Shown here: positions 1 through 51,612 of the stretch, piece by piece
How positions within the stretch are numbered: the first letter of the stretch is position 1
Layout: each line of letters starts with the position of its first letter
From: a virus
DNA length: 51,612 nt
Strand: one strand, 5' to 3'
Virus record (IMG/VR): IMGVR_UViG_3300050821_001801
Location: 1-51,612 of that record
Made by a program: the position numbers and the translations under genes
Notes under the pieces: model-generated
Told to the model about the DNA's origin: nothing
The model's input: only the letters and a program-made list of their open reading frames with translations
Database searches by the model: none

Positions 1-25
1 GCGCGGTCACCGGCCCGTATTCTGA
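1..25 (+). CDS. Possible 3' end of the VRR-NUC nuclease gene (if the window ends join)
   Basis: Read in the frame carried over from the gene that runs off the right edge of the window, these bases give eight codons (the first, TGG, is split across the junction) and a TGA stop at 23-25. The next gene starts 27 bases later. That spacing is typical of this genome, but a stop within eight codons could also occur by chance. This is inference and holds only if the sequence is circular or circularly permuted. Confidence 0.4.
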
Positions 26-52
26 CACACTCTTACACAGGACACCGACAGC

Positions 53-355
53 ATGAGCAAAGCAACTATTGTACGAACCGCCACACAAATGGCCGTCAGC
101 GTGGGTTTTCAAAACCTCACGCGGCAGGCGATTGCGGAACGTCTTGACATTTTCCCTTCGTCAATTTCGTTTCACTGCAAGAGCATGGACAACCTGCGCA
201 CCCTAATGGTGGGCTTCGCAATTGAAAACGCGTTGAAGCCGGGCCGCTTCCACTATATCGACGTGGTGGCGCAGGCATTGGCCGCGCGTCATCCGCTCGC
301 GCTGCGTGCGCCGGCCAAAGTCAAGGCGGAAGCTGCCAAGCTACTCACGGCCTAG
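53..355 (+). CDS. TetR-type helix-turn-helix small DNA-binding protein
   Basis: A 100-residue protein whose first ~55 residues resemble the TetR N-terminal DNA-binding domain: a helix ending in a Gly-Phe turn, a Thr-Arg-Gln-Ala-Ile-Ala-Glu-Arg recognition-type HTH (residues ~23-31), then a Ser-Ile-Ser-Phe-His segment in place of the usual tyrosine-containing turn. The ligand-binding half of a normal ~200-residue TetR protein is missing, so it is probably an HTH-only regulator. AGGA lies upstream of the ATG. It precedes the replication primase by 3 bp and is presumably co-transcribed with it. TetR proteins bind short palindromes, so it is my best guess for the factor that reads the TTGAC-N6-GTCAA sites; nothing here proves this. 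Confidence 0.7.
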   Translation: MSKATIVRTATQMAVSVGFQNLTRQAIAERLDIFPSSISFHCKSMDNLRTLMVGFAIENALKPGRFHYIDVVAQALAARHPLALRAPAKVKAEAAKLLTA

Positions 356-358
356 TGC

Positions 359-2809
359 TTGAGTAGCATGCTTCAAGCCCTCGCGAACCATCGCGGGTTT
401 GTAGTCTATCGCTTGGCGCCTTTGCCAAACGGTAAGACTGACAAAATCCCTATTGATGGCGTGACCGGCTACAACTCGGATGCACAAAACACAGCCACGT
501 GGTTAACACCCGACTTGGCCGAAGCCTTCGCGCGCGAGTGGGCGCCGATTTACAAAGACGGCACCGGGGTGGGCATTCTCATATATGAAGGCTCACAGCT
601 ATTTTGCATTGACATTGACGGGTGCGTCATCGACGGGCAGCCCAACGCGTTTGCCCTCGCAATCATTGACCGCTTCCCCGGCGCCGTGGTGGAAGTGTCA
701 GCGAGCGGCAAGGGGCTGCACATCTTCGGGGTGTATCGCGGCATCTTGCCCCCGCACAAGACGAAGAACACGCATTGGCATGTGGAGTTGTACACCAAGG
801 CCCGCTTTATCGCGTTGACCGGCAAATACTACCGCGACGGCTACGTGGGCACCGACTGCACCGACGCGCTGACGGCCTTTGCCGCTGAATACTTCCCGCA
901 AACCGGGGGCGCGTTCTCGGGCGAGTGGACAGACGGACCCGCCGAGGGGTGGGATTTTATCCGCGACGATGACGAAATGTTGAAGTGGGCGCACGGCTTT
1001 CGCGACGCAAAAAGCGCGTTTGGCGGCAAGGCGCCAGTGTGGGCACTCATGGATGCCCACGAATCAATCGGGCAATGGTTCCCCCCAAATTCACACGGGC
1101 AGTTATATGACGCATCATCGGCGGATCAAGCATTGGCAAACTTTTTTGCGTGGGCTACTGGCAACGATTGCGAGCGTGTGGCTAGGCTTCTACAGCGTAC
1201 CGCCCTCAAGCGCAGCAAGTGGGAGCGCGAAGATTATTTCAATGGAACCGTTGCGAAAGCCTGCACCGGCACCAAGCCGTGGCCAACCGCTCGGGCCATT
1301 GCCCAATCAACGCAGGTTGCGCCTGCCAGCACTGTACCGTGGGAAGCACCACCCCGGCAGGAACAGCATGTGGTGGCTGACGGTGTAGTCCCGCAGGTTG
1401 ACGGTGCGGTCATACCCGAAGTGCCGGCAGCGATGCCCGGAAGCGACGGGGTGATACCTCGCGGGGGCATGCTCTTTACAGCGGACCAACAAAAAGTCTT
1501 CGCCGGCCTCACCTATGTTGAAGATGTGCATATGGTGATGATGCCGGACGGGGATTTGCTTGACCAAAAGCGTTTCGACTTACGCGAGCCATTGGCCGGC
1601 CGCGACTTCCAAATGGTAGTTGACGGCAGCAACCCGAGTGATTCGGCTTGGAAAGCCTTTACGGCGGGCATGATTCAGTTTCCGAAGGTGCGCGGCCAAT
1701 ACTTCGAGCCACGCGAGGAACCCGGCGCAATCATGGTACGCGAGGGCAAACGATACGTGAACAGTTGGCGTCCCATCGTCATTGATGCGACACCGGGCAA
1801 CTACCAATGGTTCATTGACCATTTGCACAAGCTGTTGCCCCCGGCGACGCACGGCAACGATGCACACATACTCTTGCAATTTCTCAAATTCATGGTGCAA
1901 CACAAAGGGGTCAAGGCTGCTTGGTTCCCGTTCCTGCAAGGTGTGGAAGGCAACGGCAAATCCTTCATCAACGACACCATGCAATATTGCCTTGGCGAAT
2001 TCTATACCCACACACCGAGGCCAAACGAATTGGCCGGCCGCTTCAACTCGGCATTTTATGGCAAGCTGTTCATTCGCATTGAGGACATACAGTTGGCCGA
2101 CGCGCGGCACATTTGGGAAACCCTCAAGCCCATGGTGGACGGCAAGCGCCTTGAAATCGAATACAAGGGCGTTGACAAAGTTGCGCGCGAAGTGTGCTTC
2201 AACATGCTGGCAACTTCCAATTTCAAAGACGGCATACCCGTTACCAGCAATGACCGACGCGTGGCGCCGTTCTTCTGTGCGCAGCAAGTCGAAGCGGATT
2301 TGGAGCGTGACGGGCTAACGGTCGCCTACTTTCAAAACATGTGGACTACGGCTGCCGCAGGCGGTTGGGCTGCGGTGCTCCACTACTTGAGCACGGACCC
2401 AATTGACCCCGCCTACAATCCCGCTGTGGAAGCTATCCGCGCGCCCCGCACATCGTCCACATTCGCAGCCAAGGCCGTGACCATGGGCAGTGTTGAGCAA
2501 GAGATATTGGAAGCCGTGGAAATCAGCGCCGAGGGCTTTGCGGGCGGTTGGATATCCTCGGCAGCCCTTGACCGCATGTTGAAGCAAAACGGCAAAGACA
2601 AGGTGCTATCACTCAATAAACGTTCGGCAATGCTCGGTGCCCTCGGGTATATCCCGCATCCGGGCTTGACCGATGGCCGCGTAGCAACTCCCCTGCCCGA
2701 TGGCACACGTCCCCGATTGTTCGTCAAATCAGGGCACTTGACCGCAACCGCGACAGATAAAGCCCTAATCAGGCAACTTTATTTGAACGCGCAAGGCTCC
2801 AAAATGTGA
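359..2809 (+). CDS. Primase-polymerase / SF3 helicase fusion (replication initiator)
   Basis: An 816-residue two-domain replication protein. The N-terminal part matches archaeo-eukaryotic primase (PrimPol) logic: an Asp-x-Asp metal motif at residues 85-87, a Ser-Gly-Lys-Gly-Leu-His strand (His ~121) and a downstream Thr-Gly-Lys. The C-terminal part is an SF3-like/DUF5906 AAA+ helicase, with Walker A Gly-Val-Glu-Gly-Asn-Gly-Lys-Ser at ~528-535, an Ile-Glu-Asp Walker B-like strand near 574, and an Ala-Thr-Ser-Asn sensor motif. Similar fusions prime and unwind DNA in phages such as NrS-1. Two starts are possible, TTG at 359 (used here) or ATG at 368. It ends inside a CRP-like palindrome. Confidence 0.9.
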   Translation: MSSMLQALANHRGFVVYRLAPLPNGKTDKIPIDGVTGYNSDAQNTATWLTPDLAEAFAREWAPIYKDGTGVGILIYEGSQLFCIDIDGCVIDGQPNAFALAIIDRFPGAVVEVSASGKGLHIFGVYRGILPPHKTKNTHWHVELYTKARFIALTGKYYRDGYVGTDCTDALTAFAAEYFPQTGGAFSGEWTDGPAEGWDFIRDDDEMLKWAHGFRDAKSAFGGKAPVWALMDAHESIGQWFPPNSHGQLYDASSADQALANFFAWATGNDCERVARLLQRTALKRSKWEREDYFNGTVAKACTGTKPWPTARAIAQSTQVAPASTVPWEAPPRQEQHVVADGVVPQVDGAVIPEVPAAMPGSDGVIPRGGMLFTADQQKVFAGLTYVEDVHMVMMPDGDLLDQKRFDLREPLAGRDFQMVVDGSNPSDSAWKAFTAGMIQFPKVRGQYFEPREEPGAIMVREGKRYVNSWRPIVIDATPGNYQWFIDHLHKLLPPATHGNDAHILLQFLKFMVQHKGVKAAWFPFLQGVEGNGKSFINDTMQYCLGEFYTHTPRPNELAGRFNSAFYGKLFIRIEDIQLADARHIWETLKPMVDGKRLEIEYKGVDKVAREVCFNMLATSNFKDGIPVTSNDRRVAPFFCAQQVEADLERDGLTVAYFQNMWTTAAAGGWAAVLHYLSTDPIDPAYNPAVEAIRAPRTSSTFAAKAVTMGSVEQEILEAVEISAEGFAGGWISSAALDRMLKQNGKDKVLSLNKRSAMLGALGYIPHPGLTDGRVATPLPDGTRPRLFVKSGHLTATATDKALIRQLYLNAQGSKM

Positions 2810-2876
2810 CGCACGTCACAGTTTAAGCATAATTCCCTAGTTATGTGCGGCACCGTACAGTTGACGAAGCCGTCAA
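2805..2876 (+). promoter_or_regulatory. Promoter region with CRP-like palindrome and TTGAC operator
   Basis: TGTGA-N6-TCACA is perfect at 2805-2820. A weak -10 (TATGTG, 2842-2847) would place the palindrome centre at -41.5. A perfect TTGAC-N6-GTCAA palindrome lies at 2861-2876; its first half can also act as a -35 with a TATGCC -10 at an 18-bp spacing. The region drives the gene pair at 2999-3981. The palindromes are seen directly; the promoter assignments are inference. Confidence 0.6.
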
Positions 2877-2922
2877 GTAATCATTATGCCTACGTGGTGT
2901 TAAGGTTATGTCTGACAGAAAC

Positions 2923-2938
2923 TTGACGTAATGGTCAA
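2923..2938. promoter_or_regulatory. TTGAC-N6-GTCAA operator (perfect)
   Basis: Second exact copy of the palindrome in this 189-bp gap, 62 bp after the first; both are followed by GTAA. No convincing -10 box follows, so it may act as an auxiliary operator for the gene at 2999. Confidence 0.7.
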
Positions 2939-2998
2939 GTAACCTTAACCCCGCGATGACTTGTTGAAATATTTTTCACATCATTAGGAGTAATTGAC

Positions 2999-3745
2999 AT
3001 GACTATTTTAGATACAATCGAAAAGAAGCACTACGTTGCGACCGAACACGATGTAGAGCAATTGGCCGCTTCGCACTTCAACAGTGACGTGTTGACCAAA
3101 CGAAGCGATGGGCAATATCTGCGCATCCTTGTAGCTGCTATGAAATCGCAGTTTGGCAATGGTCGCAGTGCGCGGCGCAAGCTGTCGCCGGCCGACACCG
3201 AGACATACCGGGCATTCCTCACCGAGACACACGGCAAGCTATACGCTGCGGTGCTTCGCGGGGTCACGACACCCGACTGTGCCGACGATGAAGTCTTGGC
3301 AGCGGACGAACGGCGCCAACGGGCAGCGGTACGCAACGGGCGGGCAGGGTTCGCACGGTCAAGTGCGTCCACACTCCAAAGCTTCCTCAAAGCCGGGGGT
3401 GACGTGCGGACACTGGATGTGAACACCGTTACCAAAGGGGCCTTGCGGGCCGCTGTGGCAGCCACCAAGGAACCCGACATAGCGCCCGAGGCCACGGCAG
3501 CGGGGGCAGCCCTGCGCCGCTTGGAGCGCGATATAGGCGCCCTTGTGGAAGTCAACCACGATGCCGGGCGCGAGTTGGTGGAAGAAGCAATGGAACGGCT
3601 GCAAGCCATCCTTGACCAACTTGACACCGAGGCCCCGCAGCCCTTGCCATTGCCCGAGGCACGGGCGCCGGCACCGAGAATGCCCCGTGGGGGCTTCCGC
3701 CCGAGTGAAACCACAGTGCAACGGGCACGCGCACGGGTGCAATAG
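2999..3745 (+). CDS. Unknown phage protein, 248 aa, Ala/Arg-rich
   Basis: I do not recognise the family. The protein is soluble, rich in Ala, Arg and Glu, and mostly helical in appearance. Its C-terminus (residues ~205-248) is low-complexity, Pro/Arg-rich and basic, which would suit nucleic-acid binding. An AGGAG ribosome site stands before the ATG. It is the first gene after a region holding one CRP-like and two TTGAC palindromes, so it is probably one of the most tightly regulated early genes. It overlaps the next gene by 1 bp. Confidence 0.75.
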   Translation: MTILDTIEKKHYVATEHDVEQLAASHFNSDVLTKRSDGQYLRILVAAMKSQFGNGRSARRKLSPADTETYRAFLTETHGKLYAAVLRGVTTPDCADDEVLAADERRQRAAVRNGRAGFARSSASTLQSFLKAGGDVRTLDVNTVTKGALRAAVAATKEPDIAPEATAAGAALRRLERDIGALVEVNHDAGRELVEEAMERLQAILDQLDTEAPQPLPLPEARAPAPRMPRGGFRPSETTVQRARARVQ

Positions 3746-3981
3746 TGGACGCGCTTGACTTGAGCAACCTTAGTCTGTCCGACGTGCAACACATCTTGCA
3801 TGTGATGCGCGGGAATCGGGACCGGCTGACGGAGTTGTGCGAGTTGTTGCGCGAACGGCAACGGGCAATAGGGGGCAACGGTCATCTGCAATCGCAAATC
3901 AACATTTGCACTGCGGAAATTAAAGCCACCACCGAAGTGATAGAAAAACTTTGGGCCATAATCTCGGCGCCCCGGCACTGA
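3745..3981 (+). CDS. Small helical protein, 78 aa, unknown
   Basis: Starts at a GTG whose first base is the last base of the preceding stop codon (TAGTG), a translationally coupled arrangement. The protein looks like a two-helix coiled coil with heptad-like Leu/Ile spacing and no Cys or membrane segment. It is the last gene before the terminator at 3988-4014. Function unknown. Confidence 0.7.
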   Translation: MDALDLSNLSLSDVQHILHVMRGNRDRLTELCELLRERQRAIGGNGHLQSQINICTAEIKATTEVIEKLWAIISAPRH

Positions 3982-3987
3982 GAGTTG

Positions 3988-4014
3988 AAGCCCCCTTAAT
4001 CGGGGGCTTTTTTT
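3988..4014 (+). terminator. Rho-independent terminator
   Basis: A GC-rich stem (AAGCCCCC / GGGGGCTT) with a five-base TTAAT loop followed by seven T. It ends the rightward early operon and sits exactly where leftward genes converge; the last two bases overlap the stop codon of the leftward gene at 4013. Confidence 0.9.
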
Positions 4015-4180
4015 ATTCCGCCTGTGGCCGCATCAATGCCGGCAACATCGGCACCGTATCATCTGACGCTTTGGGTTCCAGCTTAGGCAACAGTGCGGTG
4101 TCCCCGGCCCAATCGGCAGCGGTGCGCGCGTCGTCCAATTGTTGGAGTGCTCTAATCGAATCGTATTTGTTGGTGTTCAT
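4013..4180 (-). CDS. Small hypothetical protein, 55 aa
   Basis: ATG at 4180, TAA at 4013-4015. An acidic, soluble 55-residue protein with no motif I can name. It overlaps the upstream gene by 29 bp and has no good Shine-Dalgarno. The bases just before the ATG (TACAAT, CCC, A, CCC) repeat a pattern seen before other start codons in the window (see the leaderless-promoter finding). Last gene of the leftward block. Confidence 0.55.
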   Translation of the reverse strand: MNTNKYDSIRALQQLDDARTAADWAGDTALLPKLEPKASDDTVPMLPALMRPQAE

Positions 4181-4325
4181 GGGTTGGGATTGTAGACGCT
4201 TCCTCGGTGTCTAGTCCCGGTATCGCGTCACGGTTTAGACGGTCCCAATGCCTTTTGTTTGCCCAAGCTGCGGCGATAACCAAACAGATGTATGCGAGGA
4301 TAAAAAGAACAAGACTCAATTTCAT
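4152..4325 (-). CDS. Single-pass small membrane protein, 57 aa
   Basis: The ATG at 4325 is preceded by AGGGG at good spacing; a longer in-frame reading exists but would run through the promoter and operator. Residues ~3-22 form one hydrophobic membrane helix, followed by a charged tail rich in Asn, Arg and Asp. Could be an early inner-membrane effector. Function unknown. Confidence 0.65.
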   Translation of the reverse strand: MKLSLVLFILAYICLVIAAAWANKRHWDRLNRDAIPGLDTEEASTIPTHEHQQIRFD

Positions 4326-4352
4326 GGTGTGCCCCTGTTGAAGTGTGACCCA

Positions 4353-4382
4353 AGTATCACACGGGGTTGACGGGAACGTCAA
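4353..4382 (-). promoter_or_regulatory. Sigma70-type promoter overlapping a perfect TTGAC operator
   Basis: Leftward: -35 TTGACG (4377-4382), 18-bp spacer, -10 GATACT (4353-4358). The -35 is one arm of the perfect palindrome at 4367-4382, whose centre lies at about -28.5. The promoter at 12167-12196 has the same geometry. A bound protein here should block polymerase. Confidence 0.6.
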
Positions 4383-4386
4383 ATCT

Positions 4387-4563
4387 TTAGCGGGCGAATA
4401 ACTCGGCAAGAATTATTATGACGAATATAGAGCACTCAACCATTAGGATGCCCAACAACCGGCCCTCGCGCTCGGCAGCTTCTTTAGCGGCCTGACGGTT
4501 GCGTAGGGCTTGCGTGTCGGTGAAGGTGGGGGCCTTGCGGCCCCCGGTGGTCTTATGTGTCAT
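4387..4563 (-). CDS. Small C-terminally anchored membrane protein, 58 aa
   Basis: ATG at 4563 with GAGGA nine bases upstream. A basic, helical N-terminal ~35 residues is followed by a hydrophobic segment (residues ~37-55) and a short Phe-Ala-Arg end: a tail-anchored or C-in small membrane protein. It has its own predicted promoter at 4603-4645. Function unknown. Confidence 0.65.
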   Translation of the reverse strand: MTHKTTGGRKAPTFTDTQALRNRQAAKEAAEREGRLLGILMVECSIFVIIILAELFAR

Positions 4564-4602
4564 GGCTGCTATTCCTCGGTCATGTGCTTACCGCACGCAG
4601 CC

Positions 4603-4645
4603 ATATTGACGAAGCGGTCAAACCTCGGGCGTGTCGCAGTTCACA
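4603..4645 (-). promoter_or_regulatory. Composite promoter: TTGAC operator plus CRP-like site
   Basis: Perfect TTGAC-N6-GTCAA at 4606-4621 and a CRP-like palindrome (CGTGT-N6-TCACA, 8/10) at 4630-4645, reading leftward into the gene at 4563. With CAATAT (4603-4608) as a weak -10, the CRP-like centre falls at -41.5. The CRP-like site overlaps the 3' coding end of the gene at 4618-5235. Confidence 0.6.
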
Positions 4646-5235
4646 ACTACGTTAATTTGTCTCAGTTTGCCGCGTAGTATGTCAAGTCGGCGCACATAGT
4701 CGAAGTTCTCGCGGGCGAATGCGTCACGGTCCGCAATGGCCTGTGCCAGTTCGTCCCGCTGTGCAATAAACAACCGCTGCAACGCCTTCAACTCGGCTTC
4801 CGTGGACGCCAAGGCCGCTTCGTGCGGGCATTGCTCCGTGTCTGTCGTGGTACCCACGGTGTCAAGGTCACCGTTGATATCCAAGGCTGTGGCGGGCTTG
4901 CGGTTGCCGTACAAGTCACGGTACCACCCGGTCAATGCCAAGTTTTCCACGGCCTCGGTGCTCTTTTTCAAATCCGCTTCCAATGCCGCTTTGAGGCGCC
5001 CCAAGCCGGCTTCGGTCCACTTAGGCGTCGCTGCCTCGGGGGCTGGCGCCGGCTGCGCAGCGCGTTGGTATTCTAGAATCAAGCGCGTGTTGGCTTCGTC
5101 AACCAATCGCATTTGAATGGGCATGCCCAACGCTAGGAAATGCTTTTCACACTCGAAGCATGAATGGTCTTTGTCCAAGAAGATGGCTACGCCATGCGCG
5201 CACTTCGGTGTGCGGTCCGTCGTTGCTGTGGTCAT
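4618..5235 (-). CDS. Cys-containing coiled-coil protein, 205 aa, unknown
   Basis: The N-terminus has a possible zinc site (Cys-Ala-His at ~12-14, Cys-x2-Cys at ~27-30). A Pro/Ala linker (~60-72) leads to a helical middle, and a long coiled-coil-like segment (residues ~140-195) is rich in Glu, Leu and Arg. No catalytic signature is visible. It follows the gene at 5238 by 2 bp and is last in the block started by the promoter at 6001-6044. Confidence 0.75.
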   Translation of the reverse strand: MTTATTDRTPKCAHGVAIFLDKDHSCFECEKHFLALGMPIQMRLVDEANTRLILEYQRAAQPAPAPEAATPKWTEAGLGRLKAALEADLKKSTEAVENLALTGWYRDLYGNRKPATALDINGDLDTVGTTTDTEQCPHEAALASTEAELKALQRLFIAQRDELAQAIADRDAFARENFDYVRRLDILRGKLRQINVVVNCDTPEV

Positions 5236-5237
5236 CG

Positions 5238-5534
5238 TTAAATCACTCCGGTAAAGAAACGTTGTAGGTCAATGGCCCACTGTCGCCAGCCCAAGCCATC
5301 GTCTTCCATGTCAGGGTTTATGTCCCCTATCTCGCCCATGTTTTGGGCCTCGCGCAGCAACCGGCAAGCCTCGGCGTACCGCTCGCGCAATGCGGTTTCT
5401 TCCGTGTCGGCCGCATCAAGCCGAGTAGCGGCAGCACGCAACAGCGTCAAGTGATTGCGGTCAATCGCCGGTTGCTTGTTGTGGTCCGCAATGGCTGTGC
5501 GCACGGCGCTTGCGAGGGTGCTAGGTGTCGTCAT
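5238..5534 (-). CDS. Small helical protein, 98 aa, unknown
   Basis: The ATG at 5534 is chosen because GGAGGGG stands ideally upstream; a start 21 bases earlier is in frame but lacks this. The protein is helical and acidic, with a central run typical of an antiparallel helix pair and an aromatic C-terminus. It overlaps the upstream gene by 14 bp. Function unknown. Confidence 0.7.
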   Translation of the reverse strand: MTTPSTLASAVRTAIADHNKQPAIDRNHLTLLRAAATRLDAADTEETALRERYAEACRLLREAQNMGEIGDINPDMEDDGLGWRQWAIDLQRFFTGVI

Positions 5535-5853
5535 GTGGTGCCCCTCCCTGCGCAACCTCGGATGCCAGCAAGTCGCAATATATTTTTGCGATTAGTGACA
5601 CGTCGGTGGCGTATTCGCTGAAATACTGTTGTCGTTCCTTCGTGCGCTCGGGGTTGCCTACCTCGCGCGGGGGCGCCTCACCCTTGTAGCTGCGAACCTC
5701 GGCACGAACCAATTGCAGTATCTTGGCGGCACGTCGGATGCGCCTCTCTTGCATGTGGGTGGGACTGACTGTTGCTGCGGGTACTCGCGTATTCAATAAC
5801 GCATCCATTGCGCGGTTCAAGGTTGGTGAAGTCTCGGGGGTTGCCTTATTCAT
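5521..5853 (-). CDS. Small basic helical protein, 110 aa, unknown
   Basis: Starts at an ATG overlapping the stop codon of the upstream 36-residue gene (ATGA), so translation is probably coupled. The middle (residues ~33-75) is strongly basic with Arg-Arg-Ile-Arg-Arg. No known domain recognised. Confidence 0.7.
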   Translation of the reverse strand: MNKATPETSPTLNRAMDALLNTRVPAATVSPTHMQERRIRRAAKILQLVRAEVRSYKGEAPPREVGNPERTKERQQYFSEYATDVSLIAKIYCDLLASEVAQGGAPHDDT

Positions 5854-5960
5854 GAAGCCTGCAACTCCCTAAGTGCGTTGCGGGCGCGGGCATAGCGTGC
5901 CGCGTCGGTGCGTTCCCATAAGGTTGGGACGCCAAACCATGCGAAAATTTTATGTAACAT
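5850..5960 (-). CDS. Mini-protein, 36 aa
   Basis: ATG at 5960 with a strong AGGAG eight bases upstream, stop overlapping the next start (ATGA). An amphipathic, Trp- and Arg-containing peptide. Despite its size the ribosome site, the coupled stop and its position as first gene after a composite promoter support it. Function unknown. Confidence 0.65.
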   Translation of the reverse strand: MLHKIFAWFGVPTLWERTDAARYARARNALRELQAS

Positions 5961-6000
5961 GAATTGCTCCTATCTCGGTGTGAATTACTCTACCGGATAG

Positions 6001-6044
6001 ATGCTAGCATGACTTGACGGTCACGTCATGTGATGCGGGTCACA
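6001..6044 (-). promoter_or_regulatory. Composite promoter: perfect CRP-like site plus TTGAC operator
   Basis: A perfect TGTGA-N6-TCACA at 6029-6044 abuts TTGAC-N6-GTCAT (9/10) at 6014-6029. Leftward, a -10 TAGCAT (6001-6006) places the CRP-like centre at about -42.5 and the start near 5994. It feeds the genes 5960 to 4618. The stop codon of the gene at 6040-6315 lies inside the CRP-like site. Confidence 0.65.
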
Positions 6045-6315
6045 CTGTGGGCAGACGCTTTATTCCCACAATCCCTGCCTTGCGCCGCGCTGCGGCTGAC
6101 GCTTGAGGGTTCACCCGTGTACGCCACCAAATGCGGCCCCGCTCCATTTTGTACTCGGTTTCATGCACCAAGCCGCAGGCGCAACACTCGGTCACTTCGA
6201 TATCGTGCTGTATCGCGTACCATGTCCCCTCAATCATTTGGGGATTGCCATTGACCAATGCGTCAACGGGGTCTATGCGTCGCTTGGAGCGGGTTTTGGT
6301 GCGTTTGGTGGCCAT
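6040..6315 (-). CDS. Basic Cys-containing small protein, 91 aa
   Basis: The reading starts at ATG 6315, since upstream codons in this frame look non-coding. It has a basic N-terminus (Lys/Arg-rich, ~3-13), a central Cys-Cys-x-Cys plus His cluster that may bind zinc, and a basic C-terminus. No Shine-Dalgarno; a TACCAT followed by C-runs precedes the ATG. It overlaps the end of the upstream gene by ~50 bp. Function unknown. Confidence 0.6.
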   Translation of the reverse strand: MATKRTKTRSKRRIDPVDALVNGNPQMIEGTWYAIQHDIEVTECCACGLVHETEYKMERGRIWWRTRVNPQASAAARRKAGIVGIKRLPTV

Positions 6316-6523
6316 GGGTGGGGATGGTAGCACCCCCGCATTGCACGGCGATAGACACGCGGCCAATGCGGACGCTTCCGGCACTCCCGGCTCTATGGGG
6401 GAACGGGAAGGCCCCGCAGTGGCAGCACTGACGTTTGTTGCGCGCGAGGCGGTTGCGTTCCCAAGGGAACAATGGCCGCTTCTTGCCACCCACCTTGGGC
6501 CGGCGCTTAATCCTTTGGGGCAT
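6263..6523 (-). CDS. Basic zinc-finger-like small protein, 86 aa
   Basis: Met-Pro-Gln at 6523 is taken as the start (17-bp overlap with the upstream gene); an ATG at 6544 is also in frame. The N-terminal 35 residues are very basic, followed by Cys-Cys-His-Cys-Gly and a His, suggesting a metal-bound knuckle. The last ~30 codons overlap the next gene and look less protein-like. A copy of the GTTCCC-NN-GGGAAC palindrome lies inside its coding sequence. Confidence 0.5.
   Translation of the reverse strand: MPQRIKRRPKVGGKKRPLFPWERNRLARNKRQCCHCGAFPFPHRAGSAGSVRIGRVSIAVQCGGATIPTHGHQTHQNPLQATHRPR
6457..6470. promoter_or_regulatory. GTTCCC-NN-GGGAAC palindrome, copy 1
   Basis: Exact 12-of-12 palindrome followed by AATGG, lying inside a small gene on the minus strand. 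See copies at 15963 and 20348 and the near-copy at 48902. Confidence 0.5.
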
Positions 6524-6839
6524 TGTCGGCTTCGGGGTTGCCATACCAAGCCAATTGCCATTTGGTCACCAAATCCTTGACGCATTGGGCTACCGCAGCT
6601 TGCAACAAGTCGTGGTGCTGTTTGGTAAGGCCCACCGGCACTTGCAGCGCATAGGGTTGCCAAACGTTAACAGCGGCACGCACCCGAGTAGGCACCTTCA
6701 TGACTTGACAATCAATGCACGCCCCGGTGGAAGTGTAGCGTTCGGACATGTGGCCGCGTCGGCAGGGATGGTCTGGTATAAACCGTTTTTCTCCCCTAGC
6801 TTGCGCCGCTGCACGTAGGAAATAATGTGTTGTACCCAT
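6507..6839 (-). CDS. Zinc-ribbon/HNH-like small protein, 110 aa
   Basis: Residues ~26-45 hold a Cys-x3-His and a Cys-x2-Cys arrangement (His-Pro-Cys-Arg-Arg-Gly-His ... Cys-Ile-Asp-Cys), resembling the metal-binding half of small phage HNH/EndoVII-like proteins, but no catalytic His-Asn-His half follows. The C-terminal part is helical. It is the first leftward gene from the AT-rich divergent region. A TAACAT hexamer ten bases before the ATG would give a leader of about 3 nt. Confidence 0.65.
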   Translation of the reverse strand: MGTTHYFLRAAAQARGEKRFIPDHPCRRGHMSERYTSTGACIDCQVMKVPTRVRAAVNVWQPYALQVPVGLTKQHHDLLQAAVAQCVKDLVTKWQLAWYGNPEADNAPKD

Positions 6840-7143
6840 GTTGCACCTATGTTAAGAATTTATTAAACGCTGACCGCACTTTGGGGAACCCGCACCCCCT
6901 TTTAAGTCGGTATCGAATTCATTATTAATGTTTTAAGGTTAAAAAGCAAATATCAATTGTTTTCATTCTTATTGAATTTATTAATAGTCTATCTCCCTTA
7001 GAAATAGAAAAAGTGCGGGTGTGCGGGTTTTTGAGGATTATTTGCAGTAACTTCAAGCACTTAGAGTAAACGAAAGTGCGGGCTAGGTGCGGGTGTGCGG
7101 GCTACTTGCGGGCACCCCTCGCGCACGGTATGGTGTGGGCATC
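6840..7143. repeat. AT-rich divergent region with GTGCGGG repeats; candidate replication origin
   Basis: A 300-bp gap between divergent genes. The centre (about 6900-7010) is strikingly AT-rich for this genome. Flanking it are repeats of GTGCGGG: two as CCCGCAC-type on the left (6873-6879 with one mismatch, 6889-6895 exact) and five on the right (7013, 7021, 7076, 7087, 7095). Two of these make an identical 15-bp doublet at 7013-7027 and 7087-7101. Iterons beside an AT-rich stretch are a classic origin layout; they could equally be binding sites for a regulator of the two outward promoters. Confidence 0.55.
7106..7134 (+). promoter_or_regulatory. Promoter for the small terminase gene (near-leaderless)
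   Basis: -35 TTGCGG (7106-7111), 17-bp spacer, -10 TATGGT (7129-7134). The predicted start (7141) is 3 nt before the ATG at 7144, and no Shine-Dalgarno is visible. It closely resembles the promoter at 20363-20391. The last GTGCGGG repeat ends 4 bp upstream of the -35. Confidence 0.5.
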
Positions 7144-7923
7144 ATGAACGCACGCGCACAAGATGTTGTTTTGGCAAGCGATTCTTGCACTCAAAAGCAA
7201 GAAGATTTCGCGCGCTATTACGTCGAATGCCGGAACGCTACTACCGCGTACCGGCTTGCGTACAACGTTGGGCGCGACACGCTACCCGCCACGCTGTGGT
7301 CGGAAGCCTCGCGGCAGCTACGCCACCCCCTGATTGCCGCAAGGATTCAAGAATTACAAGAGGAAGCTGCGGCGCTGACGATTGTTAAAGCGCGCGACAT
7401 TGTGCAGGATTGGGTTGACCAAGCCGGTACCGACGCAAACGAATTGGTGCAACTACGCACGGTGAATTGCCGGCATTGTTGGGGCGACGCGGGGCGCTAT
7501 CAGTGGCGCGATGAAAACGAATTATTGGACGCTGTGCAAGAGAAGCAAGACGATGTTGACCGAGGCGTCAAGCACGTCAAAATGCCGGATGTGCGCGGGG
7601 GCTTCGGATTCGATGCGAAGAAACCGCCGAACCCCGATTGCGTGAAGTGCCTTGGCGCTGGCCAAATAGTCGTCAAGTTCACCGACACCGACAAATTAAG
7701 CCCGCGTGCGCGCAAGCTGTACAAAGGGGCCAAGGTCACGTCGCAGGGCACCGAGTTGCTGTTGCATGATGCGAACGCGTCCCGCATCGAAGTGGCCAAG
7801 GCGTTGGGTATCTATGACAAGGGTGTGCAGTTGAACCCTGCGGAACCGGAAGCGCCACCGCAGGCAGATGTTGACGAAACAAAGGCAGCGGCCGGCTATC
7901 TCGAAATGATCGGGCCGGCATAA
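7144..7923 (+). CDS. Terminase small subunit
   Basis: A 259-residue DNA-recognition subunit of the packaging motor. Residues ~17-60 match the Terminase_2/HTH type: Gln-Lys-Gln-Glu-Asp-Phe-Ala-x-Tyr-Tyr followed by Ala-Tyr-Arg. A central Cys-x2-Cys (~104) and a second Cys-x2-Cys-x-Gly-x-Gly (~173) look like a zinc-finger insertion seen in some phage TerS proteins. The acidic C-terminal tail may contact TerL. It lies alone on the plus strand, ~5.2 kb before the large subunit, separated by leftward early genes. ATG 7144 is chosen over in-frame GTG codons upstream because homology begins there. Confidence 0.85.
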   Translation: MNARAQDVVLASDSCTQKQEDFARYYVECRNATTAYRLAYNVGRDTLPATLWSEASRQLRHPLIAARIQELQEEAAALTIVKARDIVQDWVDQAGTDANELVQLRTVNCRHCWGDAGRYQWRDENELLDAVQEKQDDVDRGVKHVKMPDVRGGFGFDAKKPPNPDCVKCLGAGQIVVKFTDTDKLSPRARKLYKGAKVTSQGTELLLHDANASRIEVAKALGIYDKGVQLNPAEPEAPPQADVDETKAAAGYLEMIGPA

Positions 7924-7978
7924 CAGGATTGACGCGCGGTTGGGTGCTCCCCCAAGGTGGCCGTGCGCAATTGGTGGC

Positions 7979-7997
7979 GCCGGGGTTATTCCCCGGC
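7979..7997 (+). terminator. Hairpin after the small terminase gene
   Basis: Perfect 7-bp GC stem (GCCGGGG / CCCCGGC) with a TTATT loop, followed by an AT-rich but not T-only stretch. Plausible terminator for the isolated terminase transcript; it lies just 3' of the converging leftward block. Confidence 0.45.
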
Positions 7998-8002
7998 CGT
8001 CA

Positions 8003-8167
8003 TTATTTAAAGGCCCTATCCCAACCAGCCGTCACCCACGCTAAGAACGGACCGTGTTGCGAAAGCTTCATGCGTCGAATGACCACACTAGGCCAGTGCC
8101 GAGTAAACGCATGGGCGTGCGCAATTGACGGTGCGGTCAACATGTAGCTATCCGCATTCCTCGGCAT
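8003..8167 (-). CDS. Possible small protein, up to 54 aa
   Basis: Open frame from ATG 8167, 15 bp after the upstream gene. The C-terminal ~40 residues (Trp-, His-, Arg-rich) look protein-like. The N-terminus overlaps the TTGAC palindrome at 8125-8140, so the true start is uncertain. No recognised family. Confidence 0.35.
   Translation of the reverse strand: MPRNADSYMLTAPSIAHAHAFTRHWPSVVIRRMKLSQHGPFLAWVTAGWDRAFK
8125..8140. promoter_or_regulatory. TTGAC-N6-GTCAA operator (perfect)
   Basis: Exact palindrome, overlapping the N-terminal codons of the doubtful small gene at 8003. No convincing -10 at either side. Confidence 0.6.
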
Positions 8168-8181
8168 CACCTTGTAGGTGT

Positions 8182-8562
8182 TCACTGCGCTACCCACACA
8201 AGCCACCCGTGCAGCCCGGTGCCCTCGCGGATAACATAGGTGGTGCTGCGGTTGCACTTCAATATGAACGCGTCGTGGGCCATCAAAGCCGCTTGCACGC
8301 TGTCACAGTGCCCGCCGAAGGCCCGCACCACTACCGCCATTTCGTCAACTAGCTTGCGGTCAACGTACAGCGCGATGCGCGCTTGCTCCACGTCGATTGC
8401 AACAGCCTGCATGTGCGGCGCCATTTCGAGCGCATGCGCATGCTCGGGGGATACGTCGGCAGCGCGAGCCGCGTTGTGCTCAACAATGCCGGCCATCACT
8501 AGCAGCACGGCCGCACCTAGCAGCGTGTCAAGGATTCGATGAAACCAACGTGACCTAAACAT
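8182..8562 (-). CDS. N-terminally anchored or exported protein, 126 aa
   Basis: A basic start (residues 1-10) and hydrophobic segment (~11-28) ending near Ala-Arg-Ala-Ala form a signal peptide or membrane anchor; the remaining ~95 residues would face the periplasm. AGGAG precedes the ATG. Two cysteines could form a disulfide. It follows the 48-residue gene closely. Function unknown. Confidence 0.7.
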   Translation of the reverse strand: MFRSRWFHRILDTLLGAAVLLVMAGIVEHNAARAADVSPEHAHALEMAPHMQAVAIDVEQARIALYVDRKLVDEMAVVVRAFGGHCDSVQAALMAHDAFILKCNRSTTYVIREGTGLHGWLVWVAQ

Positions 8563-8566
8563 GGCT

Positions 8567-8713
8567 CTATGCTCCTAATCGTTTGAGAACTTCCAACCGT
8601 TCGGCCTCGGCACGCGCAAGGGCCTCAAGCTGCGCCGGGGTCATGCGCAAGCGGGCAGTTTCCGTGATGCCTCGGTGCGCGTCGTGATTGCTGCGTGTGT
8701 TTTGCTTGTCCAT
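8567..8713 (-). CDS. Small charged protein, 48 aa
   Basis: Met at 8713 is chosen because the composite promoter at 8720-8780 places the transcription start exactly on this ATG (a leaderless mRNA); the longer in-frame reading would run through both operators. The protein has a polar N-terminus and an Ala/Glu/Arg helical C-terminus. Function unknown. Confidence 0.6.
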   Translation of the reverse strand: MDKQNTRSNHDAHRGITETARLRMTPAQLEALARAEAERLEVLKRLGA

Positions 8714-8719
8714 GGGTAG

Positions 8720-8780
8720 AGTATCGGTTGACGGCGCCGTCACTTGAGTGATGCGCGTCACGGTTTGACGCTTCCGTCAC
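8720..8780 (-). promoter_or_regulatory. Composite promoter: CRP-like site flanked by two TTGAC operators
   Basis: TTGAC-N6-GTCAC (8728-8743, 9/10), AGTGA-N6-TCACG (8747-8762, 8/10 to the CRP consensus) and TTGAC-N6-GTCAC (8765-8780, 9/10) lie with only 2-3 bp between them. Leftward -10 GATACT is at 8720-8725; the predicted start is base 8713, the A of an ATG. The CRP-like centre is at -41.5. Confidence 0.65.
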
Positions 8781-8928
8781 GCGGGCGCCTTGCACGCGCT
8801 GCGCTACCATAGCCGGCCATCCAAGCGGCTGTTAGAGCGGCCTTGATATCGGACGGCGCCACGGTCAAGTAGACACGTTGGGCATAGGCGTTGGCCCTGC
8901 GCTTCGGTCCGCTGTCGCGCCTACTCAC
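8758..8928 (-). CDS. Small basic protein, 56 aa
   Basis: Start at GTG 8928, which overlaps the upstream stop as GTGA and has CGGAG eight bases before it; an ATG 30 bases upstream is in frame but lies inside the neighbour. Basic ends surround a helical Ala-rich middle. Its 3' end overlaps part of the composite operator. Function unknown. Confidence 0.6.
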   Translation of the reverse strand: MSRRDSGPKRRANAYAQRVYLTVAPSDIKAALTAAWMAGYGSAARARRPRDGSVKP

Positions 8929-9290
8929 AGCCACCACTCCGTAGGGACAATGTGCCAATCAAATTGATGCCACCCGAAGGTGCGGTAGGCGTACAAATCG
9001 CCAAGCACCATTGCGCGCGGGGTTGGCCCGCCGTGCTTGAGTGCAACCGCCAATAGCTCTTGCAGGATGGGCAGCAACTTGTGCTCGGGCATGCTGCCGT
9101 GCTCAACATTCGGGCCGTACCATCGACCACCTAACATGCGCCACATGTCCCGCAGCGTGCGGTATTCGTCAAAATCAAGCGTGCCCGCGTTGGGTTCGGT
9201 GCGGTACATTTGCCAATCCGCATACTCGGGGAGCATTTCGCGGCGCAACGCCTCGGCATCCTGTGGTTGGTTGAGGTTCAAGTCTTTCAT
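8925..9290 (-). CDS. Unknown protein, 121 aa, Trp-rich C-terminus
   Basis: ATG 9290 overlaps the upstream stop (ATGA). Acidic and aromatic, with many Tyr, Trp and Met residues and an all-helical look up to ~85. The end is Trp-Trp-Leu. No catalytic motif recognised. Part of a tightly coupled four-gene run 9744 to 8758. Confidence 0.7.
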   Translation of the reverse strand: MKDLNLNQPQDAEALRREMLPEYADWQMYRTEPNAGTLDFDEYRTLRDMWRMLGGRWYGPNVEHGSMPEHKLLPILQELLAVALKHGGPTPRAMVLGDLYAYRTFGWHQFDWHIVPTEWWL

Positions 9291-9481
9291 GACAGCACCA
9301 CGTTGCGGTAGATGGCCAAGCCCTCGGCATCGTGGCCGTGGAACGTTGCGGCGCCTATGTCCCGCGAGGTATCGCGCCACATGTCGCGGCTGACAGCTTG
9401 CACGTTGACAAACAGCCCGCAGTTAGCCGGGCACATGCAGTGCTGCACGTCGGCGCAGTAGATGCGGCAACAGCCTTTCAT
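9287..9481 (-). CDS. Cys-rich mini-protein, 64 aa
   Basis: ATG 9481 overlaps the upstream stop. The first 22 residues contain six cysteines (Cys-Cys, then Cys, Cys, Cys, Cys) with a His, an arrangement that could bind zinc or an iron-sulfur centre. The C-terminal half is mixed. Function unknown. Confidence 0.65.
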   Translation of the reverse strand: MKGCCRIYCADVQHCMCPANCGLFVNVQAVSRDMWRDTSRDIGAATFHGHDAEGLAIYRNVVLS

Positions 9482-9744
9482 GACGCAAACCCCGATTGCG
9501 TCAAGCTGAATTGGGTGACGAATCCGTCACGGCCGGCTTTCATGGTGGCGCGGATTTTGCGCGCTTCCGGCCGGTGATGCCAAAAGCTTGATTCCCCTAG
9601 CGTCAAGTGCCCCGTGTGGAATTCGTCAACGCAGCCCGACAGTACCTTGCCGCGCACATCGAACGTGCGAGCGGGGATTGACGGACCACGGCCGCAAATG
9701 GGGCAACTGGTGCTAAAGAAGATTTTGGGGGTTTTGCTGGCCAT
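9478..9744 (-). CDS. Zinc-knuckle small protein, 88 aa
   Basis: The ATG at 9744 has GGAG nine bases upstream. A Cys-x2-Cys-Gly-Arg-Gly near residue 14 plus a later Cys and His residues suggest a metal-stabilised fold. The earlier in-frame ATG (9801) would begin inside the TTGAC operator. First gene of the run driven by the promoter at 9782-9824. Confidence 0.7.
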   Translation of the reverse strand: MASKTPKIFFSTSCPICGRGPSIPARTFDVRGKVLSGCVDEFHTGHLTLGESSFWHHRPEARKIRATMKAGRDGFVTQFSLTQSGFAS

Positions 9745-9781
9745 CTGCGCTACTCCAAGTTGCCCGTATCGGGTAGGTGCG

Positions 9782-9824
9782 AGAATAGACGGCCCGGTCA
9801 ACCCCGTGCGTGTCGCAGTTCACA
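9782..9824 (-). promoter_or_regulatory. Composite promoter: TTGAC operator plus CRP-like site
   Basis: Leftward: CRP-like CGTGT-N6-TCACA (9809-9824, 8/10), 7-bp gap, TTGAC-N6-GTCTA (9786-9801, 9/10 when read on either strand), -10 TATTCT (9782-9787) overlapping the end of the operator. The CRP-like centre is at -41.5. Spacing is identical to that at 12738 and 13008. Confidence 0.7.
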
Positions 9825-10146
9825 GTTCCCACATGTCGCGCATGGCTTTGCCCTCGCGTCTAGCCATGTACCGTTGTTGCGCGTGCAAGGGTGCGTCATA
9901 GCGCAAATGGCAGCACTGGCACAGCGCCCACAGGTTGCCGGGGCTGCAATCGGCCCGGTTGTGGTCACGGTGGGAAGCTTGCAGAAACACAATGCTGCCG
10001 GTTACCGGATGTATCCACCGATGCCGGGCGCCGCATCCGGGCATCTGACAGACGTTGCCTGCGCGCTCGCGCGTAGCCCTCGCAATGGCTTTCCACCCTG
10101 CCGGATACTGTGCGCGCTTGGGGGCATTGCGCTGCCAGCGCGTCAC
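9820..10146 (-). CDS. HNH endonuclease
   Basis: A 108-residue HNH nuclease. Cys-x4-Cys near residue 33-38 and a C-terminal Cys-x2-Cys-His bracket the catalytic core: Ala-Ser-His-x-Asp-His (~58-63), then Asn-Leu-Trp-Ala-Leu-Cys (~71), the usual beta-beta-alpha-metal layout. ATG overlaps the upstream stop. In this early cluster it may nick DNA during packaging or host takeover, or be a mobile element; the sequence does not say which. Confidence 0.85.
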   Translation of the reverse strand: MTRWQRNAPKRAQYPAGWKAIARATRERAGNVCQMPGCGARHRWIHPVTGSIVFLQASHRDHNRADCSPGNLWALCQCCHLRYDAPLHAQQRYMARREGKAMRDMWEL

Positions 10147-10367
10147 GTGGCGCCGCGCAGGTATTCAAGTTCGCCCGGCTTGGGCTGCGTCATCCAATCG
10201 AAGCGGTAATACATCGCGCAATGCTCCCCGTGCGGCCCTGCGGTGCGCTGATAGGCTCGGGAGTAAAGGGCCTGCCGGTTGTGGTCCCGCACCGCCTGCG
10301 CCTCGGCAAGAGCCTTACGGCCACGGTTGGCGCACTCGGCGCAGTTGCAACCCCATTGGTGTTTCAT
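10143..10367 (-). CDS. Cys-containing small protein, 74 aa
   Basis: ATG 10367 overlaps the upstream stop (ATGA). N-terminal Cys-x-Cys-x2-Cys (residues 7-12) with a nearby His suggests metal binding. Helical Arg-rich middle. Function unknown; sits between a zinc-ribbon gene and the HNH gene. Confidence 0.65.
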   Translation of the reverse strand: MKHQWGCNCAECANRGRKALAEAQAVRDHNRQALYSRAYQRTAGPHGEHCAMYYRFDWMTQPKPGELEYLRGAT

Positions 10368-10576
10368 GCGTCACACGCGCAATCTGTGCAGGCGCCGTCT
10401 TCGTCCACTTCGTCGCGCTCCACCCACCACCCGCAAACGTCGCATTGGTACACCAACGCTTCAACATCCGAGATTAGGGCCACGTCATCCATTTCGCCGG
10501 GTTCGTTGGCAGCGTCAGCCATGTCTTTGCACGTGCCTAGCAATTCCTCGGCAATTTCCTGCGCGCGAGCATTCAC
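10364..10576 (-). CDS. Acidic zinc-ribbon protein, 70 aa
   Basis: GTG at 10576 is chosen: GAGGG stands seven bases upstream and it overlaps the upstream stop as GTGA. The first half is helical and acidic. The second half carries Cys-x2-Cys-Gly-Trp-Trp then Cys-x2-Cys, a rubredoxin-like knuckle pair. Possibly an adaptor that binds a host protein; that is a guess. Confidence 0.7.
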   Translation of the reverse strand: MNARAQEIAEELLGTCKDMADAANEPGEMDDVALISDVEALVYQCDVCGWWVERDEVDEDGACTDCACDA

Positions 10577-10737
10577 GGGTTTACCCTCACTGGCGGAATG
10601 AACGCGCGGCCGGCGCAATAGGACTGCCACGCAAGTTGGGTGGTGGCGTTGGTGTAGCCGGCCTTTCCATACTCGAAGTTCACCCCGGTGTAGGAGCCAC
10701 CGAACCAAATTTCAAACGCCCGGCGCAAGTGGGTCAC
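10573..10737 (-). CDS. Small phage protein of the Phe-Glu-x-Trp / Ala-Trp family, 54 aa
   Basis: GTG at 10737 overlaps the upstream stop (GTGA) and its own stop overlaps the next start. The sequence Phe-Glu-Ile-Trp, then Tyr near the middle, then Thr-Gln-Leu-Ala-Trp and Ala-Gly-Arg is a pattern I recognise in many short phage proteins of unknown role. The coupling on both sides leaves little doubt it is translated. Confidence 0.7.
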   Translation of the reverse strand: MTHLRRAFEIWFGGSYTGVNFEYGKAGYTNATTQLAWQSYCAGRAFIPPVRVNP

Positions 10738-11006
10738 TTGGGAATTACCGACGTGTCAACCGCATCCGATGCCGGCAGCGTGACACCGCCCGCGCGCTTG
10801 GCAGCCTTGCGCAGCCGCTTCAACTCTGCGGCATTCAGCGCCGCAACGTGCTCGGGACTACCCTCGCGCGCTTTCTCCCGGTGCAGCCGGTTGGCATTCG
10901 TGATTTGTGGGCGGGGCGTCATATGCGGCGCTAGGAACGCGTGCATTGCTCCGAGTATCCGCGCACGGCCTAGCATTTCCCGCACGTTCACTTTTGGCTT
11001 GTCCAT
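10734..11006 (-). CDS. Basic helical protein, 90 aa, unknown
   Basis: Lys/Arg-rich, mostly helical, with a disordered Val/Ser/Asp tail. No domain recognised. It starts 16 bp after the Toprim gene and is coupled to the next gene by a GTGA overlap. Confidence 0.65.
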   Translation of the reverse strand: MDKPKVNVREMLGRARILGAMHAFLAPHMTPRPQITNANRLHREKAREGSPEHVAALNAAELKRLRKAAKRAGGVTLPASDAVDTSVIPK

Positions 11007-11021
11007 GTCGTCAAGTACCTC

Positions 11022-11906
11022 TTAGAAGTTGTCGGCTGTGTCCTGCAATCGTGCGCGCACGTCCACAATTTCGCTGTGACGTTCGTCCCACAATCCGGCA
11101 TCAATGTACTTGGCCGTCCATTCGCGGACAAGCTGCCCGAGGTATTGCGGCGCCAGTGCGTCCAACTCCCAAGATTCTTCACCGAAGTTGCGCACGTAGT
11201 CTTCAAAGCGGCTATCCGTTGACTTCGCCGGGTTCGGGGGTGGCTTCTGTTCGTCAATCTGCGCCATGTTCAAGGCGATGCGGTGGAAGGTCAACGGCAC
11301 GTCCCATTCGTTGAACATCTGCAACCGTTCTTCCAAATCGCGCGACATGTCGATGCCGCTAGGGTCATGGTCACCCAAGTGCAGGATGATGGCGCCCTGC
11401 CCTTCGTGCGCGCATCGGGCCAAGTCTACCTTGGCGAATTCGCGCAGCACCGTGCCGGACGGATAGCCGCGCGCGGGCAACAGCGGCATGTCAAGTTCGT
11501 GGCAAACGCCTTCGAGCACACCGGCCAAGGCTTCTTTTTCCACGATGACGAACACGCGCGAGTCTTGACCCGCCCACATGTCCATATAGAACTGCGAGGC
11601 TACCGCATGCAGAATGTCGTTGCCGGTGTCCCAATGCGGACGCTTGGCAAAGCTGCGGGTGCGGTCTTCGATGGCGTCCCAATCAATGAGGCCGGCCAAC
11701 CGCGCGTCATTCACAAGGCCGGTGGTGCGCTTGTAGCTGCGCTCCGTGTTTTCGATGAAACCGCGCGCAACAAGCTGGTAGTAAAGTTGGCGCACCGTGA
11801 GGCGGTAGCCCTGCGCGATGTACTCGGACACGATGCCGTTAACAAGGTCAATCGTGTGCAGCGCAGCCGCGCGGAATTCAAAGTGCTTGTAAAATTGTTT
11901 GCTCAT
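11022..11906 (-). CDS. Topo VI-A / Spo11-like Toprim protein
   Basis: A 294-residue stand-alone relative of the type IIB topoisomerase A subunit. The N-terminal winged helix has Arg-Gln-Leu-Tyr-Tyr (residues 39-43), equivalent to the paired-tyrosine motif that holds the cleavage Tyr in Topo VI-A/Spo11. A conserved Asn-Asp-Ala-Arg ... Gly-Leu-Ile stretch follows. The Toprim domain shows Glu123 (Val-Glu-Lys-Glu) and Asp-His-Asp-Pro-Ser-Gly (179-184). No GHKL B subunit is encoded here, so strand passage is not expected; nicking, cleavage or priming roles are open. ATG 11906 is 2 bp after the upstream stop. Confidence 0.8.
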   Translation of the reverse strand: MSKQFYKHFEFRAAALHTIDLVNGIVSEYIAQGYRLTVRQLYYQLVARGFIENTERSYKRTTGLVNDARLAGLIDWDAIEDRTRSFAKRPHWDTGNDILHAVASQFYMDMWAGQDSRVFVIVEKEALAGVLEGVCHELDMPLLPARGYPSGTVLREFAKVDLARCAHEGQGAIILHLGDHDPSGIDMSRDLEERLQMFNEWDVPLTFHRIALNMAQIDEQKPPPNPAKSTDSRFEDYVRNFGEESWELDALAPQYLGQLVREWTAKYIDAGLWDERHSEIVDVRARLQDTADNF

Positions 11907-11908
11907 GG

Positions 11909-12139
11909 TTAACCCGCCCGGAAGTCGCGAAGAATCAAGCACGGTTCGCCGGCCTCGCGGATGCGCACCACAGTGGTGGCCTCGGACAACCACGCATCCG
12001 GGTGTTCGTCCCCGTGCCCCTCGGCTGCCGCGCGGGCTTCCTTGCGTGCTGTCTTGGGCGACGCTGCGCGCACCACCATGGCCGCGTTTTCGTCGTACCC
12101 CACGGCCTCGGGGTCACGGGTCAAAAGGTAAATTTTCAT
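11909..12139 (-). CDS. Small alpha/beta protein, 76 aa, unknown
   Basis: AGGAG stands before ATG 12139. It starts with a beta-like Met-Lys-Ile-Tyr-Leu-Leu strand followed by an Ala-rich basic helix and an acidic loop. First gene of the long coupled run 12139 to 9820; no family recognised. Confidence 0.7.
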   Translation of the reverse strand: MKIYLLTRDPEAVGYDENAAMVVRAASPKTARKEARAAAEGHGDEHPDAWLSEATTVVRIREAGEPCLILRDFRAG

Positions 12140-12166
12140 ATGGGGTGCTCCTATTTGGTTTCGCGG

Positions 12167-12196
12167 ATACTAACGGGGGCTTGACCGTTCCGTCAA
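12167..12196 (-). promoter_or_regulatory. Sigma70-type promoter overlapping a perfect TTGAC operator
   Basis: Leftward -35 TTGACG (12191-12196), 18-bp spacer, -10 TAGTAT (12167-12172). The -35 is one arm of the perfect palindrome 12181-12196. No CRP-like site nearby: same class as the promoter at 4353. Confidence 0.6.
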
Positions 12197-12199
12197 GCG

Positions 12200-12496
12200 T
12201 TAGCCGGCCGCTTCTTCGGCTGCGCGTTCCGCATCCCATCGGGCTTGACGTGCGGCCATGTCGGCTTTGCGTGCCTTGCGCTTGAGGGCTGCGGCCTCGC
12301 GCACAGCTTGGTTGCCGGCTTTGTCTGCCGTGACGGTGATTAGCCCACTGCCTAGCCGGGCCTTGCGGCCTCGGTTGCGCGCGGCTTTGTCCCCGAGTTT
12401 GTGGATAAGCTGCACGGTGTTGACGGTTAGGACAACTTCTACGGTGATGCCGTCCACAATGGTGGTGCCATTGAAAGTGAGAGTTTCGCTCTTCAT
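12200..12496 (-). CDS. Small protein with basic C-terminal helix, 98 aa
   Basis: N-terminal ~30 residues look like two beta strands; residues ~38-98 are a very basic, Ala-rich helix that could bind nucleic acid. ATG overlaps the upstream stop. Function unknown. Confidence 0.65.
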   Translation of the reverse strand: MKSETLTFNGTTIVDGITVEVVLTVNTVQLIHKLGDKAARNRGRKARLGSGLITVTADKAGNQAVREAAALKRKARKADMAARQARWDAERAAEEAAG

Positions 12497-12696
12497 GACG
12501 GCACCCGAGGGGAGTTATCAACCCACACAGCGGTGTAGGCCGCGTCCAAATTGTCCCGCAGTGACTTGGCCGCGTGCTCGCTTATGCAATCAACTTTAAC
12601 AGTGAGCACGGCGCCCGATTCGTGGATGCCCGCGAAATTGACAGCATAGACCTTGCTGCCGTCTGTTAGGGTGGTTTCGACTACTAAAATTTCCAT
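12493..12696 (-). CDS. Small alpha/beta protein, 67 aa
   Basis: Met at 12696 has GAGGAAA upstream; an in-frame ATG at 12738 would start within the promoter -10. Beta-strand pattern (Glu-Ile-Leu-Val-Val, Val-Tyr-Ala-Val-Asn, Ala-Val-Leu-Thr-Val) and one helix. Function unknown. Confidence 0.7.
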   Translation of the reverse strand: MEILVVETTLTDGSKVYAVNFAGIHESGAVLTVKVDCISEHAAKSLRDNLDAAYTAVWVDNSPRVPS

Positions 12697-12737
12697 TTTC
12701 GTTTCCTCAAAATTTAGCCCATGTTGGGCATGTTGCA

Positions 12738-12780
12738 ATACTAGACGGGTCCGTCAAGTTGGGATGCGAACCCTATCACA
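12738..12780 (-). promoter_or_regulatory. Composite promoter: TTGAC operator plus CRP-like site
   Basis: Leftward: CRP-like TGCGA-N6-TCACA (12765-12780, 9/10), 7-bp gap, TTGAC-N6-GTCTA (12742-12757), -10 TAGTAT (12738-12743) overlapping the operator end. CRP-like centre at -41.5; leader of ~35 nt with a ribosome site for the gene at 12696. Confidence 0.7.
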
Positions 12781-13000
12781 CTTTTGCACACCCGCAAATT
12801 TTGACTTTGGGGGCCGCTTCCCAACCGCATTCCTCGGCATACACCCCCATGTCAGCCAAGCAAGCTTCAACCGTGGGGTGGGTATGTTCGTCTTCCAAAC
12901 ACACCGTGCTGCCTTCGTAGTGCTTGACAGCTTCGCGGCACGTGGCGGCATGCAAGGTGAACTTGTCGGATTTCTGGTTGCGGATGATGATGAAGCGCAT
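12776..13000 (-). CDS. Cys/His-rich small protein, 74 aa
   Basis: ATG 13000 lies 1 nt after the predicted transcription start and has no Shine-Dalgarno. The protein has a basic N-terminus (Met-Arg-Phe-Ile-Ile-Ile-Arg), several Cys and His in the middle, and ends Cys-Gly-Cys; a compact disulfide or zinc fold is likely. First leftward gene from the terminase-side divergent region. Function unknown. Confidence 0.7.
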   Translation of the reverse strand: MRFIIIRNQKSDKFTLHAATCREAVKHYEGSTVCLEDEHTHPTVEACLADMGVYAEECGWEAAPKVKICGCAKV

Positions 13001-13007
13001 GGGTGGG

Positions 13008-13050
13008 ATGTTAGACCGTCCCGTCAAAGTTGTGTGTGTTACGGTTCACA
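13008..13050 (-). promoter_or_regulatory. Composite promoter: TTGAC operator plus CRP-like site
   Basis: Leftward: CRP-like TGTGT-N6-TCACA (13035-13050, 9/10), 7-bp gap, TTGAC-N6-GTCTA (13012-13027), -10 TAACAT (13008-13013). Predicted start at 13001, one base before the ATG. CRP-like centre at -41.5. The 120 bp from 13051 to the large terminase hold no clear rightward promoter beyond a TATGCT at 13053. Confidence 0.7.
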
Positions 13051-13170
13051 GTTATGCTATGTGACGGTGGCCGGCAGGCGGGAACACAGGGAGCGTGACC
13101 CGTCCCCGGCGCCTCGCAACCGCCCACGATATCATGAAAATTTTATGCGCCGATAGGAACCACGTCACAA

Positions 13171-14802
13171 ATGCCGCAGATTGAAGTCGATTGGAAAAAC
13201 CCCAACTACCAAGCGGTGTTCGTGGAACGCGCCCGGCGCCTCGCGTGGCTGCGGGCCAATCCTGACAAGCTGCCAGCGGTCAAAAAGCACTATGCAAGCG
13301 CCCCCGGTGGCATTGCGCAGTTTATTTCCGATTGGGCCATGACCTTAGACCCCCGCGTGTCCGGCCGTGGCCGCACGCCCCTAATGCCGTTCCTGCTATT
13401 CCCCAAGCAAGTGGAGTTGGTTGACTTTGTGATAGAACGTTGGCGCAACGGTGAGCCGGGCGTCATGGTCAAGAGCCGCGACGTAGGCGCATCGTGGATT
13501 GCGTTTGCCACGGCTTGCGCGCTGTCGATTTTCAACAAGGATTTTATGGCCGGCTTCGGGTCCGCCAAAGAAGACAAGTTGGACCGTTCGGGCGATCCCG
13601 ATACGCTTTTTGCCAAGGGCCGGGCGTTCATGCAGTACATACCGCCCGAGTTTCGCGCGGGGTGGACGCTCAAAAATAACAGCCAACATTTGCGCCTAAC
13701 GTTCCCTGATACCGGCTCAAGCATCACGGGTGAGGCCGGCGACAACATGGGACGCGGTGGCCGTAAAGCAATCTACTTCGTGGATGAAGCGGCTTTCGTT
13801 GAACGGCCATTGTTAATTGATGGCAACTTGTCGGCCAACACTGATTGCCGCATTGACATGTCCACGGTGAATGGCACGGCAAACCCCTTCGCGCAAAAAG
13901 CCATGTCCGGCAAAATCAAGCGGTTTGATTTCACTTGGCGGGATGACCCGCGCAAAGACGAAGAATGGTATGCCAAGAAGTGCGCCGAGTTGGACAACCC
14001 CATCATTGTGGCACAGGAACTTGATTGCAGCTTCACGGCATCCGCCGAGGGTGTCATCATTCCGTCACTATGGGTGCAAGCGTGCCTTGACGCACACGTC
14101 AAGTTAGGTATCAAACCCACGGGCATCAAGCGTGGTGGCTTGGACGTGTCGGACCTTGGACGCGACAAAAACGCCTTTGTGGTGCGCCATGGCATCCTAG
14201 TGCCGCATGCTTCACAGTGGACCGGCAAGGAATCCTACATGTCCGAGACAGCGGAAAAGGCGTTCACGTTGTCGGATGATTGGGGCTTGTCTAGTTTCCT
14301 GTATGACGGCGACGGCATGGGCGCCGGCACGCGCAGCGATGTGAAACGCATTTCCGACAATCGCGCGCTGCAAAAACTGCGCCCCGTGGTTGCCACGATG
14401 TACCGAGGCAGTGGCGCCGTGCATGACCCCGAAGGCTATGTGAAGGGCACGGACCGCAAGAATGAGGATTACTACAAAAATGCCAAGGCGCAAAATTGGT
14501 TCCACGTGCGGGACCGCTGCAAGATTACCTATAATGCAGTGGTCAACGGGCTGCCCTATGACCCCAACATGATTTTGTCGATATCGTCCACGTGCCCGGA
14601 GCGGCAACGGCTTATGGCCGAACTGTCACAGCCGGTGTACAAATCAGACAACGCGGGCAAGATGTTGGTGGACAAACTGCCGGATGGGGCGCTGTCGCCC
14701 AACCTCGCGGATGCCTTGGTCATCGCTTTTAGCCTCGGGTACGAACCCATGGCAATCAGCGACGCGGCCTTGAATGCTTGGGGTCCGCAGATACGGGAGT
14801 GA
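13171..14802 (+). CDS. Terminase large subunit
   Basis: A 543-residue packaging ATPase/nuclease. The Walker A is the variant Lys-Ser-Arg-Asp-Val-Gly-Ala-Ser (101-108), the Walker B Tyr-Phe-Val-Asp-Glu-Ala (202-207), followed by a Ser-Thr-Val-Asn-Gly coupling motif near 231. The RNase H-like nuclease has Asp325/Asp328 (Gly-Leu-Asp-Val-Ser-Asp) and Asp379/Asp381, and a C-terminal Asn-Leu-Ala-Asp-Ala-Leu acidic strand. Full length for the family. First gene of the late operon. AGGA lies rather far (12 bases) from the ATG. Confidence 0.93.
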   Translation: MPQIEVDWKNPNYQAVFVERARRLAWLRANPDKLPAVKKHYASAPGGIAQFISDWAMTLDPRVSGRGRTPLMPFLLFPKQVELVDFVIERWRNGEPGVMVKSRDVGASWIAFATACALSIFNKDFMAGFGSAKEDKLDRSGDPDTLFAKGRAFMQYIPPEFRAGWTLKNNSQHLRLTFPDTGSSITGEAGDNMGRGGRKAIYFVDEAAFVERPLLIDGNLSANTDCRIDMSTVNGTANPFAQKAMSGKIKRFDFTWRDDPRKDEEWYAKKCAELDNPIIVAQELDCSFTASAEGVIIPSLWVQACLDAHVKLGIKPTGIKRGGLDVSDLGRDKNAFVVRHGILVPHASQWTGKESYMSETAEKAFTLSDDWGLSSFLYDGDGMGAGTRSDVKRISDNRALQKLRPVVATMYRGSGAVHDPEGYVKGTDRKNEDYYKNAKAQNWFHVRDRCKITYNAVVNGLPYDPNMILSISSTCPERQRLMAELSQPVYKSDNAGKMLVDKLPDGALSPNLADALVIAFSLGYEPMAISDAALNAWGPQIRE

Positions 14803-14855
14803 CGCGGGCCGGCCCCCGTGATAATCTGCCCCCAAATCGCACAGGACACCTACCC

Positions 14856-16523
14856 ATGTTTGACCGCTTTAAACGCGCTTGGCGGGCCTTTAAGGGCACC
14901 GACGTATTGGCCCCCACCGCAGCCCCAAAGACGGGCGGCACAGGCGTAGGCATCAAGGAAAGCACCCTGCGCAAGATTCTTGACGCGCTCGTGGTGGATG
15001 ACAAAAAGCCCCCGCAGGAATTCAAACTGCCGGCGCTGCCCCCCGGTGTGCGTCCCACCAAGGCGCAGGTTCCGTCCGGTGACAAACTTTTCTTGGCCAT
15101 GGACAGCACCGGCCGGCCCGAGGAAATGTTGGCGTTGGATGACGGCGGCAGCTTCCAAGTGCCCGCGTTCGGTTGGCTAAATGGCTTCAATCAATTTGGT
15201 TGCTCGCTGTCATTCCCCGGCTACCCGTACCTTGCAAACCTCACGCAGATTTCCGAGTATCGCGCGCCGTCCGAAGTTATCAGCACAGAAATGACGCGCA
15301 AGTGGATGAAGCTGGTTGGCAAAGGAAAAGCCGACAGCAAGGCCAAGATTTTGGAACTTGACGAACGCATGAAGGAATTGAAGGTGCGCGAGTTGTTCCA
15401 CCGCTCGGCTTGGTATGATGGCGTCTTCGGCCGTGGCCAAATATACATTGATATCAAAGGCCAAGATGATGAAATGGGCCGGCAAAAACCTTTGTTGATT
15501 GACGACAAGGGCGGAATTGCAAAGGGCAGCTTGAACAACTTGCAGTGCATCGAACCGTATTGGACAACGCCCGCGAGCTATAACGCTTCGTACCCGGAGC
15601 GCAAAGACTTCTACGTACCGCAGTCGTGGTACGTGATGGGCCGCAAAACCCACACCACGCGGCTGTTGATGTTCCTATCCCGCGAAGTGCCGGACATTCT
15701 CAAGCCGGCCTACAACTTCGGCGGCATGTCCATGTCGCAGTTGATGGAACCCTACATCAACATGTGGTTGCGCACGCGCAAGAGCGTCAATGATCTAATC
15801 AATATTTTCTCAATCGTCAGCCTTGCCACCGACATGAACGCCACGCTTGCGGGCGGCGACGGCGCCGACGTGATACGGCGCATGCAGCTATTCCAGCAAG
15901 CGCGCAGCAACGGCGGTGTGCTGTTGACGAACAAAAACACCGAAGAATTGAGCATGCAAAATGTTCCCTTGGGAACATTGGACAAGCTACAGGCACAGGC
16001 TCAAGAGCACATGGCCGCACCGTGTCACATCCCGCTTATCAAGCTGTTTGGCGTGGTGCCCACGGGCTTGAACGCGACGGGCGAAGGTGAAATACAGGTA
16101 TGGTATGACTTCGTGCGCGCGTGCCAAGAAAACTTGTTTGGCCCGCAGTTGGACATTTTGTTGAAGGTCATCATGCTTGATTTGTGGGGCACGATTGACG
16201 ACAACATCACCTATGAATGGGTACCGCTTGACGAACCCACGGCGAAGGAAAAAGCCGAGGAACGCAAGAGCGACGCGGACCGCGACGGGGTTTACATTGA
16301 CAAGGGCGTGTTGGACCCCAACGAAGTGCGGGGCAAATTGCAGACGGACCCGAACAGCGGCTATGACAACCTTGTGGGCGATGCTCCCGAACCGCCCCCG
16401 CTTGAGGAACCATCGGTGGACCCGACAGCGGAAGCGAGCATGGAGCATGAAGCCGGCGAAGGTGACAAGCAACGCGAGCATGAAAAAGAGTTGGCCACAA
16501 TCAAGGCGAAGGCCGCAGCTTGA
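14856..16523 (+). CDS. Portal protein (DUF1073-like)
   Basis: A 555-residue portal, the dodecameric ring at the packaging vertex. It follows TerL directly and has the DUF1073-like pattern: early Gly-Tyr-Pro-Tyr-Leu and Arg-Ala-Pro-Ser-Glu-Val, a Met-Glu-Pro-Tyr-Ile helix, a central stem, and the late Pro-x-x-Lys-Leu-Phe-Gly segment. The C-terminus is acidic and low-complexity (Pro/Glu/Asp, ~505-555). ATG 14856 (AGGA upstream) is preferred to an earlier in-frame start. A perfect 18-bp palindrome lies inside at 15961-15978. Confidence 0.88.
   Translation: MFDRFKRAWRAFKGTDVLAPTAAPKTGGTGVGIKESTLRKILDALVVDDKKPPQEFKLPALPPGVRPTKAQVPSGDKLFLAMDSTGRPEEMLALDDGGSFQVPAFGWLNGFNQFGCSLSFPGYPYLANLTQISEYRAPSEVISTEMTRKWMKLVGKGKADSKAKILELDERMKELKVRELFHRSAWYDGVFGRGQIYIDIKGQDDEMGRQKPLLIDDKGGIAKGSLNNLQCIEPYWTTPASYNASYPERKDFYVPQSWYVMGRKTHTTRLLMFLSREVPDILKPAYNFGGMSMSQLMEPYINMWLRTRKSVNDLINIFSIVSLATDMNATLAGGDGADVIRRMQLFQQARSNGGVLLTNKNTEELSMQNVPLGTLDKLQAQAQEHMAAPCHIPLIKLFGVVPTGLNATGEGEIQVWYDFVRACQENLFGPQLDILLKVIMLDLWGTIDDNITYEWVPLDEPTAKEKAEERKSDADRDGVYIDKGVLDPNEVRGKLQTDPNSGYDNLVGDAPEPPPLEEPSVDPTAEASMEHEAGEGDKQREHEKELATIKAKAAA
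15961..15978. promoter_or_regulatory. GTTCCC-NN-GGGAAC palindrome, copy 2 (18-bp perfect)
   Basis: The core 15963-15976 extends to an 18-bp perfect inverted repeat with outer AT pairs, followed by TGG. It lies inside the portal gene in a different reading frame from copy 1, so codon usage does not explain it. Confidence 0.5.
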
Positions 16524-16535
16524 CGCTGCGGTCAA
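16520..16535. promoter_or_regulatory. TTGAC-N6-GTCAA operator (perfect)
   Basis: Exact palindrome over the portal stop codon. It is the only copy inside the late operon; no good -10 follows, so it may block or start transcription into the next genes. Confidence 0.6.
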
Positions 16536-16582
16536 CTCCGTGGCAGGATGCGTGAGCGTTAAACCCATAAAGGCAAGGTGAC

Positions 16583-16762
16583 ATGGCGAAGACAAAGGAA
16601 AGTGCGCGGCAGCTTACGGACGCTGCGGCAGCAACAATAGCGGCCCCCAAGGTTGATGAATTGACCAAGGCGGACCCGTTCAAACGGCCCAAGGGCACCA
16701 AGCCCGATGGCTTCACGGGTGATAAACCGGGATTCTTCCGGGGCGCCCGCGTCCGTCGATAA
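16583..16762 (+). CDS. Small basic protein, 59 aa
   Basis: ATG with AAGG upstream. N-terminal Lys/Ala helix, C-terminal Gly/Phe/Arg-rich tail ending Arg-Val-Arg-Arg. It lies between portal and an unknown gene; could be a minor head or DNA-associated protein. No family recognised. Confidence 0.65.
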   Translation: MAKTKESARQLTDAAAATIAAPKVDELTKADPFKRPKGTKPDGFTGDKPGFFRGARVRR

Positions 16763-16786
16763 CACCACATCGGAGCAAAACACCAC

Positions 16787-17062
16787 ATGGCGAGCAAGGC
16801 AAAGAAGACTCTTGAAGATTTCCGAAAGGCCCATGATAAAAACTTCATCATTCCCGCAAAACTCAAGGCCGCGATAGCGAAGCTTGGGAAAGACGGTTGG
16901 GAATATGAGGCCGCTTTTATTCAGGGCATTCCTGTGTCCACCACGGATTGTTCCCGGTTTCGGGAGAAGTTTGAAAAATTCGTGGTGGTGGTAGACGGTG
17001 GCCGCAAGAAAATTTGGTGCGGCTCCGAAGCGTTGGCAACCCGTATGCGAGAAATGGTGTAA
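16787..17062 (+). CDS. Small protein, 91 aa, unknown
   Basis: Basic N-terminal helix, then a mixed alpha/beta section with a Val-Val-Val-Val-Asp strand and Gly-Gly-Arg-Lys turn. GGAG lies upstream. Stop and next start are 3 bp apart. Function unknown. Confidence 0.65.
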   Translation: MASKAKKTLEDFRKAHDKNFIIPAKLKAAIAKLGKDGWEYEAAFIQGIPVSTTDCSRFREKFEKFVVVVDGGRKKIWCGSEALATRMREMV

Positions 17063-17065
17063 CCC

Positions 17066-18568
17066 ATGGCCATCAAAACCTTTGACGATTTCCTAGCAGC
17101 ACATCATCCGTTGGCGCAGTCGTCAAAGGTCCATGAGGTACACGCCAACCCGGCGCCGCGCGGCACTAAGCGGTTTCTATTCACGTCGGCGCAGAATGGC
17201 ACGCCCGTGCGGCCGTTGGTGTGGCAAGCCATCTTGCGCGCGAAAGAGTATTGGGACGCGCATCTGTCTGTCATCCAACTGCGCTACAAAAACCCAACGT
17301 CCATGTGGTCCCGCTCGCAGGAAGACAAGGAAACTTGGGACGCGGCCACGAAGCCGTATTGGCTTAATCAGCGCATGGACGTGAACCGCAACCTTGTGTG
17401 CGTCGGCGGAATCAAGATTGTGCCCACGGCTACCAAGCCATTGTCGGGCTTTGAAGCCTTCACGGGCGGCGAATCCACCATAGTGGGCCACACCCGCTAT
17501 CAGTTCAAAACGGTACCTGTGCCCGGCAGCGCCATGGCCAAAATCATGACCACCACGGGCGCTTGCACGGAACCGAACTACACCAACTCACGCGCGGGCG
17601 CGGGCGGCGAATTCCACCATTGCTTCGGCGCTGTGTTGGTAGAGTTGGACAAGCACGGCAAGTTCTACTTGCGGCATTTGAATTTCACCGGGGACGGAAT
17701 CGCCTATGATGCCTCGGGCGTCATGATTACCCCGGAAGGCGTGGAGCCATTCAAGGGCGCCGCTGCCCTCGCATTGGGTGATACCCACGTGCGCTTCCGC
17801 GACAAGGGCGTGGAGCGTGGCACATTCGGCAAGGGGGGCTTGGTAGAAACCTTGCAGCCCGAGGCCATCTATTGGCATGACGTGTGCGACGGCTACGGGG
17901 CCAACCCGCATCATGATGGCAACCCGTTCAACGAACAAGCGAAGGCCCTAAGCGGCTTTGACGATGTGGAAGGGGAAGTGCGCGAGGCCGTCAACTACGT
18001 GGCCCAAAACACGCCAGCCTATGCCACGTCATACATTGTGCCGGACAACCACGGCGACTTTTTGCGCCGTTGGATTCTCAAGAAGGATTGGCGCAAAGAA
18101 GTGATGCCGATTGCTCGCGCGTTCTACCTCAAGACGGCGTTGGCCATGCACGAATCCACCAAGATGGGCGCCGGGGGAACTGAGACAGTCAGCCCGTGGG
18201 CCTATTGGGTGGAACACTTCATGGATGCCGTTTGGGACCGCACGCGCGTGCGCGTCAAGTGCCTATCCGGCAAAGGCGGCGAAGGCTCCGAGGTTCACGG
18301 CATCCAAATGGATATGCACGGTCATGCCGGCCCGAACGGGGCGCGCGGCTCCATTCAGAATTTGAAACGCATTGGCCGCAAGTCGGTCATAGGCCACAGC
18401 CACAGCCCCGGTGTGGATGAAGGCTGCATGCAGACGGGTACGTCAAGTTTGCTGCACCTTGAATACAACGGCGCCGGCCCGTCTTCGTGGCTGCACGCGC
18501 ATGCCGTCGTCTACCCGAACGGCAAGCGTCAATTGGTCATCATCATTGACGGAAAATATAAGCTTTAA
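17066..18568 (+). CDS. Calcineurin-like metallophosphoesterase, T5 A1-like
   Basis: A 500-residue protein beginning with the Asn-Pro-Ala-Pro-Arg-Gly-Thr-Lys-Arg segment and Ser-Ala-Gln-Asn motif I associate with the T5 A1 'DNA transfer' family. Metal-ligand motifs appear in order: His-Asp-Val with His-His-Asp-Gly-Asn (~271-286), Asp-Asn-His-Gly-Asp (~329), Met-His-Gly-His, and Gly-His-Ser-His (~451-454), the calcineurin-type order. In T5 the A1 protein acts in early host takeover, yet here the gene sits in the late operon beside portal, so its role may differ. Family assignment is moderately sure; activity is inferred. Confidence 0.7.
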   Translation: MAIKTFDDFLAAHHPLAQSSKVHEVHANPAPRGTKRFLFTSAQNGTPVRPLVWQAILRAKEYWDAHLSVIQLRYKNPTSMWSRSQEDKETWDAATKPYWLNQRMDVNRNLVCVGGIKIVPTATKPLSGFEAFTGGESTIVGHTRYQFKTVPVPGSAMAKIMTTTGACTEPNYTNSRAGAGGEFHHCFGAVLVELDKHGKFYLRHLNFTGDGIAYDASGVMITPEGVEPFKGAAALALGDTHVRFRDKGVERGTFGKGGLVETLQPEAIYWHDVCDGYGANPHHDGNPFNEQAKALSGFDDVEGEVREAVNYVAQNTPAYATSYIVPDNHGDFLRRWILKKDWRKEVMPIARAFYLKTALAMHESTKMGAGGTETVSPWAYWVEHFMDAVWDRTRVRVKCLSGKGGEGSEVHGIQMDMHGHAGPNGARGSIQNLKRIGRKSVIGHSHSPGVDEGCMQTGTSSLLHLEYNGAGPSSWLHAHAVVYPNGKRQLVIIIDGKYKL

Positions 18569-18596
18569 ACCACCACCGACGATAGGAGCAAAATCA

Positions 18597-19025
18597 GTGA
18601 CGACAGACAAACCGTATTATTTGGCGGGGCCTATGAGTGGCTACCCCCAATTCAATTTCCCGCTGTTCTACAGCGCCACGGCGGCATTGCGCGCGGCCGG
18701 CTACAACATCATTTCCCCGGCCGAACTTGACGCGCAGCACGGCGTTGACAAAGAAGCGTTGGCCAGCACAGACGGCGACGCGGCCAAGCTGTCGCAGACT
18801 TGGGGCGACTTGCTCGCACGCGATGTGAAGATAGTTGCCGACACCGCGCAGGGCATCATATTTTTGCCCAATTGGTCGAAGTCGCGCGGCGCAAAACTCG
18901 AAGCCTTCACGGCTTTACTGTGTGGGCACAAGTTCGGCATGTACTGCGAAGGCTCCAACCCGCTTGTAGCGTGGGTCAAGTCGGAAGCGGTGTTGGCTGG
19001 CATCCACGGGAGCATGCAAGTATGA
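18597..19025 (+). CDS. DUF4406 / nucleoside deoxyribosyltransferase-like protein
   Basis: GTG 18597 with AGGAG eight bases upstream starts a 142-residue protein. Tyr-Leu-Ala-Gly-Pro-Met-Ser-Gly near the N-terminus, Phe-x-Ala-Ala-Leu-Arg-Ala-Ala-Gly, and Leu-Pro-Asn-Trp...Ser-Arg-Gly-Ala-Lys-Leu-Glu are the DUF4406 signature of the deoxyribosyltransferase-like fold, so it is probably a nucleotide or nucleoside hydrolase. Overlaps the next start (ATGA) and pairs with the dNTP hydrolase gene, suggesting a nucleotide-pool module. Confidence 0.8.
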   Translation: MTTDKPYYLAGPMSGYPQFNFPLFYSATAALRAAGYNIISPAELDAQHGVDKEALASTDGDAAKLSQTWGDLLARDVKIVADTAQGIIFLPNWSKSRGAKLEAFTALLCGHKFGMYCEGSNPLVAWVKSEAVLAGIHGSMQV

Positions 19026-19573
19026 GCACCGAGACAAAACCATCCAACCCGAAAGACGCCATTGGCAGCAAAAAGTTAATGGTGCATTTGGTGCCGTCAA
19101 CGGCCATTGCATATATGGCACTGGCCTTCACCGAGGGTGCCGTAAAATACGGCAAGTACAATTGGCGTGTGGCCGGTGTGCGATTCTCAATCTATCTTGA
19201 TGCGATGTACCGGCACATCATGAAATTGCAGAATGGCGAAAACAAAGACGCAGTGACAGGCGTCCCGCACCTTGCTAGCATCATGGCTTGCGCGGCCATC
19301 ATCACGGACGCGTTCCACTACAACAAATTGACCGATGACCGGCCCTATGTCGGGGAAGATGAAGCGGGCAACGCTGCCGGTTTCGCTCAATTGTTGGACG
19401 TTGAAATGGCGAACATTTCGGCAAAGGTCAAAGAAGTCTTCAAGGATTTCAGCCCGGAGCAGTTCACGATAGGATGGCAGGATCATGCAAACGACACGCA
19501 AGCCCCGGCGCCGGCTCCAACCAAAAAAGGAAACCGTAACCCTAAAGGCAATTCACGCAAACCGAGGCGTTGA
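19022..19573 (+). CDS. dATP/dGTP diphosphohydrolase-like (DUF5664)
   Basis: A 183-residue protein. Asn-Pro-Lys-Asp-Ala-Ile-Gly, Gly-Ala-Val-Lys-Tyr-Gly-Lys-Tyr-Asn-Trp, a helix with Arg-His, and Asp-x-x-Thr-Gly-Val-Pro-His-Leu-Ala match the phage dATP/dGTP diphosphohydrolase N-terminal family (MazG-like all-alpha). The C-terminal ~30 residues are basic and disordered and are encoded in the 89 bp that overlap the following gene. Probably tunes host and phage dNTP pools. Confidence 0.75.
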   Translation: MSTETKPSNPKDAIGSKKLMVHLVPSTAIAYMALAFTEGAVKYGKYNWRVAGVRFSIYLDAMYRHIMKLQNGENKDAVTGVPHLASIMACAAIITDAFHYNKLTDDRPYVGEDEAGNAAGFAQLLDVEMANISAKVKEVFKDFSPEQFTIGWQDHANDTQAPAPAPTKKGNRNPKGNSRKPRR

Positions 19574-20342
19574 AGCTTGGTACCGTGACCAATTGCAAGA
19601 CTTGGTGAAGCGTTGCGCCGCTTCGATGTTGACCCACATTCGGGCGACACTCGAAGCGGCGCCCCCGGTCACAGGGCTTGGCATCGCCCATGACGGCAAA
19701 TCGGCATCTGTGGCAGTCAAGAAGACATTGACGAAGTGGTCACGCAAGTGGCAAGCCAACTTCAACGATTTGTCCACGGATTTGTCGCGCAAGTTCGCAG
19801 AAAAGAATTTCAAGGTTACCCAATCGCAGTTCATGGGTGCGTTGAATGAAGCGGGCTTTTCCGTCGCGTTCAAGCCCACCCCCGCGAGCCTTGAAGCCTA
19901 CCATGCGGTCATCGGTGAGAATGTCAATCTTATCCGCAACCTCGGGCGCGAAACCCTTGACGACATACAAGGCGCCGTGTGGGAATCGGTCCGCCAAGGC
20001 CACGACATGGGCACGCTGTCCAAGGAACTGCACGAAAAATACGGCATGAATTACCGACGTGCGGCGCTTGTCGCCCGCGACCAAAACAACAAAGCCAAGG
20101 CTGTCATTGAAGCGGTGCGCCGCAAAGAATTGGGAATCAAAGAAGCCATATGGATGCACTCGGGCGGTGGCGTCACCCCGCGCCCCTCGCACGTGAAGGC
20201 CGGCAAAGACAAGACGCGCTTTGATATCTCGAAGGGTTGGTATGACCCCGATATCAAAAAGTGGATTTGGCCGGGCACGGAAATAAATTGCCGGTGCGTG
20301 TCGAAGGCGGTAATTCCCGGCTTGGATGACAGCTTTTACTAG
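19485..20342 (+). CDS. Head morphogenesis protein, Mu F / SPP1 gp7-like
   Basis: A 285-residue minor head protein. The middle is helical (the Mu-F type), and the C-terminus has the family's Arg-Arg-Ala...Val-Ala-Arg-Asp-Gln segment, Trp-x-His-Ser-Gly-Gly-Gly and terminal Pro-Gly-Thr-Glu-Ile-Asn-Cys-Arg-Cys. The only ATG lies 89 bp inside the preceding gene, a long overlap for this genome. Probably ejected with or attached to the portal. Confidence 0.8.
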   Translation: MQTTRKPRRRLQPKKETVTLKAIHANRGVEAWYRDQLQDLVKRCAASMLTHIRATLEAAPPVTGLGIAHDGKSASVAVKKTLTKWSRKWQANFNDLSTDLSRKFAEKNFKVTQSQFMGALNEAGFSVAFKPTPASLEAYHAVIGENVNLIRNLGRETLDDIQGAVWESVRQGHDMGTLSKELHEKYGMNYRRAALVARDQNNKAKAVIEAVRRKELGIKEAIWMHSGGGVTPRPSHVKAGKDKTRFDISKGWYDPDIKKWIWPGTEINCRCVSKAVIPGLDDSFY

Positions 20343-20347
20343 GTAGC

Positions 20348-20361
20348 GTTCCCGAGGGAAC
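20348..20361. promoter_or_regulatory. GTTCCC-NN-GGGAAC palindrome, copy 3
   Basis: Exact palindrome ending one base before the -35 of the next promoter; its centre is at -43.5 from the predicted start, suiting an activator. Confidence 0.6.
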
Positions 20362-20362
20362 A

Positions 20363-20391
20363 TTGCGCCGGCTGGCGTCGGGCGGTATCCT
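20363..20391 (+). promoter_or_regulatory. Leaderless promoter for the scaffold/protease gene
   Basis: -35 TTGCGC (20363-20368), 17-bp spacer, -10 TATCCT (20386-20391). The predicted start is 20398, the A of the ATG. The same GTGGGC follows the -10 at 7134. Confidence 0.55.
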
Positions 20392-20397
20392 GTGGGC

Positions 20398-21765
20398 ATG
20401 CCACTTGCCACCGGAAAATCCAAGGCCGCTATTTCGGCCAACATTCACACGGAAATTGCTGCGGGGAAACCCAAAAAGCAAGCGGTGGCGATTGCCTTGC
20501 ATGAGGCAGACGACATAGATTTGGAAGACGATTGCGCCTTGGATTCGGCGCCAGCGTTCGCGTTTGACCGCAGCATGCGCACCATAGATGCGGACGGCCA
20601 CATGCACGTAGAGACTTGCAATATAAGCAAGGCCAACGTGTGCCCGTATTATGGCCGGGAAATTCCGAACGGTGCCGAATTGGGCTTGGACTCCGGCAAA
20701 ATTTATTACCTGTATCGCGACGCGGCCGAACTGCAAGCCGCTGCCGCGAGCTATGAAAACAAGCCTTTGATGATGCAGCACATAGCTGTTTCTGCCGAGG
20801 CCCCGCAAAAATTCTTGGTTGTTGGAACCGTCAGCAACGTCCGCTTTGAATACCCCTACCTCAAGGCATCCTTGGCGGTGTGGGACCAAAAGGCAATCGA
20901 CGCTATTGCAAATGGCGAACAAGAGCAGTTATCATGCGGCTACCGTTATGTTGCGGACATGTCGCCGGGGACAACTCCCGATGGCGAAAAGTATGACGGG
21001 GTGATGCGGGGGCTTAAGTGCAACCACGTGGCCCTAGTCGAAGTTGGACGCGCAGGCCCGGACGTATTAGTATCGGACGAACTACCACAGGATTTCACGC
21101 ACATGAAAATTTCCGCACTTGTCAAAGCCCTTGGCCCGGTACTCGCCACCGATGCGAAGCCGGCCGATGTGTCCGCCCTGATTTCAACCGTTATCGCGCA
21201 GGACAAGAAAGCGAAAGATGACGCGGTGGAAACCACGGGTGGCGTGAAGCTGGAAAAGGGCGACAAGCCCGAGGGCAAAGACGCTGCGGTGTCTGTCAGC
21301 CCCACGGACCCGGAAGGCACGAATGACGAAGACCCGGACGCGGAAGTGGACGCGGATGACGAATTTCCCGAGAAGCCCGAGGGTGGCGCGGAAAAGCCGG
21401 ATGGCAAGCCGTCCGCCAAAGACAAGAAGGGCAAGGATAAGGCCATGGACAAGAAGGCAATGGACGCGGCCATCGCGGCAGGCGTAAATGCCGGCCTCGC
21501 AGCGGACCGCGCGTTGCAGACTGCGCGCCGTGAAGTCGAAGCCATCGTGGGCGTTACCGCCTTCGACAGTGCCGGCGCAACTTACGGTGCCGCACTCAAG
21601 AAATTGGGCATTGCCACCGATGGCGTGCCATCCGAGGCTTTCGGCGCCATGCTGCGCGTTGCCCTGAATGCCGGCAAGCAAGCGGCCCCGGCCCTCGCAA
21701 CTGACTCGGCGGGAGCCAAGTCACTGCGCGAAGCTTTCCCGAACTACAACCGTCTTTCTCGCTAA
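20398..21765 (+). CDS. DUF2213 prohead protease / scaffold-like protein
   Basis: A 455-residue protein. The N-terminal ~40 residues (Lys-Pro-Lys-Lys-Gln-Ala-Val-Ala-Ile-Ala) are the small motif common in phage DUF2213 proteins. Residues ~55-225 form the DUF2213 domain (Cys-Asn-Ile-Ser-Lys-Ala, Tyr-Tyr-Gly-x-Glu-Ile, Asn-Lys-Pro-Leu...His, Leu-Ser-Cys-Gly-Tyr), thought to be a capsid maturation protease. Then comes a long acidic, lysine-rich scaffold-like segment (~245-370) and an ordered C-terminus. Immediately precedes cement and capsid genes. Confidence 0.8.
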   Translation: MPLATGKSKAAISANIHTEIAAGKPKKQAVAIALHEADDIDLEDDCALDSAPAFAFDRSMRTIDADGHMHVETCNISKANVCPYYGREIPNGAELGLDSGKIYYLYRDAAELQAAAASYENKPLMMQHIAVSAEAPQKFLVVGTVSNVRFEYPYLKASLAVWDQKAIDAIANGEQEQLSCGYRYVADMSPGTTPDGEKYDGVMRGLKCNHVALVEVGRAGPDVLVSDELPQDFTHMKISALVKALGPVLATDAKPADVSALISTVIAQDKKAKDDAVETTGGVKLEKGDKPEGKDAAVSVSPTDPEGTNDEDPDAEVDADDEFPEKPEGGAEKPDGKPSAKDKKGKDKAMDKKAMDAAIAAGVNAGLAADRALQTARREVEAIVGVTAFDSAGATYGAALKKLGIATDGVPSEAFGAMLRVALNAGKQAAPALATDSAGAKSLREAFPNYNRLSR

Positions 21766-21777
21766 GGAATCGCCAAC

Positions 21778-22683
21778 ATGGGTTTTCAAACCGTCGTCAA
21801 TGCACAACCCGCCCCGGCCGTCGCGGGCGATTTTGCCTCACAGAATCCCCGGCACAACACGCTTGCCGCTGCCGGCCAATTGGTTGCGCCTGCGGGCGGG
21901 CTGATTGTCGGCAATTTCTTTTTCATCAATCCGGCCACCGGCCTGTGCTCGCAGTCCTACGGGAACGGGTACACACAGATTGCATTCCTCGCGCGCAACT
22001 CGCAGGGCCTCATTACCCACTTTCTCGAAGATTCGAGCATGCGGGTTCCGCAGGGCTTCATGGTTGTGGGCTTCGACGGCGGCGACTTCTACGCCAAGTT
22101 TGATTCCGGCATCGCGGCCGGCGCCACCGTCTATGCAGACGAAGTGACCGGCGCCCCGTCGAATATCGCCACCAACTCGGTGACGGGTTCGGTTGGTTTC
22201 GCGGGCACCGCGAGTTTTGCCACCGACGTTATGACCGTGGTCACGCAGACTGCGAACAGCTTGATTGAAGTTGGTGACGTGGTTACCTCGGCGGGCGTCA
22301 CGGCCGGCACCACGGTTACCGCGCTGTTGTCAGGCACTCCCGGCGCAGTCGGCAGCACCTACAGCTTGAGCACCACCCCCGGCACCATCGCCACGCAGGC
22401 AGCCACCACGGCTTCCAACGTGCTGAATGTGACGGCGGTTGCCTCGGGCGGGCTGTCGGTTGGTGACACCATTTCGGGCACCAACGTGACCGCAGGCACC
22501 ACGATTGCCAGCATCCTGACGGGTGCCGGTGGTGTGGGAACCTACTTGCTGAATATTCCGGGTGGCGTGCCTTTCCACACCGCTTCGGAAACCATCACGG
22601 GACCGGCGAACGTGGCAACGGGCTTCACGGCTACCAGCACGGCGGCAGTCGGTGAATTGGCTGTCATCTACGCGGCTGCTTAA
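21778..22683 (+). CDS. Head decoration (cement) protein with duplicated beta module
   Basis: A 301-residue protein. Residues ~1-125 look like the structural cement proteins of this capsid group (Gly-rich beta, Phe-Phe-Phe-Ile-Asn, Gly-Phe-Met-Val-Val-Gly). Then two copies (~149-200 and ~211-262) of a Val-Gly-Asp...Gly-Val-x-Ala-Gly-Thr-x-Val module follow; the same module appears in the sheath and in baseplate J. The duplicated part probably projects from the capsid surface. Confidence 0.75.
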   Translation: MGFQTVVNAQPAPAVAGDFASQNPRHNTLAAAGQLVAPAGGLIVGNFFFINPATGLCSQSYGNGYTQIAFLARNSQGLITHFLEDSSMRVPQGFMVVGFDGGDFYAKFDSGIAAGATVYADEVTGAPSNIATNSVTGSVGFAGTASFATDVMTVVTQTANSLIEVGDVVTSAGVTAGTTVTALLSGTPGAVGSTYSLSTTPGTIATQAATTASNVLNVTAVASGGLSVGDTISGTNVTAGTTIASILTGAGGVGTYLLNIPGGVPFHTASETITGPANVATGFTATSTAAVGELAVIYAAA

Positions 22684-22721
22684 GGGTCAACAACACAGGT
22701 TTATTTACAGGAATCGCACAA

Positions 22722-23750
22722 ATGAAAATCGCACTTGACCAAGCCGCTTTCGATATGCTCGCGCGAGATTACGGCATCCATTTCATGTCCAAGCCCGGCG
22801 AAAAGCCGTTGCTGTTGCAGGCCATGGACCGTGAATTGGCGTGGGATGCACAACCGCAGTTGGTGACTTCCGCCAACTCGGGCATTCTGTCGCTGTTCAC
22901 CACGTATGTGGACCCGCGCATCATCGAAATTATGATTCAGCCCACGAAGGCCGCGCAGCTTTACGGCGAACGGAAGATGGGCGATTGGACCGAAGACACC
23001 GCAGCTTTCCCGGTGGCGGAACGCACGGGCGTTACCACGTCCTACGGCGACTATGCCGAGGGTGGCGTGTCGGGCGCAAACGTGAACTGGCCGCAGCGTC
23101 AGTCCTACCACTACCAGATTTTCACCCGTTGGGGCGAGCGCGAATTGGAGCGCAACGCCAAGGCGAAGATTGATTGGGCGAACCAACAGAATGAAGCGTC
23201 CGTGCTTGCCCTGCGCAAGTTCCAAAACGCGTCCTACCTGTTCGGCATCGCCGGCTTGCAGAACTACGGCGGCATCAATGACCCGTCGCTGCCGGCCCCC
23301 ATCACCGTGACGGGTTCGTGGTACACGGAAACCCCGGACGTGATTTACGCGGATATCGTCCGCTTGGTGCAGCTTGCTGTCTCGCAGGGCAATGGCCTGA
23401 TTGACGCGGAACAGTCTTTCACCATGGGAATCAGCCCGGACAACGTGGTCAATTTCAACAAGACGAACCAGTACAACGTCAACGTTTTCGACCAAATCAA
23501 GAAGAACTTTCCCAACATCAAGATTGTGACGGTTCCCGAGTTTTCCACGGCGGGCGCGGGCGGCACCGAGTTGGTGCAGTTGATCGCGGACAGCGTGGAA
23601 GGTCAGAAGACCGTTGACAGCGCGTTCACCGAGAAGATGCGCGCGCACGCGATGATTACCCTTGATTCGTCTTGGCGGCAGAAAAAGAGCCAAGGCACTT
23701 GGGGCACGATTTTCTACGCCCCCATCTTCGTGGCGTCGATTATCAGCTAA
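22722..23750 (+). CDS. Major capsid protein (DUF2184-type)
   Basis: A 342-residue HK97-fold capsid subunit of the DUF2184 family: N-terminal Phe-Asp-Met-Leu-Ala-Arg-Asp-Tyr, the Trp-Thr-Glu-Asp and Tyr-Gly-Asp-Tyr segments, Arg-Trp-Gly-Glu-Arg-Glu-Leu-Glu-Arg, and the Leu-Phe-Gly-Ile-Ala-Gly-Leu-Gln-Asn-Tyr-Gly loop typical of the family. Position after protease and cement fits. A strong hairpin with T-run follows 50 bp downstream, which should raise its expression over the genes after it. Confidence 0.9.
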   Translation: MKIALDQAAFDMLARDYGIHFMSKPGEKPLLLQAMDRELAWDAQPQLVTSANSGILSLFTTYVDPRIIEIMIQPTKAAQLYGERKMGDWTEDTAAFPVAERTGVTTSYGDYAEGGVSGANVNWPQRQSYHYQIFTRWGERELERNAKAKIDWANQQNEASVLALRKFQNASYLFGIAGLQNYGGINDPSLPAPITVTGSWYTETPDVIYADIVRLVQLAVSQGNGLIDAEQSFTMGISPDNVVNFNKTNQYNVNVFDQIKKNFPNIKIVTVPEFSTAGAGGTELVQLIADSVEGQKTVDSAFTEKMRAHAMITLDSSWRQKKSQGTWGTIFYAPIFVASIIS

Positions 23751-23800
23751 ACCAAACGGGGGCGCATGCCGGCCCCCTCGCTTTGGAGTTGATTATGCAA

Positions 23801-23837
23801 AGCCCTCTCATGTGCGGACCATATGAGGGGGCTTTTG
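23801..23837 (+). terminator. Terminator/attenuator hairpin that carries the next ribosome site
   Basis: An 11-bp stem (23801-23811 with 23823-23833, one G-U pair), 11-base loop and TTTT. The 3' arm contains GAGGGGG, the Shine-Dalgarno for ATG 23840. A second GC hairpin (23758-23777) precedes it. Confidence 0.65.
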
Positions 23838-23839
23838 CT

Positions 23840-24292
23840 ATGCCGAACCCTCAATACCAGCTTTCCAACCCGCCCTATCCCACCGCGTCGTTTCGTGCGG
23901 CGCCCGGTGGCGTCATACAAGGGCGCTTCGGGTGGGGCAGCACTGACACCGGCTTGGCCACGAATCAGCCGGCAGCGGGCGCCGCGCTCGGTGTGGTGGT
24001 GCCTTACATCGGGTGGCGGGCGACATGGGGCAAGGTGTTCTTTGACCCCTCGGTGTGCGCGGTGCGCATCCGCGAGGGCTTGCCGGTGACCCTCGGGTAC
24101 CGTGGCCCGTATTGGGTCCGCTTCCCGTGGGGAGCGAACGGCGGGCAGCCGGTGTATGCGGACAACGTTGCGGGATTCGCAATTTCCGGTAATACTGGCG
24201 GGGCGATAACTCTAACCCCATGGACCGTGGCCACAAACTGCGATCCGGGCGGGTTGGCAATCATCAATACTTCATCCAAATTCGGAGCATAG
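23840..24292 (+). CDS. Head-associated structural protein, 150 aa, unknown
   Basis: Start chosen at ATG 23840, nine bases after GAGGGGG; an earlier ATG (23795) would place the terminator inside the coding sequence. Beta-rich, Gly/Pro-rich, no membrane or catalytic motif; Trp-Gly-Trp/Gly-Tyr patterns suggest a small beta-barrel. It sits between capsid and head-completion genes, hence probably a minor virion protein. Confidence 0.65.
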   Translation: MPNPQYQLSNPPYPTASFRAAPGGVIQGRFGWGSTDTGLATNQPAAGAALGVVVPYIGWRATWGKVFFDPSVCAVRIREGLPVTLGYRGPYWVRFPWGANGGQPVYADNVAGFAISGNTGGAITLTPWTVATNCDPGGLAIINTSSKFGA

Positions 24293-24295
24293 AAA

Positions 24296-24706
24296 ATGGC
24301 AAATTTAATCACGGTGGGCTGCAAGCTACCGCAAGGCGTCATCATGGAAGTGGGCTACAAAGTCACTCCCGGTGGCGTGGTCAAGGGGCCGAACTACAAG
24401 CGCGTTGTGCTTGCCGGCGCCAATCAGCATTCAATCATCACGGGCGCCCTGCGCACTCCGTCGCCGCGCGACTTGCGCCCCGGCATCACGGAAAACGTTG
24501 ATGAAGCGGTGTTTGACGAATGGGCCAAAAAGGGTGGCGTCAACTTGGTCAAAAACATGTTGGTGTACAAGGCGCCGAACCGCTCGGACGCGGAAGCCAT
24601 CGCGAAGGAAATCACCCCCGAGAAAACCGGCATGGAAGCGGTGGACCCGACGAAGCACCCCGGTATCACCAAGCTGAAAGAAGACGACGACACGAAGGCA
24701 GCGTAA
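24296..24706 (+). CDS. Small head protein, 136 aa
   Basis: The Thr-Val-Gly-Cys-Lys-Leu-Pro start, a Val-x-Leu-Ala-Gly-Ala-Asn core, Gly-Ile-Thr-Glu-Asn-Val-Asp-Glu and an acidic C-terminus resemble a family found after capsid genes in Mu-like and related phages. Function not established. Confidence 0.6.
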   Translation: MANLITVGCKLPQGVIMEVGYKVTPGGVVKGPNYKRVVLAGANQHSIITGALRTPSPRDLRPGITENVDEAVFDEWAKKGGVNLVKNMLVYKAPNRSDAEAIAKEITPEKTGMEAVDPTKHPGITKLKEDDDTKAA

Positions 24707-24709
24707 TTT

Positions 24710-25222
24710 ATGGCCGTGGTTCCGTGTACATCTACCCCGATTGTTCTAGGCATTGTCACCTTTGACCCTGCCGCATTCGTGGTGCTGTACCCGGAATTCA
24801 CGGGGCTGACCAATGGGCAAATGAACCAAGCCTTTGCCCTCGCGCAAGTCGTCTTGAACAACACGTGTTGCTCGCGCGTGCGCGACGCCAACACCCGCGA
24901 CACGCTGTTGCAAATGCTCACGGCGCATATTTGCTTTTTGCTCTATGGCACCAATGACGGCGCCGGCAACGTGACCCCGGCGCCCGGCATCATCGGCCAC
25001 ATTGACACGGCCACGGAAGGCAGCGTGAGCGTGGGGGCCAGCTTCGGCGGCGACGGTGGCCCGACGCAGGATTGGTACACATCAAGCAAATACGGCGCCA
25101 TGTATTGGGTGATGACTTCCCAATATCGGACCGCGCTCTACCTGCCCGCTGCCGGCAGCTACCCGCCCAACTTTCCGTCAGGCTACCCCGGCTTGCCGTT
25201 TGGTGGCGGATGTGGCTGCTAA
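24710..25222 (+). CDS. Head-tail adaptor, DUF4054-like
   Basis: A 170-residue protein. Phe-Asp-Pro-Ala-Ala-Phe-Val-x-x-Tyr-Pro-Glu-Phe at the start, Leu-Thr-Ala-His near 75, and Gly-Ser-Val-Ser-Val-Gly are typical of the DUF4054 head-tail connector that docks under the portal. Its end overlaps the next gene. Confidence 0.8.
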   Translation: MAVVPCTSTPIVLGIVTFDPAAFVVLYPEFTGLTNGQMNQAFALAQVVLNNTCCSRVRDANTRDTLLQMLTAHICFLLYGTNDGAGNVTPAPGIIGHIDTATEGSVSVGASFGGDGGPTQDWYTSSKYGAMYWVMTSQYRTALYLPAAGSYPPNFPSGYPGLPFGGGCGC

Positions 25223-25751
25223 ATTCAAAGTGACGGGCGGCAAAAAAGCCGAAGCCATCATCAAGTCGATTGGCAAGAAGTTGGGGCAGCAACACGTCCG
25301 CGTGGGGTTTCTCGAATCGGCCAAGTATCCGGCCTTCCGCACGCAGGGCACGGGGGCACAGCGCAAGACGCGGCCGGTAAAAGTGCTGCCCGTCGCACAG
25401 GTTGCTTTCTGGCAAGAGTTTGGGACCATGCGCAACGGGCGTCAGTTCGTGCCACCCCGGCCATTCTTCCGCAACATGATTGCCAAGAAATCGCCGCGAT
25501 GGGGCGTAGCTGTCGGGCAGATTTTGAAGGGCGCGGACTATGACGAAACCCTCACGCTTGGGCGTATGGGCGAACTTATCCAAGGCCAGTTGCAGCAAGA
25601 AATCATTGACACGAACGCACCGCCCAATGCGCCGTTTACCGTGTGGATGAAAAACGGCGCTTCCAAGGTGTTGGTTGACCAAGGCATAATGTTGGGTGCG
25701 GTGGCGCCGGGCGTCAAAGCATCCGAAGTCAAAGAAGGCTTGACCGAATGA
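25203..25751 (+). CDS. Neck / tail completion protein
   Basis: Start uncertain: TTG 25200, GTG 25203 or GTG 25212, all inside the previous gene end. The motif Val-Gly-Phe-Leu-Glu, Ala-Phe-Trp-Gln-Glu-Phe-Gly-Thr and Pro-Pro-Arg-Pro-Phe-Phe-Arg is that of virion morphogenesis/neck proteins in contractile-tail phages (HK97 gp10-like logic). Ends with ATGA overlap. Confidence 0.7.
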   Translation: MADVAAKFKVTGGKKAEAIIKSIGKKLGQQHVRVGFLESAKYPAFRTQGTGAQRKTRPVKVLPVAQVAFWQEFGTMRNGRQFVPPRPFFRNMIAKKSPRWGVAVGQILKGADYDETLTLGRMGELIQGQLQQEIIDTNAPPNAPFTVWMKNGASKVLVDQGIMLGAVAPGVKASEVKEGLTE

Positions 25752-26131
25752 ACCTACACGGCATAGTGCGCGGCGCAATCACCACGGTGAACCCGGACAT
25801 TGTAGCGGCATGGAGCGCGAGCAACGGCAACACCGTGGGCGCAGATTTCTCGCAAACCCCCGGCTACGCGGCGCCGGTCAATATCAAAATTCAATCGCAG
25901 GCTTTGAGTGGCAAGGATTTGCGTCACGCGGAATTTTTGAACCTGCAAGGCGTGTTGCGCACCGTTTACATGTACGGCAACAAGCAAGGCATTTTCCGGC
26001 CCGAACAACTCGGCGGCGATTTGCTTGCATTCCCCTTGGTGCCCAACGGTCCGGTGCTCAACTGGAAAATTGTTGAAGTGGGGGAGACATGGCCCGATTG
26101 GTGCCGGGTCACTGTGTGCTTACAGCCGTAG
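25748..26131 (+). CDS. Tail completion protein, 127 aa
   Basis: Small alpha/beta protein between neck and terminator genes with Gly-Val-Leu-Arg-Thr-Val-Tyr and a late Trp-Pro-Asp-Trp-Cys-Arg-Val. Function inferred from position only. Confidence 0.6.
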   Translation: MNLHGIVRGAITTVNPDIVAAWSASNGNTVGADFSQTPGYAAPVNIKIQSQALSGKDLRHAEFLNLQGVLRTVYMYGNKQGIFRPEQLGGDLLAFPLVPNGPVLNWKIVEVGETWPDWCRVTVCLQP

Positions 26132-26562
26132 AAAAACGGTGCTCGAAATGTTGGCAGCTTTTGCCTATAGAAGCTTTTAGCCAAACACGCAGCCGCGACG
26201 GGCGCCCCTACAAACGCGCAGATTGCAAAGGCTGCCGACGTGAACCCAACCAAAAAGAATACGCGGCAGCACGGCCGCAACGCATTGCGCGCACCCTCGC
26301 ATGGCGGGCTAAGAACCGGGGACAGGTCAACGCTACCGAAGCCAAACGACGGGCGGCGAAGCTACGGGCAACCCCCACTTGGGCTAACCTCTTGACAATT
26401 TCAGAAATTTACAAAACGGCAGCCCAAAAAGGTGTCAGTGTGGACCACATTGTGCCACTATTGCACCCGGACGTTTGCGGGCTTCACTGCGAAGATAATT
26501 TGCAGTTTTTAACCGGCAGCGCCAATTCATCTAAGGGCAACCGGACATGGCCGCTACGATAG
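26089..26562 (+). CDS. HNH endonuclease inserted in the neck genes
   Basis: A 157-residue protein. N-terminal Cys-x2-Cys (~18-21) and Cys-x2-Cys (~46-49) form a zinc ribbon; a basic helix follows; the C-terminus has Val-Asp-His-Ile-Val-Pro-Leu and Glu-Asn-Leu-Gln-Phe-Leu...Asn, the HNH core. It overlaps genes on both sides (43 and 16 bp) and interrupts an otherwise standard neck order, as free-standing homing endonucleases do. Confidence 0.75.
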   Translation: MARLVPGHCVLTAVEKRCSKCWQLLPIEAFSQTRSRDGRPYKRADCKGCRREPNQKEYAAARPQRIARTLAWRAKNRGQVNATEAKRRAAKLRATPTWANLLTISEIYKTAAQKGVSVDHIVPLLHPDVCGLHCEDNLQFLTGSANSSKGNRTWPLR

Positions 26563-27080
26563 ATACCACCCTTTCGCAACTGTACACCGACGTGGGGAAC
26601 TTCATTGTTGCAACCCTCGGGCTTGCGGCTGGCCAGCTTGTGCAAGGCTACCCCAACCGTGTGGCAATGCCCCCGACCGGCGCCGGCTTCGTGGTCATGA
26701 CAGTTTTGCGGCGCACGCGATTGAACACCAACATTGATTCGTGGGACATTTCCAACCCGTCGCCCACGGGCACGACGCAGGAAACCCACTACCAAGTTGC
26801 CTTGCAAATCGACTGCTACGGACCCACGGCGGAACAATGGAGCGCGATACTTTGCACCCTATTCCGCGATGAAGTGGCCTGCGATGCCCTGACGGTGTGC
26901 CAACCCCTGTATGCGGATGACCCGCTGCGGGCGCCTATCGTGGACGCGGAAGAACAGTATGAAGATAGGTGGATTGTTACCGCGCAGTTGCAGTACAATC
27001 CGATAGTATCGACAACCCAAGATTTTGCGAATACACTTGCCCTTGATTTAATAAACGTCTATGAGGCTTACCCGCCATGA
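26547..27080 (+). CDS. Tail terminator (phage neck terminator, LIC_12616-type)
   Basis: A 177-residue protein directly before the sheath, with a Gln-Gly-Tyr-Pro-Asn-Arg, Glu-Thr-His-Tyr-Gln-Val-Ala-Leu-Gln-Ile-Asp-Cys-Tyr-Gly and final Arg-Trp-Ile-Val-Thr-Ala-Gln-Leu-Gln-Tyr pattern known in this family. It would cap the tail tube and join it to the neck. ATGA overlap with the sheath. Confidence 0.75.
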   Translation: MAATIDTTLSQLYTDVGNFIVATLGLAAGQLVQGYPNRVAMPPTGAGFVVMTVLRRTRLNTNIDSWDISNPSPTGTTQETHYQVALQIDCYGPTAEQWSAILCTLFRDEVACDALTVCQPLYADDPLRAPIVDAEEQYEDRWIVTAQLQYNPIVSTTQDFANTLALDLINVYEAYPP

Positions 27081-28786
27081 CAAATTCCATTCCGGCTAGC
27101 CAACTAGTCAGCGTCATTCCCGGTGTTTTGAGCGCAGGGGGCAACCCGCTGGCGCTTAATGCCGTGTTTCTCACGCAGGACGTTTCTGTGCCCCTCGGCA
27201 CCGCAATGCCTTTCAGCACTGCCGCCGACGTGGCCGCGTGGTTCGGGCCGAACAGCCCCGAGGCCGCACTAGCCGCAATTTATTTCAGCGGGTTTGCCGG
27301 CTCCAATCAGTTGCCCGGCTTGCTCTATTTCGTGCAGTTCAACACCGCAGCCGTGGGCGCATACCTGCGCAGCGCGAGCCTTGCCGGCATGTCGTTGACC
27401 ACCTTGCAGGGTGCGTCCGGCACATTGAACGTGACGGTTGACGGGAAGGCGATTACCTCGGCAGCTATCAACCTTTCGGGCGCGTCGTCTTTCAGCGCCG
27501 CAGCGGCTTTGATTCAAACCGGCCTTACGGCTGGCACCACCTTTACCGGCACGGCCGCGCAGACGGCTTCTGCGGACGTTATGAATGTGACGGCCACGGC
27601 CTCGGGCGTGCTCCATGTGGGTGATATCCTTTCGGGTTCCGGGGTTGACTCGGGCCTGACGGTTGTCAGCTTCGGCACCTACACGCCAACGTCCGGCATG
27701 GGCACTGTGATTGTGTCCACCACCACGGGCTTTACTTCTACCAACGTCAGCGTGGCGGGAATTGCCACGGTGACTTTCGACGCGCAGCGCGATGCCTTCG
27801 TGGTTCACAGCCCGACAACGGGCGCGAACAGCACCGTAGGCTTTGGCTCGGGCAGCTTCGCCCCCTTGGTTTTCTTGACGCAGGCCACGGGCGCCACGCT
27901 GTCGCAGGGTGCCATTGCGGCAACCCCGGCCGGTGTGATGGCGCAGGTTGTGTCAGCGACGCAGAATTGGGCCACCTTCATGACCGTGGCCGAAGTCACG
28001 GATTCGGTGAAGCTGCAATTTGCCGCATGGGTCAATGGCACTACGGAGCGGTACATGTACGTGTGCCAAGATTCCAATGTGTTGGCCTTGTCGGCCAATC
28101 AGCCCACGACGTTTGGCGCCCTCACGGCGGCAGACAACGGTGTGTGCCCGGTTTATGACACCACGGGCGGCACGCTCGCGGCATTCATCTGCGGCACCAC
28201 GGCTTCAATCGACTTCACCGAAAATGACGGCCGCATCACTTTTGCCTACAAGAGCAACAGCCTTTTGGTTCCGCAAATCACCGACGCCACCACGGCGACG
28301 AATTTGCAGGGCAACGGCTACAACTTCTACGCGCAGTATGCGACGGCAGCGGAAGGCTTCCAAATTCTCTACCCCGGTGTTATCTCGGGCGCGTGGGATT
28401 GGATTGACACCTACGTCAATCAAATCTACCTCAACAGCCAATTGCAGCTTGCCCTTATGGTGCTGTTGACTTCGGTCAAGAGCCTGCCATACAACGCAGC
28501 CGGCTACGGGTTGATTCGGGCCGCGTGCTTGGACCCGATCAATCAGGCTTTGGCGTTCGGCAGCATCCAATCCGGTGTTGCTTTGTCAGCCTCGCAGGCT
28601 GCCAGCGTGAACGCAGCGGCTGGCATTCAGATTGACCAAACGTTGCAAAACGTCGGTTGGTATCTGCAAATCCTGCCGGCTTCGTCGCAGACGCGCGGCG
28701 CCCGCACTTCGCCCCCGATGACCCTGTGGTACACGGACGGCGGCAGCATTCAGAAACTCAACCTTGCGTCCATCGACGTACAGTAA
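27077..28786 (+). CDS. Contractile tail sheath protein (DUF3383-like)
   Basis: A 569-residue sheath subunit. DUF3383 features: Ile-Pro-Ala-Ser-Gln-Leu-Val and Leu-Ser-Ala-Gly-Gly-Asn-Pro-Leu at the start, Phe-Gly-Pro-Asn-Ser-Pro-Glu-Ala, and a C-terminal domain ending with Asp-Gly-Gly-Ser-Ile-Gln. Residues ~165-216 are one copy of the beta module shared with the cement protein and baseplate J, presumably on the outer surface. Its presence defines the contractile tail. Confidence 0.88.
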   Translation: MTNSIPASQLVSVIPGVLSAGGNPLALNAVFLTQDVSVPLGTAMPFSTAADVAAWFGPNSPEAALAAIYFSGFAGSNQLPGLLYFVQFNTAAVGAYLRSASLAGMSLTTLQGASGTLNVTVDGKAITSAAINLSGASSFSAAAALIQTGLTAGTTFTGTAAQTASADVMNVTATASGVLHVGDILSGSGVDSGLTVVSFGTYTPTSGMGTVIVSTTTGFTSTNVSVAGIATVTFDAQRDAFVVHSPTTGANSTVGFGSGSFAPLVFLTQATGATLSQGAIAATPAGVMAQVVSATQNWATFMTVAEVTDSVKLQFAAWVNGTTERYMYVCQDSNVLALSANQPTTFGALTAADNGVCPVYDTTGGTLAAFICGTTASIDFTENDGRITFAYKSNSLLVPQITDATTATNLQGNGYNFYAQYATAAEGFQILYPGVISGAWDWIDTYVNQIYLNSQLQLALMVLLTSVKSLPYNAAGYGLIRAACLDPINQALAFGSIQSGVALSASQAASVNAAAGIQIDQTLQNVGWYLQILPASSQTRGARTSPPMTLWYTDGGSIQKLNLASIDVQ

Positions 28787-28798
28787 GGAACCGCGACC

Positions 28799-29239
28799 AT
28801 GGCAGCCAAGCGCACGATTACTTCCGCAAACAGCGTCTTCACCCTTGTGGTGTCGGACGTGTTCCCGGTTCCCCAAACCTTGCAGGGCTATGCGGTTGAT
28901 GACGCATTCGACAACGAAAGCGTGGAAGTCAGCGAAGCATTGATGGGAGTGGACGGCCTCATGTCGGCCGGCTATACCCCCTACATCACGCCCATGACCG
29001 TTCACTTGATGGCCGACAGTCCAAGCATTGCGCTGTTTGATGCGTGGCTAGGCGCCGAGGCAGCCGCACAAGAGGTTTTCTTTGCGCAGGCTTCCGTGAG
29101 CATGCCGAGTGTGGGACGCGGCTACGTGTTCTCTAATGGCGTCCTGACGAACGCCAAGAAGCTGCCGGACGCCAAGAAGGTGTTGCAGGCGGTGCAGTAC
29201 ACCATCAAGTGGGAATCGGTCAACCCCGCGCAGATTTAA
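28799..29239 (+). CDS. Tail tube protein (DUF3277-like)
   Basis: A 146-residue beta-rich protein immediately after the sheath; Asp-Asp-Ala-Phe-Asp, a central Gly-Val-Asp-Gly, Met-Thr-Val-His-Leu-Met-Ala-Asp-Ser-Pro-Ser and Phe-Ser-Asn-Gly-Val-Leu-Thr fit the tube family that stacks inside the sheath. A 12-bp palindrome (GGGTCATGACCC, 29247-29258) follows. Confidence 0.82.
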   Translation: MAAKRTITSANSVFTLVVSDVFPVPQTLQGYAVDDAFDNESVEVSEALMGVDGLMSAGYTPYITPMTVHLMADSPSIALFDAWLGAEAAAQEVFFAQASVSMPSVGRGYVFSNGVLTNAKKLPDAKKVLQAVQYTIKWESVNPAQI

Positions 29240-29282
29240 ACCAAAAGGGTCATGACCCCTCGGTTATGACAAACGGAGCACC

Positions 29283-29702
29283 ATGACACGCAAAACAACC
29301 GTGTTCACGGCCGATTGTGGCCGCGACGCTGGAAAGCAATTCCTATTGACTGAAATGCCGGCCGATGCCGCCGAGTGGTGGGCGATACGCGCGGGCCGCG
29401 CGCTCGCGGTGGCGGGCGTCGAATTACCCACGGATTGGGAAAACGCGGGCATGGCGCAAATGGCCATTCTTGGATTGGCCGCGCTGGCCAACCTGCCGGA
29501 ACTTACCCTGCGCGCGTTGCTTGATGAAATGTTCGCCTGCGTGAAATTCAAGCCGGCCAACTCGAAGATTCCCCCACAGGATTTGATTGAAGGCGAAGGC
29601 TCGCAGATTGAGGAAGTGAAGACGCGGTGGCAGCTACGCCAAGCACTTTACTACCTGCACACGGGTTTTTCGCCGGCCGTCGATACCCCGACTTCGGAGT
29701 AA
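29283..29702 (+). CDS. Tail assembly chaperone, short form (G-like)
   Basis: A 139-residue helical protein before the tape measure, the usual place of the chaperone that coats it. A canonical -1 slippery heptamer, GGGTTTT at 29663-29669 (zero-frame codons GGT TTT), lets part of the ribosomes move into the frame of the next open reading frame. The unshifted product ends ten codons later. Confidence 0.82.
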   Translation: MTRKTTVFTADCGRDAGKQFLLTEMPADAAEWWAIRAGRALAVAGVELPTDWENAGMAQMAILGLAALANLPELTLRALLDEMFACVKFKPANSKIPPQDLIEGEGSQIEEVKTRWQLRQALYYLHTGFSPAVDTPTSE

Positions 29703-29893
29703 CGCCCTTCGCCGGGGCTGACGGCCTGATAGGCTACGCGAATCTACCCCCCATCGTGGGCATGGTGGTATCCTCAAAGTTGGCCACGCTCCATGAATTG
29801 CAAACCGTCTATGGCGTGCGCGACTTGTACAACTTGGCGGAACTGGTAGCCGTGGACGCGGCGAACCATCGCACCATGTCCGAGGCTCAATAG
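29669..29893 (+). CDS. Frameshift extension of the tail assembly chaperone (T-like)
   Basis: Read in the -1 frame after GGGTTTT; 74 codons, giving a fused product of about 203 residues. It contains the Ala-Thr-Leu-His-Glu-Leu...Asp-Leu-Tyr-Asn-Leu-Ala-Glu-Leu-Val-Ala-Val pattern typical of the 'T' extension. No good independent ribosome site is seen for this segment. Confidence 0.78.
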   Translation, partial: FAGRRYPDFGVTPFAGADGLIGYANLPPIVGMVVSSKLATLHELQTVYGVRDLYNLAELVAVDAANHRTMSEAQ

Positions 29894-29897
29894 GAAA

Positions 29898-31433
29898 ATG
29901 GCTACCATCATCGACGCGCTTTTGGTCACCCTTGGGTTGGACCCAAGCGACTACAAAAAGGGCGAAGCCGACGCAGCGAAGGCCACCGAGAAAACGGCGG
30001 CGAAGGTAGCGACTGCGCAAAAAAAGAGTGCTGAAAAACGCAAGCCCATTGATGAAGCGCAACGCAAGCGCACGCGTGATGCGGCCAACGAAGAAAAGAA
30101 ACGGGCTGACGCAACGGTCAAGGGCTTCAAGGATATTGCCTTGGGTGCTGCCGGGTTGGTGTTGGGTTTCGACAGCATCAAGGGGTTTGTGTCGTTGCTC
30201 GGCACGCTCAATTCAAACGAAGCCGGCTTGGGGCGTCTGTCCAATAACTTGGGCATCAACGTTCATGAACTGAATACTTGGGGCCTCGCGGCCGAACGCA
30301 TCGGCGGCAAGGCGGAAGATATCCAAGGGTCATTCGCTCAAGTGTCGAAGGCCATCACGGATTTGAACGTGTCCGCGCAGGTTGACCCAATGTTCCTACT
30401 CGCGCAGCGGCTCGGGTTGGATATTCGGAACGTCACCGACAAAACGAAATTTCTACTTGACCTTGGCGACAAGCTGCGGGCCTATGCTGCGCAGCACGGC
30501 CGGGACAACGCGTTCAATATCTCGGGCTTGGATGCAACCACTTTCAATTTGATTACCGCCGACGATGCGCGCAAGCGCCTTGCCGATGCGGAACAAGCCA
30601 ACCACATCAATGAAGAAACCGCGAAGGCTGCGGCTGATTCACAAGCAAAAATCAATGCCCTGAAACAACGGGCGGGCAACGTCGCGCGCGATATAGGGCA
30701 CACCGTCATACCGGGTGCCGTGGATTTTGCCAACGGGGTGATGACGGCCACAGGATACCAACTCGAAGCCTTGAACGCTGCCGCCCATGGCGATTTCAAA
30801 ATAGCATGGGACAAGCTGAAAGCATCAAGCGGCCGGGGCATCATCGAAGACCGCGATTTGCAAGAAAAAGGTTTTGCAATTGATGAAGAATTCTACAAGC
30901 TGCCCAAGGGGCTGTTGTCCACGATTGCGCACATTGAAAGCAACTATGACCCCAACGCGGTCAACAAGAAGTCGGGCGCGCGTGGCCTCATGCAGCTATT
31001 GCCCACGGTGAAGGGGCAGGAAGACGCGGGCGAAGATACCTTCAAAGATATTGACCGCGCGGCCAAGGAATTGCAGCGGTTGATTAAACACTACAACGGC
31101 GATGTGATTTTGGCAGCCGAGGCATACAATTGGGGCCAAGGGAACCTTGACCATTATTTGAAGGGCGACATAAACCCGAAGACCGGGAAAAAATTTGCGT
31201 TGCCGCAGGAAACCATCAACTATGCCAAGCGAGTTTCGGCAACGCCCGGCCTCGCATCCACGAATGCCGGGGGCGTAGCCGCTGCGGGCGGGGGCAGCAC
31301 CACGAATGTGGACATTGGCCACGTGACTGTGCAAACGGCTGCCACGGACGCCAACGGCGTTGCTGCGGGGCTTGCCGGCGCAGTGAAGCGGCAGACCTAT
31401 ACCGCGCAGGCGAACACAGGCACGGTGCAATAA
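29898..31433 (+). CDS. Tape measure protein with lytic transglycosylase domain
   Basis: 511 residues, short for a tape measure, so a short tail is expected. Order: coiled coil rich in Lys/Ala/Glu (~20-75), hydrophobic stretch (~78-100), helical middle, then an SLT domain (~335-450) with catalytic Glu in His-Ile-Glu-Ser-Asn (~347), Gly-Ala-Arg-Gly-Leu-Met-Gln-Leu, and Ala-Tyr-Asn-Trp-Gly. It would set tail length and open the peptidoglycan during DNA entry. Confidence 0.88.
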   Translation: MATIIDALLVTLGLDPSDYKKGEADAAKATEKTAAKVATAQKKSAEKRKPIDEAQRKRTRDAANEEKKRADATVKGFKDIALGAAGLVLGFDSIKGFVSLLGTLNSNEAGLGRLSNNLGINVHELNTWGLAAERIGGKAEDIQGSFAQVSKAITDLNVSAQVDPMFLLAQRLGLDIRNVTDKTKFLLDLGDKLRAYAAQHGRDNAFNISGLDATTFNLITADDARKRLADAEQANHINEETAKAAADSQAKINALKQRAGNVARDIGHTVIPGAVDFANGVMTATGYQLEALNAAAHGDFKIAWDKLKASSGRGIIEDRDLQEKGFAIDEEFYKLPKGLLSTIAHIESNYDPNAVNKKSGARGLMQLLPTVKGQEDAGEDTFKDIDRAAKELQRLIKHYNGDVILAAEAYNWGQGNLDHYLKGDINPKTGKKFALPQETINYAKRVSATPGLASTNAGGVAAAGGGSTTNVDIGHVTVQTAATDANGVAAGLAGAVKRQTYTAQANTGTVQ

Positions 31434-32143
31434 TGGCTCTTGATATTATTCCTAAGCTTCCCTTTCCCGATGTGCCAAACCTGCCGGGCGTGCCGCTACT
31501 CGCGCGCGCGGCGCTGTCGGCAATCATTGATGTGACAAGCATCATAAACATTGCCCGAGTGTTCGCCACGCAGGCGCCGGTTGATGTGCTGTTCCAAGCT
31601 ACGAAGGCACGCCCTGTGTGGGGAGTCTTCAACGCGGATGGCACGCGCGCAATTGCGGCCGACAACGTGATGGCTTTTGACTATCGCGCGGAATGGTCCG
31701 TGTCCAACTTCCCGGTGCAGTCGGGGCAATTCGCAAGCTACAATAAGGTGGTGCATCCGTTTGACACGTCGGTCATATTGACCAAGGGCGGCAGCGAAGC
31801 GGACCGCACGGCATTCTTGCTTGCTTGTCAAAACGTCGCGGCATCATTGAACCTTTACACCATCCTGACACCCGAACAGCAATACCAAAACTGCAACGTC
31901 ACCCGCATGGAAATGTCCCGCAAGGATGTGAAGGGCGCGTTTTTCGTTGTCGTTGAATTGTTCTTCACACAGATTGTGCAGGTTGACGCGCAGTATTCAA
32001 GCAATGGCACGCAGGGCACGTCCACGGCCAATGCGAGCACGCCCGCAGCGGTGCCCCCGGTCAACAATGGCAATGTGCAGGCGCAACCGCCCACGGCACA
32101 GACTGCCACGGTTGTGGCTTCCAAACTCACCACGGGGATGTGA
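31433..32143 (+). CDS. Baseplate/tail protein, 236 aa (Dit-like position)
   Basis: Follows the tape measure with a 1-bp overlap, where the tube-baseplate hub adaptor lies in related phages. N-terminal hydrophobic stretch (~13-45), mixed alpha/beta centre, and a disordered Ala/Pro/Thr/Asn C-terminal tail (~190-236). Family inferred from position. Confidence 0.65.
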   Translation: MALDIIPKLPFPDVPNLPGVPLLARAALSAIIDVTSIINIARVFATQAPVDVLFQATKARPVWGVFNADGTRAIAADNVMAFDYRAEWSVSNFPVQSGQFASYNKVVHPFDTSVILTKGGSEADRTAFLLACQNVAASLNLYTILTPEQQYQNCNVTRMEMSRKDVKGAFFVVVELFFTQIVQVDAQYSSNGTQGTSTANASTPAAVPPVNNGNVQAQPPTAQTATVVASKLTTGM

Positions 32144-32145
32144 AC

Positions 32146-32466
32146 ATGTTAGCTATTCCCCTTGCGCCGGTTCCTTCGCAAACGCTCGCGGTTATCCTTG
32201 ACGGGCAAAGCTGCAACATATCCGTGTATTCGGAAACCACCGGCATTTACTTTGACTTGTCGCTAGGGTCAACCGTCATCAAGACGGCGGTTGTAATGCG
32301 CGACGGCGCGCGGCTGCTACAGGACACCCAATATACCGCCTTCGTGGGCGACTTCGTTATGGTGGACACGCAAGGGGAACTTGACCCGGTTTACACGGGG
32401 CTTGGCACTCGCTGGCAGTTGGTTTACCTAGAAGCGGCCGACTTGGTGACGTATGCCAGCCAATAG
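32146..32466 (+). CDS. Baseplate plug-like protein, 106 aa
   Basis: ATG 32146 preceded by GGGGA; a GTG at 32140 overlaps the previous stop. A small beta-barrel pattern (Gln-Ser-Cys-Asn-Ile-Ser-Val-Tyr, Phe-Asp-Leu, Asp-Gly-Ala-Arg-Leu-Leu) resembling the short plug protein found between tape measure and hub in short-tailed myoviruses (Pam3 gp18 type). Confidence 0.65.
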   Translation: MLAIPLAPVPSQTLAVILDGQSCNISVYSETTGIYFDLSLGSTVIKTAVVMRDGARLLQDTQYTAFVGDFVMVDTQGELDPVYTGLGTRWQLVYLEAADLVTYASQ

Positions 32467-33379
32467 TTTTGCCAACAAGCAATTGCGCGTGACCTTCACG
32501 CTGACAACCAACGCCAGTTTTGAGAACAGCAACGGAGCCAATACGCTTGTGCTGTCGGGCTTGCGCATGATTGCGGTGGTGAAGGGCGCCGGCTTCCCTG
32601 CGTGGCCGGAAGCTGACTTGACGGTGTTTGGCATGAAGCAATCCGATATGAACGCGCTGTCATCGCTGGCCACGGATTTGGAGCAAGTGACGCGCAACGG
32701 TGTGCAGATTGAAGCGAACAGCGGCAACGGTTGGTCAACCATATTCAACGGGCAAATTGTCAGCGGCGCCATTGACTATAGCGGCGCCCCGGACGTTTCA
32801 TTCAAGGTGCAGGCCCGCGCGCTATATCTTGAATCTTTGGCAAGTTCGCCGGCCGTGAGCTATCCCGGCCCCACCGACGCGGCGCAGATGATTGCCAACA
32901 TTGCCGCTAAAATCGGTTACGCGTTTGAAAACAATGGCGTCACTTCGCAGCTTTCAAACCCCTATTGCGCGGGTACCGTGGGCGACCAACTCAAGCAAAT
33001 TGTGAATGCGATTGGGTGCCAATTTTTTGTTGAAGGCAATATGCTGGCCATCTGTCCGCCCGGTGTCGCGCGGCAACAGCCTTCGTTTGTGCTGTCGCCA
33101 ACCTCGGGCCTTGTCGGCTATCCTATCGCGGAAGCGCGGGGCTACATCAATGTGCGGGCGTTGTTCAACACGGCCTTTCGATTTGGCGGACCCGTCACTA
33201 TTTCGGGTTCGGACGTTGTGTTGGACCCTTCCGGCAAAACCCAATTGTTGAACGCTCGCGCGAATGGCGATTGGTACATAGGCACAATCCAACACACCCT
33301 TGAGGCTTTGAAATTCGGCGGCATGTGGTTTAGCGACATGCTCTTGCAACCCCTCGGCACACAGCAAACCAAGTCATGA
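32453..33379 (+). CDS. Baseplate hub protein (gp27/gpD-like)
   Basis: A 308-residue protein. Begins with beta strands (Leu-Arg-Val-Thr-Phe-Thr-Leu), then Gly-Leu-Arg-Met, and a middle domain with Ala-Arg-Ala-Leu-Tyr-Leu-Glu-Ser and Ala-Gly-Thr-Val-Gly-Asp-Gln-Leu-Lys. The pattern matches hub proteins on which the spike sits. Overlaps the neighbours at both ends. Confidence 0.75.
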   Translation: MPANSFANKQLRVTFTLTTNASFENSNGANTLVLSGLRMIAVVKGAGFPAWPEADLTVFGMKQSDMNALSSLATDLEQVTRNGVQIEANSGNGWSTIFNGQIVSGAIDYSGAPDVSFKVQARALYLESLASSPAVSYPGPTDAAQMIANIAAKIGYAFENNGVTSQLSNPYCAGTVGDQLKQIVNAIGCQFFVEGNMLAICPPGVARQQPSFVLSPTSGLVGYPIAEARGYINVRALFNTAFRFGGPVTISGSDVVLDPSGKTQLLNARANGDWYIGTIQHTLEALKFGGMWFSDMLLQPLGTQQTKS

Positions 33380-35277
33380 GTTACGGCCAATTCGACGCGG
33401 GCACAGACAAAAGCGAATTCAACGCAATTTCGTTTTTGATTGAACAAGCCATGCTCAAAATGCAAACCATCACTTTGGTGAAGGTCATTGCTGTGCATGG
33501 CGCCGGCATCGCGCCCACGGGTACGGTTGACGTGCAGCCCATGGTCAACCAAATGGACGCGGGGCCGAATGGAACGCGCACGGCGAACCCGCACGGAACA
33601 ATCTACGGGGTGCCGTTCTTCCGCTTACAGGGTGGCCCCTCGGCAATAATTGTTGACCCCATCGTGGGGGACATTGGGCTGTGTGGGTTTGCCTCGCGCG
33701 ACATTTCGAGCGTAAAGAGCACCAAGGCTGTGGCTAATCCCGGCTCGCAGCGCGTCTATGATTGGGCGGACGGCCTTTACCTCGGTGGCTTCATCAACGG
33801 CGCCCCGTCACAGTATATGCAAATGCTCGCGGCCGGCGCCGGCATCACGCTGCATACGGCCGGCACAATAACTGCCGATGCTCCCGCAACGGTGGCCACG
33901 GGTACATTGACGGTTGACGGAGCCACCACGCTTGATTCCACATTAGCCGTGACGGGTGCGTCAACCCTAACCGGCCCCGTGGAAGCCGCTGACGGCATAA
34001 CCACAACCACCATTGCGGCAGCGTCGGCCGTGTTCACGGGGAGCGTGACGGCCTCAAGCTTTATTGGCAGCGGGGTGGGCGGGGGTACGGTTACCAACGT
34101 CGCCACGGGTACCGGACTGACGGGCGGACCGATTACGGTTAGCGGGACAATTTCGCTTGCGAACACCGCAGTTACTCCCGGTTCCTATACGTTTGCAAAT
34201 ATCACCGTGGACGCGCAGGGGCGCATCACGGCGGCAGCAAGCGGCACGGGTGGCGGAACAGTCACAAGTGTGGGGTATTCGGTCAACGCCACCTATCTAA
34301 CGCTTGGTGGTACGGCAAGTCCCATCACAACTTCGGGCGCATTTTCCCTTGATCTATCAACAGCGGCAAAAGCTGCACTTGTGTTAGCGGGAACCGCGTT
34401 ACAGTCAATTTCGATTGCCACAGGTACGGGATTGACGGGCGGACCCCTTGGGGCTTCGGGTTCAACTGTTGCACTTGCGAATACCGCAGTTACACCCGGC
34501 ACATACACCACCGCAAACATAACAGTGGACGCGCAGGGACGTTTGACGGCTGCGTCAAATGGCAGCGCAACTCCCGGTGTTCCTGCGAATAGTAATGACT
34601 TGCTTTTATGGTGGGCCGGTGATGCGGCCATAAATAAAATTACCGCAGGTAATTCCGTCCTAGCATTGCAAAATCAGTCTTACGCTTATTCCGCATATTC
34701 CCCTGTCGGTTTTTCAGGGGGTGGCACGGTATCAGCAACGCAATTGAATTCAATCAACACGCTATCCCTAACCGGAAGTACCCAAGCAACGTATGTGTGG
34801 CCCGAAGCTGCGGGGGTATCGTCCCCAACCATAGGCCCAACCTACAACACGGGCTTTTCGGCATTCATCGTTTTTAAACCCGCCAACCTTACGTCTAATA
34901 TGACGGTAACCAACGGCACCGCATCCGGCAGCCTTGGCTACTTTATGAACACTAGCGGCAAAATGTCTCTTACCCTCACGGGAGTTGCAACGTTCGGAGT
35001 AGCCACTAATGCGGTTTCTTCATCCGCATTTCAACAAGCAAACGTGACCTATAACCCTACGACGGGCGCGTGGGTTCACAGATTGGGGCGAGCGGCAAAC
35101 GGCAGCGGTACACAAGTCGAATCCGTGTCAGCACAAACGGCTTGTATTTTCGCAAATAATACGGGGGCATCACCCATGAACGGGCTAGTTGCCGAGATAA
35201 TAATATACAATCGTGCGCTCACATCTACCGAAGTCACGAACATAGAAGCTTACCTACTCGCCAAATGGGGCGTTTGA
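33376..35277 (+). CDS. Baseplate spike (Gp138-like) fused to fibre repeats and a lectin-like domain
   Basis: A 633-residue protein. N-terminal ~130 residues: the Gp138 OB-fold spike domain (Ala-Pro-Thr-Gly-Thr-Val-Asp-Val-Gln-Pro-Met-Val, Pro-Ile-Val-Gly-Asp-Ile-Gly). Residues ~155-240: thin Thr/Val beta repeats. Two copies of a Thr-Gly-Leu-Thr-Gly-Gly ... Val-Asp-Ala-Gln-Gly-Arg fibre repeat start near 244 and 349. Residues ~404-633: a LamG/concanavalin-like beta-sandwich ending Leu-Leu-Ala-Lys-Trp. Composition becomes more AT-rich after ~34250, hinting at a transferred C-terminus. An ordinary spike would end near residue 240. Confidence 0.78.
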   Translation: MSYGQFDAGTDKSEFNAISFLIEQAMLKMQTITLVKVIAVHGAGIAPTGTVDVQPMVNQMDAGPNGTRTANPHGTIYGVPFFRLQGGPSAIIVDPIVGDIGLCGFASRDISSVKSTKAVANPGSQRVYDWADGLYLGGFINGAPSQYMQMLAAGAGITLHTAGTITADAPATVATGTLTVDGATTLDSTLAVTGASTLTGPVEAADGITTTTIAAASAVFTGSVTASSFIGSGVGGGTVTNVATGTGLTGGPITVSGTISLANTAVTPGSYTFANITVDAQGRITAAASGTGGGTVTSVGYSVNATYLTLGGTASPITTSGAFSLDLSTAAKAALVLAGTALQSISIATGTGLTGGPLGASGSTVALANTAVTPGTYTTANITVDAQGRLTAASNGSATPGVPANSNDLLLWWAGDAAINKITAGNSVLALQNQSYAYSAYSPVGFSGGGTVSATQLNSINTLSLTGSTQATYVWPEAAGVSSPTIGPTYNTGFSAFIVFKPANLTSNMTVTNGTASGSLGYFMNTSGKMSLTLTGVATFGVATNAVSSSAFQQANVTYNPTTGAWVHRLGRAANGSGTQVESVSAQTACIFANNTGASPMNGLVAEIIIYNRALTSTEVTNIEAYLLAKWGV

Positions 35278-35278
35278 C

Positions 35279-35629
35279 ATGGACACACTTTTACTCGAAT
35301 TGAACGATTGGGATTTGTGCCTAGATGCCTCGCGCAACATAGCGCTGGCCACGGCGCCGTATGCGCTCGCGCAGGACGTGGCCAGCGCAATCAAGACTTT
35401 CCAAGGTGAGGTTTACTACAACGTGTTGTTGGGCGTCGCCTACTTCGCCCAAATCCTCGGGCACACCCCACCCATTGGGGTGTTTGAGGAAGCCATGATA
35501 GCGGCAGCCCTCACGGTTCCGGGTGTTGTGTCGGCAACGTGCGTAATTGAAAGTTTTGTAGGCCGAACCGTCACCGGCCAAGTGCAGTTCACAGACTCCA
35601 CCGGGGCCACGCAAACGGTGGGTTTCTAA
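35279..35629 (+). CDS. Baseplate wedge protein, gp25/GPW-like
   Basis: A 116-residue protein. Leu-Ala-Gln-Asp-Val-Ala-Ser-Ala-Ile-Lys-Thr-Phe-Gln-Gly-Glu near 31-45 and a final pair of beta strands fit the gp25-like wedge component that nucleates the sheath. Lies between spike and baseplate J as expected. Confidence 0.75.
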   Translation: MDTLLLELNDWDLCLDASRNIALATAPYALAQDVASAIKTFQGEVYYNVLLGVAYFAQILGHTPPIGVFEEAMIAAALTVPGVVSATCVIESFVGRTVTGQVQFTDSTGATQTVGF

Positions 35630-35989
35630 ATGGTTTCGGAAAAGCGCCGGCAGCAAATGCGAGACTATCGGGCACGCAATCTTGAATTATGCCGCGCTAG
35701 GGCACGTCGGTGGTGCGAGCGTAAGAAGGCGGAAAACCCGGAAGCATGGCGCAATTATCAACGAAAATTGCGAGGCCGACCCGAAGCCACGCGGCCGATG
35801 CCCGAGGCTTGCGAAAGTTGCGGACGGCAAGAAACTAGGCGGGACAAAAAATTAGCCCTTGACCATGACCATTCAACGGGTGCGTTCCGGGGTTGGCTAT
35901 GCCATAATTGCAACCTCGCGCTTGGTTTGCTCGCAGACTCGCCCGAATTCATCGCGCGATTGGCCCACTATCTCACGAAGGCAAAGTAA
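35630..35989 (+). CDS. Endonuclease VII-type HNH endonuclease
   Basis: A 119-residue protein: basic helical N-terminus, Cys-x2-Cys-Gly-Arg (~62), catalytic Leu-Ala-Leu-Asp-His-Asp-His (~76-82), Thr-Gly-Ala-Phe-Arg-Gly-Trp-Leu-Cys-x2-Cys-Asn-x-Ala-Leu-Gly (~85-100), the EndoVII signature. It stands exactly between two baseplate genes with 0-1 bp spacing. Likely a homing nuclease; a Holliday-junction role is less likely this late in the operon. Confidence 0.85.
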   Translation: MVSEKRRQQMRDYRARNLELCRARARRWCERKKAENPEAWRNYQRKLRGRPEATRPMPEACESCGRQETRRDKKLALDHDHSTGAFRGWLCHNCNLALGLLADSPEFIARLAHYLTKAK

Positions 35990-35990
35990 C

Positions 35991-37445
35991 ATGGCCGGCA
36001 CTAGCAGCGTTCCCCCAATTCAATTCACCCTAACGGGCCTTGTGCTGCCGGAAGAATCCGACATTTTGGCCGGTGTGCAGGCCGATCAAAACGCGGCCTT
36101 TGGTGGCAATCTCAACCCCGCGTTGAACACCCCGCAAGGGCAGCTTGCCACGTCGCAGTCCGCGTGCATCGCGAATGCCAACGCCACCTTTGCCGAATTC
36201 GTCAACCAAGTGGACCCGGACACGGCTGACGGTTTCATGCAAGACGCAATCGCGCGCATCTACTTTTTGACGCGGCAACCCGGCACACCCACGGCGGTGC
36301 AGTGCCTTATCACCGGGCTTTTTGGCACGGTCATACCCGTGGGCGCACAGGCCATTGACACGTCGGGCAACATTTACATTTGCACTCAAGAAGGCACGAT
36401 ACCTTCCGGTGGCTCCATTACGCTGTCTTTCGCCAACCAAGTCAATGGCCCCGTGGGTTGCCCGGCCAACACGCTGAATGCAATTTATCAAGCGATACCG
36501 GGTTGGGACAGCATCAACAATCCTGCGGACGGAGTGGAAGGCACCAACGTTGAAACGCGCGCGGCCTTCGAGTTTCGCCGCAAAAATTCTGTGGCCTCGG
36601 GTGCCAATGGTTCCATGCCGTCAATCTATGCCGCCGTGTTCGCGGTGCCGGGCGTCATTGACGCTTACGTCACGCAAAACAACACGCTGTCAGTGGTGGC
36701 GGTTGGTTCAACCAATTTCCCCGTGACGCCAAAGTCTGTGTACGTCGCGGTAGTTGGGGGAGCCTCGGAAGCCGTGGCAACTGCGATTTGGAACAACACC
36801 AACGTAGGTGCGGAATACCAATCAACCTTTACCGGCACCGGCTCGCAGGCTGCGGGGGTTGTGACGATTAGCGCCACGTCGGTTGGGCATTTGCAAGTTG
36901 GTCAAGTGTTGAGTGGTACCGGGGTAAGCGCCGGCAGTGTCATTACTTCGTTTGGCACCTACACGGTTGCGCTCGGCACGGGTACCGTGAACGTGTCCAC
37001 ATCGGCAACGCATAGCAGTGGCACCGTGTTGGTTGCGGGCAGCACTGTAGGGGCAACCATTGTTCATGAACAAGTGACGGACCCGTCACCGTATCAAATC
37101 CCAATCCCCACTTACCCGGTGAACTACATTAGCCCGGCTTCAACGCCCATTTTCTTTGCGGTGCAAATCGCTAGCAGCACGTCGCTGCCGGCCAACATTG
37201 TATCGTTGGTACAGCAAGCCATCCTTGCGTCATTCAACGGCACAGATGGCAGCCTGCGCGCGCGCATTGCATCGTTGGTGCTGGCGTCGAAGTTCTACGG
37301 CCCGGTATCGTTGATTGGTCCCGAGGTTTCCATTTTGTCAATCTTGATTGGTTTGTCCGCTTCGCCCACGCAAACAAGCGTGCAGATGGGAATTGACCAA
37401 GCCCCCGTCACCGACGTGGCCCACATTTCCGTTACCCTGATTTAA
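35991..37445 (+). CDS. Baseplate J-like protein with inserted beta module
   Basis: A 484-residue protein. Start at ATG 35991, just after the HNH gene. Asp-Gly-x-x-Gln-Asp-Ala-Ile-Ala-Arg-Ile-Tyr, Thr-Pro-Thr-Ala-Val-Gln-Cys and Val-Glu-Thr-Arg-Ala-x-Phe-Arg-x-Arg are baseplate J/gp6 features of the wedge. Residues ~286-337 are the module shared with sheath and cement protein. The C-terminal part resumes the J fold. Confidence 0.85.
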   Translation: MAGTSSVPPIQFTLTGLVLPEESDILAGVQADQNAAFGGNLNPALNTPQGQLATSQSACIANANATFAEFVNQVDPDTADGFMQDAIARIYFLTRQPGTPTAVQCLITGLFGTVIPVGAQAIDTSGNIYICTQEGTIPSGGSITLSFANQVNGPVGCPANTLNAIYQAIPGWDSINNPADGVEGTNVETRAAFEFRRKNSVASGANGSMPSIYAAVFAVPGVIDAYVTQNNTLSVVAVGSTNFPVTPKSVYVAVVGGASEAVATAIWNNTNVGAEYQSTFTGTGSQAAGVVTISATSVGHLQVGQVLSGTGVSAGSVITSFGTYTVALGTGTVNVSTSATHSSGTVLVAGSTVGATIVHEQVTDPSPYQIPIPTYPVNYISPASTPIFFAVQIASSTSLPANIVSLVQQAILASFNGTDGSLRARIASLVLASKFYGPVSLIGPEVSILSILIGLSASPTQTSVQMGIDQAPVTDVAHISVTLI

Positions 37446-37451
37446 AGCACC

Positions 37452-39536
37452 ATGGCAATTTTAACGGAAAATTTTTTAGCTAATACCGGGCAATTCACCG
37501 TTATAGGCTACAACGGATTTCCGGTTGGTAGCTTCGCAATCACGGGTGGCCAAGGCGAATTCACGACGGGGGCCGGCACACTGACGGCAGTAACCGCGTT
37601 GGAAAATCCTTGGACGATTTCATCCGCCAGTTTGTTTACTTCGGCGGTGCTCGGCTCCCCTACGTGGGCATATCCATTCCCCGGTTCCTTTTGCAACATC
37701 GGCACGGGTATTGGCAAAGACGTAAATAACCAATTGTTTTTGGAGTGCGGAACAAGTAGCAGCACCACCCACATTGCTTTAGATATCTTATTTTTGTTTG
37801 CTGGCACGCAACACAACCTAGCGTCTGTCGCTGTTACTACCGCAACATTGCCGGATCGAATCGGTTTTGGATTGAACGGCAACATTGCCACCGCGTGGCT
37901 TTCTTTCGGTGGCGTGTGGCAGTCAACCGCCATTGGCTCCGTGGATGTAAGCAGCATCTATGATTTCACTGCACCGGGCGCACTCACGGGTTGGTTAGTC
38001 GGAGCGCATCAAGACACCCAAGGCGCATCCGGGGCAACCACTCTTGCCTTGAGTCAATTGCAATACGTGGCGCCTTTCGTTGCGCCCACTACCGGCGCCA
38101 CCGTGCCCAACATAGTGGGGCTTTCGCAATCTGCCGCAAACGCGGCCTTGATTGCAGCCAATTTGGTTTCCGGCACCGTCACCACCGCAAATGACCCCGT
38201 GGTGCCTATCGGTGATGTAATTTCACAGAGTATTGCGGCAGGCACTTCCGAGGTTTTCGGAACCGCAGTTGCTTACGTTGTATCCCTTGGCCCCGTCATC
38301 GCGGCTGTGCCAGATGTGACCGGGCAAACTTTGCTTGACGCGATTTCCATAATTGTATCGGCGCAGTTCACCGTGGGCGCGGTCACTCTTGCGACGGACC
38401 CCACCATACCGTTGGGCAGCATCATTAGCCAATCGCCGGTTGGGGGTACCAATGAACCCATTGGCACCGCAGTTAACTTGGTGGAATCAGAGGGTCCAAC
38501 AACACTTGTAGTGCCCAACGTCGTTAATTTATCGGAGTCAATCGCAGCGGCAACCATTGAATCTGCGGGTTTGACTGTGGGCACCATATCTTTTGCCCCG
38601 GACGTTCTTACAATTCCGGGCAACATCAGCACCCAAAACCCCGCAGCGGGCACAAGCGCGGTTCCGGGGCAGCCGGTTAACTTGGTGATATCCACGGGGC
38701 GTGCGCCCGTTGTGGTGCCTTTCATTGTCGATACACTGCCCAATGACGCGAACACCGCAATTACCAACATCGGGTTGACGGTGGGGTCAATCAGTTTCCG
38801 CGAATCCTTTACGGTGCCGGCCGGGGAAATCCTCGCGCAGAATCCGCAAGGTGGCACGCCCGTAGGCTCGGGCACCATTGTGTCCTATACCATTTCGACG
38901 GGTCCGCCAATCGCGGCGCCGCTGTTCGATGTGATGACCACGGTTATTTCGCAATACGCGAACAGCCCCACGTTGTTGCAGTTGGTGCAAAGCTTCGCCG
39001 GCTATGTTGACCAAACCCAAAACTTTGCGAACTTCTACGCCTTCGTGTGGAACGTCGATACCGCGCAGGGCTTCGGCTTGGACATTTGGGGGGCTATCGT
39101 CAACGTGTCGCGCCTCTTACAAATTCCCTCGGGCGCGGTGTATGTCGGCTTCCAAGACGGGTCAAGTTCCGGCCCCGGCCCCGGTTGGGACGTGCAGCCC
39201 TTCGGCCAAATGGAAGGTGCCGCAGCGGGTGGCCAAGGCACGTGGTACAACGCTGCCACCGCGTCGCTGTCCTACTTGCTCGAAGACGAACCCTACCGCC
39301 AATTGATTCTCACCAAGGCGTTGGCCAACATCGTCAACACCACGGTGCCGGCATTCAACAAGCTGTTGCAAAATCTGTTCCCCGGCCGGGGCAACCCTTA
39401 CGTGATTACCTCGGGCGCCATGGCCATGGAATTCATTTTTGACTTCGATTTGACCCCCATAGAGTTGGCGATTTTGCAGCAATCCGGGGCAGTTCCGGTG
39501 CCGCCCGGAGTTTCGTTTACGATTTCCACCCCTTAA
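37452..39536 (+). CDS. Baseplate protein with lectin-like N-terminus, four PASTA repeats and DUF2612-like C-terminus
   Basis: A 694-residue protein. Residues ~1-212 look like a beta-sandwich (AT-richer DNA). From ~216 to ~490 four tandem PASTA-type repeats occur, each with Val-Pro-x-(Ile/Val/Phe)-Val/Asp...Ala, a Gly-Leu-x-Val-Gly-like strand, Gly-x-Ile-x-x-Gln-x-Pro-Ala-Gly-Thr and Gly-x-x-Val-x-x-x-(Val/Ile)-Ser-x-Gly. The last ~200 residues (Trp-Gly-Ala-Ile-Val-Asn-Val-Ser, Gln-Leu-Ile-Leu-Thr-Lys-Ala-Leu-Ala-Asn) resemble the DUF2612 baseplate component. PASTA domains bind cell-wall fragments in kinases and PBPs. Confidence 0.78.
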   Translation: MAILTENFLANTGQFTVIGYNGFPVGSFAITGGQGEFTTGAGTLTAVTALENPWTISSASLFTSAVLGSPTWAYPFPGSFCNIGTGIGKDVNNQLFLECGTSSSTTHIALDILFLFAGTQHNLASVAVTTATLPDRIGFGLNGNIATAWLSFGGVWQSTAIGSVDVSSIYDFTAPGALTGWLVGAHQDTQGASGATTLALSQLQYVAPFVAPTTGATVPNIVGLSQSAANAALIAANLVSGTVTTANDPVVPIGDVISQSIAAGTSEVFGTAVAYVVSLGPVIAAVPDVTGQTLLDAISIIVSAQFTVGAVTLATDPTIPLGSIISQSPVGGTNEPIGTAVNLVESEGPTTLVVPNVVNLSESIAAATIESAGLTVGTISFAPDVLTIPGNISTQNPAAGTSAVPGQPVNLVISTGRAPVVVPFIVDTLPNDANTAITNIGLTVGSISFRESFTVPAGEILAQNPQGGTPVGSGTIVSYTISTGPPIAAPLFDVMTTVISQYANSPTLLQLVQSFAGYVDQTQNFANFYAFVWNVDTAQGFGLDIWGAIVNVSRLLQIPSGAVYVGFQDGSSSGPGPGWDVQPFGQMEGAAAGGQGTWYNAATASLSYLLEDEPYRQLILTKALANIVNTTVPAFNKLLQNLFPGRGNPYVITSGAMAMEFIFDFDLTPIELAILQQSGAVPVPPGVSFTISTP

Positions 39537-39569
39537 GGTACACTGACCCCCTATTCTGAGGCCCGCTAC

Positions 39570-40790
39570 ATGTCACTGACTTTACCCACCCTGATTACGG
39601 AAGGCTTCGGCACGGGCGATGCGGGCAAAACAAACCCCATCCCCGTGGCGTCGCAAATTGGAATCAAAGACGGCGCTGCGTCATTTACGGACGGCTTCCC
39701 GCCCCTGACGCGTACCGCCTTGGGTGCTGGCGGCATCCCGCCTGACGGCGAAGACATGCAAGGCATTTTGTACATGATTACCGCGCTGCAAGCGTGGATG
39801 TGCTCGGGCCAACCCTTCCCATGGTCGAATGCGCAAAGCACTGCCATTGGCGGGTATGGCGTGGGCGCCACCGTCATCAACGCGGCCGGTGACGGCTATT
39901 GGCTCAACACTACGGCCAACAACACCACGAACCCGGACGCGGGCGGGGCCGGTTGGGTGCCAGCTTTCAACTATGGCGCTACCGCTGTGACCACCACTGG
40001 TGGCACGGTCACGTTGACCCTGACGCAGATTGCGAAGAATGTCATTTCCGTTGCCGGCGCCCTCACAAGCAACGCAACCTTGGTTTTCCCCGCGTCGATT
40101 GATGGCGATTGGATCGTGGCCAACAACACCACGGGCGCCTTTACTTTGGTTGGCAAAGTCGCGGGCGGTACCAACTCGGTGTCGATACCGCAGGCCGGCC
40201 CCAATGCGCCCACCATTGTGTACAGCAACGGCACGGACCTTTTGAACGCGAACGTATCCACGGCGGGCTTGGCCCCCATCGCGTCCCCGGCGCTTACTGG
40301 CGTGCCCACGGCACCCAATGCGCCGTCGAATTCCAACACCACACAGATTGCCACCACGGCTTTTTCGCAAGCCGCGATTGCCGCAGCAATAGCCGGCCTC
40401 GCCCCGCTGGCGTCGCCCACGCTGTCCGGCAGCCCCACGGCGCCGACTGCCGCCCCCGGCAGCAACAACGCCCTATTGGCCAATACGGCCTTTGTGCATG
40501 CCGCCCTTGCCGCTTTGACCAACAGCCAATCCCTTATCGGGAATGGATGGGCCAACCTTGCCGGTGGCCTACAGCTTCGGTGGGGCAGCGTCGCCCACAC
40601 TGTCGGCGGTGTGCAGGCGCATACCTTCGGCACCGCATTTTCCAACGCGTGCTTTGTCGTCATTCCGGTGGTGGCTTCGAGCACGGGCGTTGAATTCTTC
40701 ACCGTGGTTGCGGGTACCACCACGGCTTCGGGCTGGCAGCAATACAGCAACAACACCACCACGGTGAACTACATTGCAGTGGGGTTCTAG
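39570..40790 (+). CDS. Tail fibre protein
   Basis: A 406-residue fibre: N-terminal baseplate-binding part (Pro-Pro-Asp-Gly-Glu-Asp-Met-Gln-Gly, as in many fibre heads), beta-rich shaft, two repeats of Leu-Thr-Gly-x-Pro-Thr-Ala-Pro...Asn-Thr-x-x-Ile-Ala-Thr-Thr-Ala-Phe, and a gp53-like C-terminal receptor-binding tip beginning Leu-Gln-Leu-Arg-Trp-Gly near 335. TATTCT at 39552 may be a -10, but no -35 stands out. Confidence 0.85.
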   Translation: MSLTLPTLITEGFGTGDAGKTNPIPVASQIGIKDGAASFTDGFPPLTRTALGAGGIPPDGEDMQGILYMITALQAWMCSGQPFPWSNAQSTAIGGYGVGATVINAAGDGYWLNTTANNTTNPDAGGAGWVPAFNYGATAVTTTGGTVTLTLTQIAKNVISVAGALTSNATLVFPASIDGDWIVANNTTGAFTLVGKVAGGTNSVSIPQAGPNAPTIVYSNGTDLLNANVSTAGLAPIASPALTGVPTAPNAPSNSNTTQIATTAFSQAAIAAAIAGLAPLASPTLSGSPTAPTAAPGSNNALLANTAFVHAALAALTNSQSLIGNGWANLAGGLQLRWGSVAHTVGGVQAHTFGTAFSNACFVVIPVVASSTGVEFFTVVAGTTTASGWQQYSNNTTTVNYIAVGF

Positions 40791-40792
40791 CC

Positions 40793-41119
40793 ATGGAATC
40801 GGTACCCGTCAATTGGGTCAACTATATTTTTGGCGGATTGGTTGCAGCCCTCATGTGGGTTGTGCGCGGGTACGCCAGTGATGTGAAACACATCAAGGCA
40901 AATTATATGACACGCGAAGAAGTCACGGCGGCGATTGCCGCGCAGTCAAAGGCCACGGCGGAACTGTTCGCCAATCATCAAGCTTCAACGTCGGCAAGCT
41001 TTGCAGAAATTCGCACGTCTACCGACAATCGGCACGTTGAAAACACTGCCAACTTTCGCGAACTGCGCGTGCGGTTGGACAGCCTGAATGACACCATGTT
41101 GAAGGTAGCTTTGAAATGA
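40793..41119 (+). CDS. N-anchored coiled-coil protein, possible i-spanin or holin partner
   Basis: A 108-residue protein: one membrane helix (~9-26), then a long alpha/coiled region with heptad pattern. First gene of the lysis block, coupled to the endolysin by ATGA. The layout fits an inner-membrane spanin or a XhlA-like factor; I cannot choose. Confidence 0.6.
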   Translation: MESVPVNWVNYIFGGLVAALMWVVRGYASDVKHIKANYMTREEVTAAIAAQSKATAELFANHQASTSASFAEIRTSTDNRHVENTANFRELRVRLDSLNDTMLKVALK

Positions 41120-41493
41120 ACCCACCCGTTCCCGATCATGACCCGCGCACGCTGCACCAACGGCAAGTCTTGCATGTCCGCCTTACCTCGGAGTTGATCG
41201 CGTGGGCGGAAACCCAAGGCTACGCGCTGACGTGGGGCGAAACCTTCCGCACGCAGGCGCAGGCCAATGCCAACGCGGCCTCGGGCGCCGGCATCGCGCA
41301 CAGCTTGCACTTGCTGCGCCTCGCGGTTGACTTCCAGTTATTTGACGCAGCGGGCAACTACGTGTCCGACGCGGCAGCCTATAAGCCGCTCGCGGACTAT
41401 TGGTTGACCCTTGACCCCCTTTGTTGTGCGGGCTACTATTTCCATTCCGTGGACGCTGACCATTTCAGCATCACATATCAGGGCATCCAATGA
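41116..41493 (+). CDS. Endolysin, peptidase M15 (L-Ala-D-Glu peptidase)
   Basis: A 125-residue zinc peptidase. Ser-x-His65-x6-Asp72 and Asp115-His116 supply the zinc ligands of the VanY/M15 type (Gly-Glu-Thr-Phe-Arg-Thr near 41 is also typical). Length equals single-domain phage M15 lysins. No signal peptide, so release depends on a holin. Confidence 0.88.
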   Translation: MNPPVPDHDPRTLHQRQVLHVRLTSELIAWAETQGYALTWGETFRTQAQANANAASGAGIAHSLHLLRLAVDFQLFDAAGNYVSDAAAYKPLADYWLTLDPLCCAGYYFHSVDADHFSITYQGIQ

Positions 41494-41825
41494 ACACCAA
41501 AACCTTGGCACAAATCAACGGCGCCGCGCGCTCGGTCACCATTTGGGCAGCCGGCATATTGCTGGCAGCCGGCCAAGTTGTGCCCTACATCACCCCGGAA
41601 ACCCTCGCAAGCCTCGGGATTGAGCACGGCCCAACCGCCACTCGCATTTTGACCCTGTGCGGGCTTATAATGGCCGCTTGCCGCCTTATCACCAAGAAAT
41701 CCTTGGCCGACAAAGGGGGCTTGACCACGGTGTCAATTCCTTCAACCCCGGAGCAAACAGCCAATGCGATCATTCAAAAGCCTTCTGATTCTGCCCCTGT
41801 TAGCGGTAGCACTGACACTCACTAG
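41490..41825 (+). CDS. Holin-like membrane protein, two segments
   Basis: A 111-residue protein with two hydrophobic segments (~15-34 and ~53-66) and a polar C-terminal tail, coupled to the endolysin (ATGA). Position and topology suit a holin; its last ~20 codons overlap the lipoprotein gene. Confidence 0.7.
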   Translation: MNTKTLAQINGAARSVTIWAAGILLAAGQVVPYITPETLASLGIEHGPTATRILTLCGLIMAACRLITKKSLADKGGLTTVSIPSTPEQTANAIIQKPSDSAPVSGSTDTH

Positions 41826-42225
41826 CGGCTGCGCTGGTTTGGCGTCGCTTCTGTCACCGGCAGCGGCTCCCCTTGAACAAGCGGCCGTGGGCGCTGCGGT
41901 GTTCACTGCCGAAACTGCGAACCATGCGGACGCAGCCACGCAGGCAGCCCGTGCGAAAACCATCAACCAGATTGCTAAGGAAGTGCTGTCAATCGACACC
42001 GGCACCAACATGGCGTTGACCGATATCGAAGTGATTGTAAACAGCAAAATTGCGCAGTTGAATTTACCGGCAGCCGATTTGCTGGTAGCGCAGTTGCTTA
42101 CCGCATCACTTGGACAGGCCATTCAAGCACAGCTTGCCGTCACTACTAAGGGCGCCGTGTCGCCGCAGACGCAGGTTGCAGTGGCAGCGGTTTGCAATTG
42201 GATAATTGCAGACACTGGCGGGTAA
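41764..42225 (+). CDS. Outer-membrane lipoprotein, possible o-spanin
   Basis: A 153-residue protein with signal peptide (~1-21) and lipobox Leu-Thr-Ser-Gly-Cys (Cys 23). GGAG precedes ATG. It starts inside the holin gene, as spanin genes often nest. 150 residues is long for an o-spanin, so another lipoprotein role is possible. Confidence 0.65.
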   Translation: MRSFKSLLILPLLAVALTLTSGCAGLASLLSPAAAPLEQAAVGAAVFTAETANHADAATQAARAKTINQIAKEVLSIDTGTNMALTDIEVIVNSKIAQLNLPAADLLVAQLLTASLGQAIQAQLAVTTKGAVSPQTQVAVAAVCNWIIADTGG

Positions 42226-42684
42226 ATGTTCAAGAGCGATTTAATTCTAATCGCAAATCCGGGGCGCCCTGACTTTTGGTTCACGGGCGCCCCTCTCATT
42301 TGGGAAGACCCCACCGGCCTTACCATCACGGTGCCCGAGGGCTTCCGCACGGACATGGCGAGCATTCCCCGATTTCTCGAAGCGTTCCCCGACTTGGACA
42401 TAGACGGCCGCAGCCGGCGCCCCGGAGTGCTCCACGATTGGCTTTATGGTGCCGCCCGGTGGGTTGGGAAGCTGGTAGCGGATGGGGTGCTGTTTCAGGC
42501 TCTAATTGCCGAGGGCATGGATAAAAAAGGAGCCTTGGCAATCTACCAAGGGGTTCACCTATTCGGCGCATCCGCGTGGGCGGAAGATGGCACCGAATCC
42601 GTGGCAGGCATGTTCCGCACCCATGACCTTTATTTGGCGTGGCTCGGAACGCACCCGCAGTTGAACCCGACAAGCGCCGGCTAG
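42226..42684 (+). CDS. DUF1353 protein
   Basis: A 152-residue protein with the DUF1353 signature: Val-Pro-x-Gly-Phe-Arg-Thr-Asp-Met-Ala-Ser-Ile-Pro-Arg and Arg-Arg-Pro-Gly-Val-Leu-His-Asp-Trp-Leu-Tyr-Gly. Found at the end of many phage late operons; its role is not settled. Overlaps tail-to-tail by 4 bp with the DNA polymerase. Confidence 0.82.
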   Translation: MFKSDLILIANPGRPDFWFTGAPLIWEDPTGLTITVPEGFRTDMASIPRFLEAFPDLDIDGRSRRPGVLHDWLYGAARWVGKLVADGVLFQALIAEGMDKKGALAIYQGVHLFGASAWAEDGTESVAGMFRTHDLYLAWLGTHPQLNPTSAG

Positions 42685-44903
42685 GCTGCAAGCTTCATCA
42701 CGGCATCTTCCGCGTTTTCAAATTTGCCGTACCGAAACCCACGCCAACCACCGGCCGCTTTGATTGGCCAGTCGCGCGCCCACGGTTCAACGTCGCACAT
42801 GATGCGCTCGAATTCTTCGACGCTGCCCCAACCTATCGGCACTTCGCCGCAAATTTCGTCATGGGTGTGAAGCACAGGCCGGTAGCCGGCCTTTTCGAGC
42901 CGCACCAATGCGCCGGCCTGCAAGTCGCGCGCGACGGCCTGCACGACGTTTTCAAACAGCACACCGCCGTAGAGATACATCCGAATCCAACCCTTGGGGC
43001 CTTTCTTCGGGTTGGTGTTCTCGCCCATGTAGGACAGCGACAATTCCCACGGGCTTGCATGGTCGCGGGTGCTCGGCATCAAGCGCGGTTCGTGGTACGT
43101 GAGCATGCGCCCCGAGGGCAGCCGGCAATATAGGCAGTCCCCGTGCATCTGATAAGTGATTGCGCGGTAGCCAAAGGCTGTGCCGGGGTTGAGCACCGCT
43201 TGGATGGCGGCACCTTCAAGGCCATAGTATTGCTGATATTCGGCAACCCAATTGCCTTGGGGGTCACGGTTGAATTTGTTGCGCGTCTGTCCGCCCCACA
43301 TTTCAACAATCCATGGTGACTTTGCGCGCCACGCCAGGATGCCGGCTTTTATTTCGTCATCGGTCAAAAATTCATCGGCGCCAAAATTCTTCCATGCGGG
43401 TATCCAACCGCCGAACTGTGACCCGAGGGCGCCGGGCTTGCCGATGGTTTGCCGCGTCGGGTGATGCTTGCCGGTTTCGCGTTTGTGGCGCCGGTATTCT
43501 TCCATTGGGATGCCGGTCACCAATGATGCGGTAGCTTCATAAATCAGCGCATCGGTGCGGTAAACTTCCAACATCCATTCTTCGCCCGCGAGGCCAGCGG
43601 CCACAACGTTTTCTATGCCGGTGAAGTCGGAGCAAACGAAGTCGAAGCCGGGGGCCGCAGTGAACAGCGAGCGCAACACATCGCAGACGGTTTCCAGCGC
43701 GTCCCCGTATTCATACTCCAACAATTCGAGACTGCCGGCCTTGATGAAGGTTAGCGCGCGTTCAATGGCACCGATGTTGGGCAGCTTGCCCTTATATAAA
43801 TTCTGCGGCTGCGGGCCGTTGCCGGTCCACCGGCCGGTGTGGCTGGCGTAGTAGCTGTATAGGTCATGCAGCCGTTGCGCTGCGCTCGCGCACGCGGACA
43901 TTGCAAACAGCTTCTTGACGGATGCGGACCCAACCAATTGTCGAATTTCGAGCGCGCGGCGAACCTCGGGCGGCAGTGTGCCGGCCAAGAATTCGTCTAT
44001 GGATTCTTCTGTGGCCGACGCCATGTAAACGCCACGGGTGCCGGCCCAGGTCTTCAACGCTGGCAGCTTTGATGCCTCGGACACGGCGCCATTGGTGATG
44101 ACCCGCAATTCCGCGTTGTATTTCATGAAGGCTTGTTTGACTATCGCTATGCAGGCATCCACGCCCTCGCGGTCAATATGCAAGCCTCGGTTGTTGACGA
44201 TTTGGTCAACCTGCCATATTTCCAATTCAGCCGGTGACAAGTCGGGGATGCGCACGGACACTTGCGCTTCCGCCTTAATGTCCACACGATTGTACAGCTT
44301 GAACTTTTCATAGTCGGCCGGGTCATCACTTGGCAACAGACGCTTGCGCGGTATCTTCTTTGTAGGTTTGCGCGGCATCGTCCATTTGGTAATCATGCGC
44401 TTGCCGTCAGCCATCTTGCCTTCGGTGATTTGCAGCACATCGCCCACGGCGCCGAGGCTACCGGGTAACGCGTGGGCACGGGCCTTGGCCTGCGCGCATC
44501 GAAGGTTGCGGGGATTCAGCGCCGGCCATCCAAGTTTCGGCACGCAATGGTAGGTCCACACATCGTATTCAAACCCGACGCGGAACGCTTCGAGCAATCC
44601 GCCACGGTTGATGTGGTCGAATAAATCTTGGGGGTAGGGCATGCCCGGCAACCATTGCCGAGGGCCAAGGCCGTCTTTCAAATCATAGGCCAGCATGAGC
44701 AATTCAAAAGTGGGGTGCTCCACGTAGACGCGCGAGCCGGTGGCCTTTATGCCGCGCTTCTGTGCGCCGCAGCCGTCCGGGGCATCCCACTTTTGCAAAG
44801 CCTCATTCCAAACCAACCCGGCTTCGCTGTAGGTTTCAAAGTCAAAATCGGGAAGTACAGTTGCGGTGCCGGCGCCGGCCGCGTAGACGGTTCCGGCAAT
44901 CAT
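42681..44903 (-). CDS. DNA polymerase, family A
   Basis: A 740-residue replicative polymerase. 3'-5' exonuclease-like motif Asp-Phe-Glu at ~21-23 in the N-terminus. Polymerase motif A near 425 (Ser-Asp-Phe-Thr-Gly-Ile-Glu), motif B near 485 (Arg-Gln-Thr-Ile-Gly-Lys...Gly-Ser-Gln-Phe-Gly-Gly), motif C His-Asp-Glu near 690. Last gene of the leftward replication operon, directly after the 63-residue zinc protein (4-bp overlap). Confidence 0.93.
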   Translation of the reverse strand: MIAGTVYAAGAGTATVLPDFDFETYSEAGLVWNEALQKWDAPDGCGAQKRGIKATGSRVYVEHPTFELLMLAYDLKDGLGPRQWLPGMPYPQDLFDHINRGGLLEAFRVGFEYDVWTYHCVPKLGWPALNPRNLRCAQAKARAHALPGSLGAVGDVLQITEGKMADGKRMITKWTMPRKPTKKIPRKRLLPSDDPADYEKFKLYNRVDIKAEAQVSVRIPDLSPAELEIWQVDQIVNNRGLHIDREGVDACIAIVKQAFMKYNAELRVITNGAVSEASKLPALKTWAGTRGVYMASATEESIDEFLAGTLPPEVRRALEIRQLVGSASVKKLFAMSACASAAQRLHDLYSYYASHTGRWTGNGPQPQNLYKGKLPNIGAIERALTFIKAGSLELLEYEYGDALETVCDVLRSLFTAAPGFDFVCSDFTGIENVVAAGLAGEEWMLEVYRTDALIYEATASLVTGIPMEEYRRHKRETGKHHPTRQTIGKPGALGSQFGGWIPAWKNFGADEFLTDDEIKAGILAWRAKSPWIVEMWGGQTRNKFNRDPQGNWVAEYQQYYGLEGAAIQAVLNPGTAFGYRAITYQMHGDCLYCRLPSGRMLTYHEPRLMPSTRDHASPWELSLSYMGENTNPKKGPKGWIRMYLYGGVLFENVVQAVARDLQAGALVRLEKAGYRPVLHTHDEICGEVPIGWGSVEEFERIMCDVEPWARDWPIKAAGGWRGFRYGKFENAEDAVMKLAA

Positions 44904-45091
44904 TCTGTGAGCACTTGCCGTTCGCGTTCCGCTTGTACGTCAACGGTGCGGCCATCGCAGCGGGGGCAATGGAAGTGCGCCCCGCCCGGTGGGATTGCTT
45001 CGACAGTTTCAAGCCACATGTGAGTGCAGACGGTGCAACGCAGGGACAAATCCCAAACCACTTTGCTGTGCATCTGTGGCATGGGGCACAT
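44900..45091 (-). CDS. Zinc-ribbon small protein, 63 aa
   Basis: Cys-x2-Cys (~19-22) and Cys-x2-Cys (~42-45) form a four-cysteine ribbon. It begins 1 bp after the previous stop, and its stop overlaps the polymerase start. Possibly a replication accessory factor. Confidence 0.7.
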   Translation of the reverse strand: MCPMPQMHSKVVWDLSLRCTVCTHMWLETVEAIPPGGAHFHCPRCDGRTVDVQAERERQVLTE

Positions 45092-45092
45092 T

Positions 45093-45236
45093 TTACTTGC
45101 GGTTCTTCCGCCTACTTAGTTTAGCAGCTTTATTCCGCGCTCGCTGCCGGGCCTTGTTTTGATCGAACCAAGGGGCGTTGCCGCCCCCCGGTTTGACTTG
45201 GCCGCGTGCCGTGTTGCTGCGCGCGTTGCCGCCCAT
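45093..45236 (-). CDS. Very basic mini-protein, 47 aa
   Basis: ATG 45236 shares its A with the SSB stop (TAATG). Nearly all of the second half is Arg/Lys/Asn. Suggests nucleic-acid or SSB-tail binding. The longer antisense reading of the SSB gene in this frame is a shadow. Confidence 0.6.
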   Translation of the reverse strand: MGGNARSNTARGQVKPGGGNAPWFDQNKARQRARNKAAKLSRRKNRK

Positions 45237-46159
45237 TACGCGATGTGCCCGGCCGCTCGGGCCGTGGCTTCGGTCCAACCGGCTGCCACCAAGGCTTCCC
45301 ATGTGACGCCCGGAAGCTTCACGGTGGGGCCTACGGGCGCCGCTGGCGGCAGGAGAGCCGCAGGCGGGGCAATCATGGCCGGTTGAGGGACAACCGCCAC
45401 AGGGGCCGGTGCGGCTGCCGCAGGGGCAGGCACAGCGGGACCGGGCGCCGGGATGCCGGGCACAGGGGCCGCAACACCCGGAAGGGGCGCAGCGGGCGCG
45501 GGAGCCGGCGCAGGGGCCGACATTCCGCCCACGGGGGTGGCAGACATGCCGGTAGGCGCTGCACCGCCCCAAGCCACCGCTGCCGCGTCCGGGCCTACGT
45601 GGATTTCGGGGCCGAACCCTTGGAACGCAACCAACGAATGATTGAGATAAATTCCGGGGTTCATGTCGCTGCGGTTGCTGTCCGCCGTGGCCTGCACTTG
45701 GACGTAGTAACCCAACTTCACATAGTCGGGGGTGTCCAACACTTGCGTGCCGTTGCTGTTGTAGATGCGGGGCGGGAAACCGGAAGACAGGTTGACAATC
45801 CAACAACCCTTGAAGCCTTCACGGTCGCAATTCTTCTTGCCCTTCTTGTTCGGTATTTGGCTGTCGCCGTCTTCAACTTTCCACGCGAACGTCGGGGCCT
45901 TGGCTTGACCGGCCGGCCAACTCGAATGACCCAACGCCCAAAGCTTGGCGCCCCACTCGGTTTGCGCCCAATGGGTGTGGCCGGGCAACTTTTCGATGGC
46001 ACCGGAAAAGAAATACTTGACGGTGGGCTTGCCCTGATTCGGGCCTGACTTCACAACCAACGGTTTGCCGTCGCCGTCTTTGTCCTGCGCTTTGTACAAG
46101 CTGCCTTGCACAACCCGCATGACGGGTAAAAGAATGTCTATCTTCGTGGTGTTGCTCAT
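45236..46159 (-). CDS. Single-stranded DNA-binding protein (DUF2815-like)
   Basis: A 307-residue protein. Residues ~1-185: OB-fold DUF2815 type (Lys-Tyr-Phe-Phe-Ser-Gly-Ala-Ile, Gly-x-Trp-Ile-Val-Asn-Leu-Ser, Val-Lys-Leu-Gly-Tyr-Tyr-Val-Gln-Val). Then ~80 residues of Ala/Pro linker and a C-terminal Leu-Pro-Gly-Val-Thr-Trp-Glu-Ala-Leu...Gly-Trp-Thr motif. Coats ssDNA in replication. Coupled to the exonuclease by ATGA. Confidence 0.85.
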   Translation of the reverse strand: MSNTTKIDILLPVMRVVQGSLYKAQDKDGDGKPLVVKSGPNQGKPTVKYFFSGAIEKLPGHTHWAQTEWGAKLWALGHSSWPAGQAKAPTFAWKVEDGDSQIPNKKGKKNCDREGFKGCWIVNLSSGFPPRIYNSNGTQVLDTPDYVKLGYYVQVQATADSNRSDMNPGIYLNHSLVAFQGFGPEIHVGPDAAAVAWGGAAPTGMSATPVGGMSAPAPAPAPAAPLPGVAAPVPGIPAPGPAVPAPAAAAPAPVAVVPQPAMIAPPAALLPPAAPVGPTVKLPGVTWEALVAAGWTEATARAAGHIA

Positions 46160-47271
46160 TTGCTAAATACCTTTGCTGCCTTCGTGGTGGTGTCAGGTAC
46201 CATTTTCATGGCACCGGGTGGACGACTAGCGTAAGCATCCATGACGGCCGCGTCAAGTACCTTACCTTTAATCGCTTGGGTGGGAGTGATAAGCGTTGGC
46301 GGTTTCAGCGCCGTTTTGTTCGGGTTCAAAGCTTTTACCAAGGCTTCGATTTCCTGGGGCTTCACGTCTTCAAACCACTTGAGGCGCGATTGGCCCGGCT
46401 CAAGCATGAAGAACGGAACAAGCTTGCCCGCGCGCAACATCGCTTCGGCCTGCGCTTCTAGGCCGGTTTGACGGGCCTTCAATCGGTTGCGCATTTCCGT
46501 GACCATGCGCAGTTCGCGGCCTACATCGCCCGGTGTGGACAGCATCGGGTCCGCGTGCCCGGCAAAATCCATGATGCCGCTGATTGTCTTTTGCAACGTA
46601 ATGCAATTGACGCGCGCGGGGCAGTGCAAGCAATGTGTGCCCGACTTTGTGGTGGGGTTCGGTCCCAAGGCTTCGGCCGCTGCGCTGTGCGCAATGTTGA
46701 CCATGGCACGAATCTTCGTTGCGGATACCGGCCACATGCGGACCGGCCCATCACGGTGCGAAAGGCGGGGCTGCACAATGACCAACTCCAAAATAACGTC
46801 TTGGTCATGCAAGCCGAGGGCATCCATGATGCCGGCAGCGTAGGCGAGTAGCTGCCAATTCTCGAAAACTTCGATGTACTCAAAACCAAACTTGTAATCA
46901 AACACCCGCAAGCGCTTGGTGGCCGGTGTCCACGTGAAGCGGTCCGGTGTACCCCAACACTCGGTTTCATGGATGCGCTTAATTTCCACGCGTTCTTCCA
47001 TCTTGCCGGGCAGCCCTTCGAGTGCATCAACGTAGACGTGTCCGCCGTCTATCATTTCGTCGGTGACCAACACCCCGTTGGGCGCTTTGCTGCCGAGGCC
47101 CACCGTGTAGCCCATGGCCATCTGCAATGCCACCCAATGCGCGGCCTCGCCTTCCAAGGATTCTTCCGTGGGCGCCTCGGGCGGCATTAACGATGCTTGC
47201 TTAATCCAACCGTTGCAAGCTACGGTGCGGTCAAGGGATGACGGCGCAATGACGGCGTGGTCAATACTCAT
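46156..47271 (-). CDS. PD-(D/E)XK exonuclease (DUF2800, Cas4/RecB-like)
   Basis: A 371-residue protein. Glu-Gly-Glu-Ala-Ala-His (~40-45), Gly-Thr-Pro-Asp110 and Val-Phe-Asp125-Tyr-Lys127 are the active-site strand motifs; a Cys-x2-Cys...Cys cluster near 219-229 may bind an Fe-S centre or zinc as in Cas4. Probably a recombination or replication nuclease working with the SSB downstream. Confidence 0.85.
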   Translation of the reverse strand: MSIDHAVIAPSSLDRTVACNGWIKQASLMPPEAPTEESLEGEAAHWVALQMAMGYTVGLGSKAPNGVLVTDEMIDGGHVYVDALEGLPGKMEERVEIKRIHETECWGTPDRFTWTPATKRLRVFDYKFGFEYIEVFENWQLLAYAAGIMDALGLHDQDVILELVIVQPRLSHRDGPVRMWPVSATKIRAMVNIAHSAAAEALGPNPTTKSGTHCLHCPARVNCITLQKTISGIMDFAGHADPMLSTPGDVGRELRMVTEMRNRLKARQTGLEAQAEAMLRAGKLVPFFMLEPGQSRLKWFEDVKPQEIEALVKALNPNKTALKPPTLITPTQAIKGKVLDAAVMDAYASRPPGAMKMVPDTTTKAAKVFSK

Positions 47272-47546
47272 ATGGGCGGTTGTCCTAAAGTTTCGGGGCT
47301 GTACACGTCGCCATTTTGCGCGACCTTGCTGTCTTCATAGGGCGCCGCAACTCGGCGGTATATTTCCAACTTCGCGCATTCCAACGCGCCCACGGCGGTG
47401 TTGATGTTAGCGTAATTCAATCCCCCGCTGTGCCGGATGAAGTCATCACACAGCCGGGTGATTAGGAAATTTAATTCCCCCGCCGTCGTTGGCACGTAGT
47501 CCGCTGGCGGGAACTGCGCGCGGGCCTTGTTGGAAATATAGGGCAT
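47268..47546 (-). CDS. Conserved phage protein (DUF6899-like), 92 aa
   Basis: Met-Pro-Tyr-Ile, Thr-Ala-Gly-Glu-Leu-Asn-Phe, Gly-Ala-Leu-Glu-Cys-Ala-Lys-Leu-Glu-Ile-Tyr-Arg-Arg and Asn-Gly-Asp-Val-Tyr are features of a small phage family common next to MazG-like genes. Function unknown. Coupled at both ends. Confidence 0.75.
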   Translation of the reverse strand: MPYISNKARAQFPPADYVPTTAGELNFLITRLCDDFIRHSGGLNYANINTAVGALECAKLEIYRRVAAPYEDSKVAQNGDVYSPETLGQPPI

Positions 47547-47863
47547 TACGGTTGCAACGCTTCGCGGGCACGCTTCGCGCGTTCGCGCTCTATAAGCTTG
47601 TCCATGTTGGCCAGCATGACCGCTTCGGGGTCAATGCCAAAGTGGTTGCAAATGCAGCACCAATAGTGCAGCACGTCGCCCAACTCAAGCTTGAGGTTTT
47701 CAATGTCCACGGGGCCGTCGCCGCGTATGTGCTTTTTGATTGGCTCGGACACTTCGCCGGCCTCACCGACAAGGCCCAAGGTCATGATGGCCAAATTATT
47801 GGGACGGTTCGCAGCGTGCGCCCATCGCTGTTTTATCCATGCCGCAAACTGTTGAAGGGTCAT
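47546..47863 (-). CDS. MazG-like nucleotide pyrophosphohydrolase
   Basis: A 105-residue protein. Glu34-x2-Glu37 (Gly-Leu-Val-Gly-Glu-Ala-Gly-Glu) and Glu60-x2-Asp63 (Leu-Glu-Leu-Gly-Asp) supply the metal site of the all-alpha NTP pyrophosphatase fold. Likely trims dNTPs or counters (p)ppGpp signalling, as proposed for phage MazG. Confidence 0.88.
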   Translation of the reverse strand: MTLQQFAAWIKQRWAHAANRPNNLAIMTLGLVGEAGEVSEPIKKHIRGDGPVDIENLKLELGDVLHYWCCICNHFGIDPEAVMLANMDKLIERERAKRAREALQP

Positions 47864-48066
47864 TGCCTGTAACTCCTACCTTTGATGAATTGTTCCGCGA
47901 GCGTTGGGGCGTAGTCCACGGATTCGGCTTTCACATACGCAATGTGCGTGCCGCCGAAGTCAACTTGCTCCCAACTGTCCCCGGTGATGTGCCGAAGAAT
48001 GACCCCGCCACCGAAGGCATAGCGGGGGTTGATGTTTACCGGCTGCGTCTTATCGAATTGAATCAT
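47860..48066 (-). CDS. Small protein, 68 aa, unknown
   Basis: Met at 48066 is preferred; upstream codons overlap the neighbour. Beta-like pattern with Gly-Gly-Gly-Val-Ile-Leu-Arg-His and Gly-Thr-His-Ile-Ala-Tyr. No family named. Confidence 0.6.
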   Translation of the reverse strand: MIQFDKTQPVNINPRYAFGGGVILRHITGDSWEQVDFGGTHIAYVKAESVDYAPTLAEQFIKGRSYRQ

Positions 48067-48358
48067 GGCCCACGCGGGTGCAATCCATTTCGAGCACCAC
48101 CACACGGCCCGTGACTTTCAGCAAGTCGATTATGGCCCCGGTATTGGCCACTGTGGGCACAACCTTTTCCACGGTACCGTCAAGCATCGTGAAGAACACA
48201 AAGGCCGTGTGGCTGCATTCCTGCACCACGATAGCCGACAGTGGCGGGCGCGGTGCTTCGGCTGCCTCGGCATGCAGTGCCCCCAAGATGACGGTGGCCA
48301 GCAAAATCAAGCCGAGGATTGCCAACCGAAAGAACGGTGTGGAGCGCGACAGCATCAC
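48050..48358 (-). CDS. Exported small protein, 102 aa
   Basis: Signal peptide: Arg near 5-11, hydrophobic 12-28, Ala-Glu-Ala-Ala cleavage-like site ~31-34. The mature part has two Cys (likely disulfide) and beta-strand pattern. Periplasmic effector? Unknown. Confidence 0.65.
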   Translation of the reverse strand: MMLSRSTPFFRLAILGLILLATVILGALHAEAAEAPRPPLSAIVVQECSHTAFVFFTMLDGTVEKVVPTVANTGAIIDLLKVTGRVVVLEMDCTRVGHDSIR

Positions 48359-49182
48359 GCCCCCTTCGCCGTCAACAGCGCATCAAACGCGGCAAGGTTG
48401 GTGACGTTGACCGGCAGCACCAAGGTTGCGATGCCATCCGGCTGCAACCCGAGTTGAGCCAACATCGCGTCAACATCCGTCTTGGCAAACTTGCCGGCCG
48501 CAACGGCCGCATTCATTTTTGCCATTACACCGCGAAAGGTGACGGGTCCAACCGCGTTTGTTGGTGCCACAGATGAAGCGCCACTATCGACGGGTGCGGA
48601 TTGGGGAGCCATTGGGACGGCAGCCGGAACCGGGGGAACTGTCACCGTTGCGGTGGGGACCGGGACAGGCACAGGGTCCGGCAGGGGCGCCGACGCGGGC
48701 TTGATTTCCGCGAGAACGGCCGCAACTACTGCCGGGTCAATGCCCTTGGCCAACTTCCAAGTACCGTCCTGTTTCTTGGTGCGGCTCTTGTTGTGGATGC
48801 GCGCGTCATATGGCACGCCCGCTGTGTCGCGTTCAATGTCGGCGGCAGTTGTGCCGGGGACAAGCGGAACCAACGGAGCCGGCGCAGGCGGCACGGGCAC
48901 TGTTCCTGCGGGAACACTGACACCACCAAACACCTTGGCGGGGTCAACATCGGGAGTGGGCGCGGAATCGGCAACGGGAGCCGGGGGAATCGGTACCGCG
49001 ACGGGCACGGGGGCATCGGGGACAATCGCGGGAGCGGCCGGGGCGGCAGCGGACGGCTGCGGCTTACCGCCAGCAATCAGCGCGGCCAAATCCTGCGTGC
49101 TACCATAGCCGATTACCAGAAACTTACCGACGTTGGCCAGCACTGCGGGGCTGTCGGTGTCGGTGTTAATTTCAATTTTCAT
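48355..49182 (-). CDS. Pro/Ala-rich linker protein with conserved 'Asp-Ala-Arg-Ile-His' motif, 275 aa
   Basis: ATG 49182 with GGAG upstream. Three small ordered islands are separated by Pro/Ala/Val linkers: N-terminal ~35 residues; ~115-170 with Asp-x-Ala-Gly-Val-Pro-Tyr-Asp-Ala-Arg-Ile-His-Asn...Trp-Lys-Leu, a motif I recognise in many phage proteins of unknown role; and a C-terminal ~70-residue helical domain. First gene of the leftward replication operon. Confidence 0.7.
   Translation of the reverse strand: MKIEINTDTDSPAVLANVGKFLVIGYGSTQDLAALIAGGKPQPSAAAPAAPAIVPDAPVPVAVPIPPAPVADSAPTPDVDPAKVFGGVSVPAGTVPVPPAPAPLVPLVPGTTAADIERDTAGVPYDARIHNKSRTKKQDGTWKLAKGIDPAVVAAVLAEIKPASAPLPDPVPVPVPTATVTVPPVPAAVPMAPQSAPVDSGASSVAPTNAVGPVTFRGVMAKMNAAVAAGKFAKTDVDAMLAQLGLQPDGIATLVLPVNVTNLAAFDALLTAKGA
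48902..48915. promoter_or_regulatory. GTTCCC-type palindrome, imperfect copy
   Basis: GTTCCT-GC-GGGAAC (11/12) followed by ACTG, in the coding part of the gene above; outer T/A extends it to 16 bp. Confidence 0.35.
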
Positions 49183-49210
49183 CTGTCGCTTGCTCCATTG
49201 GTGTGATAGA

Positions 49211-49226
49211 TTGACGGTGTGGTCAA
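49211..49226. promoter_or_regulatory. TTGAC-N6-GTCAA operator (perfect) in the divergent replication promoter
   Basis: Exact palindrome in the 68-bp gap between the two replication operons. Leftward, TTGACC with an 18-bp spacer to ACCAAT is a possible promoter; rightward -10 is unclear. One bound protein could control both. Confidence 0.65.
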
Positions 49227-49250
49227 GAGCATAAAGGAAATTAGACGGGC

Positions 49251-50963
49251 ATGTCAACTTTACGCGATTTTCAAGTAGAAGGGAAAAGAGACATAGTTGC
49301 AGCTTGGGCCGAAGGCGCTAAGAATGTCATGCCGGTTTTCCCTACCGGCTCGGGTAAGACCGTCATTACCGGAAGCATCATCAAAGACCACAACGCACCC
49401 ACGTGTGCCATTGCCCATAGGCAAGAGTTGGTTTCCCAAATCTCCCTTGCGTTGAACCGCGAAGGCGTACAACACGGGATAGTTGCACCGGATGCCGTCA
49501 TCAAGCAAATCATTTCATTGGAGCAAGAAAACCATGGACGCAGTTTGTACAGCCCTCGCGCTATTGTGCGTGTTGCTGGCGTTGATTCTTTGGGAAGTTT
49601 GGAGACTACGGACCCTTGGCTACAACAAGTTTCACTTGTGGTGCAAGACGAAGGCCACCACGTATTGCGCGCGAATAAATGGGGCCGCGCAATGGATATG
49701 TTCCCAAACGCAAGAGGATTATTCCCCACCGCGCACGCCATTCGGGCAGACGGCAAAGGCTTGGGCCGTAGTGCTGACGGTTTGGTGGATAGGCTTGTTG
49801 TCGGGCCTAGCTGTCGTCAGCTTATTAACCGTGGGTTTCTTTGCGACTACCGATTGATCGCACCACCCGATGACACCAACCTAGAAGACGTTGGCATCAC
49901 GGACGGCGGGGAATTCAGCTACAGCAAATTGCGCGAGGCCGTCCACAAAAATAAGCACATCGTGGGCGACGTGGTGGAGCACTACCTACGCTTCGCGCCC
50001 AACAAGCTTGGGGTTACCTTCGCCGTTGATATTGAAGCCGCAACCGAGATTGTGCGCGCCTATCAGGCTGCCGGGGTCAACGCGGAAGTGATTACGGCGG
50101 ACACCCCATTGAACGTTCGGGGGCAGCTAATGCGCCGCTTCCGCGCGCGGGAAATCATGCAGCTTGTTTCCGTGGATGTGCTCGGGGAAGGCGTAGACGT
50201 GCCGGCAATTGAAGTGGTGAGCATGGCCCGCCACACAATGAGTTTCCAACTATACGCGCAACAGTTCGGCCGCGCGCTGCGCGTCGCTGTCGGTGATTTC
50301 ATCTATGACATTTGGGACAGCTTCACCGATGCGGAACGGCTACAGCACATTGCCGAATCAAAGAAGCCAAAGGCCATCATTATTGACCATGTGAACAACT
50401 ACCAGCGCCACGGGCTGCCCGATGTGCCCCGCAGCTACAGCCTTGACCGACGCCAAAAACGTAAGCGCAAAGTGATTGATGATGAAATCCCATTGCGGGC
50501 ATGCATGAACCCCGAGTGCCTACAGCCCTATGAAGCGGTGTTGCCGGCTTGCCCTCATTGTGGCACCAAGCCCGTGCCGATGCGCCGGGGCAGCCCGGAG
50601 CAAGTGGAAGGCGATTTGGTGGAACTTGACCCATCCGTCTTGGCCGAACTGCGCAAGGAAATTGCAAAAGTTGACGGACCGGCGCCAGTGCTGCAAGGTG
50701 CGCCCATGGCGGCACAATACGGGGTGCGAAACGCGCACCACGATAGGCAGCAAGCACAGGCCGCTTTACGGCACGCAATGGCGGTGTGGATGGGCTGGCA
50801 GGCACATCAAGGCCGGGGCACATCCGAGGCGCAAAAGCGATTCTATTACGCGTTCAAGGTGGATGTGGCCACGGCGCAGACGGCCAACCGCGAGAACGCC
50901 AACGAACTGTTGACCCGAATAACGCAAGACTTAAATAGGAACAACGTCATTGAAGCAACTTAA
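49251..50963 (+). CDS. SF2 DEAD/DEAH-type DNA helicase
   Basis: A 570-residue protein. Q/I region, Walker A Pro-Thr-Gly-Ser-Gly-Lys-Thr (31-37), Asp-Glu-Gly-His-His at ~133, motif VI-like Gln-Gln-Phe-Gly-Arg-Ala-Leu-Arg at ~336-343; zinc ribbon Cys-x4-Cys...Cys-x2-Cys at ~416-435. UvsW/RAD25-like two-RecA layout. Probably a replication or recombination helicase. AAAGGA precedes the ATG. Starts the rightward replication block. Confidence 0.9.
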   Translation: MSTLRDFQVEGKRDIVAAWAEGAKNVMPVFPTGSGKTVITGSIIKDHNAPTCAIAHRQELVSQISLALNREGVQHGIVAPDAVIKQIISLEQENHGRSLYSPRAIVRVAGVDSLGSLETTDPWLQQVSLVVQDEGHHVLRANKWGRAMDMFPNARGLFPTAHAIRADGKGLGRSADGLVDRLVVGPSCRQLINRGFLCDYRLIAPPDDTNLEDVGITDGGEFSYSKLREAVHKNKHIVGDVVEHYLRFAPNKLGVTFAVDIEAATEIVRAYQAAGVNAEVITADTPLNVRGQLMRRFRAREIMQLVSVDVLGEGVDVPAIEVVSMARHTMSFQLYAQQFGRALRVAVGDFIYDIWDSFTDAERLQHIAESKKPKAIIIDHVNNYQRHGLPDVPRSYSLDRRQKRKRKVIDDEIPLRACMNPECLQPYEAVLPACPHCGTKPVPMRRGSPEQVEGDLVELDPSVLAELRKEIAKVDGPAPVLQGAPMAAQYGVRNAHHDRQQAQAALRHAMAVWMGWQAHQGRGTSEAQKRFYYAFKVDVATAQTANRENANELLTRITQDLNRNNVIEAT

Positions 50964-51224
50964 AATATTTGCCTTTTGGTTCGTCGCTGAATTTGTGCTC
51001 TATGCGCTAATCGTTGCCAACGGTCGCGCCTACAACCAAGCGAACTACACGGCCGCGCTCATTTCCGACATGATGATAAGCGCGTTTAATTTCTGGTTTG
51101 CCGTCAAGTTCATTGAAGGCAAAGACAACCGCACATGGCCGGCCCTCGCGGGGTGTGTGTGCTCGGTGGTGGCGCCGGATCGCTGTGCTCCATTTTCCTA
51201 ACCAAGATGGTATATGGACAATGA
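50950..51224 (+). pseudogene. Small two-helix membrane protein, apparently frameshifted
   Basis: TTG start 50950 with AGGA nine bases upstream, overlapping the helicase end. Two membrane segments (~5-22, ~37-52) are followed by Lys-Asp-x-Arg-Thr-Trp. The reading frame then breaks in a (TG)4 tract at 51154-51161: frame 0 stops at 51201 with an unnatural end. Removing one TG restores a third membrane segment (Leu-Gly-Gly-Gly-Ala-Gly-Ser ... Ile-Phe-Leu-Thr-Lys) and a stop at 51222-51224 that overlaps the next ATG as ATGA. Sequencing error, mutation or recoding. Confidence 0.65.
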
Positions 51225-51612
51225 CCCGCAAACCCTTGCCAGAAGGCACCACCGCGAGCGAATCGCGCGTGCAATCGCTTGGTGTGCTCGAAGCCGTCAA
51301 GCGGCGCATATGGCCGTTGCGGAACAACTCGGGGGCCATGGTGGACGAAACCGGGCGCCAAGTGCGCTTTGGGCTAGGGAACGTTTCCAAGAAATTCAAC
51401 GAAGTGATGAAGTCATCCGACTATGTGGGCGTTGAACCCGTGGTCATCACTCAAGATATGGTTGGCAAAATCATTGGCCGCTTTTGGGCGCGCGAGTACA
51501 AGCCCGAAGGTTGGGTGTATACCGGCACAGAACGCGAGGTAGCACAAAAGAATTTCATAGACAAGGTGAATAGCTTGGGCGGCAATGCTGCTTTTAGCAA
51601 TGATGGTAATTG
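51221..51612 (+). CDS. VRR-NUC nuclease, runs off the window
   Basis: 130 residues visible. Contains Gly-Trp-Val-Tyr-Thr-Gly-Thr-Glu-Arg-Glu-Val and Phe-Ile-Asp-Lys-Val...Gly-Gly-Asn-Ala-Ala-Phe-Ser-Asn-Asp, typical of the C-terminal end of small phage VRR-NUC (PD-(D/E)XK) proteins, which act on branched DNA or Holliday junctions. If bases 1-25 continue it, the full length is 138 residues. Confidence 0.7.
   Translation, partial: MTRKPLPEGTTASESRVQSLGVLEAVKRRIWPLRNNSGAMVDETGRQVRFGLGNVSKKFNEVMKSSDYVGVEPVVITQDMVGKIIGRFWAREYKPEGWVYTGTEREVAQKNFIDKVNSLGGNAAFSNDGN

Follow-up and report, generated by a model that had tools for sequence, protein, structure and literature searches.

A Mini-A gene, encoding a stand-alone Topo VI-A/Spo11-like protein, in the terminase region of a 51.6-kb viral contig

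Mini-A proteins have been described as truncated homologues of the A subunit of topoisomerase VI (Topo VI-A, or Top6A) of archaeoviruses and bacteriophages, and the protein of Pseudomonas phage NP1 was shown as an example (PMC7614492). According to the literature, R102 and Y106 of Top6A go together with E202, D254 and D256, and their counterparts in Spo11, the enzyme whose DNA cuts initiate meiosis, are R131 and Y135 with E233, D288 and D290. The Arg/Tyr pair of Spo11 is located in the second helix of the winged helix, and a C-terminal clasp glutamate has been reported for both proteins (E342 in Top6A, E386 in Spo11). Topo VIII is, like Mini-A, a type IIB relative found on plasmids and integrated elements; it includes an ATPase part, whereas Mini-A does not. 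The JetD/MksG proteins (DUF2399, Wadjet) have a Toprim core similar to that of Mini-A. The initial annotation of the DNA studied here called A-only proteins little studied, and this agreed with one review, which states that no archaeal Mini-A has been characterised. No report on the biochemical activity of any Mini-A was found in the literature.

The window, i.e., the whole stretch of DNA analysed, was a viral contig of 51,612 bases (IMG/VR record IMGVR_UViG_3300050821_001801), in which no exact terminal repeat was detected. A gene for a Topo VI-A/Spo11-like protein had been placed at 11022-11906. The coordinates proved right, but the gene was found on the minus strand, where 294 codons run from an ATG at 11906 to a TAA stop at 11022. 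The plus-strand frame of the same interval was interrupted by a stop and encoded no comparable protein. The features of the locus were as follows.

10734-11006, minus strand: small downstream gene of unknown function, 90 aa, which begins 15 bases past the Mini-A stop.
11022-11906, minus strand: Mini-A gene, 294 aa, an R39/Y43 winged-helix domain followed by a Toprim domain with E123, D179 and D181 (translation, PHROG 6247, 77 phage relatives, model with a pLDDT of 91).
11364-11372, minus strand: codons of D179-H-D181, the Toprim DxD, invariant and aligned with the DxD of Top6A.
11538-11540, minus strand: codon of the Toprim glutamate E123, invariant and aligned with the metal-binding Glu of Top6A.
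11778-11792, minus strand: codons of R39-Q-L-Y-Y43, the cleavage motif with the predicted catalytic tyrosine Y43; R39 and Y43 are invariant (164 members and six further relatives) and lie in the second helix of the winged helix in the model.
11909-12139, minus strand: small upstream gene of unknown function, 76 aa, PHROG 5444; 2 bases separate its stop codon from the start of Mini-A.

As the gaps to the neighbouring genes were only 2 bases upstream and 15 bases downstream, the Mini-A gene was assigned to a tight leftward gene string that occupies ~8.9-12.7 kb of the window. Because of the 2-base gap between stop and ATG, the upstream 76-aa gene and the Mini-A gene are probably on the same transcript. 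Two plus-strand genes flanked the string, that of the small terminase at 7087-7923 and that of the large terminase at 13171-14802. In the initial annotation, this part of the window had been taken for an early region. A small HNH endonuclease gene (9820-10146, minus strand; PHROG 1571, E 7e-18) was located in the same string, downstream of Mini-A. The record also codes for a DNA polymerase, a primase, a helicase, an exonuclease and a Gp2.5-like annealing protein. The polymerase, annealing-protein and exonuclease genes formed a single leftward block at 42681-47271 (minus strand), which is likely a recombination-replication module of the phage. In the record as it stands, 33 kb separate Mini-A from the genes of the exonuclease and the annealing protein.

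The encoded protein matched PHROG 6247 "DNA topoisomerase" end to end (E 2e-121), shared 58% identity with the NP1 exemplar from one end to the other (E 1e-109), and matched a protein of the archaeal plasmid P-7H_11 annotated as 'Topo Mini-A' (28% identity, E 3e-21, 90% of the query). Based on these three matches, the window gene is by its sequence a Mini-A gene. The motifs, the structure model and the profile alignment agreed on the composition of a truncated Top6A, i.e., a tyrosine-bearing winged helix and a Toprim domain in 294 aa and no fused ATPase part. The NP1 Mini-A resembled the window protein in its length, in the R-x-x-Y-Y, E and DxD residues and in the absence of a B subunit. The gene is already covered by the described Mini-A family, which is widespread in phages; its contribution is one more sequence, from a different phage background, and not a new kind of protein.

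Relatives were found in 77 phage records, which name the gene DNA topoisomerase, and in 51 plasmid records; at least 596 were confirmed in a scan of viral contigs and 145 in a scan of bacterial and archaeal genomes. The closest relative among the matches listed from the viral-contig scan was 69% identical. The carriers were mobile elements (phages, plasmids and viral contigs) and also bacterial chromosomal contigs. Substitutions between the window gene and its relatives fell mostly at third codon positions. No relatives were returned by viral scans in which two distant plasmid relatives were used as the queries. Double Mini-A copies in three bacterial loci were only apparent and were rejected as clustering artefacts. 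In the Roseobacter phage RDJL Phi 1 (HM151342.1, 14406-15265), the match was split in two, possibly by a frameshift or a sequencing error.

Distant relatives of ~30% identity were carried by many Streptomyces plasmids, some of which are recorded as linear. Two distant relatives were located at 2208-3065 of NZ_CP101650 and at 2974-3822 of NZ_CP109385. On one linear Streptomyces plasmid of 34 kb, the relative was situated 2.2 kb from the end, and a link of these plasmid genes to telomere handling is conceivable.

Further, the residues expected of a cleavage centre were compared. The Arg-Gln-Leu-Tyr-Tyr, Toprim Glu and Asp-His-Asp motifs read in the initial annotation were all present in the window protein (RQLYY, R39-Y43; VEKEAL, E123; GDHDPSG, D179-D181). 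Their conservation was not due to chance: R39, Y43, E123, D179, D181 and also E247 were invariant both in an alignment of 63 members and in a set of 164 taken from viral contigs and genome contigs. As the loci of the genome contigs had been searched for by a pattern that included the DHDPS stretch, its invariance in them was partly selected, while R39, Y43, E123 and E247 were unbiased. R39 and Y43 were still kept when five distant plasmid relatives (28-33% identity) and the NP1 protein were added. The idea of paired tyrosines stood for the window protein itself but not for the family, in which the first tyrosine was replaced by F, W, H or A and only the second, Y43, was universal. The alignment thus predicts Y43 alone as the catalytic candidate.

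The same pattern was recorded in 75 archaeal Top6A sequences, which had Y or F at the first position and an invariant Arg, second Tyr, Glu, pair of Asp and C-terminal Glu. The R-to-Y spacing of 4 in Mini-A equals that of R102/Y106 in Top6A and of R131/Y135 in Spo11. E247 lies in a WELDAL stretch that by eye resembles SEQQAF of Top6A, but the two were not aligned by the profile comparison.

The profile-profile comparison of Mini-A (170 sequences) with the 75 archaeal Top6A gave a co-linear alignment of 196 columns covering residues 15-231 and both domains (probability 91%, E 1.1e-6, score 52.4), a strength that depends on the distant plasmid relatives and on the larger Top6A set, as narrower sets of more similar sequences gave a probability of 1.5-2%. 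The tyrosine block, the Glu and the DxD were all in register. The best score among 39 unrelated neighbour families, used as the control, was 26.2. Compared with archaeal Top6A, Mini-A was about 70 residues shorter, shared 14% identity and had no B partner. With an HMM built only from archaeal Top6A, the scores of Mini-A were shifted, but it did not stand out from the neighbour open reading frames. When the PDB sequences were searched with one protein and with two profiles, there was no relevant match, and a search for TP6A_N in two Mini-A-carrying archaeal genomes was negative.

In single-sequence Pfam searches of the 63 members, DUF2399 was matched in 44 (best E 4.9e-5), the Toprim domain of Top6A (TOP6A-Spo11_Toprim) in 11 (best E 0.0016) and TP6A_N in 10 (best E 0.002). 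The weak matches to the latter two in some members, the controlled profile comparison and the identity to the NP1 Mini-A all upheld the first description of the protein as Topo VI-A/Spo11-like. Homology of Mini-A to Topo VI-A/Spo11, the tyrosine-bearing winged helix included, is supported at the level of sequence profiles.

The prevalence of DUF2399 matches would also suit a metal-dependent nuclease of the JetD/MksG kind, in which the Toprim domain would hydrolyse host or rival DNA and the tyrosine would be structural. JetD models match weakly as well, and MksG is a DNA-cutting protein that lacks a tyrosine at the 5Y-CAP position (PMC10123090). The window protein itself reached 16.7 bits against the DUF2399 model, below the curated cut-off of 23.4. 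At the profile level, DUF2399 proteins aligned to Mini-A over the Toprim domain alone (residues 121-197, E 1.4e-4), with no shared tyrosine winged helix, whereas Top6A aligned to both domains. A better match to another Toprim family without the tyrosine had been named at the outset as the result that would overturn the assignment; instead, Y43 and R39 were invariant even in distant relatives with changed neighbouring residues. No SMC-like partner was seen among the named neighbour genes of Mini-A. We therefore regard a hydrolytic nuclease of this kind as quite improbable.

The AlphaFold model of the window protein (pLDDT 91.1, pTM 0.83) started with three N-terminal helices, the second of which contained R39 and Y43, as does the corresponding helix of Spo11. 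These were followed by an alternating alpha/beta domain, where E123 came after the first Toprim strand and D179/D181 after the third. The order of elements was unchanged in the model of a second family member (pLDDT 93.2). The structural match to Topo VI-A hoped for in the initial annotation was not obtained, as Foldseek searches of the two models against the PDB gave no match at E <= 0.001. Top6A was not in the best 50 and JetD was not listed either, despite its sequence similarity; since JetD was missing as well, the fold searches were judged uninformative and lend no support to the assignment. The PDB matches were mostly Rossmann-like fragments with a low TM-score, and the weak matches overall had E values of about 0.01-0.1. 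Against viral models, some DnaG-type Toprim proteins were matched by one of the models at E of about 0.1.

The expectation that no B subunit is encoded was confirmed for the 51.6-kb record, which may be incomplete. Neither HATPase_c (PF02518) nor Topo-VIb_trans (PF09239) was detected in it or in the records of 29 relatives, when the controls were detected by the same searches. The A2B2 arrangement of the Topo VI holoenzyme, with its GHKL ATPase B subunit, was thus not found. It was considered whether Mini-A could nevertheless be a minimal topoisomerase, an A-only dimer that would leave no lasting breaks. Such a dimer would relax or unlink the DNA of the phage either by nicking it in a controlled way and letting it swivel, or by passing strands together with a partner that comes from the host or has gone unrecognised. 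The name given to the gene in the records fits this explanation. Canonical strand passage is unlikely, since the ATPase B subunit was absent from the record and from those of the 29 relatives. Unlinking and relaxing are normally done by host gyrase and topo IV, which also counts against such a role. A topo VIII relaxed DNA without ATP, although weakly (PMC7614492), and both the relaxation of supercoils and the resealing of their own nicks have been described for SPO11 complexes (PMC11922745). On balance, we consider a purely topoisomerase function unlikely, though less so than a hydrolytic nuclease.

No constant partner gene was found within five genes of Mini-A across 71 viral loci. The commonest neighbour groups, named by reading their sequences, were primase-like (14), ligase-like (10) and helicase-like (10). 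When 137 nearby open reading frames were assigned to PHROG families, helicases, Sak4, ligase, primase, thymidylate synthase and single-strand binding proteins were among the top ones. At the DNA level, Mini-A was the sole gene that the 7.5-kb stretch around it shared with the best-matching phages, and the large terminase of the window was closest to another group of phages. Judged from these comparisons, the Mini-A gene probably passes by itself from one phage lineage to another.

In the phages PaMx25 (6803-10433) and NP1 (6950-9616), an ATP-dependent ligase gene, a small open reading frame, Mini-A and Sak4 followed one another, and a Cas4-domain exonuclease and a helicase came next. The start of Sak4 touched the stop of Mini-A in this compact recombination module. 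The NP1 Mini-A thus adjoins a ligase/Sak4 region, whereas that of the window is located between terminase genes.

The location of the window gene apart from the structural genes, together with a fold class that makes double-strand breaks, could also fit a weapon aimed at the chromosome of the host, which it would break at an early stage of infection. No means of sparing the phage DNA was identified, and the places in which relatives occur, near replication genes, on plasmids and in contigs of bacterial chromosomes, are ill-suited to a chromosome killer. Such a role appears highly improbable. Both host killing and JetD-like hydrolysis are less likely than cleavage by Mini-A through its tyrosine.

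We proposed that Mini-A is a stand-alone Top6A homologue, the homodimer of which probably nicks or breaks DNA via Y43 for phage replication or recombination. Two copies would dimerise in such a way that Y43 of one acts with the Toprim domain of the other, forming hybrid active sites. Duplex DNA would be nicked or broken by transesterification, with metal and without ATP, and a 5' phosphotyrosyl link would be left that could be resealed. The reaction would serve the replication or recombination of the phage's own DNA, providing either breaks or nicks for recombination enzymes or swivels that relieve torsion. In the initial annotation, recombination-based replication, the resolution of links and an attack on the host chromosome had been suggested as possible roles. 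A precedent for Mini-A is given by mouse SPO11, which alone cuts DNA, remains covalently attached and reseals nicks (PMC11922746).

A more specific version, which we put forward tentatively and with considerable doubt, is that Mini-A acts as an analogue of Spo11. It would make programmed double-strand breaks of a covalent kind in the DNA of the phage, and these would be handed over to an exonuclease and to a Sak4 or Gp2.5-type pairing protein, and the ensuing recombination would start replication or drive module exchange. If this were true, the NP1-type order of ligase, Mini-A, Sak4 and Cas4 exonuclease would represent a compact break-and-repair cassette.

With its 77 phage records and at least 596 relatives in viral contigs, Mini-A is common in phages. 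If Mini-A proteins cut DNA as Spo11 does, without a partner, they would offer a simple system for studying the control of type IIB cleavage and the origin of Spo11.
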